NCBI RefSeq assembly: GCF_003130795.1
Contig: NZ_CP029353.1
Coordinates: 821,501 to 885,500, forward strand
Source: Azospirillum thermophilum
Lineage (GTDB): Bacteria; Pseudomonadota; Alphaproteobacteria; Azospirillales; Azospirillaceae
Length of the DNA: 64,000 nucleotides
Direction: 5' to 3'
A model generated the notes under the pieces. The model worked only from the letters and a program-made list of their open reading frames with translations. It was not told where the DNA came from and did not search any database. The translations under genes and the position numbers were made by a program. Positions 1 to 64,000 of this stretch are shown one piece after another (within the stretch, counting starts at the first letter, position 1; each line of letters begins with the position of its first letter).

Positions 1-685
1 GCCGCCCGGCGAGGGCGCGGCTCTCCGCGTCCGGTTCCAGCCGGGCGTGCAGCACCGGCAGCCCGGGGGCGTGCCGGCCGGCATCGTCGGTGACGCCGGC
101 GCGGTCCTCGCCCATCACCACCAGCGCGTCGGCGCGCCGCAGGCCGCGCGACACCGGCTCGCGCAGCGGGCCGGCCGGGACGATGTGGCCGTTGCCGAAC
201 CCGACGGCGCCGTCCACCACCACCAGGGAGAGGTCCTTGGCAAGGCCGGGATTCTGGAAGCCGTCGTCCATGACGATCGCGCCGGCCCCGGCGGCGGCGG
301 CCATCTTTGCGCCGGCCACCCGGTCGCGGGCGACCCAGCAGGGGAAGCGGCCGGCGAGCAGCAGCGCCTCGTCCCCCACCGCCTGCGCGTCGTGGTGGTC
401 GGGGTCGACCCGCAGGGGGCCGCGCTCGTGGCCGCCATGGCCGCGGATCAGCGTGTGGACGGCGAGGCCGCGCGCCGCCAGCGCGGCGGCGACGGCCAGC
501 GTGACGGGGGTCTTGCCGGCGCCGCCGGCCACCAGGTTGCCGACGCAGACGACGGGAATGCCCACGCGCCGGGGCCGGCCGGTGGCGAGGCGATGGCGGA
601 CGGCAAGGCCATAGACCAGCCCCAGCGGCGCCAGGGCCCAGGCGGCGGGACCGGCCGGGCGGTACCAGAAATCGGGCGTCCTCAC
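1..685 (-). CDS. lpxK: Tetraacyldisaccharide 4'-kinase, LpxK (3' end cut off by window)
   Basis: Phosphorylates the 4' position of the lipid A disaccharide at the cytoplasmic face of the inner membrane. The visible 228 codons begin with a GTG (VRTPDFWYRP) and carry the family signature CVGNLVAGGAGKTP, a Walker A loop in which the usual first residues of the kinase are conserved, followed by RGHGG and MDDGFQNP motifs typical of LpxK. The start lies 17 bp after the waaA stop, so the two genes form a lipopolysaccharide operon. A purine-rich stretch precedes the GTG. The C-terminal third is outside the window. Family assignment is secure. Confidence 0.9.
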   Translation of the reverse strand, partial: MRTPDFWYRPAGPAAWALAPLGLVYGLAVRHRLATGRPRRVGIPVVCVGNLVAGGAGKTPVTLAVAAALAARGLAVHTLIRGHGGHERGPLRVDPDHHDAQAVGDEALLLAGRFPCWVARDRVAGAKMAAAAGAGAIVMDDGFQNPGLAKDLSLVVVDGAVGFGNGHIVPAGPLREPVSRGLRRADALVVMGEDRAGVTDDAGRHAPGLPVLHARLEPDAESRALAGR

Positions 686-701
686 CGCGACGGCCCCCTC
701 C

Positions 702-1997
702 TCACGCCGCGGTCCGGATGCCGGCGGCATCCAGGACGGGGGCAAGCTGGCCGAGCGCCCGGTCGATGATCCGCCGGTTCTCCTCGGTCACCCGGGCGGC
801 GGCGGCGGTGACGCGGCTCCTCGCCGTCTCGTCGGTCAGCAGGCGCTGCACCGTCTCGGCCAACGCCGCCCCGTCCGCCACCGGCAGGGCGCCGCCCGCC
901 TCCTCCAGCATCCCGGTGATCTCGCCGAAGTTCCACATGTGCGGGCCGTAGAGCACCGCGCAGCCGAGCAGGGCCGGCTCAACCGGGTTCTGCCCGCCGT
1001 GCGGCACGAGGGAGCCGCCCATGCACACCACCGGGACGGTCCGGTAGAACAGGCCGAGCTCGCCCATGGTATCCGCGACATAGACCGCGTCGGCCGGGCC
1101 GGGCAGGGCGCCGGCCGAGCGCTGCGCCACGGCAAGCCCGCGGTCGCGCATCAGCCCGGCGAGTGCCGTCCCGCGGTGGGCGTGGCGCGGCACGATGACC
1201 GTCAGCAGTCCGGGCAGGCGCGGGGCCAGCGCCTCATGCACCGCGGCGGCGATCTCCTCCTCCCCCGGATGGGAGCTGGCGAGCAGCCAGACCGGCCGGC
1301 CGGCGAGGGCGCGGCCCAGCGCCTCCATCGGTTCGGCGGCGGCGGGCGGCGGCTCGGCGGAGAATTTCAGGTTGCCGACGCTGGTGACGCCGGAGGCCCC
1401 CAGCCGGCGCAGCCGGTCGGCGTCGCCCTCCGTCTGGGCCAGCGTGACCTGGAAGGTGGCGAGCAGGGCGGAGACGAAGCCGGACAGCCGCCGCCAGCGC
1501 CCGAAGGAACGCTCCGACATGCGGGCGTTGACCAGCGCGGCGGGGATGCGGCGCGACCGCACGGCGGCCAGCAGGTTCGGCCAGATCTCCGACTCCGTCC
1601 ACAGCACCGCGTCGGGGCGCCAGTGGTCGAGGAAGCGGTTCACCGCCCCCGGCAGGTCGACCGGCACATACTGGTGGATCGCGCGGTCGGGCAGGCGGCG
1701 GCCCATCAGCTCGGCCGAAGTGACGGTGCCGGTGGTCATCAGCACCGTCAGGTCGGGGAAGGTGGCGAGCAGCCGGTCGATCAGCACCAGCATGGAATTG
1801 GCCTCGCCCACGCTGGCGGCGTGGATCCAGACCAGCCGGCCGGGAGGACGCGGGCGCGAGGCCATGCCGAAGCGCTCCGCCTGGCGGGCGGAGTCCTCCT
1901 TGCCGGCGGCGCGGCGTCGGTCGAGGTAAAGACGTACCGCCGGCCCGGCGATGGTCGTCAGGCCGCGGTAAAGGGCAAGCAGCATTCGGTGCGACAC
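702..1997 (-). CDS. waaA: 3-deoxy-D-manno-octulosonic acid (Kdo) transferase
   Basis: Transfers Kdo from CMP-Kdo to lipid IVA, the first step of inner-core lipopolysaccharide assembly. The 431-residue length is normal for the family. The N-terminal membrane-anchor stretch is followed by WIHAASVGE, the acceptor-side motif with the catalytic Glu, then TTGTVTSAEL and WTESEIWPN, all hallmarks of Kdo transferase, and a GT-B C-terminal half with NPVEPALLG. Lies directly upstream of lpxK in the same direction. An alternative start at MLLALYRG four codons in is possible. Confidence 0.93.
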   Translation of the reverse strand: MSHRMLLALYRGLTTIAGPAVRLYLDRRRAAGKEDSARQAERFGMASRPRPPGRLVWIHAASVGEANSMLVLIDRLLATFPDLTVLMTTGTVTSAELMGRRLPDRAIHQYVPVDLPGAVNRFLDHWRPDAVLWTESEIWPNLLAAVRSRRIPAALVNARMSERSFGRWRRLSGFVSALLATFQVTLAQTEGDADRLRRLGASGVTSVGNLKFSAEPPPAAAEPMEALGRALAGRPVWLLASSHPGEEEIAAAVHEALAPRLPGLLTVIVPRHAHRGTALAGLMRDRGLAVAQRSAGALPGPADAVYVADTMGELGLFYRTVPVVCMGGSLVPHGGQNPVEPALLGCAVLYGPHMWNFGEITGMLEEAGGALPVADGAALAETVQRLLTDETARSRVTAAAARVTEENRRIIDRALGQLAPVLDAAGIRTAA

Positions 1998-2098
1998 ATG
2001 GGCAACTGGACTGGTGCGGCCGGCCCCTCCGCGAAGGGGCCCGACCGCCCGACGGCCGGCACCTTAGCATGCCGCCGTTGCCGGAGCGAAGGGGAAGC

Positions 2099-3016
2099 TC
2101 AGGCCGTCCGGCGCAGGAATGCCGGTGACCGGCGCAGCCGCGGCAAGACGCCGCTGCGGGTGAAGATGACGAGGTTGCCGGCCAGCACCAGCGGCAGCCC
2201 GGCCGCCGCCCAGATCGTCCAGTGATAGCCTTCCAGCAGGGTGGAGACGGCGAGCGCGATCACCGGGAACAGCACCGTCGCATAGGCCGCCCGGTCGGCC
2301 CCGACCCGCGCCACCAGCGACAGGTAGGCGAAGAAGCCGACGACCGAGCCGATCACCGCCAGATAGGCGAGGCTCAGCAGGTAGCGCGGCGTCGGCTCGA
2401 TCGCCGGCGGCAGGCCGCGCAGCCCGATCCACAGGCCGAGCAGCGCCGCGCCCCAGCTCATGCCGCGGACGATGGCGTTCGGCAGGTCGGTACCGTCGGC
2501 CGTCGCCCTGGTCGAGACGAAGTTGCCGACCGAGAAGACGTAGGTGCCGCAGAAGGCCAGCGCGATGCCGATGGCGGTGTCGCGCCCGCCCTGCACCTCC
2601 AGGACGGACTCGCCGAACAGCAGCGCGATGCCGGCGATGCCGAGCGCCGACCCGGCGAGGGTGCGCGGCGATGGCCTCCGGGCGAGGAAGATCCACTGGT
2701 TGACGGCGTTGAAGACGGTTGCGAAGGTGAAGACCAGCGAGACGATGCCACTGGCGACGTAGCGGGAGCCGCCGTAGATCAGCACGAAGTTCAGCCCGAA
2801 CAGGCAGACGCCCATCGCGGCGAACCAGAGATGCCGGCGCCACGCCACCCGCCGCAGCCGGCCGGTCAGCGCCAGCCCGGCCCACAGCACCGCCGCGGCC
2901 AGCAGGAAGCGCCAGAAGATCGAGACCTCGGTCGGGACGACGCCGAACTGGAGCTTGATCGCGTACCAGGTGAAGCCCCAGGCGAAGACGACGGCGGCGA
3001 ACAGCAATGCGGTCAT
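2099..3016 (-). CDS. EamA/DMT-family membrane transporter
   Basis: A 305-residue protein with ten hydrophobic segments in two repeated halves, the size and layout of drug/metabolite transporter (EamA) proteins that export amino acids or other small metabolites. The start MTALLFAAVVFAWG and the interior signature-like VWSAL-type segments fit the family; the substrate cannot be told from sequence. It is transcribed divergently from the AraC-type gene at 3192, with 175 bp between the two starts, which makes that regulator the likely controller of this exporter. That link is an inference from position only. Confidence 0.85.
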   Translation of the reverse strand: MTALLFAAVVFAWGFTWYAIKLQFGVVPTEVSIFWRFLLAAAVLWAGLALTGRLRRVAWRRHLWFAAMGVCLFGLNFVLIYGGSRYVASGIVSLVFTFATVFNAVNQWIFLARRPSPRTLAGSALGIAGIALLFGESVLEVQGGRDTAIGIALAFCGTYVFSVGNFVSTRATADGTDLPNAIVRGMSWGAALLGLWIGLRGLPPAIEPTPRYLLSLAYLAVIGSVVGFFAYLSLVARVGADRAAYATVLFPVIALAVSTLLEGYHWTIWAAAGLPLVLAGNLVIFTRSGVLPRLRRSPAFLRRTA

Positions 3017-3191
3017 GGCGGTCGGATTCCTTTCTTCGACGGACAGGATCTGCCATGGCCGGGGCCGGACGGTCTGTCAGCGCCTTGCGCATTTGGCGGG
3101 GGCGGTCTTGTCAGCTTCTTGCTGCAAAGAACGGCCGAACCCGTTCCCGCCCTTGCGCGCGGCGGGCCGCCGGGTGTCTGCTGGGGACACC

Positions 3192-4073
3192 ATGCAGAGC
3201 TTCGACGGCTATACCATCCACGACGTGCTGAGCCGCGCCGGCGTCCCGCTGCGCAGCGGGGCGGCGCTCGGCGACGGGGTGGCGGTCGCCCTGTGGGAGC
3301 GGGACGAGACGGCCGACACCCGCTACGAGGCGCCGAACCACCACACGCTCAGCCTCTATCTCGACGGCGGCACCGGCATTGCCCGGCGCGACGGCCGCCG
3401 CGTGCTGCGCGGCGGCGGGCCGGGCAGCCTGTGCGTGATGCCGCAGGGCGTCACCACCGACTGGGACGTCAGCGGCCCGGTGCGGATGCTGCACCTCTAC
3501 GTCCCGCGCAAGGCCTTCGAGCGGGCGGTGGTGGAGGGGCTGGACGCCGATCCGGCCGCCGTCACGCTGCGCGACGACACCTATGTCCAGGATGCGCTGG
3601 TCGAGGGGATGATCCGCGGCGCGCTGCTGCCGCTGCGCTGGGAGGAGCCGGCCGACCGGGTGGCGGCCAGCCATGCCGCCCGCATGCTGGTCGCCTGCCT
3701 CGCCACCCGCTTCACCAACCGGGCCGCGCCGGCGGCCTTCGCCCGCGGCGGCCTCGCCCCGGCGGCGGTCCGCCGGGTGCGCGAGTTCGTCGAGACGCGG
3801 CTGGAGAGCCCGCTGACCATCGACGATCTCGCCGCCGTCGCCGGGCTCAGCCCCTACCACTTCGCCCGCGCCTTCAAGCGGGCGACGGGGGAGGCGCCGC
3901 ACGGCTATGTGCTGGGCCGGCGGGTCGAGCGGGCCAAGGCGATGATCGCCGCCGGCCGGCCGCTGGCCGAGGTCGCCGCCGCCACCGGCTTCAGCAGCCA
4001 GAGCCACCTGACCGCCCGCTTCCGCGAGCGGGTGGGGGTCACGCCGCTCGCCTACGCGAAAGCCCTTCTCTAG
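3192..4073 (+). CDS. AraC-family transcriptional regulator
   Basis: A 293-residue regulator. The N-terminal ~180 residues form a cupin-like effector domain (HTLSLYLDGGTGIARR, then a PGSLCVMPQG stretch), and the C-terminal ~100 residues hold two helix-turn-helix motifs of the AraC/XylS type (LTIDDLAAVAGLSPYHFARA and AEVAAATGFSSQSHLTARF). The start at 3192 was chosen because it begins the conserved domain (MQSFDGYTIHDV); the open frame extends further upstream to 2955 into non-conserved sequence. Ends in TAG, evidence that the host reads TAG as stop. Divergent to the EamA transporter and probably regulates it. Confidence 0.88.
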   Translation: MQSFDGYTIHDVLSRAGVPLRSGAALGDGVAVALWERDETADTRYEAPNHHTLSLYLDGGTGIARRDGRRVLRGGGPGSLCVMPQGVTTDWDVSGPVRMLHLYVPRKAFERAVVEGLDADPAAVTLRDDTYVQDALVEGMIRGALLPLRWEEPADRVAASHAARMLVACLATRFTNRAAPAAFARGGLAPAAVRRVREFVETRLESPLTIDDLAAVAGLSPYHFARAFKRATGEAPHGYVLGRRVERAKAMIAAGRPLAEVAAATGFSSQSHLTARFRERVGVTPLAYAKALL

Positions 4074-4082
4074 GGCCGGTCC

Positions 4083-5093
4083 TCAGGGCGTCGCGCCGGT
4101 GAAGGGGCGCAGGTTGGAGAGGAACTGTTCCGCCGACCGCCGCCAGGAATAGCCGAGCGCGTAGTCGCGGCATTTGTCCGCCGGGATGGCGAGCGCCCGT
4201 TCGACCGCGCGCTTGAGGTCGGTGTCGAGGCAGCCGACGCCGGCCCCGTCCACCACGTCGAGCGGCCCCGGCACCGGGTAGGCCGCCACCGGCACGCCGG
4301 ACGCCAGCGCCTCCAGCAGCACGAGGCCGAAGGTGTCGGTGCGCGAGGGGAAGACGAAGACGTCCGCGGCGGCATAGTGGCGGGCCAGCTCCTCGCCCTG
4401 CTTGGCGCCGGTCCAGTGGACGTCGGGGTACTTGCGCTGAAGCTCCTCGCGGGCGGGGCCGTCGCCGACCACCACCTTGCTTCCCGGCAGGTCGAGCTTC
4501 AGGAAATCCTCCAGGTTCTTCTCCACCGCCACGCGGCCGACATACATGGCGATGGGGCGCGGCAGGGCGAGGAAGTCCTTGCCGCGCGGCCGGAACAGCT
4601 CGGTATCGACGCCGCGGGTCCAGCGCCGGATGTTGGTGAAGCCGCGCGCCTTCAGCGTGTCCTCGATCGTCTGGGTCGCCACCATCACCGCCGCGGAGGG
4701 CTTGTGGAAGCGGCGGACCACCGCATAGGACAGGGCGAGCGGCACCGGCGCCCGGTCGCGCACATATTCGGGGAAGCGCGTGTGGTAGGCGGTGGTGAAG
4801 GGCTTGCCGTGCTTCAGGCAGTAGCTGCGCGCGGCGAAGCCGAGCGGCCCTTCGGTGGCGATGTGGATGCAGTCGGGCCGCATGCCCTCGATCATCGCCC
4901 ACAGCCGCCGCCGGGCGCCGATGGCCAGGCGGATTTCCGGATATGTCGGCATCGGCACGGTGCGGAAGCGGTCGGGGCCGATCACCTCGACCGTATGGCC
5001 CATCGCCTCCAGCTCCTGCCGGACGGTGCTGATGGTGCGGACGACCCCGTTGATCTGCGGATACCAGGCGTCGCTGACGATCAGGATGTTCAC
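4083..5093 (-). CDS. GT4-family glycosyltransferase
   Basis: A 336-residue GT-B glycosyltransferase. It opens with MNILIVSDAWYPQINGVV, the donor/acceptor loop of the GT4 group that includes alpha-mannosyl- and glycolipid glycosyltransferases, and has the YVGRVAVEKNLEDFL and FPSRTDTFGLVLLEALASG motifs (E-x7-E) of the nucleotide-sugar site. The GTG start overlaps the stop of the upstream phosphoesterase gene by four bases (GTGA), so the two are translationally coupled. The pair next to a lipid kinase suggests membrane glycolipid synthesis; the exact product is unknown. Confidence 0.88.
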   Translation of the reverse strand: MNILIVSDAWYPQINGVVRTISTVRQELEAMGHTVEVIGPDRFRTVPMPTYPEIRLAIGARRRLWAMIEGMRPDCIHIATEGPLGFAARSYCLKHGKPFTTAYHTRFPEYVRDRAPVPLALSYAVVRRFHKPSAAVMVATQTIEDTLKARGFTNIRRWTRGVDTELFRPRGKDFLALPRPIAMYVGRVAVEKNLEDFLKLDLPGSKVVVGDGPAREELQRKYPDVHWTGAKQGEELARHYAAADVFVFPSRTDTFGLVLLEALASGVPVAAYPVPGPLDVVDGAGVGCLDTDLKRAVERALAIPADKCRDYALGYSWRRSAEQFLSNLRPFTGATP

Positions 5094-5908
5094 GCCGCCG
5101 CCTTCGCCTTCTCCGGAGTCCTGGCCGGCGGCTGCCTGCCGCTGTCGCGCGACCGCATCACCTCCGCCCAATGGATGATTTCGAGGGCGCCACTGTGGTG
5201 TTCGACCAAAGCGGTGCAGGACTCGACCCAGTCGCCGTCGTTGCAATAGAGAACCCCTTCCATGTCGCGCATCTCGGCGGTGTGGATGTGGCCGCAGATG
5301 ATGCCGTCCACCTTGCGCCGGCGGGCTTCCTCGCCCAGCGCCTCCTCGTACTTGCCGATGAACTCGACCGCGGTCTTGGCCTTGTGCTTCAGGTAGGCCG
5401 ACAGCGACCAGTAGCTGAAGCCCAGCTTGCGGCGCGCCCAGTTGAACAGGGTGTTGAGCTGCAGCAGCACGACGTAGGCATGGTCGCCCAGCAGGGCCAG
5501 CCACTTGGCGTAGCGCACCACCGCGTCGAAGCGGTCGCCGTGGGTGATCAGGAAGCGCCGGCCGTCCGCGGTGGTGTGCACCCACTCCTCCACCACATGC
5601 ACGCCGCCGAACTGCAGCCCGACATAGTCGCGCGCCGCCTCGTCGTGGTTGCCGGGGATGTAGTAGACCTGCACGCCCTTGCGCGCCCGGCGCAGGATCT
5701 TCTGCACCACGTCATTGTGCTGCTGCGGCCAGTACCAGGACTTCCGCAGCCGCCAGCCGTCCACGATGTCGCCCACCAGGAACAGGTGGTCGGACTCGGT
5801 GTGCTTGAGGAAATCCAGCAGATAGTCGGCCTTGCAGCCCCGTGTCCCCAGATGGACGTCGGAGATCCAGATGCTGCGATAGCGCGTCACCTCGGGTACG
5901 GCGTCCAT
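5090..5908 (-). CDS. Metallophosphoesterase, UDP-2,3-diacylglucosamine diphosphatase-like
   Basis: Calcineurin-type phosphoesterase with all metal-ligand motifs in order: DVHLG, GDIVDGW, GNHDE, HGD and GHIHTA. It belongs to the LpxH-related group often found beside GT4 glycosyltransferases in alphaproteobacteria. The start at 5908 (MDAVPEVTRYRS) was chosen because GGAG lies eight bases upstream; the frame stays open to 5968, with another ATG at 5920. Overlaps the glycosyltransferase start by four bases. A true LpxH role is possible but not certain; a lipid phosphatase acting with the neighbouring glycosyltransferase is the other reading. Confidence 0.85.
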   Translation of the reverse strand: MDAVPEVTRYRSIWISDVHLGTRGCKADYLLDFLKHTESDHLFLVGDIVDGWRLRKSWYWPQQHNDVVQKILRRARKGVQVYYIPGNHDEAARDYVGLQFGGVHVVEEWVHTTADGRRFLITHGDRFDAVVRYAKWLALLGDHAYVVLLQLNTLFNWARRKLGFSYWSLSAYLKHKAKTAVEFIGKYEEALGEEARRRKVDGIICGHIHTAEMRDMEGVLYCNDGDWVESCTALVEHHSGALEIIHWAEVMRSRDSGRQPPARTPEKAKAAA

Positions 5909-6127
5909 GCCCCGCTCCATCGCCGTTTCGCAAAAGGTGCCAGAAAGACGACGACCGTATAACGGCAATCACCCATCTTGACAACGGCTAGTCAAAAGCG
6001 CACCTCCATGCGCGAAGATTTTGTATATGGAGCGATGATCTGTCGTTTTACTGTAATGGTCTCGACCATTTTTCGTCATGGATGTGAAACACTACCGGCC
6101 TGGCCGGGCAGCGGACGGAGCGAATCG

Positions 6128-7114
6128 TTGCGTGACTACTCGGAGCCGCAGGCGCGGCGGCGTTTCCTGGTGATCCACAACCCCGTCGCCGGCGCCCGCC
6201 GGGCGCGCCGGCTGCGCGCCGTGGTCGCGGCGCTGGAGACGGACTTCGGCGCCGCGGTGACCGTGCGGGCGACCACCGGCCCCGGCGACGCCGAGGGCAT
6301 CGCCCGCAGCCTCGTCCCCGGCGCGACCGACGCCCTGGTGGTGGCCGGCGGCGACGGCACGATCAACGAGGTGATCAATGGCTTGGCCACTCGTGGGGGC
6401 CTTGCCGCCGGCGGGGAGGAGGCGGTGCCGGTGCCGCTGGGCATCGTGCCGCTCGGCACCGCGAACGTGCTGGCCGGCGAGCTGGGACTGCCTGTCGCCT
6501 CGGCCGATGCGGCGGCGGCCCGCGCGGTGGCCGAGGTGCTGGCGCGCGGCGCCGTGCGGCCGGTCCATCTCGGCGTCGCCAACGGGCGCTGCTTCGCCAT
6601 GATGGCCGGGGTGGGGCTCGACGCGCGGGTGGTGGAGACGGTCGATACCCGGCTGAAGCGGCTGATCGGCAAGGGCGCCTATGTCGTGGAGACGCTGGTG
6701 CAGCTCGCGCTGCGGCCGGACGTGCGCTACCGCGTCACGGTGGACGGGCTGACCAGCGAGGTCGCCTCGGTCATCGTCGCCAAGGGGCACTTCTACGGCG
6801 GCCGCTTCGTCTGCGCGCCGGAAGCCCGGCTGGAGGAGCCGCTGCTGCAGGTCTGCCTGTTCCCGCGTCCGGGGCGGTGGAACGCCGTCCGCTACATCTG
6901 GGGCGTGACCGCCGGCCGGCTGCGGCATTTCCCCGACTATCGCGTGGTGCCGGCCGAGCGCGTGGTGGTCACCGGCCCGCCGGGCGACGCGGTGCAGGGG
7001 GACGGCGACGTGGTGGCCCGCCTGCCGGTGGAGATCGCGGTGGCCCCCTGGACCCTGCCCGTTCTGGTCGGGCCGGTTCCGGTCAGCGCGGTCCCGGCGG
7101 GGCAGGGGGGCTGA
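6128..7114 (+). CDS. Diacylglycerol kinase-family lipid kinase
   Basis: Contains the DAGK catalytic-domain signature VVAGGDGTINEVINGL and the PLGTANVLA segment, so it phosphorylates diacylglycerol or a related lipid at the membrane. About 328 residues from the chosen TTG start, which has GGAG seven bases upstream and begins close to the conserved domain (FLVIHNPVAG). The open frame reaches back to 5978, but that extension crosses an AT-richer, promoter-like stretch and lacks conservation. Divergent from the phosphoesterase/glycosyltransferase pair; together they look like a small lipid-remodelling locus. Confidence 0.83.
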   Translation: MRDYSEPQARRRFLVIHNPVAGARRARRLRAVVAALETDFGAAVTVRATTGPGDAEGIARSLVPGATDALVVAGGDGTINEVINGLATRGGLAAGGEEAVPVPLGIVPLGTANVLAGELGLPVASADAAAARAVAEVLARGAVRPVHLGVANGRCFAMMAGVGLDARVVETVDTRLKRLIGKGAYVVETLVQLALRPDVRYRVTVDGLTSEVASVIVAKGHFYGGRFVCAPEARLEEPLLQVCLFPRPGRWNAVRYIWGVTAGRLRHFPDYRVVPAERVVVTGPPGDAVQGDGDVVARLPVEIAVAPWTLPVLVGPVPVSAVPAGQGG

Positions 7115-7226
7115 CCTCCGGCCTCCGCCATTGGGCCGACTGCAAGCCTGCCGACCCGGGGGCTATAGTGTGGGGGATCATGGCCGGGAGGAGCGGCGGC
7201 CGGCGAACAGGAGAAGGTCCCGCGCG

Positions 7227-7727
7227 ATGAGGAAGCCCACGACAGTCACCCTCGCCACGGCGCTGACCGCCGGTCTGCTGCTGGGGGCGTCGCCGGCGCC
7301 GGCCGAGAAGCCGGACTGGGCCGGCGGAGGCCAGGGGGCCGGCCATGGTGGCGGTCACGGCAGGGGGCAGGGTCCCGACAAGGAGGCGCCGGGCGGACGC
7401 CCGGACCGCGGCCCGCCCGCCGACCGTGCGGAGCCTCGCCCGCCCGGTCCCGGCCGCGTCTCGCCCGCGGAGGTCACGGTCATCCGCGGCTGGTTCGAGG
7501 CCCATCCGGTCGGCGTCGAGCCCTTGCCGCCGGGGATCGCCCGCAAGGTCGGCCGCGGCAAGCCTCTGCCGCCGGGCATCGCGAAGAAGATGGCGCCGGT
7601 CGAGCTGCGCCAGCGCATCCCCGCCTGCATGACCGGGTGGGAGTGCATCCTGCTGGGTGCCGACCTGCTGATCCTCGACGCCGTCCACGACACCGTCGCA
7701 GACATCGTCCGCGATGTGGTGCGCTGA
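7227..7727 (+). CDS. CigR-like secreted protein
   Basis: A 166-residue protein with a signal peptide (cleavage expected after ASPAPA), a Gly/His/Pro-rich low-complexity linker, and a C-terminal domain with the two LPPGIA repeats (EPLPPGIARKVGRGKPLPPG) that define the CigR family, known from the Salmonella anti-virulence regulator. The end (VDTVADIVRDVVR-like helix) also matches that family. A Shine-Dalgarno (GGAGAAGG) precedes the ATG at 7227. Function outside Salmonella is not established. A terminator follows. Confidence 0.75.
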   Translation: MRKPTTVTLATALTAGLLLGASPAPAEKPDWAGGGQGAGHGGGHGRGQGPDKEAPGGRPDRGPPADRAEPRPPGPGRVSPAEVTVIRGWFEAHPVGVEPLPPGIARKVGRGKPLPPGIAKKMAPVELRQRIPACMTGWECILLGADLLILDAVHDTVADIVRDVVR

Positions 7728-7755
7728 CGCGCGCGGCGTGGCGCGCTGACGCGAA

Positions 7756-7788
7756 GACGGCCCCGCGGGCCTGACCCGCGGAGCCGTC
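7756..7788. terminator. Bidirectional intrinsic terminator
   Basis: GACGGC-CCCGCGGG stem with a short loop and matching CCCGCGG-GCCGTC arm, between the convergent cigR-like gene and pmbA. Confidence 0.7.
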
Positions 7789-7803
7789 TCGTTCGGGCTG
7801 GCC

Positions 7804-9159
7804 TCACAGCCCGGCGATGGTCATCCCGTCGAGGCGGACGGTCGGGGCGTCCATGCCGAAGCGCAGCTCCAGGTCGTCGGCGGCCTCCAGGTTCAGGAAC
7901 ATGTCCTTCAGGTTGCCGGCGATGGTCACCTCGTTGACCGGGTAGGTGAGCTGGCCGTTCTCGATCCAGAAGCCGCCGGCGCCGCGGCTGTAGTCGCCGG
8001 TGACGCCGTTGATCCCCATGCCCATCAGGTCGGTGACGTAGAAGCCGTCCTTGATCTCGCCGAGGATCGCGTCGCGGCTGCGCTTGCCCGCCGCCATGTA
8101 GACGTTGGCCGGCGCCGGGCTCGGCGGGCCGGAGGTGCCGCGCGCCGCATGGCCGGTGGTGGAGAGCCCGAGCTGCCGGGCCGAGCGCAGGTCGAGCAGC
8201 CAGGTGGTCAGCCGTCCGTCCTCGATGATGGTGCGCCGCTGCACTGCCACGCCCTCCGCGTCGAAGGGGCGCGAGCGCAGGCCGCGCTTCACGTGCGGGT
8301 CGTCGATGATGGTGACCGACTCGGGGAAGATGCGCTGCCCCATCTTGTCCTTGAGGAAGCTGGTGCCGCGGGCGATGGCCGGGCCGCTGATGGCGCCGGT
8401 CAGGTGGCCGAGCAGGCCGCGCGATATGCGCGGGTCGAACACCACCGGGACGCGGCAGCTCTTCACCCGGCGCGGGTTCAGGCGGCGGACCGCGCGCCGC
8501 CCGGCTTCGCCGCCGATTTCGCCGGCGTCGCGCAGGTCGGTCCCGTAGACCTTCGTGTCATAGTCGTAGTCGCGCTCCATGCCGGTGCCGCTGCCGGCGA
8601 GGACGGAGACCGACAGCGACTGGCGCGACACGGCATAGCTGCCGGCGAAGCCGTTGGAGGCGGCAATGGCGATGGTGGAGCGGCTCCACCCGGCATCGGA
8701 GCCTTCGGAGTTGGTGACGCCCTCGATCGCCAGGGCGGCCTCCTCGGCGCGGCGGGCCCGTTCGATCAGCAGTTCCGGCGCCGGCTCGTCGGGATCGAGG
8801 ATGTCGAGCGACGGGAACTGGCGGGCGAGTTGCTCGGGGTCGGCGAGGCCGGCGAAGGGGTCCTCCGGCACCACCCGCGCCATGGCGACCGCGCGCTCCA
8901 CCAGCTCGTTCAGCGCCGCGGCGCTGCGGTCGGTGGAGGAGACGATGGCCTGCCGCCGGCCGACGAAGACGCGAAGGCCGAGGTCGCCCGACTCCGACCG
9001 CTCCAGCTTCTCCGTCTTGCCCAGCCGCCAGCTCAGCGACACCGACGCGCTGTCGAACAGCACGGCGTCGGCGGCATCGGCGCCGGCGGCACGGGCCTTG
9101 CGGATCAGGTCGTCCAGCAGGTTCAGCAGGTCGGGCTGGTCGTAGGGCGATGCGGACAT
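7804..9159 (-). CDS. pmbA: TldD/PmbA-family metalloprotease subunit
   Basis: A 451-residue member of the TldD/PmbA family. PmbA (TldE) works with TldD as a heterodimer that degrades or matures small peptides. No HExxxH zinc motif is visible, as expected for the PmbA partner, while the family's C-terminal features (GINGVTGDYSRGAGGFWIENG, YPVNEVTIAGNLKDM) are clear. The partner tldD is not in this window. Normal full length; monocistronic as far as can be seen. Confidence 0.9.
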   Translation of the reverse strand: MSASPYDQPDLLNLLDDLIRKARAAGADAADAVLFDSASVSLSWRLGKTEKLERSESGDLGLRVFVGRRQAIVSSTDRSAAALNELVERAVAMARVVPEDPFAGLADPEQLARQFPSLDILDPDEPAPELLIERARRAEEAALAIEGVTNSEGSDAGWSRSTIAIAASNGFAGSYAVSRQSLSVSVLAGSGTGMERDYDYDTKVYGTDLRDAGEIGGEAGRRAVRRLNPRRVKSCRVPVVFDPRISRGLLGHLTGAISGPAIARGTSFLKDKMGQRIFPESVTIIDDPHVKRGLRSRPFDAEGVAVQRRTIIEDGRLTTWLLDLRSARQLGLSTTGHAARGTSGPPSPAPANVYMAAGKRSRDAILGEIKDGFYVTDLMGMGINGVTGDYSRGAGGFWIENGQLTYPVNEVTIAGNLKDMFLNLEAADDLELRFGMDAPTVRLDGMTIAGL

Positions 9160-9302
9160 GCGGATCTCCGGTGGGTCTCGGACTTGTCTAGCAAATGGGG
9201 GCCCGTTTCAGAAGTGGAAGCGGCGCGGAGGGGAAAGAGGCATGCCGCCCCTTGCCCCTCCGCGTGCCGCGCAATCCGGACCGGCGCGCCGTCCCGCCCC
9301 GG

Positions 9303-9788
9303 TCAGGCGGCCGAGTGGCGGCCCGCCGCCTCGGGGACCGGCAGCTTCAGCGCGAAGGCGCCGTTGCCGAGCAGGGCCTGGACCAGCAGGGCGACCGTCC
9401 AGAAGACCGGGAACTCCCATCCGCCGTTGGCGGCGGTGAACAGCCAGCCGTTGCCGGTGTGCTGCAGCGTCGCGCCGATCATGATCGGCAGCAGGGCGAG
9501 CGCGATCCAGCGGGTGTAGAGGCCGGCGATCAGCAGCAGGCCGCCGCCGATCTCGCCGAGGATGACCAGATAGGCGAAGACGCCGGGATAGCCGATGCTC
9601 TCGAAGAAGCCGACGGTGCCGGCGACCCCGAAGGTCAGCACCTTCAGCAGCAGGCCGTGGGCCAGGAACAGCACCCCCAGGCTGACGCGCAGCAGGAAGG
9701 CGGCATAGGGGGCGGTGCGGCTGTCGACGGTGGCGTCCTTGCCGGCGGTGGCGGTGTCGATGCTGATGGTCATGATCGTGATCCTCAT
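9303..9788 (-). CDS. DoxX-family membrane protein
   Basis: A 161-residue protein with four transmembrane segments and the DoxX pattern (LLRVSLGVLFLAHGLLLK, then GGLLLIAGLYTRWIAL, and a final GNGGWEFPVFW stretch). DoxX proteins are associated with thiosulfate or redox metabolism and membrane redox complexes, but the precise role is unknown for most. Stands alone between pmbA and the toxin-antitoxin pair. Confidence 0.85.
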   Translation of the reverse strand: MRITIMTISIDTATAGKDATVDSRTAPYAAFLLRVSLGVLFLAHGLLLKVLTFGVAGTVGFFESIGYPGVFAYLVILGEIGGGLLLIAGLYTRWIALALLPIMIGATLQHTGNGWLFTAANGGWEFPVFWTVALLVQALLGNGAFALKLPVPEAAGRHSAA

Positions 9789-9998
9789 CCCGTTTGGTGA
9801 AGCCCCGGCGGGGCGGTTCGTCTGGAGATGAGATTAGCGGTTTCCAAGAGAGGGATAATCCGCTGACCATAGGAATGATTGTTCTCCTAAAAGGAACAGT
9901 TGTTGCGGGGCGGGATGATTCGGTACCGACTGCTTGATCCCGTATCTGCGCAGGATTAAATCATCCCTGGACGCGGATGAGTTTTTCGGGAGGGGACG

Positions 9999-10592
9999 AT
10001 GGCGGTGATCCAGGAGCGCCTTCCTGCGCATGGCCTCTACACTGTGGCTGAAGCGGCCTATGTGGCGGAACTCGACAGCAAGGCCATCAACAACGAGTTC
10101 GAGCAAGCCATCCTGGAGTCGGCCTCCGCCGAGCGTCTAGTCTCCCGCCCGTCGCTGTTCTACGTCGTAGCCGTGAAACCGCTCCGCGCGCAGATGAGCA
10201 CAGAGGCTCGGCGGATGCTCCATCGCGGCTTTCTCGACGCCTTCAATGACGGTCGGCCGCTGGTCGAATTCGGTTACTTCCAGATCGCGATACCGCGCAT
10301 CGAGGAGGACGTGGCACCGCGGCTTACGCTCGTGGAAAAGCTCCGCGACATGATCGAGATCGTGCCGGGTGTCGCCGGGGGGGAGCCGGTATTCACCGGA
10401 ACCCGGATCAAGCCGCGGCTGGTTGCGGAAATGGTCCGAACCGGAGCGCCGGAGGCGGAGCTGTGCCGGGACTATGGCCTGTCACGGGAACAAATCGAGC
10501 TTGCCACGCTTTTTGACGCCCTGTATCCAAGGCGTGGCCGCCCGCCCGCAGCCCGCCGGAATGTCAGGACGCATGTTCTTCCTCCTCGATGA
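9999..10592 (+). CDS. DUF433-domain antitoxin-like protein
   Basis: 197 residues. The C-terminal part (GVAGGEPVFTGTRIKPRLVAEMV ... LCRDYGLSREQIELA) is a DUF433 domain, a winged-helix fold found in VapB-like antitoxins. The N-terminal ~110 residues form an extra domain, perhaps DNA-binding. Its 3' end overlaps the DUF5615 gene by 32 bases, the usual layout of a type II toxin-antitoxin pair, so it probably neutralises that toxin and represses the pair. Not matched to a studied system. Confidence 0.75.
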   Translation: MAVIQERLPAHGLYTVAEAAYVAELDSKAINNEFEQAILESASAERLVSRPSLFYVVAVKPLRAQMSTEARRMLHRGFLDAFNDGRPLVEFGYFQIAIPRIEEDVAPRLTLVEKLRDMIEIVPGVAGGEPVFTGTRIKPRLVAEMVRTGAPEAELCRDYGLSREQIELATLFDALYPRRGRPPAARRNVRTHVLPPR

Positions 10593-10935
10593 GAATGTGG
10601 CAAAGTGCTGTGCGGAACCGACCCCCGTCTATACCGCCCAGCGCAGCATTCATGTGGAGGGGCTGGGGCCGCAGGCGCCCGATCTCGACATTTTCCGCTT
10701 CGTCCTTGCGGCCGGCTGCATTCTGGTCACCAAGGACGGCGACGATTTCGAATCGATCATGCGCGAGTGGGGGGAACCGGTTCCCATGGTGGTGTTTCCC
10801 GGTGCCACCCGTGCGGCCGAGCAGCGTAGCCTGCTGCTCCGGGCGGCCGCGATCATCGAGGACGAAGTGCGGCAGGCGCCCGTGCGGCAGTTCACCTTCG
10901 ACGGGGACGGGACCCTCGTCAGCTACGATTTCTGA
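10561..10935 (+). CDS. DUF5615 PIN-like toxin
   Basis: 124 residues; starts MSGRMFFLLDENVA, the acidic first motif of the DUF5615 PIN-like fold, and continues with ILVTKDGDDFES, the second acidic motif. Members pair with DUF433 proteins and are presumed RNases. The ATG overlaps the antitoxin reading frame. The acidic residues expected for metal binding are present, so the toxin looks intact. Confidence 0.75.
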   Translation: MSGRMFFLLDENVAKCCAEPTPVYTAQRSIHVEGLGPQAPDLDIFRFVLAAGCILVTKDGDDFESIMREWGEPVPMVVFPGATRAAEQRSLLLRAAAIIEDEVRQAPVRQFTFDGDGTLVSYDF

Positions 10936-10950
10936 TTCGCGGACGCGCCC

Positions 10951-12462
10951 TCACTTCCAGATCGGCGTTCCGCTGCCGGGCAGGCCGTAGCTGGCCCATT
11001 TGCGGGTGACCTCGTCGACCACCGACTGGTCCATGCGGATCTTCTCGCCCCACTCGCGCTTGGTCTCCGGCGGCCACTTGTTGGTGGCGTCGAGCCCGAC
11101 CTTGCCGCCGAGGCCCGACTCGGGGCTGGCGAAGTCGAGATAGTCGATCGGCGTGCCCTCTATGACGGTGATGTCGCGCGCCGGATCCATGCGGGTGGAG
11201 ACCGCCCACATCACGTCCTTCCAGTCGCGCGCGTTGATGTCGTCGTCCACGACGATCACCCACTTCGTGTACATGAACTGGCGCAGGAAGGACCACACGC
11301 CCATCATCACGCGCTTGGCGTGGCCGGGATAGGCCTTCTTCATGCTGACCACCGCGATGCGGTAGGAGCAGCCCTCCGGCGGCAGCCAGAAATCCACGAT
11401 CTCCGGGAACTGCTGGGTCAGCAGCGGGATGAAGACCTCGTTCAGCGCCTCGCCCAGCACCGAGGGCTCGTCGGGCGGCCGGCCGGTGAAGGTGGAGAGG
11501 TAGATCGGGTTGCGCCGCATGGTCATCGCCGTGACGGTGAAGACCGGGAAGCTGTCGACCGAGTTGTAGTAGCCGGTGTGGTCGCCGTAGGGCCCCTCGT
11601 CGGCGTACTCGTCCAGGCTGACATGGCCCTCCAGGATGATCTCCGCCTGGGCGGGGACCTTCAGCGGCACGGTCTTGCAGTCGACCAGCTCCACCTTCTT
11701 GCCGCGCAGCAGGCCGGCGAACTGGTATTCCGACAGGGTGTCGGGCACCGGCGTGACGGCGGCCAGGATGGTGCCGGGGTCGGCGCCCAGCACGACGGCG
11801 CAGGGCAGCGGCTCGGTCCTGCCGCTCGCCTGCCAGCGGCGATGGTGCTGGGCGCCGCCGCGATGCTTCAGCCAGCGCATGATGGTCTTGTTCCTGCCCA
11901 GCACCTGCATGCGGTAGATGCCGAGGTTGAAGTCGTCCTCGCGCTTGCCGGTCGGCCCCTTGGTCACCACCAGAGGCCAGGTGATCAGCGGCGCCGGTTC
12001 GCCCGGCCAGCAGCTCTGTACCGGCAGCCGGCCGAGGTCGATCCGGTCGCCGGTCAGCACGACCTCCTGACAGGGGGCGGAGCCGACGGTCTTCGGCTTC
12101 ATCGCCAGCACCGTCTTGGCGAGCGGGATCAGCTCCAGCGCCTCGCGGAAGCCGCCGGGCGGCTCCGGCTGCTTGAGGAAGGCCAGCGTCTCGCCGACTC
12201 CGCGCAGCTCCAGCGGCTCGCGGTCCATGCCCCAGGCGACCCGCTCCACCGTGCCGAACAGGTTGACCAGAACCGGCATCTCCGACCGCGTGCCGTCCGC
12301 CTTGACGACGTTCTCGAACAGCACCGCCGGCCCGCCCTCGGCCAGCAGGCGGGTCTGGATTTCGGTCATCTCCAGCACGGTGGACACCGGCTCCTTCACC
12401 ACCACCAGCCGGCCGGTCTTCTCCAGCCGGTCGAGGAAGTCGCGCAACGAGGTGTAGGGCAT
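10951..12462 (-). CDS. ubiD: UbiD-family decarboxylase (4-hydroxy-3-polyprenylbenzoate decarboxylase)
   Basis: 503 residues, the normal length. Contains the prenylated-FMN binding and catalytic region around [19 protein letters not shown] and [10 protein letters not shown], and the [17 protein letters not shown] stretch that carries conserved catalytic acidic residues. Acts in ubiquinone biosynthesis and needs prenylated FMN made by UbiX (not in this window). ubiA lies 2 kb away in the same orientation, consistent with the pathway although other genes intervene. Confidence 0.93.
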
Positions 12463-12554
12463 GGGCGGGCGTCCGTGATGATGAGGCGTTTGCGAGGGGG
12501 TAACCTTCGACTGCGCAGCGCCGGCGTCAAGGGGGCGCCGCCGAACGGGAAGGC

Positions 12555-13214
12555 TCAGGCCTCCGGCAGCAGGCGCCAGATCACCGTCTCGCGGGAGGTG
12601 CGGTCCTCCAGCTCCAGCGAGGTGGGAACGGTGTAGCTGCCGACCTTCTCAAGCCCGCTCTTCGGCACATAGGCGCGGCCTGGATCGCCCATCAGCACGA
12701 TGGTGCCGGTGGCGGCCACGGCGCGCAGCCAGGCGGTGACCCGCTCGGCCATCGGCCGTTCGTAGCAGACGTCGCCGGCCAGCACGACGTCGATGCCCGG
12801 CAGCGGCCGGCCGACGAGGTCGGCGCTGACCGCCTTCACCTCCACCCCGTTGATCCCGGCGTTCAGGCCGATGGCGGCCAGTGCGAAGCGGTCGATGTCG
12901 CAGGCCTGGGCGCGGGCGGCGCCGGACTTCATCGCGGCGATGGCGGCCACCCCGGTTCCAGCCGCGAAATCCAGCACCGACCTGCCCGCCACCAGCTCCG
13001 GCCGGTCGAGCACCAGCCGTGCGACAGCCTGTCCGCCCGGCCAGGCAAAGGCCCAGTATGGAGGAGGGAGATTGCCCTGCGACAAGGTCTCCTCGGTGGC
13101 CTGCCAGAGTGGGGTGACTTCGGTTGCGAGATGAAGCTGTATTTCGGGAATCAGCGGAGTCGTCGTGACGGTCGTGTTGTCGCGGACGAAGTCTAGCGGG
13201 GCGATGTTGTTCAT
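12555..13214 (-). CDS. Class I SAM methyltransferase, ETFB lysine methyltransferase-like (COG3897)
   Basis: 219 residues. The [20 protein letters not shown] segment and the SAM-binding motif [20 protein letters not shown] match the group once called 'nicotinamide N-methyase' and now typified by the methyltransferase acting on electron-transfer flavoprotein beta lysines. [15 protein letters not shown] is the post-motif IV substrate region. The substrate is inferred by family only; ribosomal protein methylation is the alternative. Confidence 0.75.
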
Positions 13215-13354
13215 GTCTGGATTCCGACGGTTCCGCTGCGGGAGCGATCTTCTGGCCCCGGCCCGGTCAGGTTACAGATTTCAAACGGTGTAGACAGGGC
13301 TGGGCTCCCGTGTTACCCGTTCGGAAAGGGGAAAACAAAGGGTAAGGGGGACAT

Positions 13355-14155
13355 ATGCGGCCGAAGGCATCCGTTATCGGCCTTTCGCTCGCTGTGATCG
13401 TCGCGCTCGGCCCTCTGTTGGCCAAGCCAGCCGCGGCGCAGGACTGCGTGCGGACGGTGCGGGCCATCTCGGACTTCACGATTCGCGGCGATGCCTGGAC
13501 CTGGTGGAACACCGCCGCCGGCAAGTATGAGCGGGACCACACCCCCGCCGTCGGATCGGTCCTCGTCTTCAAGCGGACCGGCCACATGCGCCGGGGCCAT
13601 GTCTCGCTGGTGAGCGCGGTGATCGACCGCCGGACCATCGAGGTCGACCACACCTGGATCGACGGCGACGGGCTGCGCCGCGGCATGCGGGTGGTCGATG
13701 TCTCCCGCAACAACGACTGGTCCGCCGTCCGCGTCTGGCACGAGCCGACCGACCAGCTCGGCATGCGGGTCTACGCCGCCTACGGCTTCATCATGCCGGA
13801 GGGCGAGTCGCCGAATGGCGGGCGCCTGCTCGACGCCGGCGACCGTGGCATGGACACCGGCTTCACCGTGGCGCCGAAGGGCCGCCGCGCCGCTCCCGGC
13901 CCCGGTCCGCGCCTGATCGAGGCCTCGCTGAAGGGCCACGCCGTCGGCGTCCCGGGCCGCAAGCCGCAGATCCTGACCGCCTCGCTCGACAAGGCCCCGA
14001 AGCCGGAGCGTGTCGCCGAGGCCGTGCTGCCGGCGCGCAAGCCGACGGTTCCGGCCGCGACGGTGGGGATGGTGGCCTCGGTCGAAGGGCTGCGCACCCT
14101 GATGCCCGGCCGCAAGCCCGGCTCCAGCGCGGTGGCGGAGCTGGCGGCGGAGTAA
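13355..14155 (+). CDS. Secreted CHAP-domain amidase-like protein
   Basis: 266 residues with a signal peptide (cleavage near AAAQD). The mature part is a CHAP (cysteine/histidine amidohydrolase) domain: candidate catalytic Cys in QDCVRTVRAISDF, catalytic His in RRGHVSLVSAVID, and VDHTWIDGDGLRRG after it. Proteins of this kind hydrolyse peptidoglycan peptides. The Lys/Pro-rich C-terminal ~100 residues contain repeated GRKP motifs and are probably disordered. Convergent with ubiA and separated from it by a terminator. Confidence 0.8.
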   Translation: MRPKASVIGLSLAVIVALGPLLAKPAAAQDCVRTVRAISDFTIRGDAWTWWNTAAGKYERDHTPAVGSVLVFKRTGHMRRGHVSLVSAVIDRRTIEVDHTWIDGDGLRRGMRVVDVSRNNDWSAVRVWHEPTDQLGMRVYAAYGFIMPEGESPNGGRLLDAGDRGMDTGFTVAPKGRRAAPGPGPRLIEASLKGHAVGVPGRKPQILTASLDKAPKPERVAEAVLPARKPTVPAATVGMVASVEGLRTLMPGRKPGSSAVAELAAE

Positions 14156-14200
14156 ACCGCCCGACACGTGAACCGCCCGACATCTGTCGAGACGACCCGA

Positions 14201-14230
14201 AAAGGCGCCCGCCACCGGCAGGGCGCCTTT
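14201..14230. terminator. Bidirectional terminator between CHAP gene and ubiA
   Basis: Perfect 10-bp stem AAAGGCGCCC / GGGCGCCTTT around a 10-base loop, ending in a T run in both directions. Confidence 0.85.
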
Positions 14231-14266
14231 CGCGTTTCCGAGATCGCCGCGCCGCGGATTTCCGTG

Positions 14267-15204
14267 TCAGATCTTGCCGGCCAGGATCGCCGCCAGCACC
14301 AGCCAGCCGAACCAGCGGTTGGACTTGAACTTGTCCAGGCAGTCGTTCTGGTCGTCCGGGTTCCAGGTCGCCACCTGCCAGGAGAGCTGCAGGGCCGCCA
14401 GCGTCAGCGCCGGCAGGAAGAGGCCGCCCAGCCCGCGAGGCGGCCGGCCAGACCGATCCCGACGAAGGTCAGGGTGTAGAAGGCGTAGATCCAGATCTTG
14501 CTGGTGTCGCCCAGCCGCAGCGCGGTGGACTTCACGCCGATGCGCGCGTCGTCCTCCTTGTCCTGGTGGGCGTAGATGGTGTCGTAGCCCAGTGTCCAGG
14601 CGACGCCGGTGACATAGAGCACCACCGCCGGCCAGCCCAGCCCGCCCTGCACCGCGGTCCAGCCCATCAGCGCGCCCCAGTTGAAGGTCAGCCCCAGGAA
14701 GGCCTGCGGCCACCAGGTGATCCGCTTCATCAGCGGGTAGGTGAAGACCAGCGCCAGCGACAGCACGCCGAGCCCGACCGCCTGCCAGTTGAACTGCAGC
14801 AGCACCGCCAGCCCCAGCAGGAGCTGCAGCAGCAGGAAGGCCAGCGCCTGCTTCACCGACACCTGCCCGGACGGGATGGGGCGGGAGCGGGTGCGCTCCA
14901 CCATCGCGTCGAACTTGCGGTCGAGGATGTCGTTGACGGTGCAGCCGGCGCCGCGCATCACCACCGCCCCGATGGCGAACAGCACCATCATCCACAACAG
15001 CGGCGCCCAGCCCGCCGGGTCGCGCGGGGCGGCCAGAGCGACGCTCCACCAGCAGGGGAACAGCAGCAGCCAGGTGCCGATCGGCCGGTCGAGTCGCGCC
15101 AGCGTCACATAGGGCCGCAGCGCCGCCGGGGTCAGGCGCATCAGAAGGCTGTCGCGCCGGATGTCGGTGTAGCCGGCCGGTTTCGGCGAATCGGTGGTGG
15201 TCAT
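14267..15204 (-). CDS. ubiA: 4-hydroxybenzoate polyprenyltransferase (frameshifted in this sequence)
   Basis: Prenylates 4-hydroxybenzoate in ubiquinone synthesis; integral membrane enzyme. The first Asp-rich motif (NDILDRKFDAMVERTRSRP) and second motif (DTIYAHQDKEDD) are both intact. The frame starting at 15204 ends early after 266 codons; the family C-terminus (LPALTLAALQL ... FKSNRWFGWLVLAAILAG) continues in another frame to 14267. One extra base in the GGG run near 14431-14433 rejoins both parts into 312 residues, the normal length. As ubiquinone is normally essential for respiration, a sequencing deletion is more likely than a true mutation. Confidence 0.85.
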
Positions 15205-15384
15205 GGCGGACGGACCCCTGGTCTGACCTGTCGGTGCTATGGAGACGGATGGCGTGCGCCGCCGACCCTATCGGCCCGGCGATTCCACAGCAAGCGGGTC
15301 CGCGTTCCGGCAAAAGCACTTGTTCCGGAGTGTCGGGGCCGATACAGATTCAGGGGTATACCCAGCAAGGCTCTGCAACCCGGC

Positions 15385-15777
15385 ATGGACATGATGAAGA
15401 ACGAGGCGCGGCTGGTCGTCGTGATCGATGACGAGGCCATCATCCTGGCCGGTATGGAAATCATGCTGGAGAGCTGGGGCTATCAGGTCGTCGCCGCCGA
15501 GGGGGTGGAGGAGGCGCTGGGCGCGCTGGCCGGGCGCGGCTGTCCGTCGGTCATCGTGTCGGACTACCGGCTGCGCGGCGGCCTGTCGGGGGTCGAGGCG
15601 ATCAAGACGCTGCGGCAGGCCTGCGGTGCCCAGGTCCCCGGCATCGTGCTGACCGGCGACACCAGCAGCACGCTGTCCGCCGCGATCACGCGCGACGGGC
15701 TGAAGGTTGTCCACAAGCCGGTGAAGCCGGACGATCTGCGCCGCCACATCGACCACGCCATCGAGACGGCCGGCTGA
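15385..15777 (+). CDS. Single-domain response regulator (REC)
   Basis: 130 residues forming only a receiver domain: acidic pair in VVIDDEAI, phosphoacceptor Asp in VIVSDYRLRGG, Thr in VLTGDTSS and Lys in VVHKPVKPDD. No output domain, so it acts by protein contact or phosphotransfer, like CheY or DivK. No kinase is adjacent. The ATG at 15385 was chosen; a second ATG two codons on is also possible. Confidence 0.85.
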   Translation: MDMMKNEARLVVVIDDEAIILAGMEIMLESWGYQVVAAEGVEEALGALAGRGCPSVIVSDYRLRGGLSGVEAIKTLRQACGAQVPGIVLTGDTSSTLSAAITRDGLKVVHKPVKPDDLRRHIDHAIETAG

Positions 15778-15874
15778 CCCGTCGCGGTCGACGAAGGCTC
15801 CCCCGGCCAACGCCCGACTGACGGACGCCTGCCGGCCCGCTATAGTCGGACCCGCCGAACGCGGAGACCGAACG

Positions 15875-16663
15875 ATGACCGACGAACCCAGGACTCGCCT
15901 GTTTGTGGACAGCCCGCTGGCCGAAGGGCTCAGCGTCGGGCTCGACCATGAGCGGGCGCATTTCCTGCGCCATGTGCTGCGGCTCGACCGCGGCGACGCG
16001 GTGGCCGTCTTCAACGGCCGCGACGGCGAGTGGCTGGCGCTGATCGACGGCTTCGGCAAGGGCTGGTGCTCGCTGGCGGTCCGGCATCAGCGCCTCCCCC
16101 AGTCGGGGGAGCCGGACCTCTGGCTGCTGTTCGCGCCGCTCAAGAAGGCCCGCATCGATTTCGTGGCGGAGAAGGCGACGGAGATGGGCGTCTCGCGTCT
16201 GTGGCCGGTTTTCACCCGCCGTACCGATCCCAACCGCGTCAACCTGGACCGGCTGCGCGCCCACGCCGTCGAGGCGTCGGAACAGTGCGAGCGGCTGACC
16301 GTGCCGGATCTGTCGGAGCCGGTGCCGCTGTCGCGCGCCCTGGCCGACTGGCCGGAGGGGCGGACGCTCTTCCTGTGCGCCGAGTCCGGCGCGGCGCGCC
16401 CGGTCGCCGAGGCGATGCGCGAGCGTGGCCGCGGCCCTGCCGCCCTGCTGATCGGACCGGAGGGCGGGTTTGAAAAGTCGGAACTTGACGAAATTTCCAA
16501 ACTCTCCTTTGTTGTGCCGGTGGGGTTGGGGCCGCGCATCCTGCGGGCCGATACGGCAGTCGTGGCGGCACTGGCCTGTTGGCAATCCCTGGCCGGCGAC
16601 TGGACGGCCGACGGCGGCGAGCTGCGCCCTCCCTTCCGCTCACCGGTCGAACCGACCGTCTGA
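15875..16663 (+). CDS. rsmE: 16S rRNA (uracil-1498 N3)-methyltransferase
   Basis: 262 residues. Has the N-terminal PUA-like segment (HFLRHVLRLDRGDAVAVFNG) and the C-terminal SPOUT trefoil-knot signature LLIGPEGGFEKSELD plus LGPRILRADTAVVAAL that binds SAM. Methylates U1498 of 16S rRNA. It ends 27 bp before gshA in the same direction, so the two are probably co-transcribed, an arrangement common in alphaproteobacteria. Confidence 0.93.
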   Translation: MTDEPRTRLFVDSPLAEGLSVGLDHERAHFLRHVLRLDRGDAVAVFNGRDGEWLALIDGFGKGWCSLAVRHQRLPQSGEPDLWLLFAPLKKARIDFVAEKATEMGVSRLWPVFTRRTDPNRVNLDRLRAHAVEASEQCERLTVPDLSEPVPLSRALADWPEGRTLFLCAESGAARPVAEAMRERGRGPAALLIGPEGGFEKSELDEISKLSFVVPVGLGPRILRADTAVVAALACWQSLAGDWTADGGELRPPFRSPVEPTV

Positions 16664-16690
16664 TCCCTTTTCCTTCCTGCGGGAGCTTCC

Positions 16691-18055
16691 ATGTCCGCAC
16701 CCCCGAAATCGCGCGGCGAACCGATCACCGACCGCCGGCAGCTCGTGGCCTATCTTGAGTCCGGCTGCAAACCCGCCGCGGACTGGCGCATCGGGACCGA
16801 GCACGAGAAGTTCGCCTACCGCACCTCCGACCTGCGGCCGCTGCCCTATGAGGGGCCGGACGGCATCGGCGAGCTGCTGAAGCGCCTGACCCGCTACGGC
16901 TGGGATCCGGTGGAGGAGAACGGCAACATCATCGCGCTGACCCAGGGCATGGCGAACATCACGCTGGAGCCCGGCGGCCAGGTGGAGCTGTCGGGCGCCC
17001 CGGTGGCGACGCTGCACCAGACCTGTGCGGAGGTACACACCCACCTGCGCCAGGTGAAGGAGGTCGGCAACGAGCTGGGCATCGCCATGATGGGGCTGGG
17101 CTTCCAGCCGAAATGGCGCCGGGACGAGATCCCCTGGATGCCCAAGGGCCGCTACAGGATCATGCGGGACTACATGCCGAAGGTCGGCTCGCTCGGCCTC
17201 GACATGATGACGCGGACCTGCACCGTGCAGGTCAACCTGGACTTCTCGTCGGAAGCCGACATGGTGAAGAAGTTCCGCGTCTCGCTGGCCCTGCAGCCGA
17301 TCGCGACGGCGCTGTTCGCCAATTCCCCCTTCACCGAGGGCAAGCCGAACGGCTTCCAGAGCTACCGCAGCCACATCTGGACCGACACCGATCCCGACCG
17401 CACCGGCGATCTGCCCTTCGTGTTCGAGGACGGCTTCGGGTTCGAGCGCTATGTCGACTACCTGCTCGAAACCCCGATGTACTTCGTCTACCGCGACGGC
17501 ACCTACGTCGACGCGGCCGGCCAGTCCTTCCGCGACTTCCTCGCCGGGCGGCTGCCGGCCCTGCCGGGCGAGGTGCCGCTGATCACCGACTGGGCGGACC
17601 ATCTGACCACCGCCTTCCCCGAGGTGCGGCTGAAGAAGTACCTGGAGATGCGCGGGGCGGACGGCGGCCCGTGGCGGCGGCTGTGCGCCCTGCCGGCCCT
17701 GTGGGTCGGGCTGCTCTACGACGATCAGGCGCTGGACGCCGCCTGGGATCTGGTGAAGGGCTGGACGCAGGAACAGCGGGCCCATCTGCGCGCCGAGGTG
17801 CCGCGCAGCGGCCTGCGCACCGCCATCGGCGACCGCACCGTGCGCGACGTCGCGCTGGAGGTGCTGGCGATCGCCCGCGGCGGCCTCGTCCGGCGTGCCC
17901 GCAACGACAACTGGGGCGACGACGAGAGCCACTTCATCGACACGCTGCAGGCGATCGCCGAATCCGGCCAGAGCCCGGCCGACGAGCTGCTGGAGAAGTT
18001 CAACGGCCCGTGGGGCGGCAGCGTCGACCCGGTGTTCCGCGATTACGCCTACTGA
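16691..18055 (+). CDS. gshA: Glutamate-cysteine ligase (alphaproteobacterial/plant type)
   Basis: 454 residues; first and rate-limiting step of glutathione synthesis, joining Glu and Cys with ATP. The start region [21 protein letters not shown] carries the Glu and substrate-binding residues of this class, followed by [16 protein letters not shown] and [14 protein letters not shown], all typical of the plant/alphaproteobacterial form rather than the E. coli GshA. Full length. Preceded by a GGGAG-like ribosome site and followed by a strong terminator into which the group II intron is inserted. Confidence 0.93.
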
Positions 18056-18114
18056 GCCCGCGCCTGCTGAGCCGGCATCGCCCGGCCCCGTCCCGTCCGG
18101 CGGGGCGCGGATAA

Positions 18115-18155
18115 GGAAAGGCCCTTCCCCGGGAGATCGGGGAAGGGCCTTTTCC
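18115..18155 (+). terminator. gshA terminator, insertion site of the group IIC intron
   Basis: Long GC stem GGAAAGGCCCTTCCCCG paired with CGGGGAAGGGCCTTTTCC. The intron begins at or within two bases of its 3' edge, as group IIC introns typically do. Confidence 0.88.
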
Positions 18156-19624
18156 GTGTGCGCCCAGCATTGGCGCGTTCTTGAGGGTGTAAGTCCCTCC
18201 GTAAGCTGGTCACGGCGAACGAAGAGAAGCGCAACTGCGGAAGGGCAACCGACCGTGGGAAGGAAGCGTGGATCGCAGCTGCGGGCCGATGAACAAGAAC
18301 CGGATATGAGGCGGTGCCGACCAGGGCGAGCGGGCATGGAACCGCGAAGCTCTTGTGACCAAGGGTCGGTGGCGTAAATCCGGCGGTCGTGCAGCGAAGG
18401 AACGCGTTCTTACCTGGGGAGATCCCGCCTTGCGCCTGAAAGGGCGACGGCGTCGAGCCGGAGCGGGAAGTCAGCAGAGGCCATAGTAGGCGAGGCGCGA
18501 GCCGGACCGAAGGGCCGAACGAGGGAGAATGGAGTCCACCCGACGATGCGTGAGGCCATGCGTCAGATGCCGGAGTGCTGCAAGTTCTCCAGCCGATCCT
18601 CGATCCCGGCTTCAGCGACCACAGTTACGGCTTCCGTCCCGGCCGGAGTGCGCACGACGCCGTCCTTGCGGCGCAAAGCTTCGTGCAGTCCGGCCGGCGG
18701 ATCGTCGTGGATGTGGACCTGGAGAAGTTCTTCGACCGGATCGACCATGACCTTCTGATCGACCGTCTGTCCAAGAGGGTCCCGGACCCGGCCATCATCC
18801 GGCTGGTGCGGGCCTACCTGGATGCCGGCGTCATGGAGGACGATGGGGCGGTCGCACGGCGTCGGACGGGTTCCCCGCAAGGGGGACCGCTGTCGCCGCT
18901 GCTGGCCAATCTGATCCTGGACGAGGTGGACAAGGAACTGGAACGCCGGGGCCATGCCTTCTGCCGCTACGCCGACGACTGCAACGTCCATGTGCGGTCG
19001 CGTCGGGCGGGAGAGCGGGTGATGGCCCTGCTGCGGCGCCTCCATGGCCGGTTGCACCTGACGGTGAACGAAGCCAAGAGCGCCGTGGCCCCCGTCTTCG
19101 GCCGCAAATTCCTCGGCTATGCCTTCTGGGCCGGACCGAAGGGAGAGGTCAGGCGGAGGGTCGCCGACAAGGCGATCACGGCGTTCAAGGACCACATCCG
19201 CGACCTGACGCCCCGGCTGACGGGACGGTCGATGGCCGCGGTGGTGGCGAGGCTGCGCGATTTCCTGCTGGGCTGGAAAGCCTACTTCCGACTGGCGCAA
19301 ACTCCAAAGGTCCGGCGAACGCTGGACGAATGGATACGCCACCGGCTGCGGGCCATTCAGCTCAAGCAGTGGAAGCGGGGGAAGACCATCTTCCGGGAAC
19401 TGACGGCCAGAGGGGCCAAGCCCGCCGTCGCCCAACAAATCGCGGCCAATGGCCGACCCTGGTGGGGCAACAGCGGCAAGCTTCTCAATGCAGTCCTCAC
19501 GATCAAATGGGCAGACCAACTCGGACTGCCCAGGCTCGCATGACCTCAATCCCCCGAACCGCCCGGTGCGGACCCGCATGCCGGGTGGTGTGGCAGGGGG
19601 GCGACCTTCTCGGGTCGCCCCCTA
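18156..19624 (+). mobile_element. Degenerate group IIC (class C) intron
   Basis: The 5' end GTGTGCGCCCAGC fits the bacterial GUGYG intron start and lies immediately after the gshA terminator stem, the preferred target of IIC introns. About 400 bases of structured, non-coding sequence precede a reverse-transcriptase ORF. After the ORF stop, domain V is recognisable (GAACCGCCCGGTGCGGACCC ... GCATGCCGGGTGGTG) and a GC hairpin of domain VI ends near CCTAT at 19624. Exact ends may shift by a few bases. The ORF has lost its N-terminal region, so the intron probably cannot move on its own. Confidence 0.82.
18529..19543 (+). pseudogene. Group II intron reverse transcriptase/maturase, N-terminally deleted
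   Basis: From 18575 an open frame of 322 codons encodes SYGFRPGRSAHDAV (RT3-like), a KFFDRIDHDLL block, GSPQGGPLSPLLANL and the catalytic FCRYADDCNV, then the maturase X/thumb domain ending WWGNSGKLLNAV. The expected ~100 N-terminal residues (RT0 to RT2) are missing: a short start (MREAMRQMPECC, from 18546) runs straight into LQVLQPILDPGF in a different frame at about 18575. This looks like an internal deletion. YADD is intact, but the missing fingers make activity unlikely. Confidence 0.85.
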
Positions 19625-19664
19625 TGCCGATTGGGCGGGATGGTCTCCGCCGGTGCCGGCGTCG

Positions 19665-22181
19665 TCAGTAGAGCCCGCCGGTTCCCAGCGTCGGCGCCGC
19701 GGCCGGGGCCGAGGGCGTCTGGCCGCCGGAGAAGGCGGCGTTGGGGTCGCCGTACTCCGAGCCGGGGACCGCGCCGCTCCAGGCGCCCAGGCCGCCGCCC
19801 TGGCCGGAACCGTCGAGCACGATCTGCGGACGGTCGGGGTTCGGTTCGGTGCCCGGCAGGAAGGCCTCCCAGATCGCCTTGCGGTCGCCCGGCTGGGCGA
19901 GCTGGCCGTTCGACGGATTGACGCGGACCAGCCGCAGCCCCGGCGGCACGCGGAACGGGGTGGCCGGCTTGTCCTTCAGCCCCTCCGCCATGACCTCCTT
20001 GAAGATCGGCACGGCTGCCGAGCCGCCGGTCTCCCGCGCGCCGAGCGAGCGCGGCTGGTCGAAGCCGATGTAGGTGCCGACGACGAGGTCGGGCGAGAAG
20101 CCCATGAACCAGGCGTCCATGCTGTCGTTGGTCGTGCCGGTCTTGCCGGCCAGCGGCTTGCCGAGCGACAGCAGGGTGGTGGCGGTGCCGCGCTGCACGA
20201 CGCCCTCCAGGATGGAGACCATCTGGTAGGTGGTGCGCGGATCGTTCACCTGCTCGCGCGTGTCGGGCACCGACGGGGCGGGCAGCCCGTCCCGCCAAGC
20301 GGCGTTGGTGCAGCCCTCGCAGGGGCGGTTGTCGTGGCGGAAGATGGTCTTGCCGGTGCGGTCCTGCACCCGGTCGATGAAGGTCGGGGTGATGCGCCGG
20401 CCGCCGTTGGCCAGCATGCCGTAGGCGGTCGCCAGGCGCAGCACCGTCGTCTCGCCGGCGCCGAGCGCCATCGGCAGGTAGGGCTGCAGGTTGTCGACGA
20501 TGCCGAACTTCTCGACCAGCGCCTTGACCTTGTCCATGCCGATCTGCTGGGCGAGGCGGACGGTCATGACGTTGCGCGACTTCTCGATGCCGACGCGCAG
20601 CGGGGTGGGGCCGTAGAACTCGTGGCTGTAGTTCTCCGGCCGCCAGATCGGCTGGCCGCCGCCGGGATTGTATTCGAACGGCGCGTCCATCACCAGCGAG
20701 GACGGGGTGAAGCCCTGGTTCAGCGCGGTCAGGTAGACGAAGGGCTTGAAGGAGGAGCCCGGCTGCCGCATCGCCTGGGTGGCGCGGTTGAAGGCGCTCA
20801 TGTGCGGCGAGAAGCCGCCGACCATCGCCAGCACGCGGCCCGTGTGCGGGTCGAGCGCCACCAGCCCGCCCTGGACGGCCGGGATCTGGCGCAGCGCATA
20901 GGTGGCGGGCGGATAGTCCTTGCCCTTGTCGTCCTTGGCGGCCGGCTCCACCAGGATCAGGTCGCCGAGCTTGGCGACGTCGGACGGGCGCCGCACCTCC
21001 GGCCCCAGCCGGTCGTCGTCCCGCACGGCGCGGGCCCAGCGCAGCTCGGCCAGCGGGATGCGCCCGCGCGACCCGTCGGGAAGCCCGATGTCGAGCGCGT
21101 CGGGCAGGTCGTCCTTCAGCACCACGGCCAGCTTCCAGCCCTCCGACCCGGTGGGCGGGGCGGTCGTGGACAGCTTCTTGGCCCAGTTGTCGAAATTGTC
21201 CATGCGGCCGACCGGGCCGCGCCAGCCGTGGCGGCGGTCGTACTGGACCAGCCCGTGGCGCAGCGCGCGGGTCGCCGCCTCCTGCAGCTTGGGGTCCATC
21301 GAGGCGCGCACCGACAGGCCGCCCTCGTAGAGCGCCTGTTCGCCGTAGAGCTTCACCAGCTCGCGCCGGATCTCCTCGGAGAAATACTCGGCGGTCACCA
21401 CCTCCTGCTCGTCGCGCTTGCGCACGGCCAGCGGCTTGGACTGGGCGATGCGGCCTTCCTCGGGCGTGATGTGGCCGTCCTCGACCATGCGGCCGATGAC
21501 CCAGTTGCGGCGCGCGACGGCGGCGTCGCGCTGGCGCTCCGGATGATAGTTGCTGGGGGCCTTGGGCAGGGCGGCGAGATAGGCGGCCTCCTCGATGTCC
21601 AGCTCGTCCAGCGCCTTGTTGAAATAGTTCAGCGCGGCGGCGGCGACGCCGTAGGAGCGGTATCCCAGGAAGATCTCGTTCAGGTACAGCTCGAGGATGC
21701 GGTCCTTGGTGAAGGCGCGTTCGATGCGCACCGCCAGGATGGCCTCCTTGATCTTGCGGGTGATCGAGACCTCGTTGGTCAGCAGCATGTTCTTGGCGAC
21801 CTGCTGCGTGATCGTGCTGGCGCCGACCGGGCGGCGGTCGCGGCCGAAATTCTCCAGGTTCACCAGGATGGCGCGGGCGATGCCGATGGGATCGACGCCC
21901 TTGTGCTCGTAGAAATTCTTGTCCTCGGCCGCCAGGAAGGCGTTGATGACCCGCTTGGGCATCGCGTCGATCGGCACGAACACCCGGCGCTCGGAGGCGA
22001 ACTCCGCCATCAGCCGGCCGTCGCCGGCATGGACGCGGGTGGTCACCGGCGGCTGGTAGTTGGCGAGCTTCGTATAGTCCGGCAGGTCGCGGTCATAATG
22101 GTCGAGCAGATAGACCAGACCGCCGGCGCCCGCGAGCGCGAGCATGACGAACGCCATCAGAAGCGACAGAATAAGGCGCAT
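19665..22181 (-). CDS. mrcA: Penicillin-binding protein 1A (bifunctional transglycosylase/transpeptidase)
   Basis: 838 residues from the ATG at 22181, which directly precedes a membrane anchor (MRLILSLLMAFVMLALAG). The GT51 transglycosylase domain has AEDKNFYEHKGVD and GASTITQQVAKNMLL; an OB-like insertion follows; the transpeptidase domain has the SxxK motif PGSSFKPF, SRN in IEKSRNVMTV and KTGTTNDSMDAWF. The C-terminal tail is Gly/Pro-rich. Polymerises and crosslinks septal and side-wall peptidoglycan in the periplasm. Directly downstream of the amidase gene in the same direction. Confidence 0.95.
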   Translation of the reverse strand: MRLILSLLMAFVMLALAGAGGLVYLLDHYDRDLPDYTKLANYQPPVTTRVHAGDGRLMAEFASERRVFVPIDAMPKRVINAFLAAEDKNFYEHKGVDPIGIARAILVNLENFGRDRRPVGASTITQQVAKNMLLTNEVSITRKIKEAILAVRIERAFTKDRILELYLNEIFLGYRSYGVAAAALNYFNKALDELDIEEAAYLAALPKAPSNYHPERQRDAAVARRNWVIGRMVEDGHITPEEGRIAQSKPLAVRKRDEQEVVTAEYFSEEIRRELVKLYGEQALYEGGLSVRASMDPKLQEAATRALRHGLVQYDRRHGWRGPVGRMDNFDNWAKKLSTTAPPTGSEGWKLAVVLKDDLPDALDIGLPDGSRGRIPLAELRWARAVRDDDRLGPEVRRPSDVAKLGDLILVEPAAKDDKGKDYPPATYALRQIPAVQGGLVALDPHTGRVLAMVGGFSPHMSAFNRATQAMRQPGSSFKPFVYLTALNQGFTPSSLVMDAPFEYNPGGGQPIWRPENYSHEFYGPTPLRVGIEKSRNVMTVRLAQQIGMDKVKALVEKFGIVDNLQPYLPMALGAGETTVLRLATAYGMLANGGRRITPTFIDRVQDRTGKTIFRHDNRPCEGCTNAAWRDGLPAPSVPDTREQVNDPRTTYQMVSILEGVVQRGTATTLLSLGKPLAGKTGTTNDSMDAWFMGFSPDLVVGTYIGFDQPRSLGARETGGSAAVPIFKEVMAEGLKDKPATPFRVPPGLRLVRVNPSNGQLAQPGDRKAIWEAFLPGTEPNPDRPQIVLDGSGQGGGLGAWSGAVPGSEYGDPNAAFSGGQTPSAPAAAPTLGTGGLY

Positions 22182-22422
22182 GACCAATCCCAACAGGCAA
22201 CGGCGACACCGCGCGTCCCCCTCGGGGGAGGCGCGGAATGGCACGGGCGGGCGGCATCCTACACCGGCCGGTGCGGCGCGCCGACTCCCTTCCCGGCATG
22301 TCAGGAAAATGTGACGCGCCCAAGGCACCCGCAACAGAAGCTTGGGCGGGGCAGACCGGCGGGGGCGGCATAAGACGGGGCACCCCGGGCGGGTGTCCGG
22401 TGGGGAAACCGGAGACCCTCCG

Positions 22423-23823
22423 TCAGCCGCGCCGGCCGGAGGAGAGGGAGCGGAAATAGGCGTCAACCGCCCGGGTCAGCGCCCGGCCCAGCCGCTCGCG
22501 GTGCTCCGGCGTGGTCAGCAGGTTCACGTCCTGGCGGCTCGACAGATAGCCCATCTCGATCAGGACGGAGGGGATGTCGGGCGCGGTCAGCACGGCGAAG
22601 CCGGCCTGACGGTGCGGCTTGTTGGGGATCAGCTTGACCTCTCGGCCGAGCTGTTCCAGCGCCGTGCGGGCGAAGCGCTTGGAGTGGTTCCGGGTGTCGC
22701 GCTGGGCGAGGTCGATCAGGATCGTGGCGACGAGGTCGTTCTCCGCCGACAGGTCGAGCCCGGCCAGCGCGTCCGCCCGGTTCTCCTTGGCGGCGAGCGT
22801 CTCCGCCTCGCGGTCGGACGCCTTGTCGGACAGGGTGTAGATCGACAGGCCGCGGATCGAGCCGCTGCCGATGCTGTCGGCATGCAGCGAGATGAACAGG
22901 TCGGCGTCGGCCTCGCGGGCGATGGCGACGCGCTCGCGCAGGCGGATGAACACGTCCTTGTCGCGGGTCAGCAGCACCCGGTAGCGGCCCGACGCCTCGA
23001 GCTGCCGCTTGGCCTCGCGGGCGGCGGCCAGCGTTATGTCCTTCTCGTGGATGCCGTTCACCCCGATGGCGCCGGGATCGACGCCGCCATGGCCGGGATC
23101 GAGCACGATCAGCGGCTTCTCCGCCTTGGACGGGGCGCGCGGCGCCTGGGGCGCCTGGGTCGGGGCGGCCGGCGGAGCGGCGGGCAGGGCGGCGGGGATG
23201 ATCGGCGGCGGCGGGGCAGGGGTGGGAACCACCGGGACCGGCCGCACCTCGCCGCCGTGACGCGGGGTCGGCGGTGCCGCGGACGCGGTGCGGCGGAACT
23301 CCTCCGCCGAGACCCGCTCGATGTCGAGGACGAGGCGCGACTGCCGGCCGTCGCGCGGCGGCAGCATCATGGCGTCGCGCACCTTGGCCGGTCCGGCCGT
23401 CTCGAAGGTCAGGCGCAGCGTTCCCGGCTCCACCACCGCATAGCGGTAGCGCGAGACGATCCCCTTGCCTTCCACGGGAACGGAACCGCCGGGCCACGCC
23501 AGCTCCGGCAGGTCGACGACGATGCGGTAGGGGTTGGCGAGCGTGGTGATGCGGAAGGGCACGGCCTCCGTCACCTCCAGCACGAAGCGGGTCATGTCCG
23601 GGTGGAGGCCGAGCCGGGCGTCGATCACCGCCGGGCGCGCCACCGGCGGCGCCATCAGGGCGGCGGTCGTCTGGGCCGAGGCCGGGGTCAGGCCGGCGGC
23701 GAGGCCGGAGGCCAGACCGGCGGCGAGCGCCCACAGCAGCACCATCGCCGCGGCGAGGGCCGCGCCTGCAGTCGTGCCGAACCAACGTCGCGTCGGCCGG
23801 CGAAGGAAAGGCAGCCGCGGCAT
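22423..23823 (-). CDS. N-acetylmuramoyl-L-alanine amidase (AMIN plus Amidase_3)
   Basis: 466 residues. Signal/anchor stretch at the N-terminus, an AMIN targeting domain (residues ~60-170), a Pro-rich linker, then an Amidase_3 domain with the zinc ligands in VLDPGHGGVDPGAIG (His), the ISLHADS His and the final Glu in VLIEMGYLSSRQD. It cleaves peptide stems from muramic acid during cell separation, like AmiC. Located upstream of mrcA and divergent from rne, a layout typical of alphaproteobacteria. Confidence 0.93.
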   Translation of the reverse strand: MPRLPFLRRPTRRWFGTTAGAALAAAMVLLWALAAGLASGLAAGLTPASAQTTAALMAPPVARPAVIDARLGLHPDMTRFVLEVTEAVPFRITTLANPYRIVVDLPELAWPGGSVPVEGKGIVSRYRYAVVEPGTLRLTFETAGPAKVRDAMMLPPRDGRQSRLVLDIERVSAEEFRRTASAAPPTPRHGGEVRPVPVVPTPAPPPPIIPAALPAAPPAAPTQAPQAPRAPSKAEKPLIVLDPGHGGVDPGAIGVNGIHEKDITLAAAREAKRQLEASGRYRVLLTRDKDVFIRLRERVAIAREADADLFISLHADSIGSGSIRGLSIYTLSDKASDREAETLAAKENRADALAGLDLSAENDLVATILIDLAQRDTRNHSKRFARTALEQLGREVKLIPNKPHRQAGFAVLTAPDIPSVLIEMGYLSSRQDVNLLTTPEHRERLGRALTRAVDAYFRSLSSGRRG

Positions 23824-24423
23824 GCGTGGGGAAACCGGTGGGCAAACTCAGGTCAACGCTATCTCCAGCTATAGCGGAGCGAAATCAACGTCTTCAACGG
23901 TGACGGTGAGGCGCCGCATCAATTCCCGCCGAGGGTGCCGTTCGTGCAACACCCGGTCCGGTATTGGCCGGTGTTGCGGCCGGGGTTCCGGTCGGGCGAA
24001 TCGGTCGCGCTGCTGTGCAGCCTGCGGGCGATTTCCGCATTGTGCGAGAGAAAGCGCTTGTCTATGGTAGCGATGCGACATACCGCGAACCGCCAGATCC
24101 CACTCCGGGCCGTCTTTCGACGGACCAGCCGGCGCCGGGGCCTGCGGCGTCGTCCCGGGAACCGCTCCGCCGGCTGCGATCGGCGATGCTTCCTCCCGGG
24201 CATGACGCGATCGGTTGGTGGTCAGAGGACGAAACCTCGAAGCCGGTTGCGGCCGCAAGGCCGGAACCCGGTGCCTGTTGACCGACCCGTCCTGGCTGCT
24301 TTCATCAGCGCCGTTCGACGGACTCGCCGCCGGTGCCGCAGGCTTCGCCCACAACAGATGACGCGTCCGGGTGGCCTTTGTCGGTCGCGCGGGCCGGCCG
24401 GGGCCGCGTCATGGGGATCTTGT
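23824..24423 (+). promoter_or_regulatory. Divergent amidase/rne control region with long rne leader
   Basis: 600 bases without a convincing gene. The open frame of rne reaches back through it, but the sequence before MAKRML has no conservation. RNase E mRNAs usually carry a long autoregulated 5' untranslated region, and this stretch with several GC hairpins is a good candidate. No tRNA or small protein recognised. Confidence 0.5.
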
Positions 24424-27400
24424 ATGGCAAAACGCATGCTGGTGGACGCCACGCATCCGGAAGAAATCCGGGTTGCCGTGGTGAACGGGAACAGGCTCGA
24501 GGATCTGGATTTCGAGATCGCGAGCCGCAAGCAGCTCAAGGGCAACATCTACCTCGCCAAGGTGACCCGGGTCGAGCCGTCGCTGCAGGCGGCCTTCGTC
24601 GAATACGGCGGAAACCGGCACGGCTTCCTGGCCTTCTCGGAAATCCATCCCGACTATTACCGCATCCCGATCGCCGACCGCGAGGCGCTGCTGGCCGAGG
24701 AACGCCGCCTGGAAGAGCAGGCGGAAGCCCGGGCCGAGGCCGCCGCCGACGGCGCCGTGATGGCCGAGCCGGTCCGTCCGGAGCAGGTGGTCGAGGAATG
24801 GTCGCCGATGCCCAGCCCGATCGGCGGCGACAACGACGCGGCCGACGGTGACCTGGAAGCCGGCGACGACGAGACCGGTGCCGAGGACAATGGGGTCGAT
24901 CTTGCCGGCTCCGACGAGGGCGGCTCCGACGAGGGCGACGCCGGCGCCGAGGCCGCCGCCGCTCCGGAGAACCCGGACGTCATCGGCGGCGACGAGGTGG
25001 ACGAGGTCCAGCGCCGCCGCCCGCGCCCGCTGCGCAGCTACAAGATCCAGGAGGTCATCAAGCGCCGGCAGGTCATGCTGGTGCAGGTGACGAAGGAGGA
25101 GCGCGGCAACAAGGGTGCGGCGCTGACCACCTACCTGTCGCTGCCCGGCCGCTACTGCGTGCTGATGCCCAACACGGGCCGCGGCGGCGGGATTTCCCGC
25201 AAGATCACCAACCCGGCCGACCGCAAGCGGCTGAAGGAGATCCTGTCGGACCTGGACATTCCGGACGGCATGGCGGTCATCCTGCGCACCGCCGGGCTGG
25301 AGCGCTCCAAGCCGGAGATCAAGCGCGACCTCGAATATCTGCTGCGCCTGTGGGACGACATCCGCGAGCAGACGCTGAAGTCGACCGCGCCCTGCCTCAT
25401 CTATGAAGAGGCGAACCTGATCAAGCGGTCGATCCGCGACCTCTACTCCAACGACATCGACGAGATCTGGGTCGAGGGCGAGGGCGGCTTCCGTACGGCG
25501 CAGGACTTCATGGGCATGCTGATGCCCAGCCACGTCAACCGCGTGCAGCTCTACCGCGACACCTCGATCCCGCTGTTCCACCGCTACCAGGTGGAAACGC
25601 AGATCGAGGCGATCCACAGCCCGGTGGTGCAGCTCCGCTCCGGCGGCTACATCGTCATCAACCCGACCGAGGCGCTGGTCGCCATCGACGTCAACTCGGG
25701 CAAATCGACGCGCGAGCGCAACATCGAGGAGACCGCCTACAAGACGAACCTGGAGGCCGCCGAAGAGGTGGCGCGCCAGCTTCGCCTGCGCGATCTCGCC
25801 GGGCTGATCGTCATCGACTTCATCGACATGGAGGAGTCGCGGAACAACGCCGCGGTCGAGCGTCGCCTGAAGGAGGCGATGAAGAACGACCGGGCGCGCA
25901 TCCAGCTCGGCCGCATCTCCGCCTTCGGCCTGCTGGAGCTGTCGCGCCAGCGCCTGCGCCCGTCCCTGCTGGAGACGAACTTCGAGCGCTGCCCGCACTG
26001 CGCCGGCACCGGCGTCGTCCGTTCGGTCGAATCCGCCGCTCTTCATGTGCTGCGCGCCATCGAGGAGGAGGGCATCCGCCGGCGGTCGTCCGAGATCACC
26101 GTCGCCGTCCCGACCTCCATCGCGCTCTACATCCTCAACCAGAAGCGCGGCGAGCTGGCGAAGATCGAGGAGCGGCACGGGCTGCGCGTCATGGTGCAGG
26201 CCGACGACACGCTGATCGCCCCCGACCACCGGCTGGAGCGGGTGCGCGCCCGCACCGGGGCCGAGGAGGGTCCGCTGGTCAGCGCCGACCGCGTGCTGGC
26301 CGAGACCGACCGGGTGCTCGCCGCCGAATCGGCTGAGCAGGCCGCCGCGGAGCTCGAGGCCGACGAGGAAGGCGACGAGGAGGCCGAGGGCGAGGGCGCC
26401 GAGCGCTCCGAGGCCGAGGCCAACGGCGGCAGCGAGACCGAGCGCCGCCGCCGCCGCCGCCGCCGCCGCGGCCGTGGCCGCGGGGAGCGCGACGAGGGCC
26501 GCACCGGCGAAGAGGCGGGGAGCGAGGCCGCCGCCGAGGGCATCGCTGCCGACAGCGTTTCCGAGGAGGGTGTCGCCGCCGACGCTTCGGCCGGTGAGGC
26601 CGATGCCGACGCCGATGCCGACGAGGACGGCGAGGACGAGGGCGCGCCGGAGGGCGTGGAGGCCGGTGACCGTGCCGGCGGCGAGCGCAAGAAGCGCCGC
26701 CGCGGCAAGCGCGGTGGCCGTCGCCGGCCGCGTCGCGAGGGCGCCGAGGGGCTGGAGGCCGGTCAGGCCGCCGGGTCCGAGGATGCACCGGTCGAGGCCG
26801 CTCCGGCCCAGGCCGACGTTCGCCCGCAGCCCGCTCCGGCGGCCGAGGTCGACGATCTCGACTACATCCTGACCGGCGAGGAGCCGGCCGAGGCTGCCGC
26901 GCCGGAGGTCCCGGCCGACACCGCGGTCGCCGCTGCCGAGGCTCCGGCCGTCGCCGAGGAGGCTCCCGCGAAGGCTGCCAAGCGGCCGTCGCGCAAGGCC
27001 CCTGCGGCGAAGGCTCCCGAGGCCAAGGCTCCGGCCAAGAAGGCGTCGACCCGTGGCGGCAGGAAGGCCGCCAAGGAGACCCCGGCCGAGGCGCCGGCCG
27101 CCGCTGCTCCGGCTGCCCCTGCGGATGCCCCTGTGGATGCCGAGGCCGCGACCGAGAAGGCTCCGGCCCGCAAGCGGTCGTCGAAGAAGGCCAAGTCGGC
27201 CGCTGCCGAGGCTCCGGCCGAGGCTCCGGTGGCAGCCGCCCCGGTCGAGCAGGCGGCCCCGGCCGCGGCTCCGGCCAAGAAGCGGTCGTCCAGGAAGGCC
27301 AAGGGCGGTGCGGCGGAGGCTCCGGCCGAAGCGGCGCCGGCACCGGCGGCGGTGGAGGCTGCTCCGGCTGCCGAGGCTGCGAAGAAGCGGCCGGCCAGGA

Positions 27401-27555
27401 AGCGCAAGACCGCGGCCGAGGCTCCGGCCGAGGCGGCGCCCGCTCCGGCGATCAGCGAGCCGGTTCCGGCCCCGGCCGCCGGACCGACGCCCGCGCCGGA
27501 CGCGGAGGCTCCCGCGCCCGCTGGCAAGCCGCGCCGCGGCTGGTGGCAGCGGTAA
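24424..27555 (+). CDS. rne: Ribonuclease E
   Basis: 1,043 residues. The start MAKRMLVDATHPEEIRVAVV leads the S1/RNase H region (AAFVEYGGNRHGFLAFSEIH), which carries a large acidic insertion (residues ~95-190) typical of alphaproteobacterial RNase E. The DNase I-like catalytic part has AIDVNSGKSTRERNIEET and the Asp in IVIDFIDME, and the Zn-link is CPHCAGTG. The C-terminal ~370 residues are disordered, acidic, Arg-rich and then Ala/Pro/Lys-rich, forming the degradosome scaffold. Central enzyme of mRNA decay and rRNA processing. Start supported by the conserved N-terminus. Confidence 0.96.
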   Translation: MAKRMLVDATHPEEIRVAVVNGNRLEDLDFEIASRKQLKGNIYLAKVTRVEPSLQAAFVEYGGNRHGFLAFSEIHPDYYRIPIADREALLAEERRLEEQAEARAEAAADGAVMAEPVRPEQVVEEWSPMPSPIGGDNDAADGDLEAGDDETGAEDNGVDLAGSDEGGSDEGDAGAEAAAAPENPDVIGGDEVDEVQRRRPRPLRSYKIQEVIKRRQVMLVQVTKEERGNKGAALTTYLSLPGRYCVLMPNTGRGGGISRKITNPADRKRLKEILSDLDIPDGMAVILRTAGLERSKPEIKRDLEYLLRLWDDIREQTLKSTAPCLIYEEANLIKRSIRDLYSNDIDEIWVEGEGGFRTAQDFMGMLMPSHVNRVQLYRDTSIPLFHRYQVETQIEAIHSPVVQLRSGGYIVINPTEALVAIDVNSGKSTRERNIEETAYKTNLEAAEEVARQLRLRDLAGLIVIDFIDMEESRNNAAVERRLKEAMKNDRARIQLGRISAFGLLELSRQRLRPSLLETNFERCPHCAGTGVVRSVESAALHVLRAIEEEGIRRRSSEITVAVPTSIALYILNQKRGELAKIEERHGLRVMVQADDTLIAPDHRLERVRARTGAEEGPLVSADRVLAETDRVLAAESAEQAAAELEADEEGDEEAEGEGAERSEAEANGGSETERRRRRRRRRGRGRGERDEGRTGEEAGSEAAAEGIAADSVSEEGVAADASAGEADADADADEDGEDEGAPEGVEAGDRAGGERKKRRRGKRGGRRRPRREGAEGLEAGQAAGSEDAPVEAAPAQADVRPQPAPAAEVDDLDYILTGEEPAEAAAPEVPADTAVAAAEAPAVAEEAPAKAAKRPSRKAPAAKAPEAKAPAKKASTRGGRKAAKETPAEAPAAAAPAAPADAPVDAEAATEKAPARKRSSKKAKSAAAEAPAEAPVAAAPVEQAAPAAAPAKKRSSRKAKGGAAEAPAEAAPAPAAVEAAPAAEAAKKRPARKRKTAAEAPAEAAPAPAISEPVPAPAAGPTPAPDAEAPAPAGKPRRGWWQR

Positions 27556-27580
27556 GCCGCTCGGGTCACGATCCGGGACT

Positions 27581-27608
27581 GGAAAAGGCGCCGCGAGGCG
27601 CCTTTTCC
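27581..27608 (+). terminator. rne terminator
   Basis: Perfect stem GGAAAAGGCGCC / GGCGCCTTTTCC around a GCGA tetraloop, 26 bp after the rne stop. Confidence 0.9.
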
Positions 27609-27640
27609 TTATCCGGGACCAGAACGAGGGACGGACGAGG

Positions 27641-28198
27641 ATGAGCAAGGCCTTCACGCGGGAGACCGATGCGCCCGACGACGATGACGACGTCGAGGAC
27701 GCGCAACCACTGCCCAAAGGCTCGAAGAACTACATGACCCCGCCGGGTTTCCAGCGCATGCAGGAGGAACTGCGCCATCTGCTGCGCGTGGAACGGCCGA
27801 AGGTGGTGGAGGTGGTGTCCTGGGCGGCGGGCAACGGCGACCGCTCGGAGAACGGCGACTATCTCTACGGCAAGAAGCGGCTGCGCGAGATCGACCGGCG
27901 CATCCGCTATCTGAACAAGCGGCTGGAATCGGCCACGGTGGTCGATCCCGCCGACCAGAAGAACCGCGACCAGATCTTCTTCGGCGCCACCGTCACCTAT
28001 GCCCGCGAGGACGGGGCGGAGAACACCATCAAGATCGTCGGGGCGGACGAGGTCGATCTCGACCGCGGCCATGTGAGCTGGGTGTCGCCCATCGCCCGCG
28101 CCCTGCTGAAGGCCCGCAAGGGCGACCTCGTCGACCTGCGCACCCCGGCCGGGGTCGAGCAGATCGAGGTGTTGGACATCCGTTACGACGTGGGGTGA
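27641..28198 (+). CDS. greB: Transcription elongation factor GreB
   Basis: 185 residues with an acidic N-terminal extension (DDDDDVED), the coiled-coil domain (RMQEELRHLLRVERPKVVE, SENGDYLYGKKRLREIDRR with the functional acidic tip) and the C-terminal FKBP-like domain ending in LDLRTPAGVEQIEVLDIRY. The GDRSENGDYLYGKK wording is the GreB rather than the GreA form. Stimulates transcript cleavage in backtracked RNA polymerase. A GAGG ribosome site precedes the ATG. Confidence 0.92.
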   Translation: MSKAFTRETDAPDDDDDVEDAQPLPKGSKNYMTPPGFQRMQEELRHLLRVERPKVVEVVSWAAGNGDRSENGDYLYGKKRLREIDRRIRYLNKRLESATVVDPADQKNRDQIFFGATVTYAREDGAENTIKIVGADEVDLDRGHVSWVSPIARALLKARKGDLVDLRTPAGVEQIEVLDIRYDVG

Positions 28199-28205
28199 GG
28201 CGCGG

Positions 28206-28240
28206 CCCCCTTCCGCGGCGGGCCCTGCCGCGGAAGGGGG
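28206..28240. terminator. Bidirectional terminator between greB and the aminotransferase
   Basis: Perfect 13-bp stem CCCCCTTCCGCGG / CCGCGGAAGGGGG with a 9-base loop between two convergent genes. Confidence 0.85.
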
Positions 28241-28249
28241 CGCCGTCCC

Positions 28250-29404
28250 TTACTTGCCCTCGCGCCAGGCGATCAGGCGGCGGGCCGCCTCGGCGATCGT
28301 CTCCTCGGAGCCGGCGAAGCTGAAGCGCAGGAAGCGCCGGCCGCGGGCAGGGTCGAAGTCGATGCCCGGGGTGCAGGCGATCCCCGTTTCGGCGAGGATC
28401 CGCTTGGCGAGTTCCTCGCTGTCGTCGGTCATGTCCGACACGTCGGCATAGATGTAGAAGGCGCCGTCCGCCGGGGCCATCCTGCCGAATCCGGCCTTCG
28501 GCAGTTCGCGCAGCAGAAGCTCGCGGTTGCGGGCATAGCGGGCGATGTGGCCCTCCAACTCCTCCACGCAGTCGAAGGCGGCGACGGCCGCGATCTGGCT
28601 GATGGTGGGGGCGGAGATGAACAGGTTCTGCGCCAGACACTCGACCGAGCGGATCAGGTCGTCCGGCACCACCATCCAGCCGAGCCGCCAGCCGGTCATC
28701 GAGAAGTACTTCGAGAAGCTGTTGACGATCAGCGCGCGGTCGCTGATCTCCGCCGCCGTCACCGCCTCGGTGCCATAGGTCAGGCCGTGGTAGATCTCGT
28801 CGGAGACCAGGCGGACGCCGTTGGCGTCGCACCAGCGGGACAGGGCGGTCAGCTCGTCCCGGCTCAGCATCGTGCCGGTGGGGTTGGCCGGGCTCGCGAC
28901 GATCAGCCCCTGCACCGGGCGGTCCAGCTTCTCCAGAAGCTCGACGGTCGGCTGGAAGCGATGCTCCGGCCCGGTCGGCAGCTCGACCGGCTCCACCCCG
29001 ATGGCGGTCAGGGTATGGCGGTAGGCGGGATAGCTGGGCGAGGCCATGGCGACCCGGTCGCCCGGATCGAAGGCGGCGAGAAAGCCGAGCTGGAAGGCGC
29101 CCGAAGAGCCGGTCGTTACGCAAACGCGCTGTTCCGGCACCGAAACCTTGTAGCGATCCTGGTACCAGCGGGCGATGGCGCTGCGCAGCGGCGGGATGCC
29201 GAGCGCCGTGGTGTAGCCCAGCGGATCGCTGCCGGCGAGCGCGCGGGTGGCGGCCTCCACCACGCCCTTCGGCGCGCCGGAGGAGGGCTGCCCCACCTCC
29301 ATGTGCAGCACCTCCAGCCCGGCGGCTTCCCGCTCGGCGGCGGCGCGCATCACTTCCATGACGAAGAACGGAGGAATTTGCCCACGCTTAGAAATTCCAG
29401 GCAC
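28250..29404 (-). CDS. Class I/II PLP aminotransferase with element-supplied 5' end
   Basis: 384 residues, full length. PLP lysine in NSFSKYFSMTGWRLGWM, Asn/Tyr ligands in ASPANPTGT and SDEIYHGL, and the C-terminal Arg in FLRFSFAGSEE are all present; probably an aspartate/aromatic-type aminotransferase. The first 10 codons (GTG start, PGISKRGQIP) are encoded by the integrated element, because the phage attachment site lies at codons 13-18. GGAG sits 9 bases before the GTG and an in-frame TAA lies directly before it. The original host start (ATG, MTKPPKVSKRGAIP) is now at 43028, next to ggt. Expression must come from an element or fortuitous promoter. Confidence 0.9.
   Translation of the reverse strand: MPGISKRGQIPPFFVMEVMRAAAEREAAGLEVLHMEVGQPSSGAPKGVVEAATRALAGSDPLGYTTALGIPPLRSAIARWYQDRYKVSVPEQRVCVTTGSSGAFQLGFLAAFDPGDRVAMASPSYPAYRHTLTAIGVEPVELPTGPEHRFQPTVELLEKLDRPVQGLIVASPANPTGTMLSRDELTALSRWCDANGVRLVSDEIYHGLTYGTEAVTAAEISDRALIVNSFSKYFSMTGWRLGWMVVPDDLIRSVECLAQNLFISAPTISQIAAVAAFDCVEELEGHIARYARNRELLLRELPKAGFGRMAPADGAFYIYADVSDMTDDSEELAKRILAETGIACTPGIDFDPARGRRFLRFSFAGSEETIAEAARRLIAWREGK
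29352..29368. other. Left attachment site (attL core)
   Basis: ACTTCCATGACGAAGAA is repeated exactly at 42967-42983 in the same orientation. The match extends nine bases inward with two differences, both at synonymous third codon positions of the aminotransferase frame (Pro codons). Confidence 0.9.
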
Positions 29405-29417
29405 TTAGCGATACTCC

Positions 29418-29446
29418 GTTGCCCACTGGGAAACTATTGGGAAACA
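29418..29446 (+). repeat. Left integrase arm-site pair (TGGGAAAC repeats)
   Basis: GTTGCCCACTGGGAAAC followed by a second GGGAAACA 10 bases later; nearly the same 29-30 bp block recurs at 42839-42868 near the other end. Repeats of this kind close to the core fit arm-type integrase binding sites. Function is inferred. Confidence 0.6.
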
Positions 29447-29486
29447 CAAGCGCGCCGAAAAAGGGCAGCTAGCGCCGCCCTTGGTA

Positions 29487-29684
29487 TCACGTAGCCTGCT
29501 CAAACACCATTGCCCCACTGTTGACCCAGCCAACCACGTCAGAGCGGCGATAGCGGACGGATCGGGTTCCCATTTGAATGGGAGCAGGAAAGCGCCCAGC
29601 GCAGCGCATCCGCCACAGCGTCGTGCGACTCACGCCAAGCATCATCCGCACTTCGGACTCTGTTAAAACCAGCTTCTCAGTCAT
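29487..29684 (-). CDS. AlpA-family excisionase/regulator
   Basis: 65 residues with the AlpA/MerR-like winged helix: LTESEVRMMLGVSRTTLWRM, then GRFPAPIQMGTRSVRYRRSDV, and the family's W at VGWVN. AlpA proteins act as excision directionality factors or activators of integrase genes in P4-like elements. Lies 120 bp inside the left attachment site. Ends in TGA and contains no TAG. In the same frame, a TAG lies immediately before the ATG, so a longer product would arise if that TAG is read; there is no sign that this is intended. Confidence 0.85.
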   Translation of the reverse strand: MTEKLVLTESEVRMMLGVSRTTLWRMRCAGRFPAPIQMGTRSVRYRRSDVVGWVNSGAMVFEQAT

Positions 29685-29893
29685 CTAGCGCCTATCGGAT
29701 TTCCGGTCGCGCGGGATTGCGGACCAAAAAGCCGTTGGGCTTCCGGATCCAAGAGGTTGGGCACCTCCCACATAGAAGGTCGGCAGGTCTCCTCTATAGG
29801 GAGGATTTAGCCCGACCTCCGCATAGCGTGGTCGCTCTTGAGGAACAAAAAGGGAACATGGTATCGTCTGTGCTGGGTTGCGGAGAGGGAACG

Positions 29894-30106
29894 ATGAGGG
29901 CGGAACGATTTGGTACTTTAAGTAGCTACATGGCGCGCGGCGCACGCATCCCGCTCCGCTGCCGCCTATGCGGCCATGCGGCAGATGTCGATCCCGCACC
30001 CCTTGCGGAGCGAATCGGCGCAGACGCCGATCCGAACGCTCTGAACTGGAAGTGTTCACGCTGCGGCGCATTTGGTAGCCAGATCGGCATCAGTCGACCA
30101 AAATGA
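29894..30106 (+). CDS. Small zinc-ribbon protein
   Basis: 70 residues. Two CxxC pairs (LRCRLCGHA and WKCSRCGAF) about 30 residues apart suggest a zinc ribbon. A good ribosome site (GGAGAGGG) lies 4 bases before the ATG; the frame stays open further upstream but without coding character. Ends in TGA and is followed by a hairpin terminator. Similar small zinc proteins are common in temperate phages and their role is mostly unknown. Confidence 0.65.
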   Translation: MRAERFGTLSSYMARGARIPLRCRLCGHAADVDPAPLAERIGADADPNALNWKCSRCGAFGSQIGISRPK

Positions 30107-30110
30107 CCAA

Positions 30111-30128
30111 GGGGCCGAAACCGGCCCC
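30111..30128 (+). terminator. Intrinsic terminator
   Basis: GGGGCCG-AAAC-CGGCCCC followed by TCTGTCT, five bases after the zinc-ribbon gene's stop. Confidence 0.7.
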
Positions 30129-30134
30129 TCTGTC

Positions 30135-30251
30135 TCACCACGCAACGAAGTAACCTCTCTCCCATCCTCCAAGCCGCCGCACCTTACGAAGCGCCGCCCG
30201 CTTCGACATGTGGACGCTCAGTAGGTCATCTCCACTATATACAAGGTACAT
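30135..30251 (-). CDS. Small phage protein, 38 residues
   Basis: MYLVYSGDDLLSVHMSKRAA onward, basic, ending GYFVAW and TGA. A strong ribosome site (AGGAGAAGG) lies five bases before the ATG and just after the stop of the upstream gene at 30264, so the two are coupled. Not recognised. Reads as a real gene because of the ribosome site and operon position. Confidence 0.5.
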   Translation of the reverse strand: MYLVYSGDDLLSVHMSKRAALRKVRRLGGWERGYFVAW

Positions 30252-30263
30252 CGCGCCTTCTCC

Positions 30264-30530
30264 TCACACAGCGGCGCCGCTCGACACCGTGCCGCGAAGC
30301 TCGCGGCACTCCGCCCTAACTGCTTCAAGCTCGGTACGGATCGACGCAGCATAGTTAAGCACATCACAAACAACCGCAACCATCCCGGACATTAGATCCC
30401 GTTCCGAGATGTTTGCTCCAATATCACGCTGTAGCCTATCCAAGTGATCTACAAGAGAATCAAAGGATCCGCTCTCAAACATGCGTGCCTCATCATCATA
30501 TGTGTTATTGTGATAAAAAGTGTTACCCAT
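30264..30530 (-). CDS. Hypothetical phage protein, 88 residues
   Basis: Acidic protein with probable helical segments (SFDSLVDHLDRLQRDIGANI; SIRTELEAVRAECRELRG, likely a short coiled coil near the C-terminus). Ends in TGA. Not recognised. Upstream of its start lies an AT-rich stretch with a TTGACT box. Followed by the 38-residue gene. Confidence 0.55.
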   Translation of the reverse strand: MGNTFYHNNTYDDEARMFESGSFDSLVDHLDRLQRDIGANISERDLMSGMVAVVCDVLNYAASIRTELEAVRAECRELRGTVSSGAAV

Positions 30531-30635
30531 ATCGTTTTATCAAGTCAACGGTAAAAATGCGGCTAAATAATAATATGGTAAAGCCATATTCTGTCCGGCT
30601 CCGCCGGATCATGTGTCGTCAAGGGCCGCGTATTT

Positions 30636-30645
30636 AAAGTACTTT
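30636..30645. promoter_or_regulatory. AAAGTACTTT palindrome, copy 1
   Basis: Ten-base perfect palindrome that recurs at 36882 and 39050 in the element, in the latter two extended outward to 12 and 18 bases. Candidate operator; this copy lies between two gene clusters. Confidence 0.4.
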
Positions 30646-30720
30646 GCCAAGCGCGCGGAGCGAACGGTTTAGGCATTAGAGAGAACCAGCGGATTTCATC
30701 CGGCCACATCCCGCCGCCAA

Positions 30721-30755
30721 AAGAAGGCGCTTCACTTCTGGTGAAGCGCCTTCTT
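30721..30755 (-). terminator. Terminator of the tape-measure operon
   Basis: Perfect 15-bp stem AAGAAGGCGCTTCAC / GTGAAGCGCCTTCTT with a 5-base loop. On the minus strand it directly follows the TAA of the last gene and ends in a T run. Confidence 0.9.
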
Positions 30756-31007
30756 TTAAATTAGGCTGTCTAGAGCATCCTCGGCCGTCTCGACATAAAA
30801 CCGAGCAAAGACGTTCTGCTGTTCCGCATCGTCCACTAGGGTGTTACTCCAGACTTCCTGAGTAACACGCTTGCGAAGATCCGGCTTAATATCCTTCTCT
30901 ATGCACTTATCGACTGCCTTTTTGCTTGCATTTGGCAGCTTCTCCCGACACATCTCGGCAATATCTCCAAGGATAGCCGCTATATAATCTTCTCTTGTGC
31001 TATACAT
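30756..31007 (-). CDS. Hypothetical phage protein, 83 residues
   Basis: Last gene of the tape-measure operon. Mostly helical: MYSTREDYIAAILGDIAEMC, then a KKAVDKCIEKDIKPDL stretch and an acidic C-terminus. The ATG lies five bases after the previous gene's TGA. Ends in TAA at the edge of the operon terminator. Contains no TAG codon. Not recognised. Confidence 0.65.
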   Translation of the reverse strand: MYSTREDYIAAILGDIAEMCREKLPNASKKAVDKCIEKDIKPDLRKRVTQEVWSNTLVDDAEQQNVFARFYVETAEDALDSLI

Positions 31008-31012
31008 TACTC

Positions 31013-31324
31013 TCACACCAAGTTGTTGAAGTGCTGACGAACAATTGCGGAATGCGATCCGTCGCGTGTAGGATCCATCCCGCACGCGATGTCAGCCGCG
31101 AACGCGACAACAAATGTCCCCATCGCCATGCAATCATCCTCTGATTTGTTAAGTCCGCTCTACCAATTACTTTGGCTAAACAGGATGTCAGCCAATTGAT
31201 AAGCAGGCTTAAGTTTACGATGCGCAAGACGTCTAAGCGTATCGCTCGTGCAGTTCTCCATGTATGTCTCATACGCGGCCTTTTTTACGCCGCGAATGCA
31301 TGCCAGTCTCAAAATATTACTCAT
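31013..31324 (-). CDS. Hypothetical phage protein with an in-frame TAG, 103 residues
   Basis: Starts MSNILRLACIRGVKKAAYET with GGATGG upstream and runs to a TGA at 31013. Codon 55 is TAG (plus-strand 31160-31162): the text reads FSQSNW, TAG, SGLNKSEDD and continues for 48 more codons (FVVAFAADIACGMDPTRDGS) with no other stop. Both halves keep the same base composition and the next gene follows closely, so the whole reads as one gene if TAG is sense. Under the standard code only a 54-residue fragment would be made. Not recognised. Confidence 0.7.
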
Positions 31325-31336
31325 CAAGTCCATCCT

Positions 31337-31942
31337 TTATTCTGGTAGCTTGCTAACCACATCAACCCTGAAGCAGCCATTTTTGACGGTGTAGAGCCAC
31401 AGCCGCCCGCCAGAGGCTGTGCGTCCGGCCGTAGAATAGGTTTGGTGTTGCACGAGCGCGGCCTTCTTCAGCAGTTCCGCGCCTCCCTTCGGCGGCAGGG
31501 TCGCGCCGACAAGGGCCGGATACAGGTGGATGCCGTCCCCGAGTTCCCTCACACGGGCGGGGACACAGGTTGCAGTCTGCTCGACGGTGTTGAATTCGAC
31601 CGCTGAGACCTCAGCCGCCCGCACACGCTTGCGCTCAGGATCGTACCCGGCAATCACGTAAAGTTCGCCGTCGTCCAGGTCCCAATAGTCAATGGCCTCG
31701 TCAAGCCCGACGCGGGCAATCTCGCATAGGTCATCGAAGGACGTTGCGTCGGTGGATTCGATGTGATTGACGAGACGCCACGTCACAAGCTGAGTGCCCT
31801 ACCCGCAAAGGGCAATACCCTTTGCGGGTAGACACACTACTTTTGTCATCGCGTGTTTGGGCTGATACTCCAGGTCAAACGCCAGTTCATCGCAGAGGAT
31901 TTCCGCCCTCGCGGCTGTTAATGACAGGTTGAAAATTGACAT
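31337..31942 (-). CDS. Hypothetical phage protein with an in-frame TAG, 201 residues
   Basis: The ATG at 31942 has AAGGA upstream and follows the tape-measure stop by 12 bases. The frame reads MSIFNLSLTAARAEILCDEL, reaches TAG at codon 48 (31799-31801), then continues GTQLVTWRLVNHIESTDATS to a TAA at 31337. The second part is well conserved in character (YVIAGYDPERKRVRAAEV). The TAG lies at the 3' foot of a perfect 14-bp hairpin. Probably a phage morphogenesis accessory; not recognised. Confidence 0.7.
31799..31831 (-). other. Perfect RNA hairpin spanning an in-frame TAG
   Basis: CTACCCGCAAAGGG pairs completely with CCCTTTGCGGGTAG around a 5-base loop. On the coding (minus) strand the last three bases of the 3' arm are the TAG of the 31337-31942 gene. 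No T run follows, so it is not an ordinary terminator. Confidence 0.6.
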
Positions 31943-31954
31943 GTTAGTCCTTCA

Positions 31955-34591
31955 TTAGCTTAGATCAACCGCAACGAATTGCGGAACAATGACAGGGCGC
32001 GCAATGGCAACAAATGCCATTTCTGCCAGCGCCTTCGTGAAGATGTCCTTCAGGCTGTCGGTAAAGTCGCGGAACGTCACCTTCCCGCCCTTCAGCATCT
32101 TGGCAAAAAGGTCTTCCCACGCATCGCCGATATTGTCGAAAGCCCTCAAAAAGGCGCCTTCCATCGTGTTGGTTTGCTTGGCGATGTCGATTGCGGCGCT
32201 CTGATAGGCGTTCACCAGTTCCGGAGTCATCTTTCCGTTGTCGGAGAGGATCTTGAAACTCTGCTGTAGACGATCCAACCCAAGGCGAAGCTTCGTCTCC
32301 CCGTCGCCGTAGTGTTCAAGGATCGACTGCCCTTCCTACGCCGCCTTGGCGTACTCGCGGGAGGCTTCCACGGCTTCCAGCTTCAACCGGATTTCCTCGC
32401 GGGTGGATGCAAGATCCTTGTCCTTCGCGTCCAGTCCCAGCGCGCGAAGCTGTCGCTCCACTTCGATTTCACGGGAGACCTTGGCGTATGCGTCGGCACC
32501 GTCCAGCGTCGCCGCTGCGAGGCGCTTGGTTTCCTCCGTCTCGATTCCCAGATCCTTCGACCGCTTCAACGCCTGTAGCTTGAGCGTTTCCGCTTCGATG
32601 GCGCGGAACCCTGCCTGTAGCTCGTTCAGGCTCACGCCTGCGCGCTGGGCTAGGTCATCCAGCGAAGTGGGAATAATCTTCGCCTGCTTGGCGAAGTTGG
32701 TGAGGAAATCCACGGTGCGTTCAAGCGCCTTTGTATCAAGCACAGTCATGTCGCCCATGGAGAGCGCTTCGGCTGCTACCTTCGCATTGGCGAGTTCAAG
32801 CCGCAAAGCGGAGTATGCTACCTCCGTGCGCCACACGGCTTTTTCTTCCGTCGTCATGGACTCGGCTGCCTTGTTGGCGCGCTCAATCGCCGCGTCGCGG
32901 GTTTGGGTGATGGCGTCCAGCGTGGTCTTGTAATCCTCAGCCGAGATAAAGGGCTTGGACTGGTCCAGCTTCTTAAGCGATTCCTGATATTCCGCGTTCG
33001 CTTTGAAGACCGGATCGTTGGCTTTCCGCAGTTCGGCGGCACCGCGCTTCGCAGTGTCAATCCGCTGCTGCCAAGCCCGTTCGTCGGCTGACATAGCCTA
33101 TTCTCCTGCCTCAACGGCGGAACGGAGCATATCCGTCTGAATTCCATCCAGTTCCTTCACCAGTTCGGCGCGTTGATTCTGGAGCCCCTTCCGCATCCAA
33201 CTGATGGGGTTGTGAGCAATCTGCGAATTAATGGTGTTGATTTGGCTCTACAGGTCAGCAGCGCGTTCCTGCGGCTTTGGACCGGCAAGGAAGTTGTTCG
33301 CCGCTTGAAGGGCTTTCTCCGGGAGCTATAGGAAGAACTTGTACAAGTCAGAGAGATGCAGTTTGTTATCAAGATTGATTAGAAGCTGATCCCACTAATT
33401 CGAGATCCCAGCGTTTATCTGTTCAACGGTCCGGGGAATGGTAGAGAAATCCTTGTTCACCTGATCCGTCATGTTGCGCAGCGCTTTCAACACAACATCG
33501 GTTGTGATTAGCCCCTCGCTGGCAAGGCTCTTCAGTTCCCCGGTCGTTACGCCCATCGTGCGGGCGATCTCCCGAGTCAGGGCGGGCATGTTCTCGGCAA
33601 GGGACCGGTACTCGTCCCCCTGAAGGCGTCCGCTGGCAAGAGCCTGTGACAGCTACGTCAGGGAGGAAGCCGCTTCCTGCGCCGTCTGACCGGACACCTT
33701 GCCCAGCTTCAGGAAGGTTTCGGTAAGGCTGGAAACGTCGCTGTTCGCCAAGCCGATGTCCTTGCCGACACCCGCGAACCGGGCCATGGCCGAACCCACG
33801 TCGCCCACGGCCACGCCAAGGCGGTTCGCGATGGCGACCGTATCGGCGTACAGCACCTTGGCCGATTCCATGCTGCCGCTCGAAGCGTTCAGCTTCCCGA
33901 TCAGCAGGTTCATGGCGTCAACCGGCCTTGCCATAGCCGCGCCCGCTGCAAGGGCCGCTGCGCCCAGTACGGTGAAGCCCAAGGCAACCCCGCCGATGAC
34001 ACCCACAGCCGCACCAGCGGCCACGCCAGCAGCGCGTAGGCCCGTTGCAACCGCGCCCACGTCTCGTGCGACGCCGCCCGCCGCAGGGGACAAGGTGCCA
34101 AGTGCGGAGATGACTCCACCAAATCCCCGGTTCAGGGTCGGGAGAAGGCCGTTGGTGCGCGCGATCTCATGATTGAGAGTGTTCATGCTGCGGGCGAATT
34201 CGCCCTACGCCTTCGCGCCTTCCATGGACCGGGCACCGAACGTCTGGAGGGTGCTGCTGTAAGTGGACAGGGCTGCGCGGGCGCGGTTGATCATATCCGC
34301 GTTGCCGTCCATCTATCGCCCAATGCGCTGAACCATAGATTCGGTGCGGGTAAGAGCGGCCTGATAGGCGCGCTCATTGGCAAGAGCCTGCCGAGCGATA
34401 TCGACGGCGTTGCGCCCGGCATTCGATCCACCCGAGCTACCGGGACGGAAGTTGGAACCACCCGGCGCGTTGGCGCGGGCCTGGATATCGGACAGGCGCC
34501 GGACCTTGCGTTCCGTCTCGGTGACGAACTGATCGACCTGCTTCTAAGCTGCGGAGAAATCGATACTCGCCGAAAGAACAAAATCACTCAT
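31955..34591 (-). CDS. Phage tail tape-measure protein with nine in-frame TAG codons
   Basis: 878 codons from ATG (MSDFVLSASIDFSAA; AGAGGAG eight bases upstream) to TAA. It holds a lambda-like tape-measure region: a long Ala/Gly hydrophobic stretch (residues ~160-210), the conserved LSQALASGRLQGDEYRSLAE block, coiled-coil segments, and the C-terminal AWEDLFAKMLKGGKVTF block. TAG occurs at codons 16, 93, 129, 313, 399, 422, 448, 498 and 752; there is no in-frame TAA or TGA and no frameshift. At codon 313 the residue before LSQALASG is usually Gln in relatives known to me, which suggests TAG means Gln. Under the standard code it would be ten fragments. It sets tail length in siphovirus- and myovirus-type phages. 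Confidence 0.85.
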
Positions 34592-34826
34592 AATCATAAC
34601 TCCTCTGATGTTCTTGTGGAGCTATCACAGCGTGATCGCGAAAAAAATCTACTGAGATCAAAATCTATCCGCTGCGCCCCCTCCCGCGTCGCTCAACATA
34701 ACCAGCGAACATTCCTTTTCTGAACGCTCGCCGGATCGTCTCGGGATGCTTACCAACTAAGCTCGCAAACTGATCTACAGTCAAAAATGACCGTACAGTT
34801 TCGGAATATTCTTGAAGAAATAACAT
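34584..34826 (-). CDS. Small helix-turn-helix protein with an in-frame TAG, 80 residues
   Basis: ATG at 34826 with a strong AGGAGG upstream. Reads MLFLQEYSETVRSFLTVDQF, then ASLVGKHPETIRRAFRKGMF, an HTH_17-like helix-turn-helix, then VERRGRGRSG, TAG (codon 54), ILISVDFF and on to a TGA at 34584, eight bases inside the tape-measure start. The part after TAG supplies the expected final beta strand of such excisionase-type folds, so the TAG looks like sense. First gene of the tape-measure operon. Confidence 0.7.
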
Positions 34827-34852
34827 AGCTCCTCCTGACTAAAACACGCAGT

Positions 34853-34858
34853 ATTATA
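34853..34858 (-). promoter_or_regulatory. Promoter -10 box of the tape-measure operon
   Basis: Perfect TATAAT on the minus strand about 25 bases upstream of the HTH gene; the -35 region (TTCCAA) is weak, which suggests an activator. Confidence 0.5.
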
Positions 34859-35076
34859 CGACATTTTGCTGTATATTGGAAGTCATTGGAGCAATATGCT
34901 TGAGTAATTAAAGAGATTTAGTAGGTCAGCGGTTAGCATCGGGAGTGTATCCGCTCCAAATGCACCATCCGCGCCGATAGCGAATCCAGTTTGATCAACC
35001 TGCGATCCGGGCGCTGGATCGAAACGGCGGTGTTGGTGTAATACTATTGAACCAACATTTCTCGTGGCAGGTAAAA

Positions 35077-35436
35077 ATGCTCGTTAGGGCAGCAATAGCT
35101 ATAGCGCTAATCGTGGCCGCAACCTCCGCTGCAAACGCCGCGCAGAAGACTAATAACGCCAAAATGATTCAGCAGTGCGATCAAACTCTTCGAGAGTATC
35201 TGGTGGCTCCGCTGGAGGCAAAGAAGATGTATGGAGGCTACGGGCAGTATCCGGACGGAAGAGTGTTCGTGAGTATATGCTTCCAAGCCCGCAACTCCAT
35301 AGGAGGTTTCGGAACGGCTGGTGGAGAATGCATATTCAATGTATCCGGCATCATGACGGATTCTCATATGGGACAGTCATCTGTGCAGAACGCGGCTATA
35401 TGCGCGATGGCGGAAAGTCTATCTAAGAAAAAATAG
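35077..35436 (+). CDS. Secreted small protein (phage cargo), 119 residues
   Basis: Signal peptide (MLVRAAIAIALIVAATSAANA) and a mature part with three cysteines (QQCDQTL, VSICFQARN, GGECIFNV, then AICAMAES) and a Gly-rich centre. Ribosome site GGCAGG. It stops at TAG, and a terminator hairpin starts directly behind that TAG; reading through would add only seven residues before TAA. So here TAG probably acts as stop, an important exception in the element. Function unknown; position and secretion suggest a lysogenic-conversion (moron) gene. Confidence 0.6.
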   Translation: MLVRAAIAIALIVAATSAANAAQKTNNAKMIQQCDQTLREYLVAPLEAKKMYGGYGQYPDGRVFVSICFQARNSIGGFGTAGGECIFNVSGIMTDSHMGQSSVQNAAICAMAESLSKKK

Positions 35437-35456
35437 GAACCTTCTGGTTCCTTTTG
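35437..35456 (+). terminator. Terminator of the secreted-protein gene
   Basis: GGAACC-TTCT-GGTTCC followed by TTTTGTT, starting immediately after the TAG at 35434-35436. Confidence 0.75.
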
Positions 35457-35502
35457 TTAACCGTTGACACGCCTCTGACGCAAGCGCCAATGGTATAAGG
35501 AA

Positions 35503-35526
35503 GACCACACTTCGGTGTGGTCTTTT
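35503..35526. terminator. Second, bidirectional terminator
   Basis: GACCACAC-TTCG-GTGTGGTC followed by TTTT on the plus strand. It also lies downstream of the minus-strand antirepressor remnant. Confidence 0.75.
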
Positions 35527-35539
35527 GATCCTCCATTTT

Positions 35540-36101
35540 CTATGCCTTCTTCAGCAACTCGCGGAAGTCAGCTACGAACTTGTTCCTCCTGATTCTTCTG
35601 GAGGATGTCGTAGTCGGCCTTGAGTGCGACGACCTCACCGAACTCCTTCTTCATCTCCCCACGCAGTTCGGCCTTCGCCTGCTCCAGCATCTTGCGGAAG
35701 TCAGGCATGAACTGCTCTGCCGCCGGATGGACGTATGCGCCGTCCTTCTCGATGGAACCCGCGACCGTCATGTTCATGAAGGTCTGGAACTCACGGGCGG
35801 CGGGAGTATTGGAGCGCTGGGCGACGCGGCGAACGGCGGTAGCGTTGATGAACAGCGGGGGACGGCCGCGCTTTTGAGCATAATTTATGATTTTAACCTC
35901 ATCGTCGCGCGCGCCCTGCTGCTTGAGGTAGCCGCTGGCTGCGTTAGTGTTGATGTAGAGCGGCGGACGGCCACGACGATTTTCCGAAACGACGTTTTGG
36001 AAATTCCTGACTTCATCGTCCTTGACGCCGTGGATCGCGGTGCGATCCGGCGAACAGCAGCAGCGTTCAGGAAGGCCGGTTCGTGAACGCTGCTGTTGAT
36101 C
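35540..36101 (-). pseudogene. Antirepressor C-terminal gene lacking its Bro-N domain
   Basis: An open minus-strand frame without a clear start. It contains two imperfect repeats of about 35 residues (DDEVRNFQNVVSEN then RRGRPPLYINTNAASGYL; DDEVKIINYAQK then RGRPPLFINATAVRRVAQRS), continues NTPAAREFQTFMNMTVAGSI and a coiled-coil C-terminus. A further partial copy (FLNAAAVRRIAPRS) lies upstream in another frame. Near 35580 the frame either stops at TGA (QEEQVRS) or, with one base removed, continues NKFVADFRELLKKA to a TAG before a terminator. The FINATAVRRVAQRS part is the end of a Bro-N domain; the rest of that domain lies inverted at 36521. Confidence 0.45.
35794..35852 (-). repeat. 59-bp inverted repeat, left copy
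   Basis: Exact reverse complement of 36758-36816. Encodes FINATAVRRVAQRSNTPAAR in frame in the minus-strand antirepressor remnant. Confidence 0.9.
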
Positions 36102-36520
36102 GGCGGGGCTGCATGGCGGAAACGCCGTTTTTGGGGCGCTTTTTGGGGAGCGAGAACCGCGCGAAAAGCTAGGGTTTCCAACGGGTTGAAGGCGATTTTG
36201 AGTAGCTGTGGAGCTTGGAACCCTATACGCACTATACGTATTTGGAAAAAAAAACGTGTGTTAGCTATACATACAAAAAAAAAGGAAATACCTGTGTGAG
36301 AATAGGTCCCAAGGTACATAGGTCCCCTTTTTTCTTAAAATAGCTAGGATTTTCAACGGTTTGAGAGGTGGGGAGCGTCGTCTAGCAGGCCCGTTTTTCG
36401 GCCATTTTCGCCTAGTAGGCCCCCTCCACGAAGCCCATTCCTGTTCTTTTATTGCTTCTCAACGTGCTATTTTGTTCAATCATTACTTGCACCCCCCTAC
36501 CACTCGTTTGCGTCCGCGCG
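36102..36520. other. AT-rich non-coding spacer of the antirepressor module
   Basis: About 420 bases with no convincing gene. It has poly-A runs and two imperfect direct repeats, GCTAGGGTTTCCAACGGGTTGA (near 36168) and GCTAGGATTTTCAACGGTTTGA (near 36342), plus AGGCCC-rich short repeats. May hold promoters or operators for the flanking genes. Confidence 0.4.
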
Positions 36521-36883
36521 ATGACGCGCGGTGCAGACGCCTTTGGTGGGAAGCCCGTCCGAACCGTCACCGGCAACGGTGAGACTTGGTTCTGCGCCAT
36601 GGATGTGTTCAAGGCGCTTGGGAATGACAACCCCAACGTCGCTGAACTGACCAAATGGTACGGCGTCGAAAATGGCGAAGCGCGCGTTCTGACTAAGAAG
36701 CAGGCTAACATCAGGACGCCTGAGCTTAGGGCCGCTTTCCCCAACCGTGGCCTGACCTTCATCAACGCTACCGCCGTTCGCCGCGTCGCCCAGCGCTCCA
36801 ATACTCCCGCCGCCCGCTTTTACCAATGGGTCGATAGGACGCAGGCATCATTACTGAAGCGGCATTCTGCCAGTGTCCAGTAA
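36521..36883 (+). CDS. Bro-N domain antirepressor
   Basis: 120 residues: a Bro-N domain with FGGKPVRTVTGNGETWFCAM, DVFKALGNDNP and FINATAVRRVAQRS, followed by ARFYQWVDRTQA. Bro-N proteins are phage antirepressors or DNA-binding regulators, normally with a separate C-terminal domain, which this copy lacks. The 59 bp at 36758-36816 are repeated, inverted, in the neighbouring minus-strand gene that has a C-terminal domain but lacks the Bro-N start. Ends in TAA. The upstream frame is open to 36452 but this ATG fits the domain start. Confidence 0.7.
   Translation: MTRGADAFGGKPVRTVTGNGETWFCAMDVFKALGNDNPNVAELTKWYGVENGEARVLTKKQANIRTPELRAAFPNRGLTFINATAVRRVAQRSNTPAARFYQWVDRTQASLLKRHSASVQ
36758..36816 (+). 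repeat. 59-bp inverted repeat, right copy
   Basis: Identical to the reverse complement of 35794-35852, with 905 bp between. Starts on a codon boundary in both genes. Confidence 0.9.
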
Positions 36884-36892
36884 AGTACTTTA
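36881..36892. promoter_or_regulatory. TAAAGTACTTTA palindrome, copy 2
   Basis: Twelve-base perfect palindrome overlapping the Bro-N gene's stop. Confidence 0.4.
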
Positions 36893-36958
36893 CGGAAGAA
36901 GGTCGGTTCCGATCTCCTATGCCAGACGCCCGAAACCATGCTTCAACGATCTGTTGAC

Positions 36959-36982
36959 ATCCTCCCTCTATAGGGAGGATTT
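36959..36982. repeat. Hairpin repeat ATCCTCCC-TCTATA-GGGAGGAT
   Basis: Perfect 8-bp stem. Its 18-base right part CCTCTATAGGGAGGATTT also occurs at 29791-29808. Confidence 0.5.
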
Positions 36983-37038
36983 GGCTTCCAGGGATCTGTC
37001 ATCGCTCCGCATGAAGAATTCCGACCTATTCTCTCGCG

Positions 37039-37248
37039 CTACGCAGTGCCCATCTCCCGCGTATAGCTTCTTGCGACTTCGAGGGGCCAACACTCTCCTT
37101 CGTACTCAAGATCAAGCTGAAGAAGTCGGCGCTCTACGCGAAGGAGTAGCAGCTTTGTCTCCGCGCCATGGCAGGCGCGACTATGCTCGCGCACCAGACA
37201 GACTGCCCTACAGGTGGGGGATTCGCCTGTTACCATGCTGCGCGCCAT
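37039..37248 (-). CDS. Hypothetical phage protein, 69 residues (or 101 if its TAG is sense)
   Basis: ATG with a strong ribosome site (TTGGAGG, seven bases upstream). Basic, with four cysteines (PTCRAVCLVREHSRACHG, GECWPLE), possibly a zinc or HNH-type fold. It ends in TAG at 37039; the frame then stays open for 31 more codons (to TGA at 36943) including MTDPWKPNPPYRG, so this may be a seventeenth in-frame TAG. I did not count it among the sixteen, because nothing in the extension is clearly conserved. Confidence 0.45.
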   Translation of the reverse strand: MARSMVTGESPTCRAVCLVREHSRACHGAETKLLLLRVERRLLQLDLEYEGECWPLEVARSYTREMGTA

Positions 37249-37430
37249 AGCCGTACCTCCAACTTCCAGAGTCGGGAGATTCTACTACTTTTAACGTATC
37301 TGGCGCAGCACGTAATTCGAGGGATGAGAGCGGGAATACGGATATCCACCCGCCGCCGCGCACATAAACTAAAGCCCAGCTTACGCAGCTTTACCTTCAA
37401 GCGAGCGGTGCCCTGTTGCTCGCGGTGATA

Positions 37431-38030
37431 TTAGACCATATCTACCAGCTTGCGCTTTGCATCACTGTCGCCTTGAATGTACCGCTGCGTGGTGGCGAGC
37501 GACGAATGCCCGGCCAACTCCTGAACGTCGCGGAGCGATCCACCGGCTTCCACAACACGCTTGGCGGCTTTGGTGACGAAGGTGCGGCGCCCCGAGTGGG
37601 AAGAACACCCGTCCATACCAAGCGCGTCATAGAGCCGATGAAACCACACCGTGACGGACGCAGCGCTCATGCCGGGGCCGCGTTCGGAGTGGATCACGGG
37701 CTTATCGGTTCCGGCTTTCCCGTCGCGCAGGGCGATGGTGTGAAGGTCTACCAGCGCAGCGCGCAGTTCGGTGTTCAGAGGGATGGTCCGTCCGCCGCGC
37801 TTCCCCTTGGAAGCCTTGTTTTCCAGGGCGATTGCGTCCCCCACGGTGCCGTTACTGTCCGTGACCATGCCCCAGGTCAAGCCCGCGATCTCCTTTGCGC
37901 GCAGCCCCGCCTTGACGCTCAGCAGCACCATGACGCGGTCGCGGGCGGGATAGCGCGTCCCCTCGACGTGGGAGAGGACGGCCTTGATCTGCTTGTCGCT
38001 GAGCGTCTTCGCCTGTTTGCCAAGTGCCAT
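37431..38030 (-). CDS. Small tyrosine recombinase (FimB-sized)
   Basis: 199 residues made up almost only of the catalytic domain. The catalytic residues can be seen: Arg in KAGLRAKEIAGLTW, Lys in ENKASKGKRGGRTIPL, HSGRR, and His/Tyr in GHSSLATTQRYIQG. It lacks the usual N-terminal core-binding domain of phage integrases and matches the size of FimB/FimE-type DNA invertases. Ribosome site GGGAGG. Ends in TAA with no internal TAG. Because a second, full-size integrase sits at the element end, this one could act on the nearby 59-bp inverted repeats; this is inference. Confidence 0.8.
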   Translation of the reverse strand: MALGKQAKTLSDKQIKAVLSHVEGTRYPARDRVMVLLSVKAGLRAKEIAGLTWGMVTDSNGTVGDAIALENKASKGKRGGRTIPLNTELRAALVDLHTIALRDGKAGTDKPVIHSERGPGMSAASVTVWFHRLYDALGMDGCSSHSGRRTFVTKAAKRVVEAGGSLRDVQELAGHSSLATTQRYIQGDSDAKRKLVDMV

Positions 38031-38950
38031 AAATCGGGCCTCCCTGCGCCCTGGTACCGATAAGGTTTCGACCGCTGTTCCAATTTTCTTATCAGTTTAG
38101 CGGGTGCTTGGCAATGCTAATGTGCTGAAGCCCTTGCTGCACCTAGACTGATAATAGAACATAAATTTCCTTATCAGTCCAAAGTTATGCAAAGCGCTAC
38201 ACCTGCAAAGTTGCCCATCTATCCCCTTGCGCCAGAAGGTCATACGCTGCTAAGAGCCAATCTAGCGCTAAAGCTAGGCAACCTTATAGCGTTGTTCCGA
38301 GTAAAGTAAGTAAAGCATAAGCGCCATACCCGGCATTGCATGATATAGTTCTACCTATTCACGATTGGTAACGAAAACGTCACTTATCGCTACCAATTTT
38401 GTTAAGTAAATCTCTCCGGAGGGACCCAGAGGGGTAGTACCCCCACTGTCCGAAAACTGCGACAGGTGGCGCACATGGCGCACGCTAATGCTTAATCACA
38501 GGATCCAGGTTCGAGTTATAAGGAACCAGAGTTGAAACCACAATTGTGCATAAAGGATCCAGGTTTCAACGCACGCCACCGTTCGGACAATACCGCTACG
38601 AATACAATATATAGCACGGAAAACACAATATTTGGTTCTCAACGTCTCTGGTTCGGGGGCTTAGTGCAAGAAAGTCCATCTTGCGGGGGACTTCCATCAG
38701 GCGCATCGTTACAAGAAAACCTAGACGCGGCAACGTGTTGGACGCACTTTTGGGGGATCTACGGACCTTGGGTGCCTCGGAGCCTGTGTTCTACATTATG
38801 ATTCTAAGAACAATATGCGTATAGATTTTGGTGTGCTCCACCCCCATCGGCACAGTTTCACGTCGTTGCATTGCATTCTGTGGCAAGAAAGTGATAGAAT
38901 AATGCAAAGTCGTGGACAAAACTAGCGACGATGAAAAGGAGAATTGCACA
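38031..38950. promoter_or_regulatory. AT-rich non-coding control region
   Basis: About 920 bases with no gene I can support. Four copies of a TTATCAGT-like motif (38059, inverted; 38089; 38147, inverted; 38171) lie upstream of the recombinase. Further in are a GGGGTA-G-TACCCC palindrome near 38430, a 12-base direct repeat AGGATCCAGGTT (near 38503 and 38554) and an inverted pair GTTGAAACC/GGTTTCAAC. A TTGCAT-18-TAGAAT promoter precedes the next gene. It may hold operators, a replication origin or a small RNA; no tRNA fold found by eye. Confidence 0.45.
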
Positions 38951-39850
38951 ATGAAAATAAATGAGTTTTGCAAGCAAAACGGATTGGGTGTTAGAGCCTT
39001 CAAGGCATTACATCTTTCCGCAGTTCAGAGAGGAGACGAAATCGCGCGTAAAGTACTTTACGCCCTAGGTCCAGACGGTGGATGGGAACTGGCTGACCCA
39101 GGCTAGGCTAGGGAGTGGCTTTACTATGAGCGCGCAAGGGGAAGCAAACAACATTCTGGAGCAAAGACGCGAGCGGAACCAAAAAAGCCTTAGACTTTTG
39201 ATCATATTGAACCTCCGGCGGGCTTTATCCGGGTACCCAGTGCTTCGCGCTATGCAATTAAATTCAGCGACGTGCCGGTTATCATCGACCTTAAAACAGG
39301 CCAGCCAGTCCACACCTTCCAAGTCAATAGTGCTGCCCGCGTGATGCTTCACGTCTACATTGCCGGTGTTCGCAAGACGATGAGATGGGCGCGGTTCGTA
39401 TCTGCCGCAGCCGCACAGGTAGCGGTAGGCGTTCCGGCGGACCTATCACGCCTTGAAGCCTCGCACATTAATCATGCTAGCGACTCCATGGAACTTTCTG
39501 AAGTGACCCTAGAGCCAAGATCGCGTAATCTTGCACGCGAAAAGTACCGTGGAAAACTAACCACGCAGAAAGTTAAGGAGATCGCGGCAGTCGCTCAGAA
39601 CGAACTGAATATATCCCAGCTAACTGCTGCTGACTTCCCCAAGAATTACAATCCGTTTAAACCAACCCTATCGAAATCCGTGATTGTGGCGTTTGTGAAG
39701 CGCCAAGCCGCAGCACACTCTGTGTCCCAAACAACTATCCGTAAATTAATCAGCTTCACACACTCAAACGAGTCGTTCAATGCTCTGATGCGCGACGCAT
39801 ATCCAGACTTCCAAGATGTTATTATGCGGTCATTGAGCAAAAGCGAATAA
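38951..39850 (+). CDS. Hypothetical phage protein with two in-frame TAG codons, 299 residues
   Basis: ATG with AAGGAG upstream. Reads MKINEFCKQNGLGVRAFKAL ... GPDGGWELADPG, TAG (codon 52), AREWLYYERARGSKQHSGAK, TAG (codon 81), TFDHIEPPAGFIRVPSASRY and continues without break to TAA at 39850. Under the standard code only 51 residues would be made and the rest would lack a ribosome site; the in-frame GTG at 39272 has none. The middle part (FSDVPVIIDLKTGQPVHTFQ) is beta-rich; the C-terminal half is helical and basic, perhaps nucleic-acid binding. Not recognised. Confidence 0.7.
39046..39063. promoter_or_regulatory. 18-bp palindrome around AAAGTACTTT, copy 3
   Basis: GCGTAAAGTACTTTACGC, perfectly symmetrical, inside the coding sequence of the 38951 gene. 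Longest of the three copies. Confidence 0.4.
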
Positions 39851-39891
39851 TTTCTTGGAAAGAAAGCGGCGAGATTACTATCTTGCCGCTA

Positions 39892-39920
39892 TTGCGGCAT
39901 TGACTTTGCAGTGTTATAAT
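39892..39920 (+). promoter_or_regulatory. Sigma70-type promoter of the small-gene cassette
   Basis: TTGCGG, 17-base spacer, TATAAT, about 50 bases upstream of the 39971 gene. Confidence 0.65.
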
Positions 39921-39970
39921 ATTGTCGAAACAGTAAGTTCTCTCCCTCAACAAACAAATAAAGGACTATG

Positions 39971-40147
39971 ATGAATCATGATGAACTAATTTCCCTTGAC
40001 GACGCCGCTCGATACTGCGGCGTCACCAAGGCAACAATCCGCAGCCGAATTCGGCGCTTCGGCTTTACCTCGATCTAGCGCTTTGGCCGACGCATCTACC
40101 TACGGCGCAAAGAATTCCTTGCCAGCCCCATTTCCTTTGCACTGTGA
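39971..40147 (+). CDS. Excisionase-like helix-turn-helix protein with an in-frame TAG, 58 residues
   Basis: Starts MNHDELISLDDAARYCGVTK with AAGGA five bases before the ATG. The helix-turn-helix is ATIRSRIRRFGF; then TSI, TAG (codon 36), RFGRRIYLRRKEFLASPI and TGA. Winged-helix Xis/AlpA-like proteins need exactly this last strand (RFGRRIYLRR) to bind DNA, so the part after TAG is clearly the rest of the same domain. First gene of a cassette of overlapping genes. Confidence 0.75.
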
Positions 40148-40156
40148 GTAAAAGAA

Positions 40157-40819
40157 ATGCAATATCACGATCCTAAATTCTTCAAGGGCGCGGATGGCAG
40201 CTAGCTTGTGTCGCGCTTCCCGTATCCGGGAGAATACACCGTAACGTCCCACGCCAGCCCTTTGGAGCGCGCCATTGCTCAAGCGGCGGGACTTCGCATT
40301 GTAGAACCTGACGCAGAGGGGCGAATTACTCAGCCTCTCTCTGAGTATTTGGCTGATGACAATAGCCTTCTGGACCGGAAGTGGACCGCGGTAGTGGATG
40401 AGATTCGCAACGGCCTAACTCCACCCGCCACCGAACCCGACGCCAAGCCCACGATGGAACGTGCACCCGCGCGCTTCATCCGCGGCGACCTTGGCGGTAT
40501 TGAGATAACTCGCTTTGCAGACGGCAGCGAGTGCACCCACTCGACTGGAACGCGCAGCCGCTTCGTTGAGCCTGCACTGGAAATCAAACCCCGGACCTTC
40601 GATCCGTTCAAGACGGATATGCAGGGGTATGTTGAAGCGCGCAGCAAGGGCCTGACCCCTTCAGTCCATATCAACACATCGTCCGGCCGAGCCGATCTTT
40701 CCGAGTCGTTTGACCTCGACGCATACCGGGAGTACCGGGAGGCGACCGCCTCACGCGGATGGCTGGACGACTGGCGCGCAGCGCGCGAACGTGGAGAGGT
40801 ACCCGAGGTGCCCGCATGA
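40157..40819 (+). CDS. Hypothetical phage protein with an in-frame TAG, 220 residues
   Basis: Starts MQYHDPKFFKGADGS nine bases after the previous stop, meets TAG at codon 16 and continues LVSRFPYPGEYTVTSHASPL to a TGA at 40819. The long part has PYPGEYTVTSHASPLERAIA and ends in a helical GWLDDWRAARERGEVPE. If TAG were stop, only a GTG at 40208 with no ribosome site could start the rest. Overlaps the next gene by four bases (ATGA). Not recognised. Confidence 0.7.
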
Positions 40820-41049
40820 TCACCCTCCCGCACTGCTTCGACGCTGATATCCCGGAGGGCTTCTCGCCCTCACCGGATGCGCAACGTCCTGCCCCTCTAC
40901 CGGACGGACCCGCTACAGGCCCAACACAGCCTGATTCAAAAGACGCCCCGTCCCCCACACGCCGCGAACTGTTCGCAGACCTCAACCGGCTGAAGCGCCG
41001 CGCGCACCGCGCGCCTGGAGAGGAGCCCAAGACGTGGGGCGCGCCATGA
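40816..41049 (+). CDS. Hypothetical phage protein, 77 residues
   Basis: MITLPHCFDADIPEGFSPSP followed by a Pro-rich linker and a basic helix (RRELFADLNRLKRRAHRA). Coupled to both neighbours by ATGA overlaps. Ends in TGA. Not recognised; tight packing is typical of phage accessory genes. Confidence 0.6.
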   Translation: MITLPHCFDADIPEGFSPSPDAQRPAPLPDGPATGPTQPDSKDAPSPTRRELFADLNRLKRRAHRAPGEEPKTWGAP

Positions 41050-41210
41050 CGCGCGCCGAGGCACTCGTGATCATCGCGCTCGATACCATCCTCCATCTGA
41101 GAGACGAAACCATCGCCCAGCGCCAGCGCGCGCAAGACGCCAAACCTCGCACGAAGCGGCGGAAGCGCCGCAAGGTGAAGGCCAGGAAGAGGCTGGCACG
41201 CCATGTATGA
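41046..41210 (+). CDS. Hypothetical basic phage protein, 54 residues
   Basis: MTRAEALVIIALDTILHLRD followed by a very basic tail (TKRRKRRKVKARKRLARH). Overlaps the previous gene by four bases and the next by eight. Ends in TGA. Probably nucleic-acid binding by charge alone; not recognised. Confidence 0.55.
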   Translation: MTRAEALVIIALDTILHLRDETIAQRQRAQDAKPRTKRRKRRKVKARKRLARHV

Positions 41211-41406
41211 GCCTGATTTCACCCCCTTTGGCGACGGCGACGGCGAATATGCCGCCATCAGAATCCCCGGTTGCGCGCCCATCGTCGTCATTCGCGAGCG
41301 GGTGCGCGGCTATAGCTGGTTTAAATGCCCTGCCGCTATCGGCGGCGCGCTTGTTCTGGTGCTCAACCCCAACACCCGACAATACGACGTAAAAGGGTAT
41401 TGTTAA
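41203..41406 (+). CDS. Hypothetical phage protein, 67 residues
   Basis: MYEPDFTPFGDGDGEYAAIR, a beta-rich small protein ending VLVLNPNTRQYDVKGYC and TAA. Start overlaps the previous gene by eight bases, so translation is coupled. Not recognised. Confidence 0.55.
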   Translation: MYEPDFTPFGDGDGEYAAIRIPGCAPIVVIRERVRGYSWFKCPAAIGGALVLVLNPNTRQYDVKGYC

Positions 41407-41408
41407 GC

Positions 41409-41549
41409 ATGAGGGGGTGCCCCACAGACGCCCTGTTCGCGCGGCAGCACGCTTCGCCGGAAGCTCCCGGCCCTGTAGCGCGCTCCGATCACTTCATGCG
41501 AGGCTCATACCGCCGCGCGTCGGCACTCAAGACGTCCTGTCCGCCTTGA
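41409..41549 (+). CDS. Possible small ORF, 46 residues
   Basis: Starts two bases after the previous TAA (MRGCPTDALFARQHASPEAP) and ends in TGA shortly before a terminator. No ribosome site of its own, so it would depend on re-initiation. May not be real. Confidence 0.3.
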   Translation: MRGCPTDALFARQHASPEAPGPVARSDHFMRGSYRRASALKTSCPP

Positions 41550-41560
41550 TCTACCACCAC

Positions 41561-41592
41561 AACGCCCCACCGCACCAATGCGGCGGGGCGTT
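41561..41592. terminator. Bidirectional terminator between the cassette and the integrase
   Basis: AACGCCCC-CCGCA stem, CCAA loop, TGCGG-GGGGCGTT arm, with one mismatch pair. Confidence 0.85.
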
Positions 41593-41610
41593 GTCGCTGG
41601 GGGATAAAAA

Positions 41611-42771
41611 TCACAGCGACCGCAGGTAATCGCGCCACTTCTCCATAACAGCGCGCTTCGCCTCCATGTAGGCGAATTGATTGTAGTGTCGCGACGTTAC
41701 ATCACCAAATGTATGGTTAAGAACTCGTTTCAAATCTTCTAGGCCAACGCCTAGTTCTGCGAGGTTAGTTGTCATCGTACGCCTTAAATCGTGCGCTGTG
41801 AAGTTTGGAACGATATTCCTCATATCGTTGTAATCTCTTACCGTATGGGACAAAGAACGTGGATTGTATAGTTCATCTGTCTTCGGATTGACGAAGTAGA
41901 AGCCGCTCTTCGTTGCTTCTCCGAGAAGTTCGATGTGCCATTCAGTCAGGGGGAGGACGTGGATTTGTCCGTTCTTCGTCCGGTTTCCCTGAAGAGTCCA
42001 TGTCCTCTCAACAAGATCAATCTCGCTCTTGTGAATGAAAAGACACTCGGACTTCCGTTGTCCTGTTGCGATAATCCAGCGAATTGCCCGGCGCATTGGG
42101 TCGGCATTTGCCGCTTCGGTGTTGAGGTACCGCCAGAAGTCCTTAAGTTCTTGTTTGGACAGGTAGCGGTCCCGCCGCTCCACTGGCGCAGGCATCTTCA
42201 TGCCCGCCATCGGAGAGAACTGGATAAGCTGTTCTTCTACCGCATGGTTTAGGATGGCGCCTAGGTACTGCTTCACGAAGCGCGCCATGGACTCTTTCCC
42301 TTCGTCCATGTAGCGGGCAATTACGTCTTTAGCGTCTTTGCGCGTGAACTCGCCCACATCGATTGATCCGACGTGCGGTATTATCGATGTCCGAATCGTT
42401 CGTGCACGGTCGTTGGCTGTCTTGTTTCGCTGGAAAGCCGCGCTGGCGATATAGTCTTCAGCCACTTCGGCAATCGTCTTCGACGCCTTCGACGCCTTCG
42501 ACGCCTTCGCGCCGTGCGTGGCTCCCTCCGTGCCGGATTGCTCCTTAGCCGCTTCGGCTGCAATTCGGGCATCCTTCACGCCCATCGTAGGAAACTTGCC
42601 AAGGGTTACGGTTTTGATTGCCTTGCCGACTCGGAACCGAGCAACCCAGACCTTCGAGCCATTATCACCGGCACCGACGCGCAGCCACAGGCCAGGAACG
42701 ATATCGTCTTTGAAGTCCGTCCGCGCCTGGACCTTAAGCCCACGAACGGCTGTGTCTGTCAGCCTTGGCAT
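41611..42771 (-). CDS. int: Tyrosine integrase of the element (DUF4102 N-terminus)
   Basis: 386 residues from the ATG at 42771, chosen for GGGAGG six bases upstream and the family start MPRLTDTAVRGLKVQAR. N-terminal arm-binding DUF4102 domain, SAM-like core-binding domain, and the catalytic domain with Arg in ATGQRKSECL, AHDLRRTM (HxxR), NHTFGDVTSRHYNQF (His, Tyr). Just inside the right attachment site. A 9-bp tandem repeat encodes KASKASKASK in the linker. No TAG codon, ends in TGA. Catalyses integration into the aminotransferase gene. Confidence 0.92.
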   Translation of the reverse strand: MPRLTDTAVRGLKVQARTDFKDDIVPGLWLRVGAGDNGSKVWVARFRVGKAIKTVTLGKFPTMGVKDARIAAEAAKEQSGTEGATHGAKASKASKASKTIAEVAEDYIASAAFQRNKTANDRARTIRTSIIPHVGSIDVGEFTRKDAKDVIARYMDEGKESMARFVKQYLGAILNHAVEEQLIQFSPMAGMKMPAPVERRDRYLSKQELKDFWRYLNTEAANADPMRRAIRWIIATGQRKSECLFIHKSEIDLVERTWTLQGNRTKNGQIHVLPLTEWHIELLGEATKSGFYFVNPKTDELYNPRSLSHTVRDYNDMRNIVPNFTAHDLRRTMTTNLAELGVGLEDLKRVLNHTFGDVTSRHYNQFAYMEAKRAVMEKWRDYLRSL

Positions 42772-42838
42772 GGGTACCCTCCCGATCATTTTGACCGGGC
42801 GGAGCTTACGCTTCCCTGTTTCCCATATCAAATGTCAT

Positions 42839-42868
42839 GTTGCCCATTGGGAAACTTTTTGGGAAACA
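42839..42868 (+). repeat. Right integrase arm-site pair (TGGGAAAC repeats)
   Basis: GTTGCCCATTGGGAAAC then GGGAAACA, nearly identical to 29418-29446. An inverted GTTTCCCA lies at about 42819. Overlaps the integrase promoter region. Confidence 0.6.
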
Positions 42869-42959
42869 GGGGCGGATCACGGTGGACAGGGTGAAACCAG
42901 TGCATTCTATAAGCAGTTGAAATCACGGCTATATTGGTTTGCGCTGGTTTCGGTTTGTT

Positions 42960-43028
42960 TCAACGAACTTCCATGACGAAGAAGGGCGGAATGGCGCCCC
43001 GCTTGGAGACTTTCGGCGGCTTGGTCAT
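42960..43028 (-). pseudogene. Stranded original 5' end of the aminotransferase gene
   Basis: ATG at 43028 encodes MTKPPKVSKRGAIPPFFVME, the natural start of the aminotransferase now at 28250-29404, then V-R and a TGA formed by element DNA. Only 22 residues remain. It sits 58 bp downstream of the ggt-like gene, showing that ggt and the aminotransferase were neighbours, perhaps an operon, before integration. Confidence 0.88.
42967..42983. other. Right attachment site (attR core)
   Basis: Exact copy of 29352-29368 in direct orientation, in codons 15-20 of the original aminotransferase start. Confidence 0.9.
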
Positions 43029-43085
43029 TTGTTGTCTTGTCTCTCGTTTCTCCCGGGGGAAGGACGGGGGAGGGGGCGCAAGCCC

Positions 43086-44387
43086 TTACTCCCGCGGCCG
43101 TTCCTTCGCGATCATGGCGCCCATGGCGGCGCCGCGCGGATCAGCGCCCGTCTTGCAGGTCTTGACGCCGTTCTCCTGCGCCACCTGACAGGCGACGAAC
43201 TGCGACCGGCCCGGCTGGTCGGGCGCGATGCTGGCGGCGATGGCCTCGGCGCCGCGTTCGTCCAGCGCCGACGGCAGGATCGCGGCCAGCAGGGCGGCGG
43301 GGCCGGCGGCCGGGCCGTCGTCGCCGGTGGCGGTGCCGACCCCGGTGAACAGGCTGCGGCCGACGATGGAGTTCGCCACCAGTCCCGGCGCGCCGAAGCC
43401 GCCGGTCGTCACTCCCTGGGCGGCGAGCAGCCCGGTGCCGGGAATGCTGCGGCCATTGCCGAAGGGGGCGCCCATGGTCAGCGCGCAGGCGACGCTGTTC
43501 TCGTTCATGTCCATGGCGACGAGGCCGGCGCCCGGAACGCCGGCGCCGCGCCCGCCGGCGCCCAGCAGGCGGGCGGCGCGGGCGGCCCGCTCGGCCGGCG
43601 GCAGCTCGGCCACCGCCTTCCAGGCCTCCGCCAGGCCGGTGCCCGTCGCGGTCTCCGGCAGTTGCGCGAAATGGGCGTCGACGATGCCGAGCGGCACCTT
43701 GACCGTCCCGGTGATCTTCGGCTGGAAGGCGCGCAGCGTGGCGAGGTCAATGCCCAGCCCCTGGGCCAGCGCGGTGCCGATCTGTCCGGTGTAGAAGGCC
43801 GGCACGCCGTTGCGGCGGATCTGCGACAGGGTGGCGGCCAGCTCCGGCTGGCTGAGCGTCGTACCGATCGCCGGTACGCCGCCGGCCGGCATCAGGCGCC
43901 GCCGCATCTCCGAGTCGCCGGGCAGGCGGTTGCCGTAGTCGGTCAGATCCTGGACCAGCGCGCGGCTGACGCCGGGGCTGAACTGGGCGACCTGTTCCGC
44001 CGGGACGGCCACCTGCTCCCACCGCATGGTGCCGGCGGTCGCCTGCAGGGCGGCGATGCCGCGCAGCAGGGCCGGCATGGCCGCTCCGCCCGGGCCGGCG
44101 GTGCGCGGCAGGAAGTCGATGGTGCGCGCCTCCTTCTTCGCGGCGTCGAAGGCGACGCAGACTCCGCCGCCCGTCAGCCCGACGCGCGACGGCAGCGTCG
44201 CGGTCATGGCGAGCGCCATGGCGGCGGCGGCATCGCCGGCGGTGCCGCCCTGGTTCAGGATCTCGCGCCCGATGGCGGCGGCGCGCGGCTCGTCCGCCGA
44301 GACGAAGCCGGGCAGGGCGGCGTCGGTCCTGAACTTGGTGTTGACGCAGCCGGGCAGCAGTGCTGCCACTATCGCAATCGTGCCCAA
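43086..44387 (-). CDS. Gamma-glutamyltransferase-like lipoprotein without the catalytic threonine
   Basis: About 433 residues, shorter than normal GGT (~570). A lipobox (VAALLPGC) points to an outer-membrane or periplasmic lipoprotein. GGT features are visible: AIGREILNQGGTAGDAAAAM, LPSRVGLTGGGVCVAFDA and NSVACALTMGAPFGNGR. At the place where GGTs have the TTH nucleophile motif, this protein reads GAGLVAMDMNEN, so the autocatalytic threonine appears to be missing. It may bind rather than cleave. The TTG start at 44387 is a guess; the frame stays open upstream but overlaps the M48 gene's start. Confidence 0.7.
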   Translation of the reverse strand: MGTIAIVAALLPGCVNTKFRTDAALPGFVSADEPRAAAIGREILNQGGTAGDAAAAMALAMTATLPSRVGLTGGGVCVAFDAAKKEARTIDFLPRTAGPGGAAMPALLRGIAALQATAGTMRWEQVAVPAEQVAQFSPGVSRALVQDLTDYGNRLPGDSEMRRRLMPAGGVPAIGTTLSQPELAATLSQIRRNGVPAFYTGQIGTALAQGLGIDLATLRAFQPKITGTVKVPLGIVDAHFAQLPETATGTGLAEAWKAVAELPPAERAARAARLLGAGGRGAGVPGAGLVAMDMNENSVACALTMGAPFGNGRSIPGTGLLAAQGVTTGGFGAPGLVANSIVGRSLFTGVGTATGDDGPAAGPAALLAAILPSALDERGAEAIAASIAPDQPGRSQFVACQVAQENGVKTCKTGADPRGAAMGAMIAKERPRE

Positions 44388-44478
44388 CCGATGCCAGATT
44401 CGGTGGGAAGAGTGGCGAGGGGAATGCGGGCCGGTCGCCGGCCCCGGCACCCGGTCAGCACAGGCGGAGGTCGTAACG

Positions 44479-45855
44479 GTGCGCAAGCCCAGCAGGCTGG
44501 TTTCGGTCATCGCCATCGTCGTCGTGATGATTGCGTCGGTCGTTTCGGGGGTCTCGCCCGCAGGCGCCCAGCGCCGGCAGGAACTGCAGCTCCTCAGCGA
44601 CGCGGAGACGGAACATATCATCCGCAACATGGCGCGGCCAATCTTCCAGGCGGCCGGCATCGATCCGGAGGCGGTGAACATCGTCCTGGTCAACGACCCG
44701 ACCCTGAACGCCTTCGTCGCCGGCGGCCAGAACATCTTCCTGCATACCGGCCTCCTGCTCAGCGTCGACGATGTCGGGCAGTTGCTCGGCGTCATCGCGC
44801 ACGAGACGGGGCACATCGCCGGCGGCCATCTGGTGCGCGGGCAGGAGGCGATGGAGAACGCCTTCCTCTCCTCGCTGCTCGGCATGGGGCTGGGCATCGT
44901 CGGCGGCGTCGCGGCGGGCAACGCCGGGGCCGGTGCGGCCGGCGCGATGCTGGGCCAGCATCTGGCGGAGCGCAACCTGCTCTCCTTCTCCCGCAGCCAG
45001 GAGGCCTCGGCCGACCAGGCGGGGCTGTCCTTCATGGAGCAGGCCGGCCTGTCCTCGCGCGGGATGCTGGCCTTCCTGGAGAAGCTGGGGGCGGACGAGC
45101 CGGTGCTGACCGACCGCGACGCCGGCTATCGCCGCACCCATCCGCTGACCCGCGAGCGGGTGGACGCGGTGCGCAGCTTCGTCCAGCGGTCGCGCTACAG
45201 CGACCGGCCGGTCCCGGCGGTGTGGAACGAGGATTACCGCCGCATCCAGGCCAAGCTCTACGCCTATCTCAACCCGACCGGCGCGCTCGCCCGCTACAAG
45301 CCGGAGGACCGCTCCTTCGTCGCCCGCTACGGCCGGGCCTATGCCTATTTCCGGCGCGGCGACGTCAAGCAGGCGCTGCCGCTGGTCGACGGGCTGATCG
45401 CCGAGGAGCCGCGCAACGCCTTCATGCACGAGATGAAGGGCGACCTGATGCTGCAGACCGGCCGGGCCGCCGACGCCGTCGCCCCCTACCGCAAGGCGGT
45501 GGAGCTGGCCGGCAGCGAGGCCGGGACGATCCGCGTCTCGCTCGCCCATGCCCTGCTGGAGCAGCACGATCCGCGGCTGGCCGACGAGGCGCTGAAGAAC
45601 CTGCAGATCGCCGCCAAGACCAAGGCGCAGTCCGCCTTCCTGTGGCGGCTGAGCGCCCAGGCCTGGAGCATGAAGGGCGATGCCGGCATGACCGCCTACA
45701 CCACCGCCGAGGAGGCGCTGGCCCGCGGCGACCTGCCGATGGCCAAGGCCCAGGCGGAGCGGGCGGAGAAGCTGCTGCCCGCCGGCTCCCCCGGCTGGCT
45801 GCGCGCCCAGGACATCCGCGGCCAGACCGGGCGCGCCGGGCGCGACAGGGAATAG
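44479..45855 (+). CDS. Periplasmic M48 metalloprotease with TPR domain (BepA-like)
   Basis: 458 residues. GTG start with GGAGG eight bases upstream; signal peptide ending SPAGA. The zinc motif is VIAHETGHIAGGH and the third ligand Glu lies in QEASADQAGLSFM. After residue ~240 the sequence forms TPR helices (ARYGRAYAYFRRGDVKQALP). This is the BepA/YfgC architecture, which cares for outer-membrane protein assembly. Ends in TAG. Divergent from the GGT-like gene. Confidence 0.9.
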   Translation: MRKPSRLVSVIAIVVVMIASVVSGVSPAGAQRRQELQLLSDAETEHIIRNMARPIFQAAGIDPEAVNIVLVNDPTLNAFVAGGQNIFLHTGLLLSVDDVGQLLGVIAHETGHIAGGHLVRGQEAMENAFLSSLLGMGLGIVGGVAAGNAGAGAAGAMLGQHLAERNLLSFSRSQEASADQAGLSFMEQAGLSSRGMLAFLEKLGADEPVLTDRDAGYRRTHPLTRERVDAVRSFVQRSRYSDRPVPAVWNEDYRRIQAKLYAYLNPTGALARYKPEDRSFVARYGRAYAYFRRGDVKQALPLVDGLIAEEPRNAFMHEMKGDLMLQTGRAADAVAPYRKAVELAGSEAGTIRVSLAHALLEQHDPRLADEALKNLQIAAKTKAQSAFLWRLSAQAWSMKGDAGMTAYTTAEEALARGDLPMAKAQAERAEKLLPAGSPGWLRAQDIRGQTGRAGRDRE

Positions 45856-45986
45856 ACCGCGCCGCCGGCGCGTCCCTCATCCGGAAGGGCGGATCGGTGC
45901 TTGCAGCCGCGTTGCTCCCGGTCCACCTTCACTGCTCTTTCACCGCTGTCGAAATCACCCTGCTGTCGAACCGGAGGTTCTCGTTC

Positions 45987-46757
45987 ATGGTCCGCATCCG
46001 CTCCGCCGCCCTGGCGCTTTCCGTCGCACTGGCGGCGCTGCCGGCGCTCACCCTTCCCGGCACCGCCTCGGCCCAGTCCGCCGCCCCGGCGATGGACGAC
46101 GGCCAGCGCAAGGCGATCGAGCAGGTCGTGCGCGACTATCTGATGCGCCATCCGGAGGTGATCCTGGAGGCCGTCGAGGCCATGCAGCAGCGCGAGAAGC
46201 TTGCGGAAGCGGAACGGGCCAAGCAGGCGCTGGCCGCCAACCGGCAGGCCCTGGTCGCCAACCCCGGCGATCCGGTCGCCGGCAACCCGCAGGGCGACCT
46301 GACGGTGGTCGAGTTCTTCGACTACAACTGCGGCTACTGCAAGGCCGTGCAGGCCGACGTCACCCGGCTGATCAAGGACGACGGCAAGCTGCGCTTCGTC
46401 TTCAAGGAGTTCCCCATCCTCAGCCCGTCCTCGCTGGTCGCGGCCAAGGCGGCGCTCGCCTCGCGCGGACAGGGCAAGTATGTCGAGTTCCACAATGCGC
46501 TGATGGGCCAGCGCGGCCAGCTCGACGAGGAGGTGATCTTCCGCCTCGCCAAGTCGGTCGGGCTCGACACCGACCGGCTGAAGAAGGACATGGACGGCCC
46601 GGACATCCAGAAGACCATCGCCATGAACCAGGCGCTCGCCGAATCGCTGGGCATCCGCGGCACCCCGGCCTTCGTCATCGGCGACGAGCTGGTGCCCGGC
46701 GCCATCAAGCTGGACGAGATGAAGCGCCTCGTCGCCGCGGCGCGCGGCAAGAGCTGA
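45987..46757 (+). CDS. DsbA-family thiol-disulfide oxidoreductase
   Basis: 256 residues with a signal peptide, a helical N-terminal extension (VVRDYLMRHPEVILEAVEAM, a Com1/ScsC-like trimerisation stretch), a thioredoxin fold with active site NCGYCKA, and the cis-Pro loop RGTPAFVIGDEL. Similar proteins act as disulfide isomerases or reductases in the periplasm. GGAGG lies nine bases before the ATG. Same direction as the M48 gene, 131 bp downstream. Confidence 0.9.
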   Translation: MVRIRSAALALSVALAALPALTLPGTASAQSAAPAMDDGQRKAIEQVVRDYLMRHPEVILEAVEAMQQREKLAEAERAKQALAANRQALVANPGDPVAGNPQGDLTVVEFFDYNCGYCKAVQADVTRLIKDDGKLRFVFKEFPILSPSSLVAAKAALASRGQGKYVEFHNALMGQRGQLDEEVIFRLAKSVGLDTDRLKKDMDGPDIQKTIAMNQALAESLGIRGTPAFVIGDELVPGAIKLDEMKRLVAAARGKS

Positions 46758-46771
46758 GGGCAGGTCGTTCC

Positions 46772-47404
46772 ATGATCGAATCGATTACGCCGGACCATCG
46801 CCCGACCAAGGTGGTGTTCGACATCGGCCGGGTGCTGATCGAATGGGATCCGCGGCACCTCTACCGCGAGCTGTTCGACGGCGACGAGGATCTGATGGAG
46901 GAGTTCCTCTCCACCGTCTGCACGCCCGCCTGGAACCTGGAGCAGGACCGCGGGCGCCCCTGGAGCGAGGCGGTCGCCCACCTGACCGCCGAGCACCCGC
47001 ACTGCGCCGAGCTGATCCGCGCCTATGACGAGATGTGGGACGCCATGGTGCCCGGCGCGATCGCCGGCACGCCGGAGATCCTGGCGGAGCTGAAGGCCCG
47101 CAAGGTGCCGGTCTATTCCATCACCAACTTCTCGGTGGACAAGTTCAAGCGGGCGCAGCAGCGCTTTGACTTCCTCAATCGTTTCGATGGCGTCATCGTT
47201 TCGGGTGAGGAACGGCTGATCAAGCCGGACCCGGCGATCTATCGCTGCCTGATGGATCGTTACGGGCTCGATGCGGCGGATCTGCTGTTCATCGACGACA
47301 ACCGCGAGAATGTCGAGGCGGCGATCGGGCTCGGCATGGCGGCGCATCACTTCAGCGATGCCGACGCCCTGCGGCTCGACCTGGAGCGGGTCGGGCTGCT
47401 CTGA
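46772..47404 (+). CDS. HAD-family hydrolase
   Basis: 210 residues. Motif I is VVFDIGRVLIEWDP, in which the second Asp of DxD is replaced by Gly, as in YihX-type members; Thr/Ser of motif II in SITNFSVDKF; Lys of motif III in LIKPDPAIYR; and motif IV LLFIDDNREN. Likely a small-molecule phosphatase (alpha-glucose-1-phosphatase-like). Fifteen bases after the DsbA gene, so probably co-transcribed. Confidence 0.85.
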   Translation: MIESITPDHRPTKVVFDIGRVLIEWDPRHLYRELFDGDEDLMEEFLSTVCTPAWNLEQDRGRPWSEAVAHLTAEHPHCAELIRAYDEMWDAMVPGAIAGTPEILAELKARKVPVYSITNFSVDKFKRAQQRFDFLNRFDGVIVSGEERLIKPDPAIYRCLMDRYGLDAADLLFIDDNRENVEAAIGLGMAAHHFSDADALRLDLERVGLL

Positions 47405-47499
47405 AGCGGGGGCCGGGGACAAGAGGGGTGCATCGGCGGCGATGAGCCGCTACATATGCACCGGATTGTGTTCAACTTTGGCTGACGAGGAGGACCGCG

Positions 47500-48622
47500 A
47501 TGCGGGCCGAGATCGAAGCGGCCGCTGGCGAGATCAGGGAATCGCTGGCGCTGCTGAGGAGGCATCTTTGACTGGGACAACGCACTGCGACGTCTCGACG
47601 AACTGAACGCGCTGGCCGAGGACCCCAAGCTCTGGGACGATCCCGACCGGGCGCAGAAGATCATGCGCGAGCGCACCCAGCTCGAGACCTCGGTCTCCGG
47701 CTACCGGGCGCTGGAGCGCGACCTGTCCGACAGCCTGGAGCTGATCGAGATGGGCGAGGCGGAGGGCGACCAGACCGTCGTCACCGACGCCGAGACCCAG
47801 CTCTACGCGCTGCGCGACCGCGCGGCCAAGCTGCAGCTCGAAAGCCTGCTGTCGGGCGAGGCGGATGCCAACGACTGCTATGTCGAGGTCAATGCCGGCG
47901 CCGGCGGCACGGAGGCCCAGGACTGGGCGCTGATGCTGATGCGCATGTACACGCGCTGGGCGGAGCAGCACGGCTTCAAGACCGAGTGGCTGGACGAGAC
48001 GCCGGGCGAAGAGGCCGGGCTGAAGTCCGCCACCGTGCAGATCAAGGGCCACAACGCCTACGGCTGGCTGAAGACCGAGGCCGGCGTGCACCGGCTGGTG
48101 CGCATCAGCCCGTTCGACAGCCAGGCGCGGCGCCAGACCAGCTTCGCCGCCGTCTCGGTGTCCCCGGTGATCGACGACAAGATCAACATCGAGGTCAACG
48201 AGAAGGACTGCCGCATCGACACCTTCCGGGCGTCGGGCGCCGGCGGCCAGCACATCAACAAGACCGACTCCGCGGTGCGCATCACGCACATGCCGACCGG
48301 GATCGTGGTGAGCTGCCAGCAGGAGCGCTCCCAGCACAAGAACCGCGCCAAGGCGTGGGACATGCTGCGCGCCCGCCTGTACGAGCGCGAGCTGAAGATC
48401 CGCGAGGACGCAGCGGCGGCGCTGGAGGCCACCAAGACCGACATCGGCTGGGGCCATCAGATCCGCTCCTACGTCCTGCATCCCTACCAGATGGTGAAGG
48501 ACCTGCGCACCGAGGTGGAAACCTCCCAGTCGCAGGCGGTGTTGGACGGCGACCTCGACATGTTCCTGGAAGCGGCGCTGGCGTCGCGCATCAAGGGACA
48601 GAGCGACGAGGCGGACGCCTGA
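47500..48622 (+). CDS. prfB: Peptide chain release factor 2, with programmed +1 frameshift
   Basis: Reads 23 codons ([20 protein letters not shown]) to an in-frame TGA at 47569-47571 in the context AGGAGG-CAT-CTT-TGA-C, the classic Shine-Dalgarno-stimulated +1 frameshift site of prfB. The second frame from 47570 continues [13 protein letters not shown] to 48622, giving 373 residues. The codon-reading motif SPF is in [12 protein letters not shown] and the peptidyl-hydrolysis loop is [18 protein letters not shown]2 terminates at TGA and TAA; low RF2 raises frameshifting, an autoregulatory loop. Confidence 0.96.
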
Positions 48623-48666
48623 TCGCGGCGCCCGATTGCGGCATGACCGGGGTGGAGGAACGAACG

Positions 48667-48999
48667 ATGACGCTGAGACTGCTCGCCGCCGGACTTTTCC
48701 TTGCCCCGCTCCTGCTCGCGGGGCCGGCGTCCGCGGCTTCGCCGGCGTCGGGCTGCGGCTACGAGGGCATGCCGCCGGAGATGTTCCGGGCCTATGTCCA
48801 GGGCGCCCAGGAGGCGCTGAACGAGCACGGCTTCCGGGCCGGGGCGGTGGACGGCAGGTTCGGCCCCCAGACCCGGTCGGCCGTCCGTGCCTACCAGCGC
48901 GCGGCGAAGCTGCCGGTGGACGGCTGCGTCAGCCAGCAGCTTCTCGACCACCTGAACTTCGCCCAGCCGAAGGTCTACGCGAAGGGGCGGCGCGGCTGA
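48667..48999 (+). CDS. Secreted peptidoglycan-binding domain protein
   Basis: 110 residues: signal peptide, then a PG_binding_1 domain (AQEALNEHGFRAGAVDGRFG, PQTRSAVRAYQRAAKLPVDG). GGTGGAGGAA lies six bases before the ATG. Two cysteines could form a disulfide. Probably anchors to the wall; no catalytic domain present. Confidence 0.8.
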   Translation: MTLRLLAAGLFLAPLLLAGPASAASPASGCGYEGMPPEMFRAYVQGAQEALNEHGFRAGAVDGRFGPQTRSAVRAYQRAAKLPVDGCVSQQLLDHLNFAQPKVYAKGRRG

Positions 49000-49249
49000 G
49001 CCGCCCCCTCCGCGTCAGCACGGCCGCGACCCTCGATGCAAGCGAAGGTCGCCGGTGCAAACAAAGATTGCATAAGAAAGAAGATTGCCGACCAGAAGCA
49101 ATCTTCTGATCGTTCAAAGAAACCTTGCGACAGTCACCCGTATATTTAATGCCGAGTTAATGAACTCACGCGTCCGTGCTGCTCCTGATCTTGAAAAATC
49201 GACCCGGCAGTGAAAATATCAGTCATATACTGAATGGCTGAGGGCCGGG

Positions 49250-50886
49250 ATGCTGCCGGGCAGTGTTAAAAGAGGCATTTTCCGGCTCTGGCCGCGCATA
49301 GGGTTGCGCGCGCAGGTCGAGATCTTCGTCTTGATCGCGATCATGCCGCTGATCCTCCTGATCTTCGTCCACTTCCTGGAGCACCGGGAGGACCAGCTCG
49401 CCCAGGCGCGGGACCGGGTGATCAGCCTGGCGGAGCGCGGGGCGGCGGATCATGCGGCGACCATCCTTCATGTCCACAGCACGCTCCGCATGCTGGCGCT
49501 GGTCCCCGACGTGCGCTGGGCGATGCCGCGGAGCTGCAAGGACATCCTGTACCAGGCCAAGGATCTGAACCCCTGGGCGGTCGGCTTCGCCGTGGCGGAC
49601 ACCAAGGGGACGCTTCTCTGCAGCACGGTGGACGGCGCGCCGGACGCCACCGTGGGGGAGCACGACTTCTTCCGCCGGACGCTGCGGGAGAAGACCTTCG
49701 TGACCGGCGGCTATTGGCACCGGGGGGAGGGGAAAGGCCGGCGCTGGCGGCCGGGCTTCCCATCCTGAGCCGCAAGGGCGCCGTGGAGCATGTCATCCTC
49801 ACCGGCATCGATCTGGAATGGATGTCGGGCATCTCCCAGGAGATCGCCCGGTCGACCGGCGGCGCCGTCGCCCTGGTCGCCTCGGACGGCACGGTGATCA
49901 CCCGGGTTCCGGATGCGCAATCCTTCTCCGGGCGCATGATGGCGGACCATCCGGTCATCGCCCATGCCATCCGCAACACGAAGGGCACCGTGGACGGGAC
50001 AGGTCTCGACGCCGTGCCGCGAATCCACGGATTTGCGCGGCTGCCGGCGTCCGACTCCACGCTGATCGTCGGCATCGCGCGCGACGACGTGGTCGGCCCG
50101 ATCAATGCGGAGGTCATGACCAGCGCCGCCGTCGTGCTGGCGGTGGTGCTGGGCATCACGGTCGGCGTCTGGTTCCTGATGGATGTGCTGGTGCTGCGGG
50201 GGCTGCGCCATCTCCAGCAATCGGCCGCGCGGCTGTCCACCGGGCAGATCGACGGCCTGTCCCCCTGTGCGCCGGGCGGGATCCCGGCGCTGGAGGTCGG
50301 CAAGGCCGTGCAGGCGGTCCGGCGCATGGGGCAGACGCTGCACACGGTCGCCTTCACCGATCCGCTGACCGGGCTCGCCAACCGCCGCTTCTTCGACGCC
50401 TTCGTCGAGCGGTGCGAGGCCCTGCCGCCCGAGGAGAGGACGCCGCAGGCCATCCTGTGCATCGACCTCGACGGCTTCAAGCCGGTCAACGACCGCTACG
50501 GCCATGCCGTCGGCGACGCGGTGCTGAAGGCGGTCGCCAGCCGGCTGATGCGCTGCGTGCGCGAGGTCGATCAGGTGGTGCGGTTCGGCGGCGACGAGTT
50601 CGCCATCCTGCTGGACATGGCCGATCAGCCGGACGAGGAGCAGGCGCTGCGCGTCGCCGAGCGGGTCGTCAAGGCGCTGTCGGTTCCGGTCAAGGCGGAG
50701 GGGGTGGAACTGCAGATCGGCTGCAGCGTCGGCATCGCCGTCTGGCCGACCGACGACCGGCGATTCGACACGGTGCTGCGCTATGCCGATCAGGCGCTCT
50801 ACAGCGCCAAGCGGCGCGGGCGCGGGCAGGCCCGGCGCCATCGCGACCTGGTCGAGGAGCGGGAGCAGCGGCCGGACGCGGTGTGA
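49250..50886 (+). CDS. Membrane-bound diguanylate cyclase (frameshifted in this sequence)
   Basis: N-terminal transmembrane helix (VLIAIMPLILLIFVHFL), a dCache-like periplasmic sensor, a second helix (VVLAVVLGITVGVWFLMDV), a short HAMP-like linker and a GGDEF domain with RFGGDEFAILLDM, so it makes cyclic di-GMP. An inhibitory RxxD is not obvious. The first frame breaks after residue ~159 at a G run (49722-49727); the second frame continues ERPALAAGLPILSR. Adding one G gives 545 residues in one frame. Likely a base-calling gap rather than a true split gene. Confidence 0.85.
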
Positions 50887-50928
50887 TCCCCGTCCGGTTC
50901 CCGCTGCCCGTCCCGGCGGCTGTCGTCG

Positions 50929-51948
50929 TTATTGGCCGACGAAGCTGAGGTCCATGACCGACCTGGCGTCCAGCGCCTTGTCCACCTGTCCTTCGGACTG
51001 CCAGAACTTCACCTGGTTGACCACGTCGTCGACCAGCAGGCGGCCCTGCGGATCGACGTAGGGCAGGCCGATGGCGACCAGCTCCGGCTTCTGCTTGGTC
51101 GCCTCTGCGATGATGCCCAGCAGCTCGTCATAGCCCGGCCCCTTGACGATGGTGCCGGCGGCGTCCTTCGTGTTGAAGGCGGCGTGGTATTCCGCCAGCG
51201 CCGTCCTGTAGGCACGGACGAACTTCTCCACCACCGGGCGGCGGTCCTTGATGGTCCTGGGCGCGGTGAAGAGGGCGCCGAGCTGCCAGGGCGTCTCGTC
51301 GCCCGCCCAGCCGATCACCTTGCCGGCCCCGTCGGCGACGAGCTGGCGCGCCACCGTCGCCGGGGAGAGGATGGCGTCGACCTGGCCGCCCTTGAAGGCG
51401 GCGGTCATCTTCGGCACGTCCTGCAGCGGCACCATGGTCACGTCCTTGACCGTGAAGCCGTATTTCTGGCCGAGCAGGCCGATCATGTAATGGAAGGTCG
51501 AGCCCGCCGTGGTGATGGCGATGCGTTTGCCCTTCAGGTCGGCCGGCGTCTTCAGCCCGGCGTCCCAGGCGGCATTGGTGGCGAGATAGGCGGAGAGCTG
51601 GAAGCCCGGCTCGTCCCGGCTCTGCGCCGCGACGATGGTGGCGGCCCCCTTGGCGGCCAGATTGTAGAAGCCGGCGGTCAGCCCGGTGACGCCGAAATCC
51701 ACGTCGCCCGAGGCGACCGCCACCGGCACCTGCTGGGCCGAGGTGAACATCTTCAGCTCGACGTCCAGCCCTTCCCTGGCGAAATAGCCCTTGGCCTTGG
51801 CGATGAAGATCGGTCCCGACGACGAGAGCGCCAGCACGCCGACGCTGGCCTTCTCCAGCCCCTGGGCGAAGGCCGGCAGGCTGGTGGCGGCGACAGTCGC
51901 GGCGGCGGCGCCCAGAAAGGCCCGCCGGGTCCAACGCGCAAAGCTCAT
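50929..51948 (-). CDS. ABC transporter substrate-binding protein (nitrate/sulfonate/taurine type)
   Basis: 339 residues from the ATG at 51948, which opens a twin-arginine-like signal (TRRAFLGAAAATVAATSLPA). The mature part is an SsuA/NMT1-like fold (GPIFIAKAKGYFAREGLDVE, SGDVDFGVTGLTAGF). Last gene of the four-gene operon with permease, ATPase and the propionyl-CoA synthase. The substrate may be linked to that enzyme (3-hydroxypropionate, acrylate or a precursor); this is inference. Confidence 0.85.
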   Translation of the reverse strand: MSFARWTRRAFLGAAAATVAATSLPAFAQGLEKASVGVLALSSSGPIFIAKAKGYFAREGLDVELKMFTSAQQVPVAVASGDVDFGVTGLTAGFYNLAAKGAATIVAAQSRDEPGFQLSAYLATNAAWDAGLKTPADLKGKRIAITTAGSTFHYMIGLLGQKYGFTVKDVTMVPLQDVPKMTAAFKGGQVDAILSPATVARQLVADGAGKVIGWAGDETPWQLGALFTAPRTIKDRRPVVEKFVRAYRTALAEYHAAFNTKDAAGTIVKGPGYDELLGIIAEATKQKPELVAIGLPYVDPQGRLLVDDVVNQVKFWQSEGQVDKALDARSVMDLSFVGQ

Positions 51949-52016
51949 TCGCAAATCCCCCCTGTTCAAGCTCGGATCGAATTCCGCCGACCGCGACCGG
52001 TCGCCGGGTGGCATTG

Positions 52017-52817
52017 TCAGCGCCAGCGCAGCAGCCGGCGCTCCAGGACCGACAGGACGGTGCCGATGGCCAGCCCCAGCAGGGACAGCACCAGCACGCC
52101 GGCCAGCAGCGCGTCGGTCTGCATCAGGTTGCCGGCGGTCAGCACGAAGGCGCCGATGCCGTACTCGGCCCCGATCATCTCCGCCGCCACCACCAGGATC
52201 AGCGCGATCGAGGCGGTGATGCGGAAGCCTGCCAGGATGCCGGGCATGGCGCCGGGCAGCACGATGGAGCGCAGGATCGACCGCCAGGGCAGGCCGAAGC
52301 TCTGCGCCATGCGGATCAGGTTGCGCGGCACCGCGTCAATGGCGCTGTAGGTGGCGATCACCGTGGGGAAGAAGACGCCGAAGCCGATGGTGGCGAACTT
52401 CGACGGCTCGCCGATGCCGAACCACAGGATGAACAGCGGCAGCAGCGCGATCTTCGGGATCGGGAAGAAGGCGGAGACCAGCGGCACCCCGACCGCCCGC
52501 GCCACCGAGCCGATGCCCATGGCGAAGCCCACCAGCATCCCGCCCAGCGTGCCCAGCGCCCATCCCACCCCGATCCGCATCAGCGAGGCGCGCAGGTTCT
52601 GCCACAGCGACCCGTCGGCGATCATGGCGACCAGCGCGTTGGCGACCGAGCTCGGCGGCGGCAGGAACAGCGGGCTGACCAGTCCGCTGCGGTTCGCCCC
52701 TCCCACAGCCCGACCAGGACGAGGAAGGCGACCAGTGCCGCCCAGGGATGGCGGCGCACCGTGAAGCCGCCGCCGCGAAAGCGCACCGGCTGGCGGTTGA
52801 TGTCGGCGGCCGGTCCG

Positions 52818-52825
<8 letters not shown>
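52017..52825 (-). CDS. ABC transporter permease, SsuC/TauC type (frameshifted in this sequence)
   Basis: Inner-membrane permease with the EAA loop around AQSFGLPWRSILRSIVLPGAMPG. The N-terminal frame (MPDGPAADINRQ ... ALVAFLVLVGLWEG) and the rest (GANRSGLVSPLFLPPPSSVA) are in different frames; one extra base in the G run (plus-strand C run at 52697-52700) joins them to 269 residues. The ATG overlaps the ATPase stop. Confidence 0.85.
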
Positions 52826-53586
<761 letters not shown>

Positions 53587-53590
<4 letters not shown>

Positions 53591-56500
53591 GCCTTCGGTC
53601 CGGATGCCGGGAAGCCCTTCGCGAGAAGGCCCGCCCAGGCGATGAGCAGGTCGTCGCGGGACTTCAGCCCCGGTTCCGGCAGGGCATGGTTGACCACCGC
53701 CTTGGCGGCCCCGCCGGTCGCCTCGGGCAGCCGGTTCTCCCACATCGCCTGATGAAGCGTCGGCAGATCGTCCCAGGGTCCGAGGTATGTCGGCGGGACG
53801 CGCACCGCACCAGAGGCGATGACGCGGTTCAGCCCTGCGATTTCCGCCGCATTCGACAGATGGGTGCCGATGATGGCGGCGGTCGGCATCAGGATGCGGC
53901 GCTGGCGCATCCACACCTGCGGCGCATAGAAGCTGTAACGCCGGCCCGCCATGTCGCCGCAGTAGACGACGCGGCCGGTGTGCGGCCGCAGGATCATGGT
54001 GGAGACGGCCAGCGTGTCGCGCCGCGCCCGCTCCACCACCACGTCCGGCATGCCGCGCGGGTTGTCGGAGGAGCGCAGGATGCGGCCGACCGCCTGGCCG
54101 AGCGGCTTGAAGGTCTCCTCGGTGAAGAGGCGGACGGCCTCCTTGAAGGCGGCGGTCTCGCGCTGCGGGTCGGGCAGGTCGGGCATGGTGTCCGGCCAGA
54201 CGAAGTGCGGCACGCGCCGCGCGATCTCGGCCAGCGACACCGCGCCGGCCAGCGCCTCGCCATAGCCGAGCGACAGGACGAAATCGCGCTCGGCATCCTG
54301 GTCGGTGACGACGCAGATGCGCCCGCCCGCCTCGCGCGCCGCCTCGATGGCCGCCAGCGCCGTGTCGTCGCGCAGGCCGACCGCGCCGGCGCCGTAGAAG
54401 ACCAGCACCGCCTCGCCGGGGCGCAGCCGGGCGCGGGCGAGCATGTCGGCCGGCGTGGCGCTGCCCGGCTTGCCGAGGAAGGTCATGTGGTAGCCGCTGG
54501 AGGCGCCGAAGAAGGTCAGCGCCCCGCCATCCGCCAGCGCCTGGAAGCTGCGCGGGAAGGCCGTCTCGCCGGCATGGCTGACCGCGGCGTCGACCAGCCG
54601 GCCGTCGTTGACGGCGCGCACCGCGTCGAGGAAGGGGCGGCCGGCCTCCTCCCAGGCGCGCCATCGGGCGGGATCGGCCGGAATGCGGGTGAAGGCGGCC
54701 TCGTGCGGGCTGCGGTCGACGGCGCCGGCGCCGCGGGCGCGGATGGCGGCGGCGCGGCGCTCCGACGACACCATGCCGGTGACCTTCACCCGGCGGGCCA
54801 GCGCCAGTTCCACCGTCCAGGCGCCGGTTCCGCCGGCCGCCCCCTCCACCAGAAGCCGCTGGTTGGGCCGCAGGTCGAGCGCGGTGAACAGGGCGCGATA
54901 GGCGGTGCCGGCGGCCAGCATGTAGCTGCCGGCCTCCTCCAGCGTCAGGTCGGGCGGCAGGTGGAAGAGCTGCGGGCCGTCGGCCAGCATGAACTGCTGA
55001 TGACTGCCGTCCGGCGACTGGTAGCCCTGGATGTGGAAGTCGGTGAACATCGGATCGGCGCCGGCCTCCGGATCCAGCAGGTCGGAGACGCCGGAATAGA
55101 CCGCCACGAGGTCGCCGACGCCGAGGCGCCCCTGCGCCTGCAGCGCCTCGCCCAGCCGGACCACCAGCCCGACGCCGCCGCTGCCGGTGATGTGGGCATC
55201 CTCGTCATGCTCGTCGAACAGCGAGATGGGGATGCCGGTCAGCGCCCAGACGTCGTTGTAGTTGACCTCCGACGCCAGGACATAGACGAGCGCCTGGTTG
55301 GGACCCGGCTCCGGCACCGGGACGACGAGCTCGACCTCCGAGTCGATCGGGTCGCCGTGGCGGGCAGCGCCGGTCTCCGCGTCCCGCACCACCGCCTGGG
55401 CGAGCTGCCAGCGCGGCAGCGGCGTGGCGCCGGGGAAGAAGGGGCTGCCGATGGGCAGAAGCGCGCCGGCCGCCGCGAGGTCCGACTTCGGCGTCCGGAC
55501 CCGCGGCCGGGCGGGCAGCGGCGGCGACCGCTTTTCCAGGAAGAGCGCGATGCCCTTGCGCGCGCCGGTCTCGCTGTCGAGCAGGAACCGGGCGAAGGCG
55601 GCGATCTCCGCGGCGCATCCGGCCTCGAAGCCCTCGCGCAGCCCCGTGTCGACCAGGGCGACGATGGTGTCGGCGACGGGGCCGCGGCCGACCGCGTGGG
55701 CCTGGCGCAGCAGGGCGGCGATGCGCTCGTCCCGCGCCGGGACGGGCCGCGGGACGGTGTCCTCGTCCGCTCCCCGTCCCGGCGGGGGAACGGCGTCCGC
55801 GTCGCCCAGCGCCATCCGCCGCGCCATGCTGCGGGCGAGCGTCAAGGCGTCGTCGGCGCCGCGGGCGATCACGTCGACCAGCCCGCAGTCGAGCGCCGTC
55901 TGCGCGTCGATCTGGCGGCCGGACAGCAGGATCTCCAGCGCGCGGGCGTAGCCGGCCTCCGGGTCCTTGCGCAGCAGGAGGCGCGGCAGCCGCTGGGTGC
56001 CGCCATAGCCGGGAGGCAGGAACAGGTTGATCTCCGGCTGGCCGAGCCGCGCGCGCGGATCGGCGACGCGCAAATGGCAGGCCATCGCCAGTTCGCAGCC
56101 GCCGCCGAGCGCCACGCCGCGGATGGCGGCGATCACCGGCTTGCCCATCGTCCCGATGGCGCGGAAGACGGCATGGGCCTTGGCGGGCAGGGCGCGCGCC
56201 TCGTCCTCGTCATGCACCTCGTCGGCGAGCTGGCGGATGTCGGCGCCGGCGACGAAGCTGCGGCCGCCCGCCCCGGTGATCACCACCGCCCGCACGTCGG
56301 CCCGACGGGCGAGGTGGTGGACCAGCGTATCCAGCTCGTCCAGCAGCCGGTCGGACAGCGCGTTGACCGGAGGGTTGTCGATGGTCAGGGTGGCGAGCGT
56401 CACCCCCTCCGCCAGCCGGTCGTACTGCACGGTCAGGAAGCGCTGGCGCTCGATCAGCGTCTGCTCCTCCGCCCGCTGCTGGCCGCGGGTCCACGCCTCG

Positions 56501-58986
56501 ACCTGCGCCCGCAGCGCCGTCAGGCATTCCGGATTGCGCAGGGTGGAGGTGTCGCCGAGCGGCTCGCCGGTCATCATCGCGGTCAGGAAGCGGCGCATGT
56601 ATTTGCCGGACCGTGTCTCCGGAAAGGCCTGGACCACCAGGATGTCGGAGGGCACGGCGACCGCCCCCTTCTCCTGGCGCACGAGGTCCTTCAGCCGCCG
56701 CTCGTCGTCGGCGGTCAGGTCGCGCCCCTTGGCCGGCAGCACGAAGGCGACCGGGGTCAGCCCCTTCTCGCGGTGCGGGGCGCCGACGACGATGACGTTG
56801 CCGACCGGGCTGTCGGGGTTGATCTGCTTGTCGCGCAGGATGGCGCCCTCGATCTCCTCGGTGCCCATACGGTGGCCGGACACGTTGATGACGTCGTCGG
56901 AGCGGCCATGCAGGCTGAAGGAGCCGTCCTCGTACCGGCGCGCGAAGTCGCCCTGCAGATAGGCCAGCACCGGCCGGCCGTTCCCGTCGCGGAACCGGCC
57001 GAAATAGGTCCTGGCGAAGCGGTCGAGATCGCCTGTCCAGTCCGGCCGGCCGACCCGCCCGGCATCGCCCCAGATGGTGCGGGCGAGGTAGGGGTAGGGG
57101 GCGGTGATGACGATCTCGCCCTTCTCCTCCAGCTCCGCCGGGCGGAAGGCGTGGCGCCCGTCGGCGTCGGGCTCGCCCTCCGTCACCCAGACGTCGCCCA
57201 GCACCCAGGGCAGCGGGTAGGTGTGGGCGTCGGCGCGCAGCGGCTGGTCGGGGTTGCCGTAGGGGTGCGTCCAGACGATGCCGCCATGCTCGGTCGCCCA
57301 ATAGCTGTTGATGTATTGCGGGGTCATCACCTGCATGCCGAAGGCCTGCACCGGCGGGCTGGTCGGTTCGGCGCAGAAGGTGGCGACGCGCAGGCTGGAG
57401 CGGTCGTAGCGTTCGACGTCGGCGCGGTTCTCCGGGTTGGTCATCACCGTCTTCAGGAAGGTGACGCCCGCCTTGAAGATGGTCACCCGATGCCGCTCGA
57501 TGATCGAGGCGAAGCGGCCGGCGTTGGGGAAGACCGGCGCCCCCTCCGTCACGATGCCGGGGATGCGGGCGGCGAGGCTGGCGGTGATGAGATAGCTCTG
57601 GCCGGTGATCCAGCCGGGGTCGGCGACGACATAGATGACGTCGCGGCCGGGCAGCGCGTCGAAGCTGACCGTCATGGTGTGGGCGAGGCCGGCGACATAG
57701 CCGCCATGGACATGCACCACCCCCTTGGGCTTCCCGGTCGAGCCCGAGGTGTAGATGATGAACAGCGGATAGTCGGCGTCGACCGGCCGGCAGGGCACCG
57801 CCTTCGCCAGCACCGCATAGAGCGCCCGGTCGTCGAGTGCCCGCAGCGCCGCCATGTCCGGCAGCCCGGCCTCGCGGCAGATCTCCCGCTCCGCCGCGGC
57901 CAGCAGGTCGTGCGCCCAGACGTCGCGCCCTTCGGTCCAGGCCATCTCCGGCAGGGCGGCGTGGCGGACGACGATCACCGTCCCGACGCGGGAGGGGGCG
58001 TGGGCCAACGCCTCGGCCACGCTGGCGCGCAGGTCGGCGACGGTGCCGGCGTCGAGCCCGCCCGTCCGGTCGAGTGCGCGGCCGAGCTCGCGCATCAGGT
58101 CTGCCGGGGCGACGGTGATCTCGGACCCCAGCGCCTCGCGCACCGGCTCCATCAGCGCCCCCATCAGCGCCTCGTCGCCGAGCTTGGCGCGCACCACCTC
58201 GCCGGCGATGCGCAGGGCGGTCGGGACCGCGACGTAGCGGTCGAGCGCCGGGTCGGTGTAGGCCTCCTTGAAGGGGGCGACCTCGGCGTTGCGGCTGGCG
58301 CCGTCGGCGGTGATGACGACGCGGGCGCCGGCATTCTCGATGCGGTCGGACAGCGTCTTGTCGGAGAAGCCGCCGAAGACCGCGGTGTAGATGACGCCCA
58401 GCCGCTTCGCCCCCTCGGTCCAGACGATCTGGTCGAGGATGTTCGGCATGTTGAGCGCGATGCGGTCGCCGGGCTCCAGCCCCAGGCCGGTCAGGGCCCG
58501 GGCGGCGAGGACGGAACGGATCAGCAGTTCCCGGCGGGTCAGCGCGACATGGTGGACCGGGCCGCCGCGCCCGCCGTTGGCGGTGGCGTCCCAGCGGTCG
58601 CCCTCGTACCAGTAGGCGACCTCGCCGCCGTGGCCGGACAGGACGTGGCGGTCGACCTCGTTGAAGGCGGCGTTGGTCAGCCCGCCGGAGAACCAGCGGT
58701 AGAAGGGCGCGTCGCGGTCGTCGAAGGCGGTGGTCCAGGCTGTCCAGTCCCGCCGCTCCGCCGGCTCGCCCGTCGTGGCGTTCCAGCCGCGCCATGTGCC
58801 GTCCGCATCGCGCATCAGCCAGTTGGCGCCGTCGAACCAATGGATGGTGGTGGCCGCGATGTCGCCGTGGAAGGCGCCGGGATCCCGCTCGCAGGCCGTG
58901 CGCATCGCCTGCCAGTCGGCGGCGCTGCGAATCGGGTTGACGGCGACGTCGCGCGGCACGGGCGGCAGGGTGGCGGTCTCGCCCAT
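53587..58986 (-). CDS. pcs: Trifunctional propionyl-CoA synthase
   Basis: 1,799 residues with three enzymes in one chain, the architecture of propionyl-CoA synthase from Chloroflexus (3-hydroxypropionate cycle) and related proteobacterial enzymes. Residues ~1-840: an AMP-forming acyl-CoA synthetase (IIYTSGSTGKPKGVVHVHGG near 412; catalytic Lys in ETRSGKYMRRF near 795). Residues ~860-1110: an enoyl-CoA hydratase/dehydratase (VAGADIRQLAD; RGVALGGGCELAMACHL). Residues ~1180-1799: an MDR-type enoyl-CoA reductase (LLVEGAAGGTGAWTVELALA near 1385). Together they convert 3-hydroxypropionate to propionyl-CoA using ATP, CoA and NADPH, keeping acrylyl-CoA enclosed. It leads an operon with an ABC transporter. 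Function is by family; no activity shown here. Confidence 0.88.
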
Positions 58987-59175
58987 CGTCTCACTCCCCG
59001 GACTGTTATCATTGGTGGCCGCTGATGATCAGCGGCACCAGCACTATAGCGCGACGCCGCGGCCCGCATTCAAGCACTTGCAATCCAGAGAATTGAAATC
59101 GCGGGGGAAAGCGCGGACAAAGGGGACCCTCCCGCGGCGCGGGCGGACGACAGGCTCACTGGCAGGGACCGGCAG

Positions 59176-59781
59176 ATGCAACCCGTGGAGATCACGCGCG
59201 AGGAGTCGACGTCCGGCCCGGTCTTCATCGCGACCCCGGCCAAGGCGCCGCCGATCCGGACGCGGGCGCTGCTGATCGCCGGAGCGATCTCCATCATGCT
59301 GATCGGGCTGGCCGGACTGGCGCCGGAGCCGCATGCCGGCCTGCTGCGCTGGCTGGCGGCGCTTTGCACCCTGCCGGTGCTGCTGATGTGGGTGGTGGCG
59401 CTGGTGCGCACCGTGCGCAGCCACGGGGTGCGGCTGGCGGTGACGCCGGTCGGGCTGACGGTGAACGGCCGGATGATCTATCCGCACAAGACGATCCGCG
59501 ACCTCGTCCTGATGCCGATGACGAGCAGGAAGCCGCTGTTCATCGCCCATGTCTCGCCGGACGCCGACTATGGCCACCGGGCGGAGCTGGATCTCGTCAC
59601 CGGGGCGGTGCCGGTGGAGGGGCCGGAGGAGCTGAAGCGGGCGGCGGCCCGGCCGGTCCGTCTGGTGATGCGCCGCAAGGGCAAGCAGCCCGCCATCGTG
59701 CTGGTGCGGGGCCTCAGCCTGTCGGCGGGGGAGACGCTGCTGGCGGCGCTCGCGGCGGAGCTGCGGCCCCACGCGCGTTGA
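59176..59781 (+). CDS. Hypothetical two-TM membrane protein
   Basis: 201 residues. Two membrane helices (ALLIAGAISIMLIGLAGLAP and LLRWLAALCTLPVLLMWVVA) are followed by a PH-like, beta-rich cytoplasmic part (RLAVTPVGLTVNGRMIYPHK). Not recognised as a named family. Divergent from the propionyl-CoA synthase operon. Confidence 0.65.
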   Translation: MQPVEITREESTSGPVFIATPAKAPPIRTRALLIAGAISIMLIGLAGLAPEPHAGLLRWLAALCTLPVLLMWVVALVRTVRSHGVRLAVTPVGLTVNGRMIYPHKTIRDLVLMPMTSRKPLFIAHVSPDADYGHRAELDLVTGAVPVEGPEELKRAAARPVRLVMRRKGKQPAIVLVRGLSLSAGETLLAALAAELRPHAR

Positions 59782-59814
59782 GCGCCCCCGGCGGACGGAC
59801 CCCGTCGGCGCGTC

Positions 59815-60072
59815 TCAGCGCTTGGACGGAAGCTCCGGCAGATCCTCTTCCAGGATCACCACATGCAGGGCGTAGGACACCTCGCCCTCGTCGAAGTCGC
59901 GGTGGAGCGTCCCGACGAACTCGCCGTCCAGCGTGACCTCGGCCGACTGGCCGGCCTTGGCGGGCGGTTCGATGGTGATCTTGGTGTTGCCCAGAGTCTT
60001 GCGCAGGTAGGCCTGCACCCGGGCGATTTCGGTGTCGGTCATCTTGGCGACCGTCGGCTTTGCGGGCGGCAT
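59815..60072 (-). CDS. DUF3126-family protein
   Basis: 85 residues with the conserved MTDTEIARVQAYLRKTLGN start and FDEGEVSYALHVVILEEDL end that typify DUF3126, a short alphaproteobacterial family of unknown function. The true start may be the internal Met of MTDTEIARV. Convergent with the preceding gene. Confidence 0.8.
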   Translation of the reverse strand: MPPAKPTVAKMTDTEIARVQAYLRKTLGNTKITIEPPAKAGQSAEVTLDGEFVGTLHRDFDEGEVSYALHVVILEEDLPELPSKR

Positions 60073-60323
60073 GGCGCTTCCTCGCTGTCTATGGAAAGGG
60101 CGTCATATAATGGTGTTCGCCGCAAAGGGAAAGCGCCGTGCCGCAAGCGGGGTGCCACCGCGGTGCCGGGCAGATGTGCGCATCGGTCACTACGCCCGAT
60201 CGTTCCGGCTAGGCCCCCTTCCTTCGGGCTATCCGAAAGAGCCGGACCGGCCGGCGCCCGCCGCCGCTACTGTCCTGTTGGTTTACGGGCATGGTGCAGG
60301 TGCGAAAGGAACGGGTCGGGACG

Positions 60324-62069
60324 ATGGTTTGGCGCAGGCTTCTGGTCGCCGCAATGCTCGTCGTCGCGGGCAGCGGGGCCGCAGCGGGGCAGGAGCGCCG
60401 GGTGGCGCTGGTGGTCGGCAACGGTGAGTACCGCAACGCCGGGGGGGCTTCGCAGTCCGCCGCGGCGGTGGCGGCCAATGTCGGCGCCATGGCGACGGCG
60501 CTGCGCCGCGCCGGATTCGAGGTGACGACCATCGACAACCTCGACCGTGCCGCGATGGCCGCGGCGCTGGCGCGCTTCCGCGACGCGCTGGGCCAGTCGG
60601 AGCTGGGCTTCCTCTATTACAGCGGCGGCGCCCTGAGCGTCGGCGACCGCGAGTATCTGCTGCCGGTCGACGCCCGGCTGGCGGCGGCGGGCGACGCGGC
60701 GGGCGAGGCGATCGAGCTGGACGGGCTGCTGCGCCAGATGCAGCAGACCGGCCGGCGGGCGGTCGTCGTGCTCGACCCGGTGCCGGGGAATCCGCTGGCC
60801 GAGCGGCTCGCCAAACAGTCGGCCGGGGCGGCGAGGCCGGTGCTGGGCGCCCCGCCGGAGGTGGAGAGGCTGTTCGTCGTCTATGCCCACCGGCCCGACA
60901 CGCCGCCCGTCGCCGGCGCCGGCGGTTCCGGCCCCGACTCCTTCACCGCCACGCTGGCGCGGGAGATGGTGAAGCCCGGCGTCGGCTTCCGCGATTCGCT
61001 GGCGGAGGTCGCCCGCACGCTGGTCGCCCGGACCGGCGGCCGGCAACACCCCTGGCTGCAGGACCGGCTGGGCGGCGACCTCGTCCTCGTGCCCGCGACG
61101 GCGGCCGCGCCGCAGGCCGCGCCGACGCCCCGTCCCCCGGCCAAGCCGGACACGCCGAAGGGCGAGCAGATCGCCCGCGCCGAGGCGCCGAAGCCGCCCC
61201 AGCAGGAGGAAGCGGCTCCGCAGCTCCCGCCGCCGCCCGCGGCGCTGGCGCCCGGCATCTATGCCGTGGTGCGTCCCGGCATGATGTTCACCCAGCCCGT
61301 ACTGGGAGCCCGCGGCATCAGGGAACTGGAGCCGGGCGGCATGCTGACCGTGCTGGACTCGGTGCCCGACAGCAGCTGGGTGCGCGTGCGCGACCGCTTC
61401 GGCCAGGAGGGCTTCGCCACCGCCTCGATCCTGTCGGACCGCTGGAGCGAGGCGGCGCCCGGCACGGCGGTCGCGGTCAGCCCCGGCGCGGTGGCGGCCA
61501 GCCCGCCGCCGCAGGTCGGGGCGCCGATCCCGATCCACGGCAGCAGCGGCCGGGGGGAGGGCGGGGCGTCCGGTTCCTCGCCGAACCCGCCCTCCGGGTC
61601 GCCATCCGGCTCCTGGGGCGGCAGTTCCGATCCGGCCGCCCGTGCCGCGGCAAAGGCCGCCGCCCAGGCTGCCGAGAAGGCCGAGAAGGAGGCCCGCTCC
61701 GCCCAGACCGAGGCGCGCCAGGCCGCCGCAAAGGCGCAGCGCGGCCGGTCCGACAGCCACTGGGAGTACAGCTTCCCCAACGGCGACGTCTATCAGGGCG
61801 CGTGGGCCGTTCCGTCCGATCAGCCCGGCGACCGCCGGCAGCTTCGCCAGGGGACGGGGGTCTACCGCTTCGCCAACGGCCAGCTCTACGAGGGCGAGTG
61901 GGCGGACGATGCGATGAACGGCTATGGCGTGATGAGCTTCTCGAACGGCGACCGTTATGCCGGGGCCTTCCGCAACAACCAGCCGGAGGGGGCGGGCGTC
62001 TACCGCTATGCCAACGGGATGGAGCGGGCCGGCACCTGGCGGGGCACCACGCTGGTGGAGGGCGAGTAG
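60324..62069 (+). CDS. Caspase-fold (pseudo-protease) protein with SH3 and MORN repeats
   Basis: 581 residues. Signal peptide; a C14 caspase-like domain (RRVALVVGNGEYRNAGG ... DREYLLPVDA); a bacterial SH3 domain (GIYAVVRPGMMFTQPV ... WVRVRDRFGQEGF); an Ala-rich helical linker; and three or four MORN repeats (FPNGDVYQGAW, FANGQLYEGEWAD, FSNGDRYAGAF, YANGMERAGTW). Where active bacterial caspases have YYAGHG and LDACR, this one has YYSGGA and LDPVPGN, so both catalytic His and Cys are lost. It may be a binding or scaffold protein in the cell envelope. Ends in TAG. Confidence 0.8.
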   Translation: MVWRRLLVAAMLVVAGSGAAAGQERRVALVVGNGEYRNAGGASQSAAAVAANVGAMATALRRAGFEVTTIDNLDRAAMAAALARFRDALGQSELGFLYYSGGALSVGDREYLLPVDARLAAAGDAAGEAIELDGLLRQMQQTGRRAVVVLDPVPGNPLAERLAKQSAGAARPVLGAPPEVERLFVVYAHRPDTPPVAGAGGSGPDSFTATLAREMVKPGVGFRDSLAEVARTLVARTGGRQHPWLQDRLGGDLVLVPATAAAPQAAPTPRPPAKPDTPKGEQIARAEAPKPPQQEEAAPQLPPPPAALAPGIYAVVRPGMMFTQPVLGARGIRELEPGGMLTVLDSVPDSSWVRVRDRFGQEGFATASILSDRWSEAAPGTAVAVSPGAVAASPPPQVGAPIPIHGSSGRGEGGASGSSPNPPSGSPSGSWGGSSDPAARAAAKAAAQAAEKAEKEARSAQTEARQAAAKAQRGRSDSHWEYSFPNGDVYQGAWAVPSDQPGDRRQLRQGTGVYRFANGQLYEGEWADDAMNGYGVMSFSNGDRYAGAFRNNQPEGAGVYRYANGMERAGTWRGTTLVEGE

Positions 62070-62123
62070 GGGCGTCCCGGCCTGCCGCCTCCGGCCGCCG
62101 TCGCCGGAGAGCGCCGCGCCGCC

Positions 62124-64000
62124 CTACCGGGGCTTCAGGGCCTCGACCACCTGCACATGGCCCTGCAGCGCGCCCAGCGTCAGGGCCGAGTTGCCGTTGG
62201 TGTCCATGCGGTAGGGATTGGCGCCGTGGTCGACCAGCAGCCGGGCGACCCGGTCGTGGCCGTTGTTGGCGGCATACATCAGGGCGGTCCAGCCGTTGGC
62301 CGTGCTGCGGTCCACCTGGACGCTGCGCTGGATCAGCGCCTGCACCACGCCGAGATGGCCCCGCGCCGCCGCCGCCATCAGGGCGGTCTTGCCGTCGTCG
62401 TTGGTGGCGTCGAGGTCGGCCCCGCCGTCGGCCAGTGCCGTCACCGTGCTCTCATGCCCGCCCCAGGCGGCATACATGACCGCGGTCGCCCCGTCGGCGG
62501 TGCGCAGGTCGGTGCGCGCCTTGCGGTCCAGCAGCAGCTTGACCGCATCGGTCAGCCCCTGCTCGGCGGCGATCATCAGCAGCGTCTTGCCGTTGCCGAC
62601 CCGCGTGTCGGGCGCGGTGCCGGACTGCAGCATCCGCGACAGCTCCGCCGGGCGGCGCAGCAGGGCCAGGACGGCCTCGCGGCTGTCCAGGCCGGGCTCG
62701 ACCTCCGGTGTGGTGCTTGTGGTGGCCGTGGCCGCCATGTCGGAGGCGAGGCGCTTGTCTCCTGCGGACTTCAGCCGTTCCTGCAGGTCTGCGCTGTCGG
62801 GGGAGACGGACAGGGCGCGTTCGTAGAAGCGGCGCGCCTCGCCGAAGTCGCCGTCGCGCTCGGCGGCGGCGGCCCAGCGGCGGTAGGTCTGCTCGATGGC
62901 GCCCTGGATGTCCGCGGCCTCCGGTGCCGTCGGCGCGATCTGCCGCAGGCGCTGCAGCGTTTCGAAGGCGTTGTCGCCCGGCGGGGTGGTCAGGCGCTTG
63001 CCGGCGATCTGCCGCTTCGCCTGATCGGCCAGCGAGCGCACCCGCTGCTGCTGCCCCTGGTCGCCGTCGCCGCTCCCCGTGGAGGTGAGGGCGGAGCCGG
63101 CGGCAGGACCGGCGGCGGGCTCCTCCAGCGGGGGCAGGGCGGCGGCACCGGCCGGCGCGGCCTCGGCATTGGGCGACTTGCTGGGCACCGGCCCGCCGGG
63201 GCCCGCGTCGGTGCGGACGGTCGTGTCGGAGGGCGGAACCGCGGCGACCTGCGTCCCGGACGGCGCGGCGGCGGGCGGGGTCCCGGCCGGCGGCTTCGCG
63301 GCGGCCTCCGGCCCGGGGGCCGCGGAGGGTGCCGCGTCGGCCCGCGGCGCAGGAGCGCTGCCGGTATCCTTGGCCGCGGCATCCTTGGTGGTCACGATCG
63401 ACGGCTGGGCAGGCACGATGACCCGGGAGCCGGCCGAGGCGCCGGCCGCGGGGTCGGCCCGCGGTTCGGTCATGCGGGAGGCGAGCGCCAGCGCCTCGTC
63501 CTCCTGGCGGTCGCCGAGCAGGCTGCGCACCGCCCGCTCGACGGCGCCGGTGGCGCGGTCCCAGCTCCGCTCGATGCCGCCGAGGGCCTGGGCGGCACCG
63601 GAGTGGGCGGCACCGGAGTGGGCGCTGCCGGGCTGGGCGCTGCCGGGCATGGCGGTCCACACGGCGACGCCGGCCCCGGCCAGCAGGACCAGGGTGGTCA
63701 GCGCGGCGCCGGCGACCAGCGCGGTCCGGCGATGCGGGCGCGACGGCGGCGGGAAGGAGGGATCGCGCGCCGTCCAGTCGAAGGACCGGTCCCAGTCGTC
63801 GACCGGCTCCGGCCGCGCGGCCGGCGTCGTCTCGGAACGCGGCATCATCTCGGGCGGCGCCGGGGCGCTGGGTGCCGGCTCGATGAATCTGCGCGGACGG
63901 GGGGAGGAGGGCGCCGGCTCCGCATCCTCCTCCGGCGCCCGGGGCGTCACGGTGGGCGATGCGCCCGGCGACAGCCGGTAGATGACGCCGAGATCGCGAA
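62124..64000 (-). CDS. Membrane-anchored ankyrin-repeat protein (5' end outside window)
   Basis: The frame is open to the window edge (RDLGVIYRLSPGASPTVTPR), so the GTG at 63950 is not the real start. A Pro-rich cytoplasmic part precedes one membrane helix (TALVAGAALTTLVLLAGAGV), then a long Ala/Pro linker, a tetratricopeptide-like stretch and five ankyrin repeats (KTLLMIAAEQGLTDAVKLLL; GWTALMYAANNGHDRVARLL). Probably a periplasmic or envelope interaction protein. Convergent with the caspase-fold gene. Confidence 0.8.
   Translation of the reverse strand, partial: RDLGVIYRLSPGASPTVTPRAPEEDAEPAPSSPRPRRFIEPAPSAPAPPEMMPRSETTPAARPEPVDDWDRSFDWTARDPSFPPPSRPHRRTALVAGAALTTLVLLAGAGVAVWTAMPGSAQPGSAHSGAAHSGAAQALGGIERSWDRATGAVERAVRSLLGDRQEDEALALASRMTEPRADPAAGASAGSRVIVPAQPSIVTTKDAAAKDTGSAPAPRADAAPSAAPGPEAAAKPPAGTPPAAAPSGTQVAAVPPSDTTVRTDAGPGGPVPSKSPNAEAAPAGAAALPPLEEPAAGPAAGSALTSTGSGDGDQGQQQRVRSLADQAKRQIAGKRLTTPPGDNAFETLQRLRQIAPTAPEAADIQGAIEQTYRRWAAAAERDGDFGEARRFYERALSVSPDSADLQERLKSAGDKRLASDMAATATTSTTPEVEPGLDSREAVLALLRRPAELSRMLQSGTAPDTRVGNGKTLLMIAAEQGLTDAVKLLLDRKARTDLRTADGATAVMYAAWGGHESTVTALADGGADLDATNDDGKTALMAAAARGHLGVVQALIQRSVQVDRSTANGWTALMYAANNGHDRVARLLVDHGANPYRMDTNGNSALTLGALQGHVQVVEALKPR

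Follow-up and report, generated by a model that had tools for sequence, protein, structure and literature searches.

An integrated element of about 13.7 kb in the genome of Azospirillum thermophilum resembles a phage satellite and, in the reading that we regard as moderately probable, carries its own tape measure gene together with a proteasome-fold partner gene, writes glutamine as TAG in these tail genes and relies on a suppressor supplied in trans. That TAG stands for glutamine and is functional in these genes is held with high confidence. The element lies within the stretch of DNA analyzed here (the window, 64,000 nucleotides of contig NZ_CP029353.1), which a sequence-only reading had described as harboring an amber-recoded phage; glutamine at TAG was borne out by sister elements and TAG-free relatives, and the phage part of the description was not supported, since no head, packaging or lysis families were hit by the 19 ORFs scanned and no suppressor tRNA was found.

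The amber codons themselves are as first described. All 16 in-frame TAGs were recovered in seven genes at exactly the plus-strand positions originally listed (Table 1); none of the seven contains an inner TAA or TGA, all stop at TAA or TGA, and both the integrase and the AlpA-type regulator are free of TAG. Several long frames are thus open only with TAG as a sense codon, as expected under genetic code 15. TAG makes up 28.8% of the stop trinucleotides in the element, so that 16 of 16 inner stops being TAG has a p of ~2e-9. The codon also serves as a true stop inside the element, in the gene for a 119-aa small protein, where the terminal TAG (35434–35436) is followed by a terminator-like hairpin.

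An exact direct repeat of 17 bp (29352–29368 and 42967–42983) flanks the element, and a 41-base match at 80% extends to position 43007. The repeat falls within the 5'-terminal part of an aminotransferase-like host gene whose original N-terminus has been displaced and now lies at the right end of the element, and the GC content is 0.48–0.60 within the element vs. ~0.70 outside. Coding is poor between 34.9 and 38.5 kb, where a BRO-N fragment lies together with the second recombinase and an inverted repeat.

Table 1. Features of the integrated element (window coordinates; TAG positions refer to the plus strand).
Feature	Coordinates	Strand	Length	In-frame TAG	Basis or remark
Whole integrated element	29352..43007	.	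~13.7 kb		Direct repeats, GC drop
AlpA-type regulator/excisionase	29487..29684	-	65 aa	0	Pfam PF05930 E 2.7e-8; PHROG excisionase
ORF	30756..31085	-	109 aa	0	By eye like L016 8955-9242
ORF	31013..31333	-	106 aa	1 (31160)	ORF and TAG count
Partner, predicted proteasome-beta (Ntn hydrolase) fold	31337..31942	-	201 aa	1 (31799)	Adjoins tape measure
Phage tail tape measure protein	31955..34597	-	880 aa	9 of 880 codons (32336, 33098, 33248, 33326, 33395, 33653, 34205, 34313, 34544)	Pfam TMP_3 PF20155 E 2.7e-46; PHROG tape measure; ends TAA
HTH protein	34584..34826	-	80 aa	1 (34665)	Directly upstream of and overlapping tape measure gene
Small protein, N-terminal hydrophobic stretch	35077..35436	+	119 aa		Ends TAG
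Second, short tyrosine recombinase	37431..38030	-	199 aa	0	Pfam PF00589 E 9e-22
Protein matching no family	38951..39850	+	299 aa	2 (39104, 39191)	
HTH/excisionase-like protein	39968..40147	+	59 aa	1 (40076)	Profile searches
Protein with homologs in both sister elements	40157..40819	+	220 aa	1 (40202)	
Tyrosine integrase	41611..42831	-	406 aa	0	PHROG integrase E 6e-66; Pfam

The tape measure gene recurs in two further genomes of the genus (G011 and G068), where one copy has 8 TAGs and the other 7, inner TAA and TGA being absent from both; this makes three elements in three species (relatedness was judged from pairwise identities). Inner stops are confined to these three tape measures among the matches listed for 82 family genomes (15 rows) and again among those listed for 385 genomes of the class (17 rows; at most two candidates scored per genome). 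In a scan of GTDB contigs the sole matches were "Roseomonas genomospecies 6" ATCC 49961, taken as G011, and Azospirillum sp. B21, taken as G068.

Reading the residues that face each TAG in the tape measure alignment yields mostly glutamine. Window TAG pairs are with glutamine in 11 of 13 cases (2 non-Gln) against G011, the nearest relative, and in 8 of 13 (5 non-Gln) against G068; 4 of the 14 pairs between G068 and G011 are non-Gln. Over the 17 TAG columns the codon alternates with CAG and CAA (e.g., TAG/CAG/TAG, CAG/TAG/CAG, CAA/TAG/CAA), in a single column every one of the three elements has TAG, and the codon is also found opposite TCG, GAA and AGC. The partner site at 31799 is TAG in G011, glutamine in P0121 and P0124 (full-length homologs known as protein records only) and asparagine in G068. 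A full-length tape measure protein record, P0001, favors the glutamine reading, with glutamine at 7 of the 17 TAG columns vs. 35 of 880 positions overall, and at 13 of the 40 columns with CAG/CAA only; the TAG-free sister tape measure of G014 tells against it, the corresponding figures being 3/17 and 10/36. The correspondence is seen in the tape measure and at the shared partner site and is not seen elsewhere: both relatives have proline opposite the TAG of the 220-aa gene, the HTH TAG faces glutamate in G011 and lysine in G068 (by eye), none of six primase TAG sites aligns with glutamine, and the partner TAG belonging to G068 itself faces alanine in the window and G011.

The frames are under purifying selection beyond the TAG sites. 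For the tape measure, dN/dS is 0.20 between the window and the N-terminal part of G011 (569 codons) and 0.19 between the window and G068 (835 codons); for the partner gene it is 0.12 between the window and G011 (200 codons). Codon changes on the window lineage comprise 8 non-synonymous and 33 synonymous ones. Given the exchange of TAG with CAG/CAA at shared positions, the purifying selection and the small number of non-synonymous changes in the window lineage, TAG stands for glutamine here.

Use of TAG is uneven among genes, in a pattern that would suit a gate. None of the 33 glutamine codons of the integrases is TAG, vs. 28 of 148 for tape measure plus partner (p 0.003), a contrast that depends on the start chosen, given that a longer G068 integrase brings it to 1/35 (p 0.019). 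Within the tape measures, 23 of 86 glutamine codons before codon ~510 are TAG vs. 1 of 44 after it (p 0.0003), the cut having been chosen after looking at the data. This last difference may be a product of recombination with tape measures that lack TAG rather than of gating.

The partner is predicted to adopt a proteasome fold, in agreement with membership of the proteasome-beta/Ntn hydrolases, whose active-site residues after removal of the initiator methionine are Thr/Ser1, Asp17 and Lys33. In its alignment Asp18 and Lys34 are nearly invariant, and position 2 is Ser or Thr in 12 of the 13 rows; a sequence search of the PDB with the partner gave nothing significant. Processing of the tape measure is a possible role of this protein. 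Partners from G068 (E 1.4e-6) and G014 (E 4e-4) matched a PHROG family labeled "terminase large subunit"; that family has 218 positions, and the partner model has the proteasome fold. Pairs of a tape measure gene followed by a proteasome-fold partner gene resemble the window in other Alphaproteobacteria (G457, G215 and, by eye, G396), but these lack inner TAGs and are distant (partner identity ~20%). Terminase, portal and capsid prophage genes, named by eye, lie nearby in G035.

The gene content makes a satellite the likely identity of the element in preference to a prophage remnant, because integrase, AlpA-type regulator, tape measure and partner are present, flanked by att repeats, and no head, packaging or other tail gene was detected: capsid, portal, terminase, tail-tube, baseplate and lysis families had no match among 19 scanned ORFs of the window, which leaves only tape measure and partner from a full head, packaging and tail set. 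The G068 and G014 elements have the same kind of limited gene set. The latter (C11, ~16–32 kb) is like that of the window in its partner, two small ORFs, integrase, similar order and a tape measure 38–42% identical, and differs in that this tape measure has no inner TAG.

It is unlikely, in our estimation, that the element is instead the remnant of a free-living code-15 phage which integrated and lost its head genes and suppressor tRNA, leaving the TAGs as fossils. Neither kind of gene is found now, the poorly coding stretch would suit such a history, and the G011 tape measure, split across two contig ends that carry IS-like inverted repeats, is probably now broken. A primase, present in the G011 and G068 elements (that of G011 being ~32% identical to Caulobacter phage proteins), was not found in the window element, and the only primase homolog of the host genome (G000) lies on another contig. 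Against a remnant, however, the genes for the HTH protein, tape measure, partner and 220-aa protein recur in all three elements, which lack head genes; those of the window and G011 are inserted at different sites (the att ends of G068 could not be fixed); the window lineage is still under purifying selection; and G014 holds a TAG-free sister with similar gene order. No close relative was found among 50,697 phage records, in which the tape measure had 617 distant matches, all below 60% identity, and the partner had none; scans of viral contigs for both genes, built on a small number of short peptide patterns, likewise gave no relative.

Decoding of TAG as a sense codon is not to be expected in the host, which has RF1, commonly ends its ORFs with TAG (17 of 78 sampled ORFs, in line with the view first taken of the host) and yielded no UAG-reading tRNA. 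In G000, 54 of 55 tRNA hits were typed and none reads UAG, the remaining one being an att remnant; typing covered 13 of 72 hits in G011, and G068 was covered by pattern and in its element. ARAGORN, Rfam and a relaxed cloverleaf scan, which recovered 25 of 25 known tRNAs tried, detected no suppressor tRNA in the window element, G011, G068 or a second G000 element, and a pattern search of 82 family genomes, covering canonical T-loops and short variable loops, gave no UAG-reading tRNA. The family-wide pattern had at least one match in 81 of the 82 genomes; 28 typed loci are tRNA-Arg(UCU) and act as a positive control, and 14 matches of another form are no tRNAs by ARAGORN. With the first pattern, which covered canonical T-loops, a match (TCTAA...GTTCGAATC) in G000 and G011 that had the appearance of a CUA tRNA is tRNA-Arg(UCU) by ARAGORN, one base off; the remaining matches of that pattern are tRNA-Gln(CUG), tRNA-Glu and, in one case, a sequence that is not a tRNA.

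A suppressor encoded in cis or by the host that escaped recognition (a CUA tRNA of divergent form, a tRNA-Gln altered by editing or modification, or some other readthrough device) is an unlikely explanation. All of these searches seek known tRNA shapes, and G000 has two tRNA-Gln(CUG) copies in tandem; the scans and typing above nevertheless speak against it, as does the efficiency that nine successive TAGs would demand, which should harm a host with so many TAG-terminated ORFs. Plain pseudogene decay with a C-to-T bias, which would be favored by the predominance of CAG among glutamine codons, by the share of C>T among nucleotide changes in the window lineage (21 of 64) and by the fact that the absence of new TAA/TGA alone is not significant in neutral simulation (P 0.66, 0.25, and 0.14), is very improbable given that so few non-synonymous changes arose in 0 of 4000 simulated runs in each of three lineages, that ~2,300 codons contain no frameshift, that TAGs are common to copies at dS 0.5 to 1.4 and also lie opposite codons other than CAG, and that TAG as the sole inner stop of tape measure and partner across the three elements (28 of 28) has a p of ~2e-5 under C-to-T change only. 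The pattern named beforehand as speaking against recoding, sense codons in sister strains along with a silent, decaying copy, was not seen: the sisters carry CAG at some TAG sites of the window and TAG at others, and purifying selection acts on the window copy. Recoding, not decay, is the explanation.

Amber recoding is known from phages with suppressor tRNAs, the best evidence coming from gut phages. It has been described as especially widespread among phages that infect Firmicutes and Bacteroidetes (PMC9523058), and code-15 phages, such as crAss-like ones, use TAG for glutamine in several genes, late and structural ones included, in hosts that keep the standard code (PMC9523058; PMC10879173), as is the case here. 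The window differs from these phages in being a 13.7-kb integrated element with no detected head genes or suppressor tRNA in an Azospirillum-type host. A closer parallel in gene content is offered by the PLE satellites of Vibrio cholerae, which according to PMC12987554 bear their own tape measure, putative tmp genes being also shown in PLE-like elements and cf-PICIs; both are satellite-type elements with a tape measure gene and a small partner gene, but in the window the partner, with its predicted proteasome fold, does not bear the label of a tail assembly chaperone, and the tape measure is written with TAG. Literature searches, in which few subscription papers were covered, returned no report joining phage satellites with suppressor tRNA or genetic code 15 and none on an Azospirillum suppressor tRNA; matches for Azospirillum prophages and stop codons look unrelated, and phage-inducible chromosomal islands combined with an alternative genetic code gave a general review only. 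In the accessible part of a SAR11 phage paper (PMC6811365) stop codon reassignment appears in the reference list only.

Supply of the suppressor in trans by a helper is slightly favored; against it, neither a helper phage nor a suppressor tRNA was seen, so that this step is an argument from absence. For a satellite decoded in this way, the TAG-bearing genes would be silent in an uninfected cell; a helper phage would bring a glutamine-inserting amber suppressor tRNA, and the tape measure and partner would then be produced and built into the tails being hijacked, much as PLE satellites use a tape measure of their own. In this way borrowing the code would place these genes behind a gate that depends on the helper. 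We put forward tentatively, at a little short of an even chance, that the satellite borrows its genetic code in this sense, its tape measure being translatable only where a helper has switched UAG to glutamine, so that the reassignment serves as a helper sensor.

In the present case the recoded genes belong to elements that resemble satellites, in Alphaproteobacteria of the Azospirillum type, and neither element nor host yielded a reader tRNA. Standard annotation breaks such tape measure genes into fragments, and similar satellites may therefore be missed. The borrowed-code reading, if true, would imply amber-recoded Azospirillum phages that are still undiscovered; if decoding comes from the helper, a genetic code would be common to a virus and its parasite and would be a control switch for tail hijacking.

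The 16 in-frame TAG codons in seven genes listed by the sequence-only reading were recovered exactly on recount, as were the absence of inner TAA and TGA from each of these genes, their true ends at TAA or TGA, and the lack of TAG in integrase and AlpA. That 16 of 16 inner stops are TAG has a p of ~2e-9 given the element's own trinucleotides. TAG is the terminal stop of one small element gene, after which a terminator-like hairpin follows. The host was rightly said to use TAG as stop (17 of 78 sampled ORFs, long and GC3-rich, end in it).

Among the matches listed from 82 family genomes, inner stops in the tape measure gene occur only in the window and in G011 and G068, two genomes with sister elements, the latter from the same genus as the window's own genome (G000); a search of 61 genomes, a set without G068, showed them only in the window and G011 among the matches listed. 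Class-wide (385 genomes, at most two candidates scored per genome), the matches listed (17 in 15 genomes) show inner stops only in the window's copy. The G011 gene is broken across the right ends of loci L015 and L016 and is probably IS-interrupted, since the same IS-like inverted repeat (TCGTGTCCC...CGTGGTGTAGGA) stands at both contig ends. A TAG-free sister element of similar gene order occurs in G014. In G035 what is left of a tape measure gene lies, with the partner gene and an integrase, next to an apparently full prophage (terminase, portal, capsid; named by eye) beside guaA.

Coordinates and TAG content of the features discussed
Feature	Position	Remarks
Window within genome	G000:C2:821501-885500	
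Element	29352-43007	between repeats in 5' end of aminotransferase-like gene
Element junctions	29352-29404 and 42940-43060	
Window tape measure	31955-34597, minus, 880 codons	glutamine-type codons: 9 TAG, 31 CAG, 6 CAA
Inverted repeat	35794-35865 / 36745-36816	72 bp, 92% complementary
G011 tape measure, N-part		8 TAG
G011 tape measure, C-part		no TAG; on separate contig
G068 tape measure		7 TAG
Second integrated element of G000	C1 ~498.3-513.7 kb (L045 1857-17228)	
G035 remnant	G035:C5 243-283 kb (L018 with L138)	

The glutamine reading of TAG is upheld by the tape measure alignment, in which TAG exchanges with CAG/CAA between the three copies, with some pairs non-glutamine. Window and G011 (569 codons) show four TAG/TAG, three TAG/CAG, three CAG/TAG, one CAA/TAG and one TAG/GCC pair, and a further TAG/CGG pair in the C-part; window and G068 (835 codons) show three TAG/TAG, three TAG/CAG, two CAG/TAG and five non-glutamine pairs, and between G068 and G011 glutamine is found in 10 of 14 TAG pairs. 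The homologue P0001 (35/880 glutamine overall), compared like P0121 and P0124 as a protein record only, has glutamine at 7 of 17 TAG columns and G014 at 3 of 17; at columns with CAG/CAA only the counts are 13/40 and 10/36. In the adjoining partner gene the window's TAG site is TAG in G011, glutamine in the homologues P0121 and P0124 and asparagine in G068; the second TAG of the G011 copy faces glutamine in 7/7 aligned proteins, and G068's own TAG faces alanine in both window and G011. The partner homologue P0126 (metagenomic, 174 aa) starts just past this G068 site, hinting at a further, putatively recoded copy; the annotated B21 protein P0125 (174 aa) has, by its length, the same start. TAG sites of the primases, HTH gene and 220-aa gene have no glutamine partner in aligned relatives, and divergence is greater there.

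Decay of the frames was weighed through constraint, which matters because stops in pseudogenes are non-random, as PMC8629427 warns. dN/dS of the tape measure is 0.20 (window-G011, N-part), 0.19 (window-G068) and 0.14 (G068-G011), and that of the partner gene 0.12 (window-G011). Parsimony over 566 codons aligned three ways assigns to the window lineage 8 non-synonymous codon changes against 33 synonymous ones. When each lineage's own mutation spectrum was placed at random (4000 runs), the simulated mean non-synonymous counts were 26, 80 and 148 against 8, 37 and 61 observed, and 0/4000 runs were as low in each lineage, the ancestor being inferred only at codons where the other two agree, which biases toward conserved codons. 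The lack of new TAA/TGA is by itself not significant in this test (P 0.66, 0.25, 0.14). Judged by these substitution patterns, the frames are not the product of decay; the recoding is real and has been functional in evolution.

Of the phrase "amber-recoded phage element", the recoding stands but the phage is not supported: 19 distinct window ORFs, among them part of the small ones, were scanned and matched no family of head, packaging or additional tail proteins, and the carrier is satellite-like. Besides the tape measure and its 201-aa partner, the element encodes AlpA, the integrase and a second recombinase, HTH proteins and a BRO-N piece, in whose region the inverted repeat lies. It gives the aminotransferase-like gene a new N-terminus, the displaced one (MTKPPKVSKRGAIPPFFVMEV) remaining at its right end. 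The G011 and G068 elements carry a primase/helicase in addition, and the former lies in tRNA-Arg (51-bp att repeat). The second element of G000, bounded on one side by tRNA-Lys and on the other by a 48-bp duplicate of that gene's end, encodes both proteins of a Hachiman defence pair, HamA and HamB (PADLOC E 2e-110 and 0, matched over nearly the whole profiles). Its 941-aa primase frame contains three inner TAG, which have no glutamine partner.

A tape measure gene is likewise followed by the partner gene in G457 and G215 (search matches) and G396 (by eye). Its product has a predicted proteasome-beta fold (structure model) and retains Asp18, Lys34 and Ser/Thr2, which would correspond to the catalytic residues of this type. 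The lambda tape measure gpH undergoes trimming, and by analogy one might guess that the partner trims the tape measure.

The decoder of TAG is most likely a helper phage. No CUA tRNA occurs among 54 typed of 55 tRNA matches in G000, the 55th being the piece of tRNA-Lys that remains at the att site of a different element. ARAGORN and Rfam found no tRNA in the window and G068 elements, and only tRNA-Arg and tRNA-Lys at the ends of the G011 and second G000 elements; a relaxed cloverleaf scan, which recovered 25/25 known tRNAs tried, found no suppressor in the elements. A CUA pattern matched in 81 of 82 family genomes; 28 typed loci of its common form are tRNA-Arg(UCU), and none of 14 matches of another form is a tRNA. 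RF1 is above cut-off in 3/3 hosts.

PLE satellites build chimeric tails with their own tape measure, and putative tmp genes occur in PLE-like elements and cf-PICIs (PMC12987554). Code-15 phages have experimental support (PMC9523058), and PMC10879173 names suppressor tRNAs as the presumed switch of code for lysis and structural genes. The literature searched yielded no report of satellites combined with recoding.

TAG makes up 0/33 glutamine codons in integrases versus 28/148 in tape measure plus partner (p 0.003). The start chosen here for the G068 integrase lies past a TAG; counted from the longer start, the integrase figure becomes 1/35 (p 0.019). The primase share, 3/36, does not differ significantly (p 0.15). 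Within the tape measures TAG accounts for 23/86 glutamine codons before ~codon 510 versus 1/44 after (p 0.0003), a cut picked after the sites were seen, and this clustering fits a gate near the start of a late gene. The tape measures are mosaic: window-G068 identity is 85-98% at ~alignment columns 481-720 but falls to 26% towards the end, a part in which the window agrees with the G011 C-part. Since the C-part shows recombination, it could derive from TAG-free tape measures, and swapping of the tail end may follow the helper.
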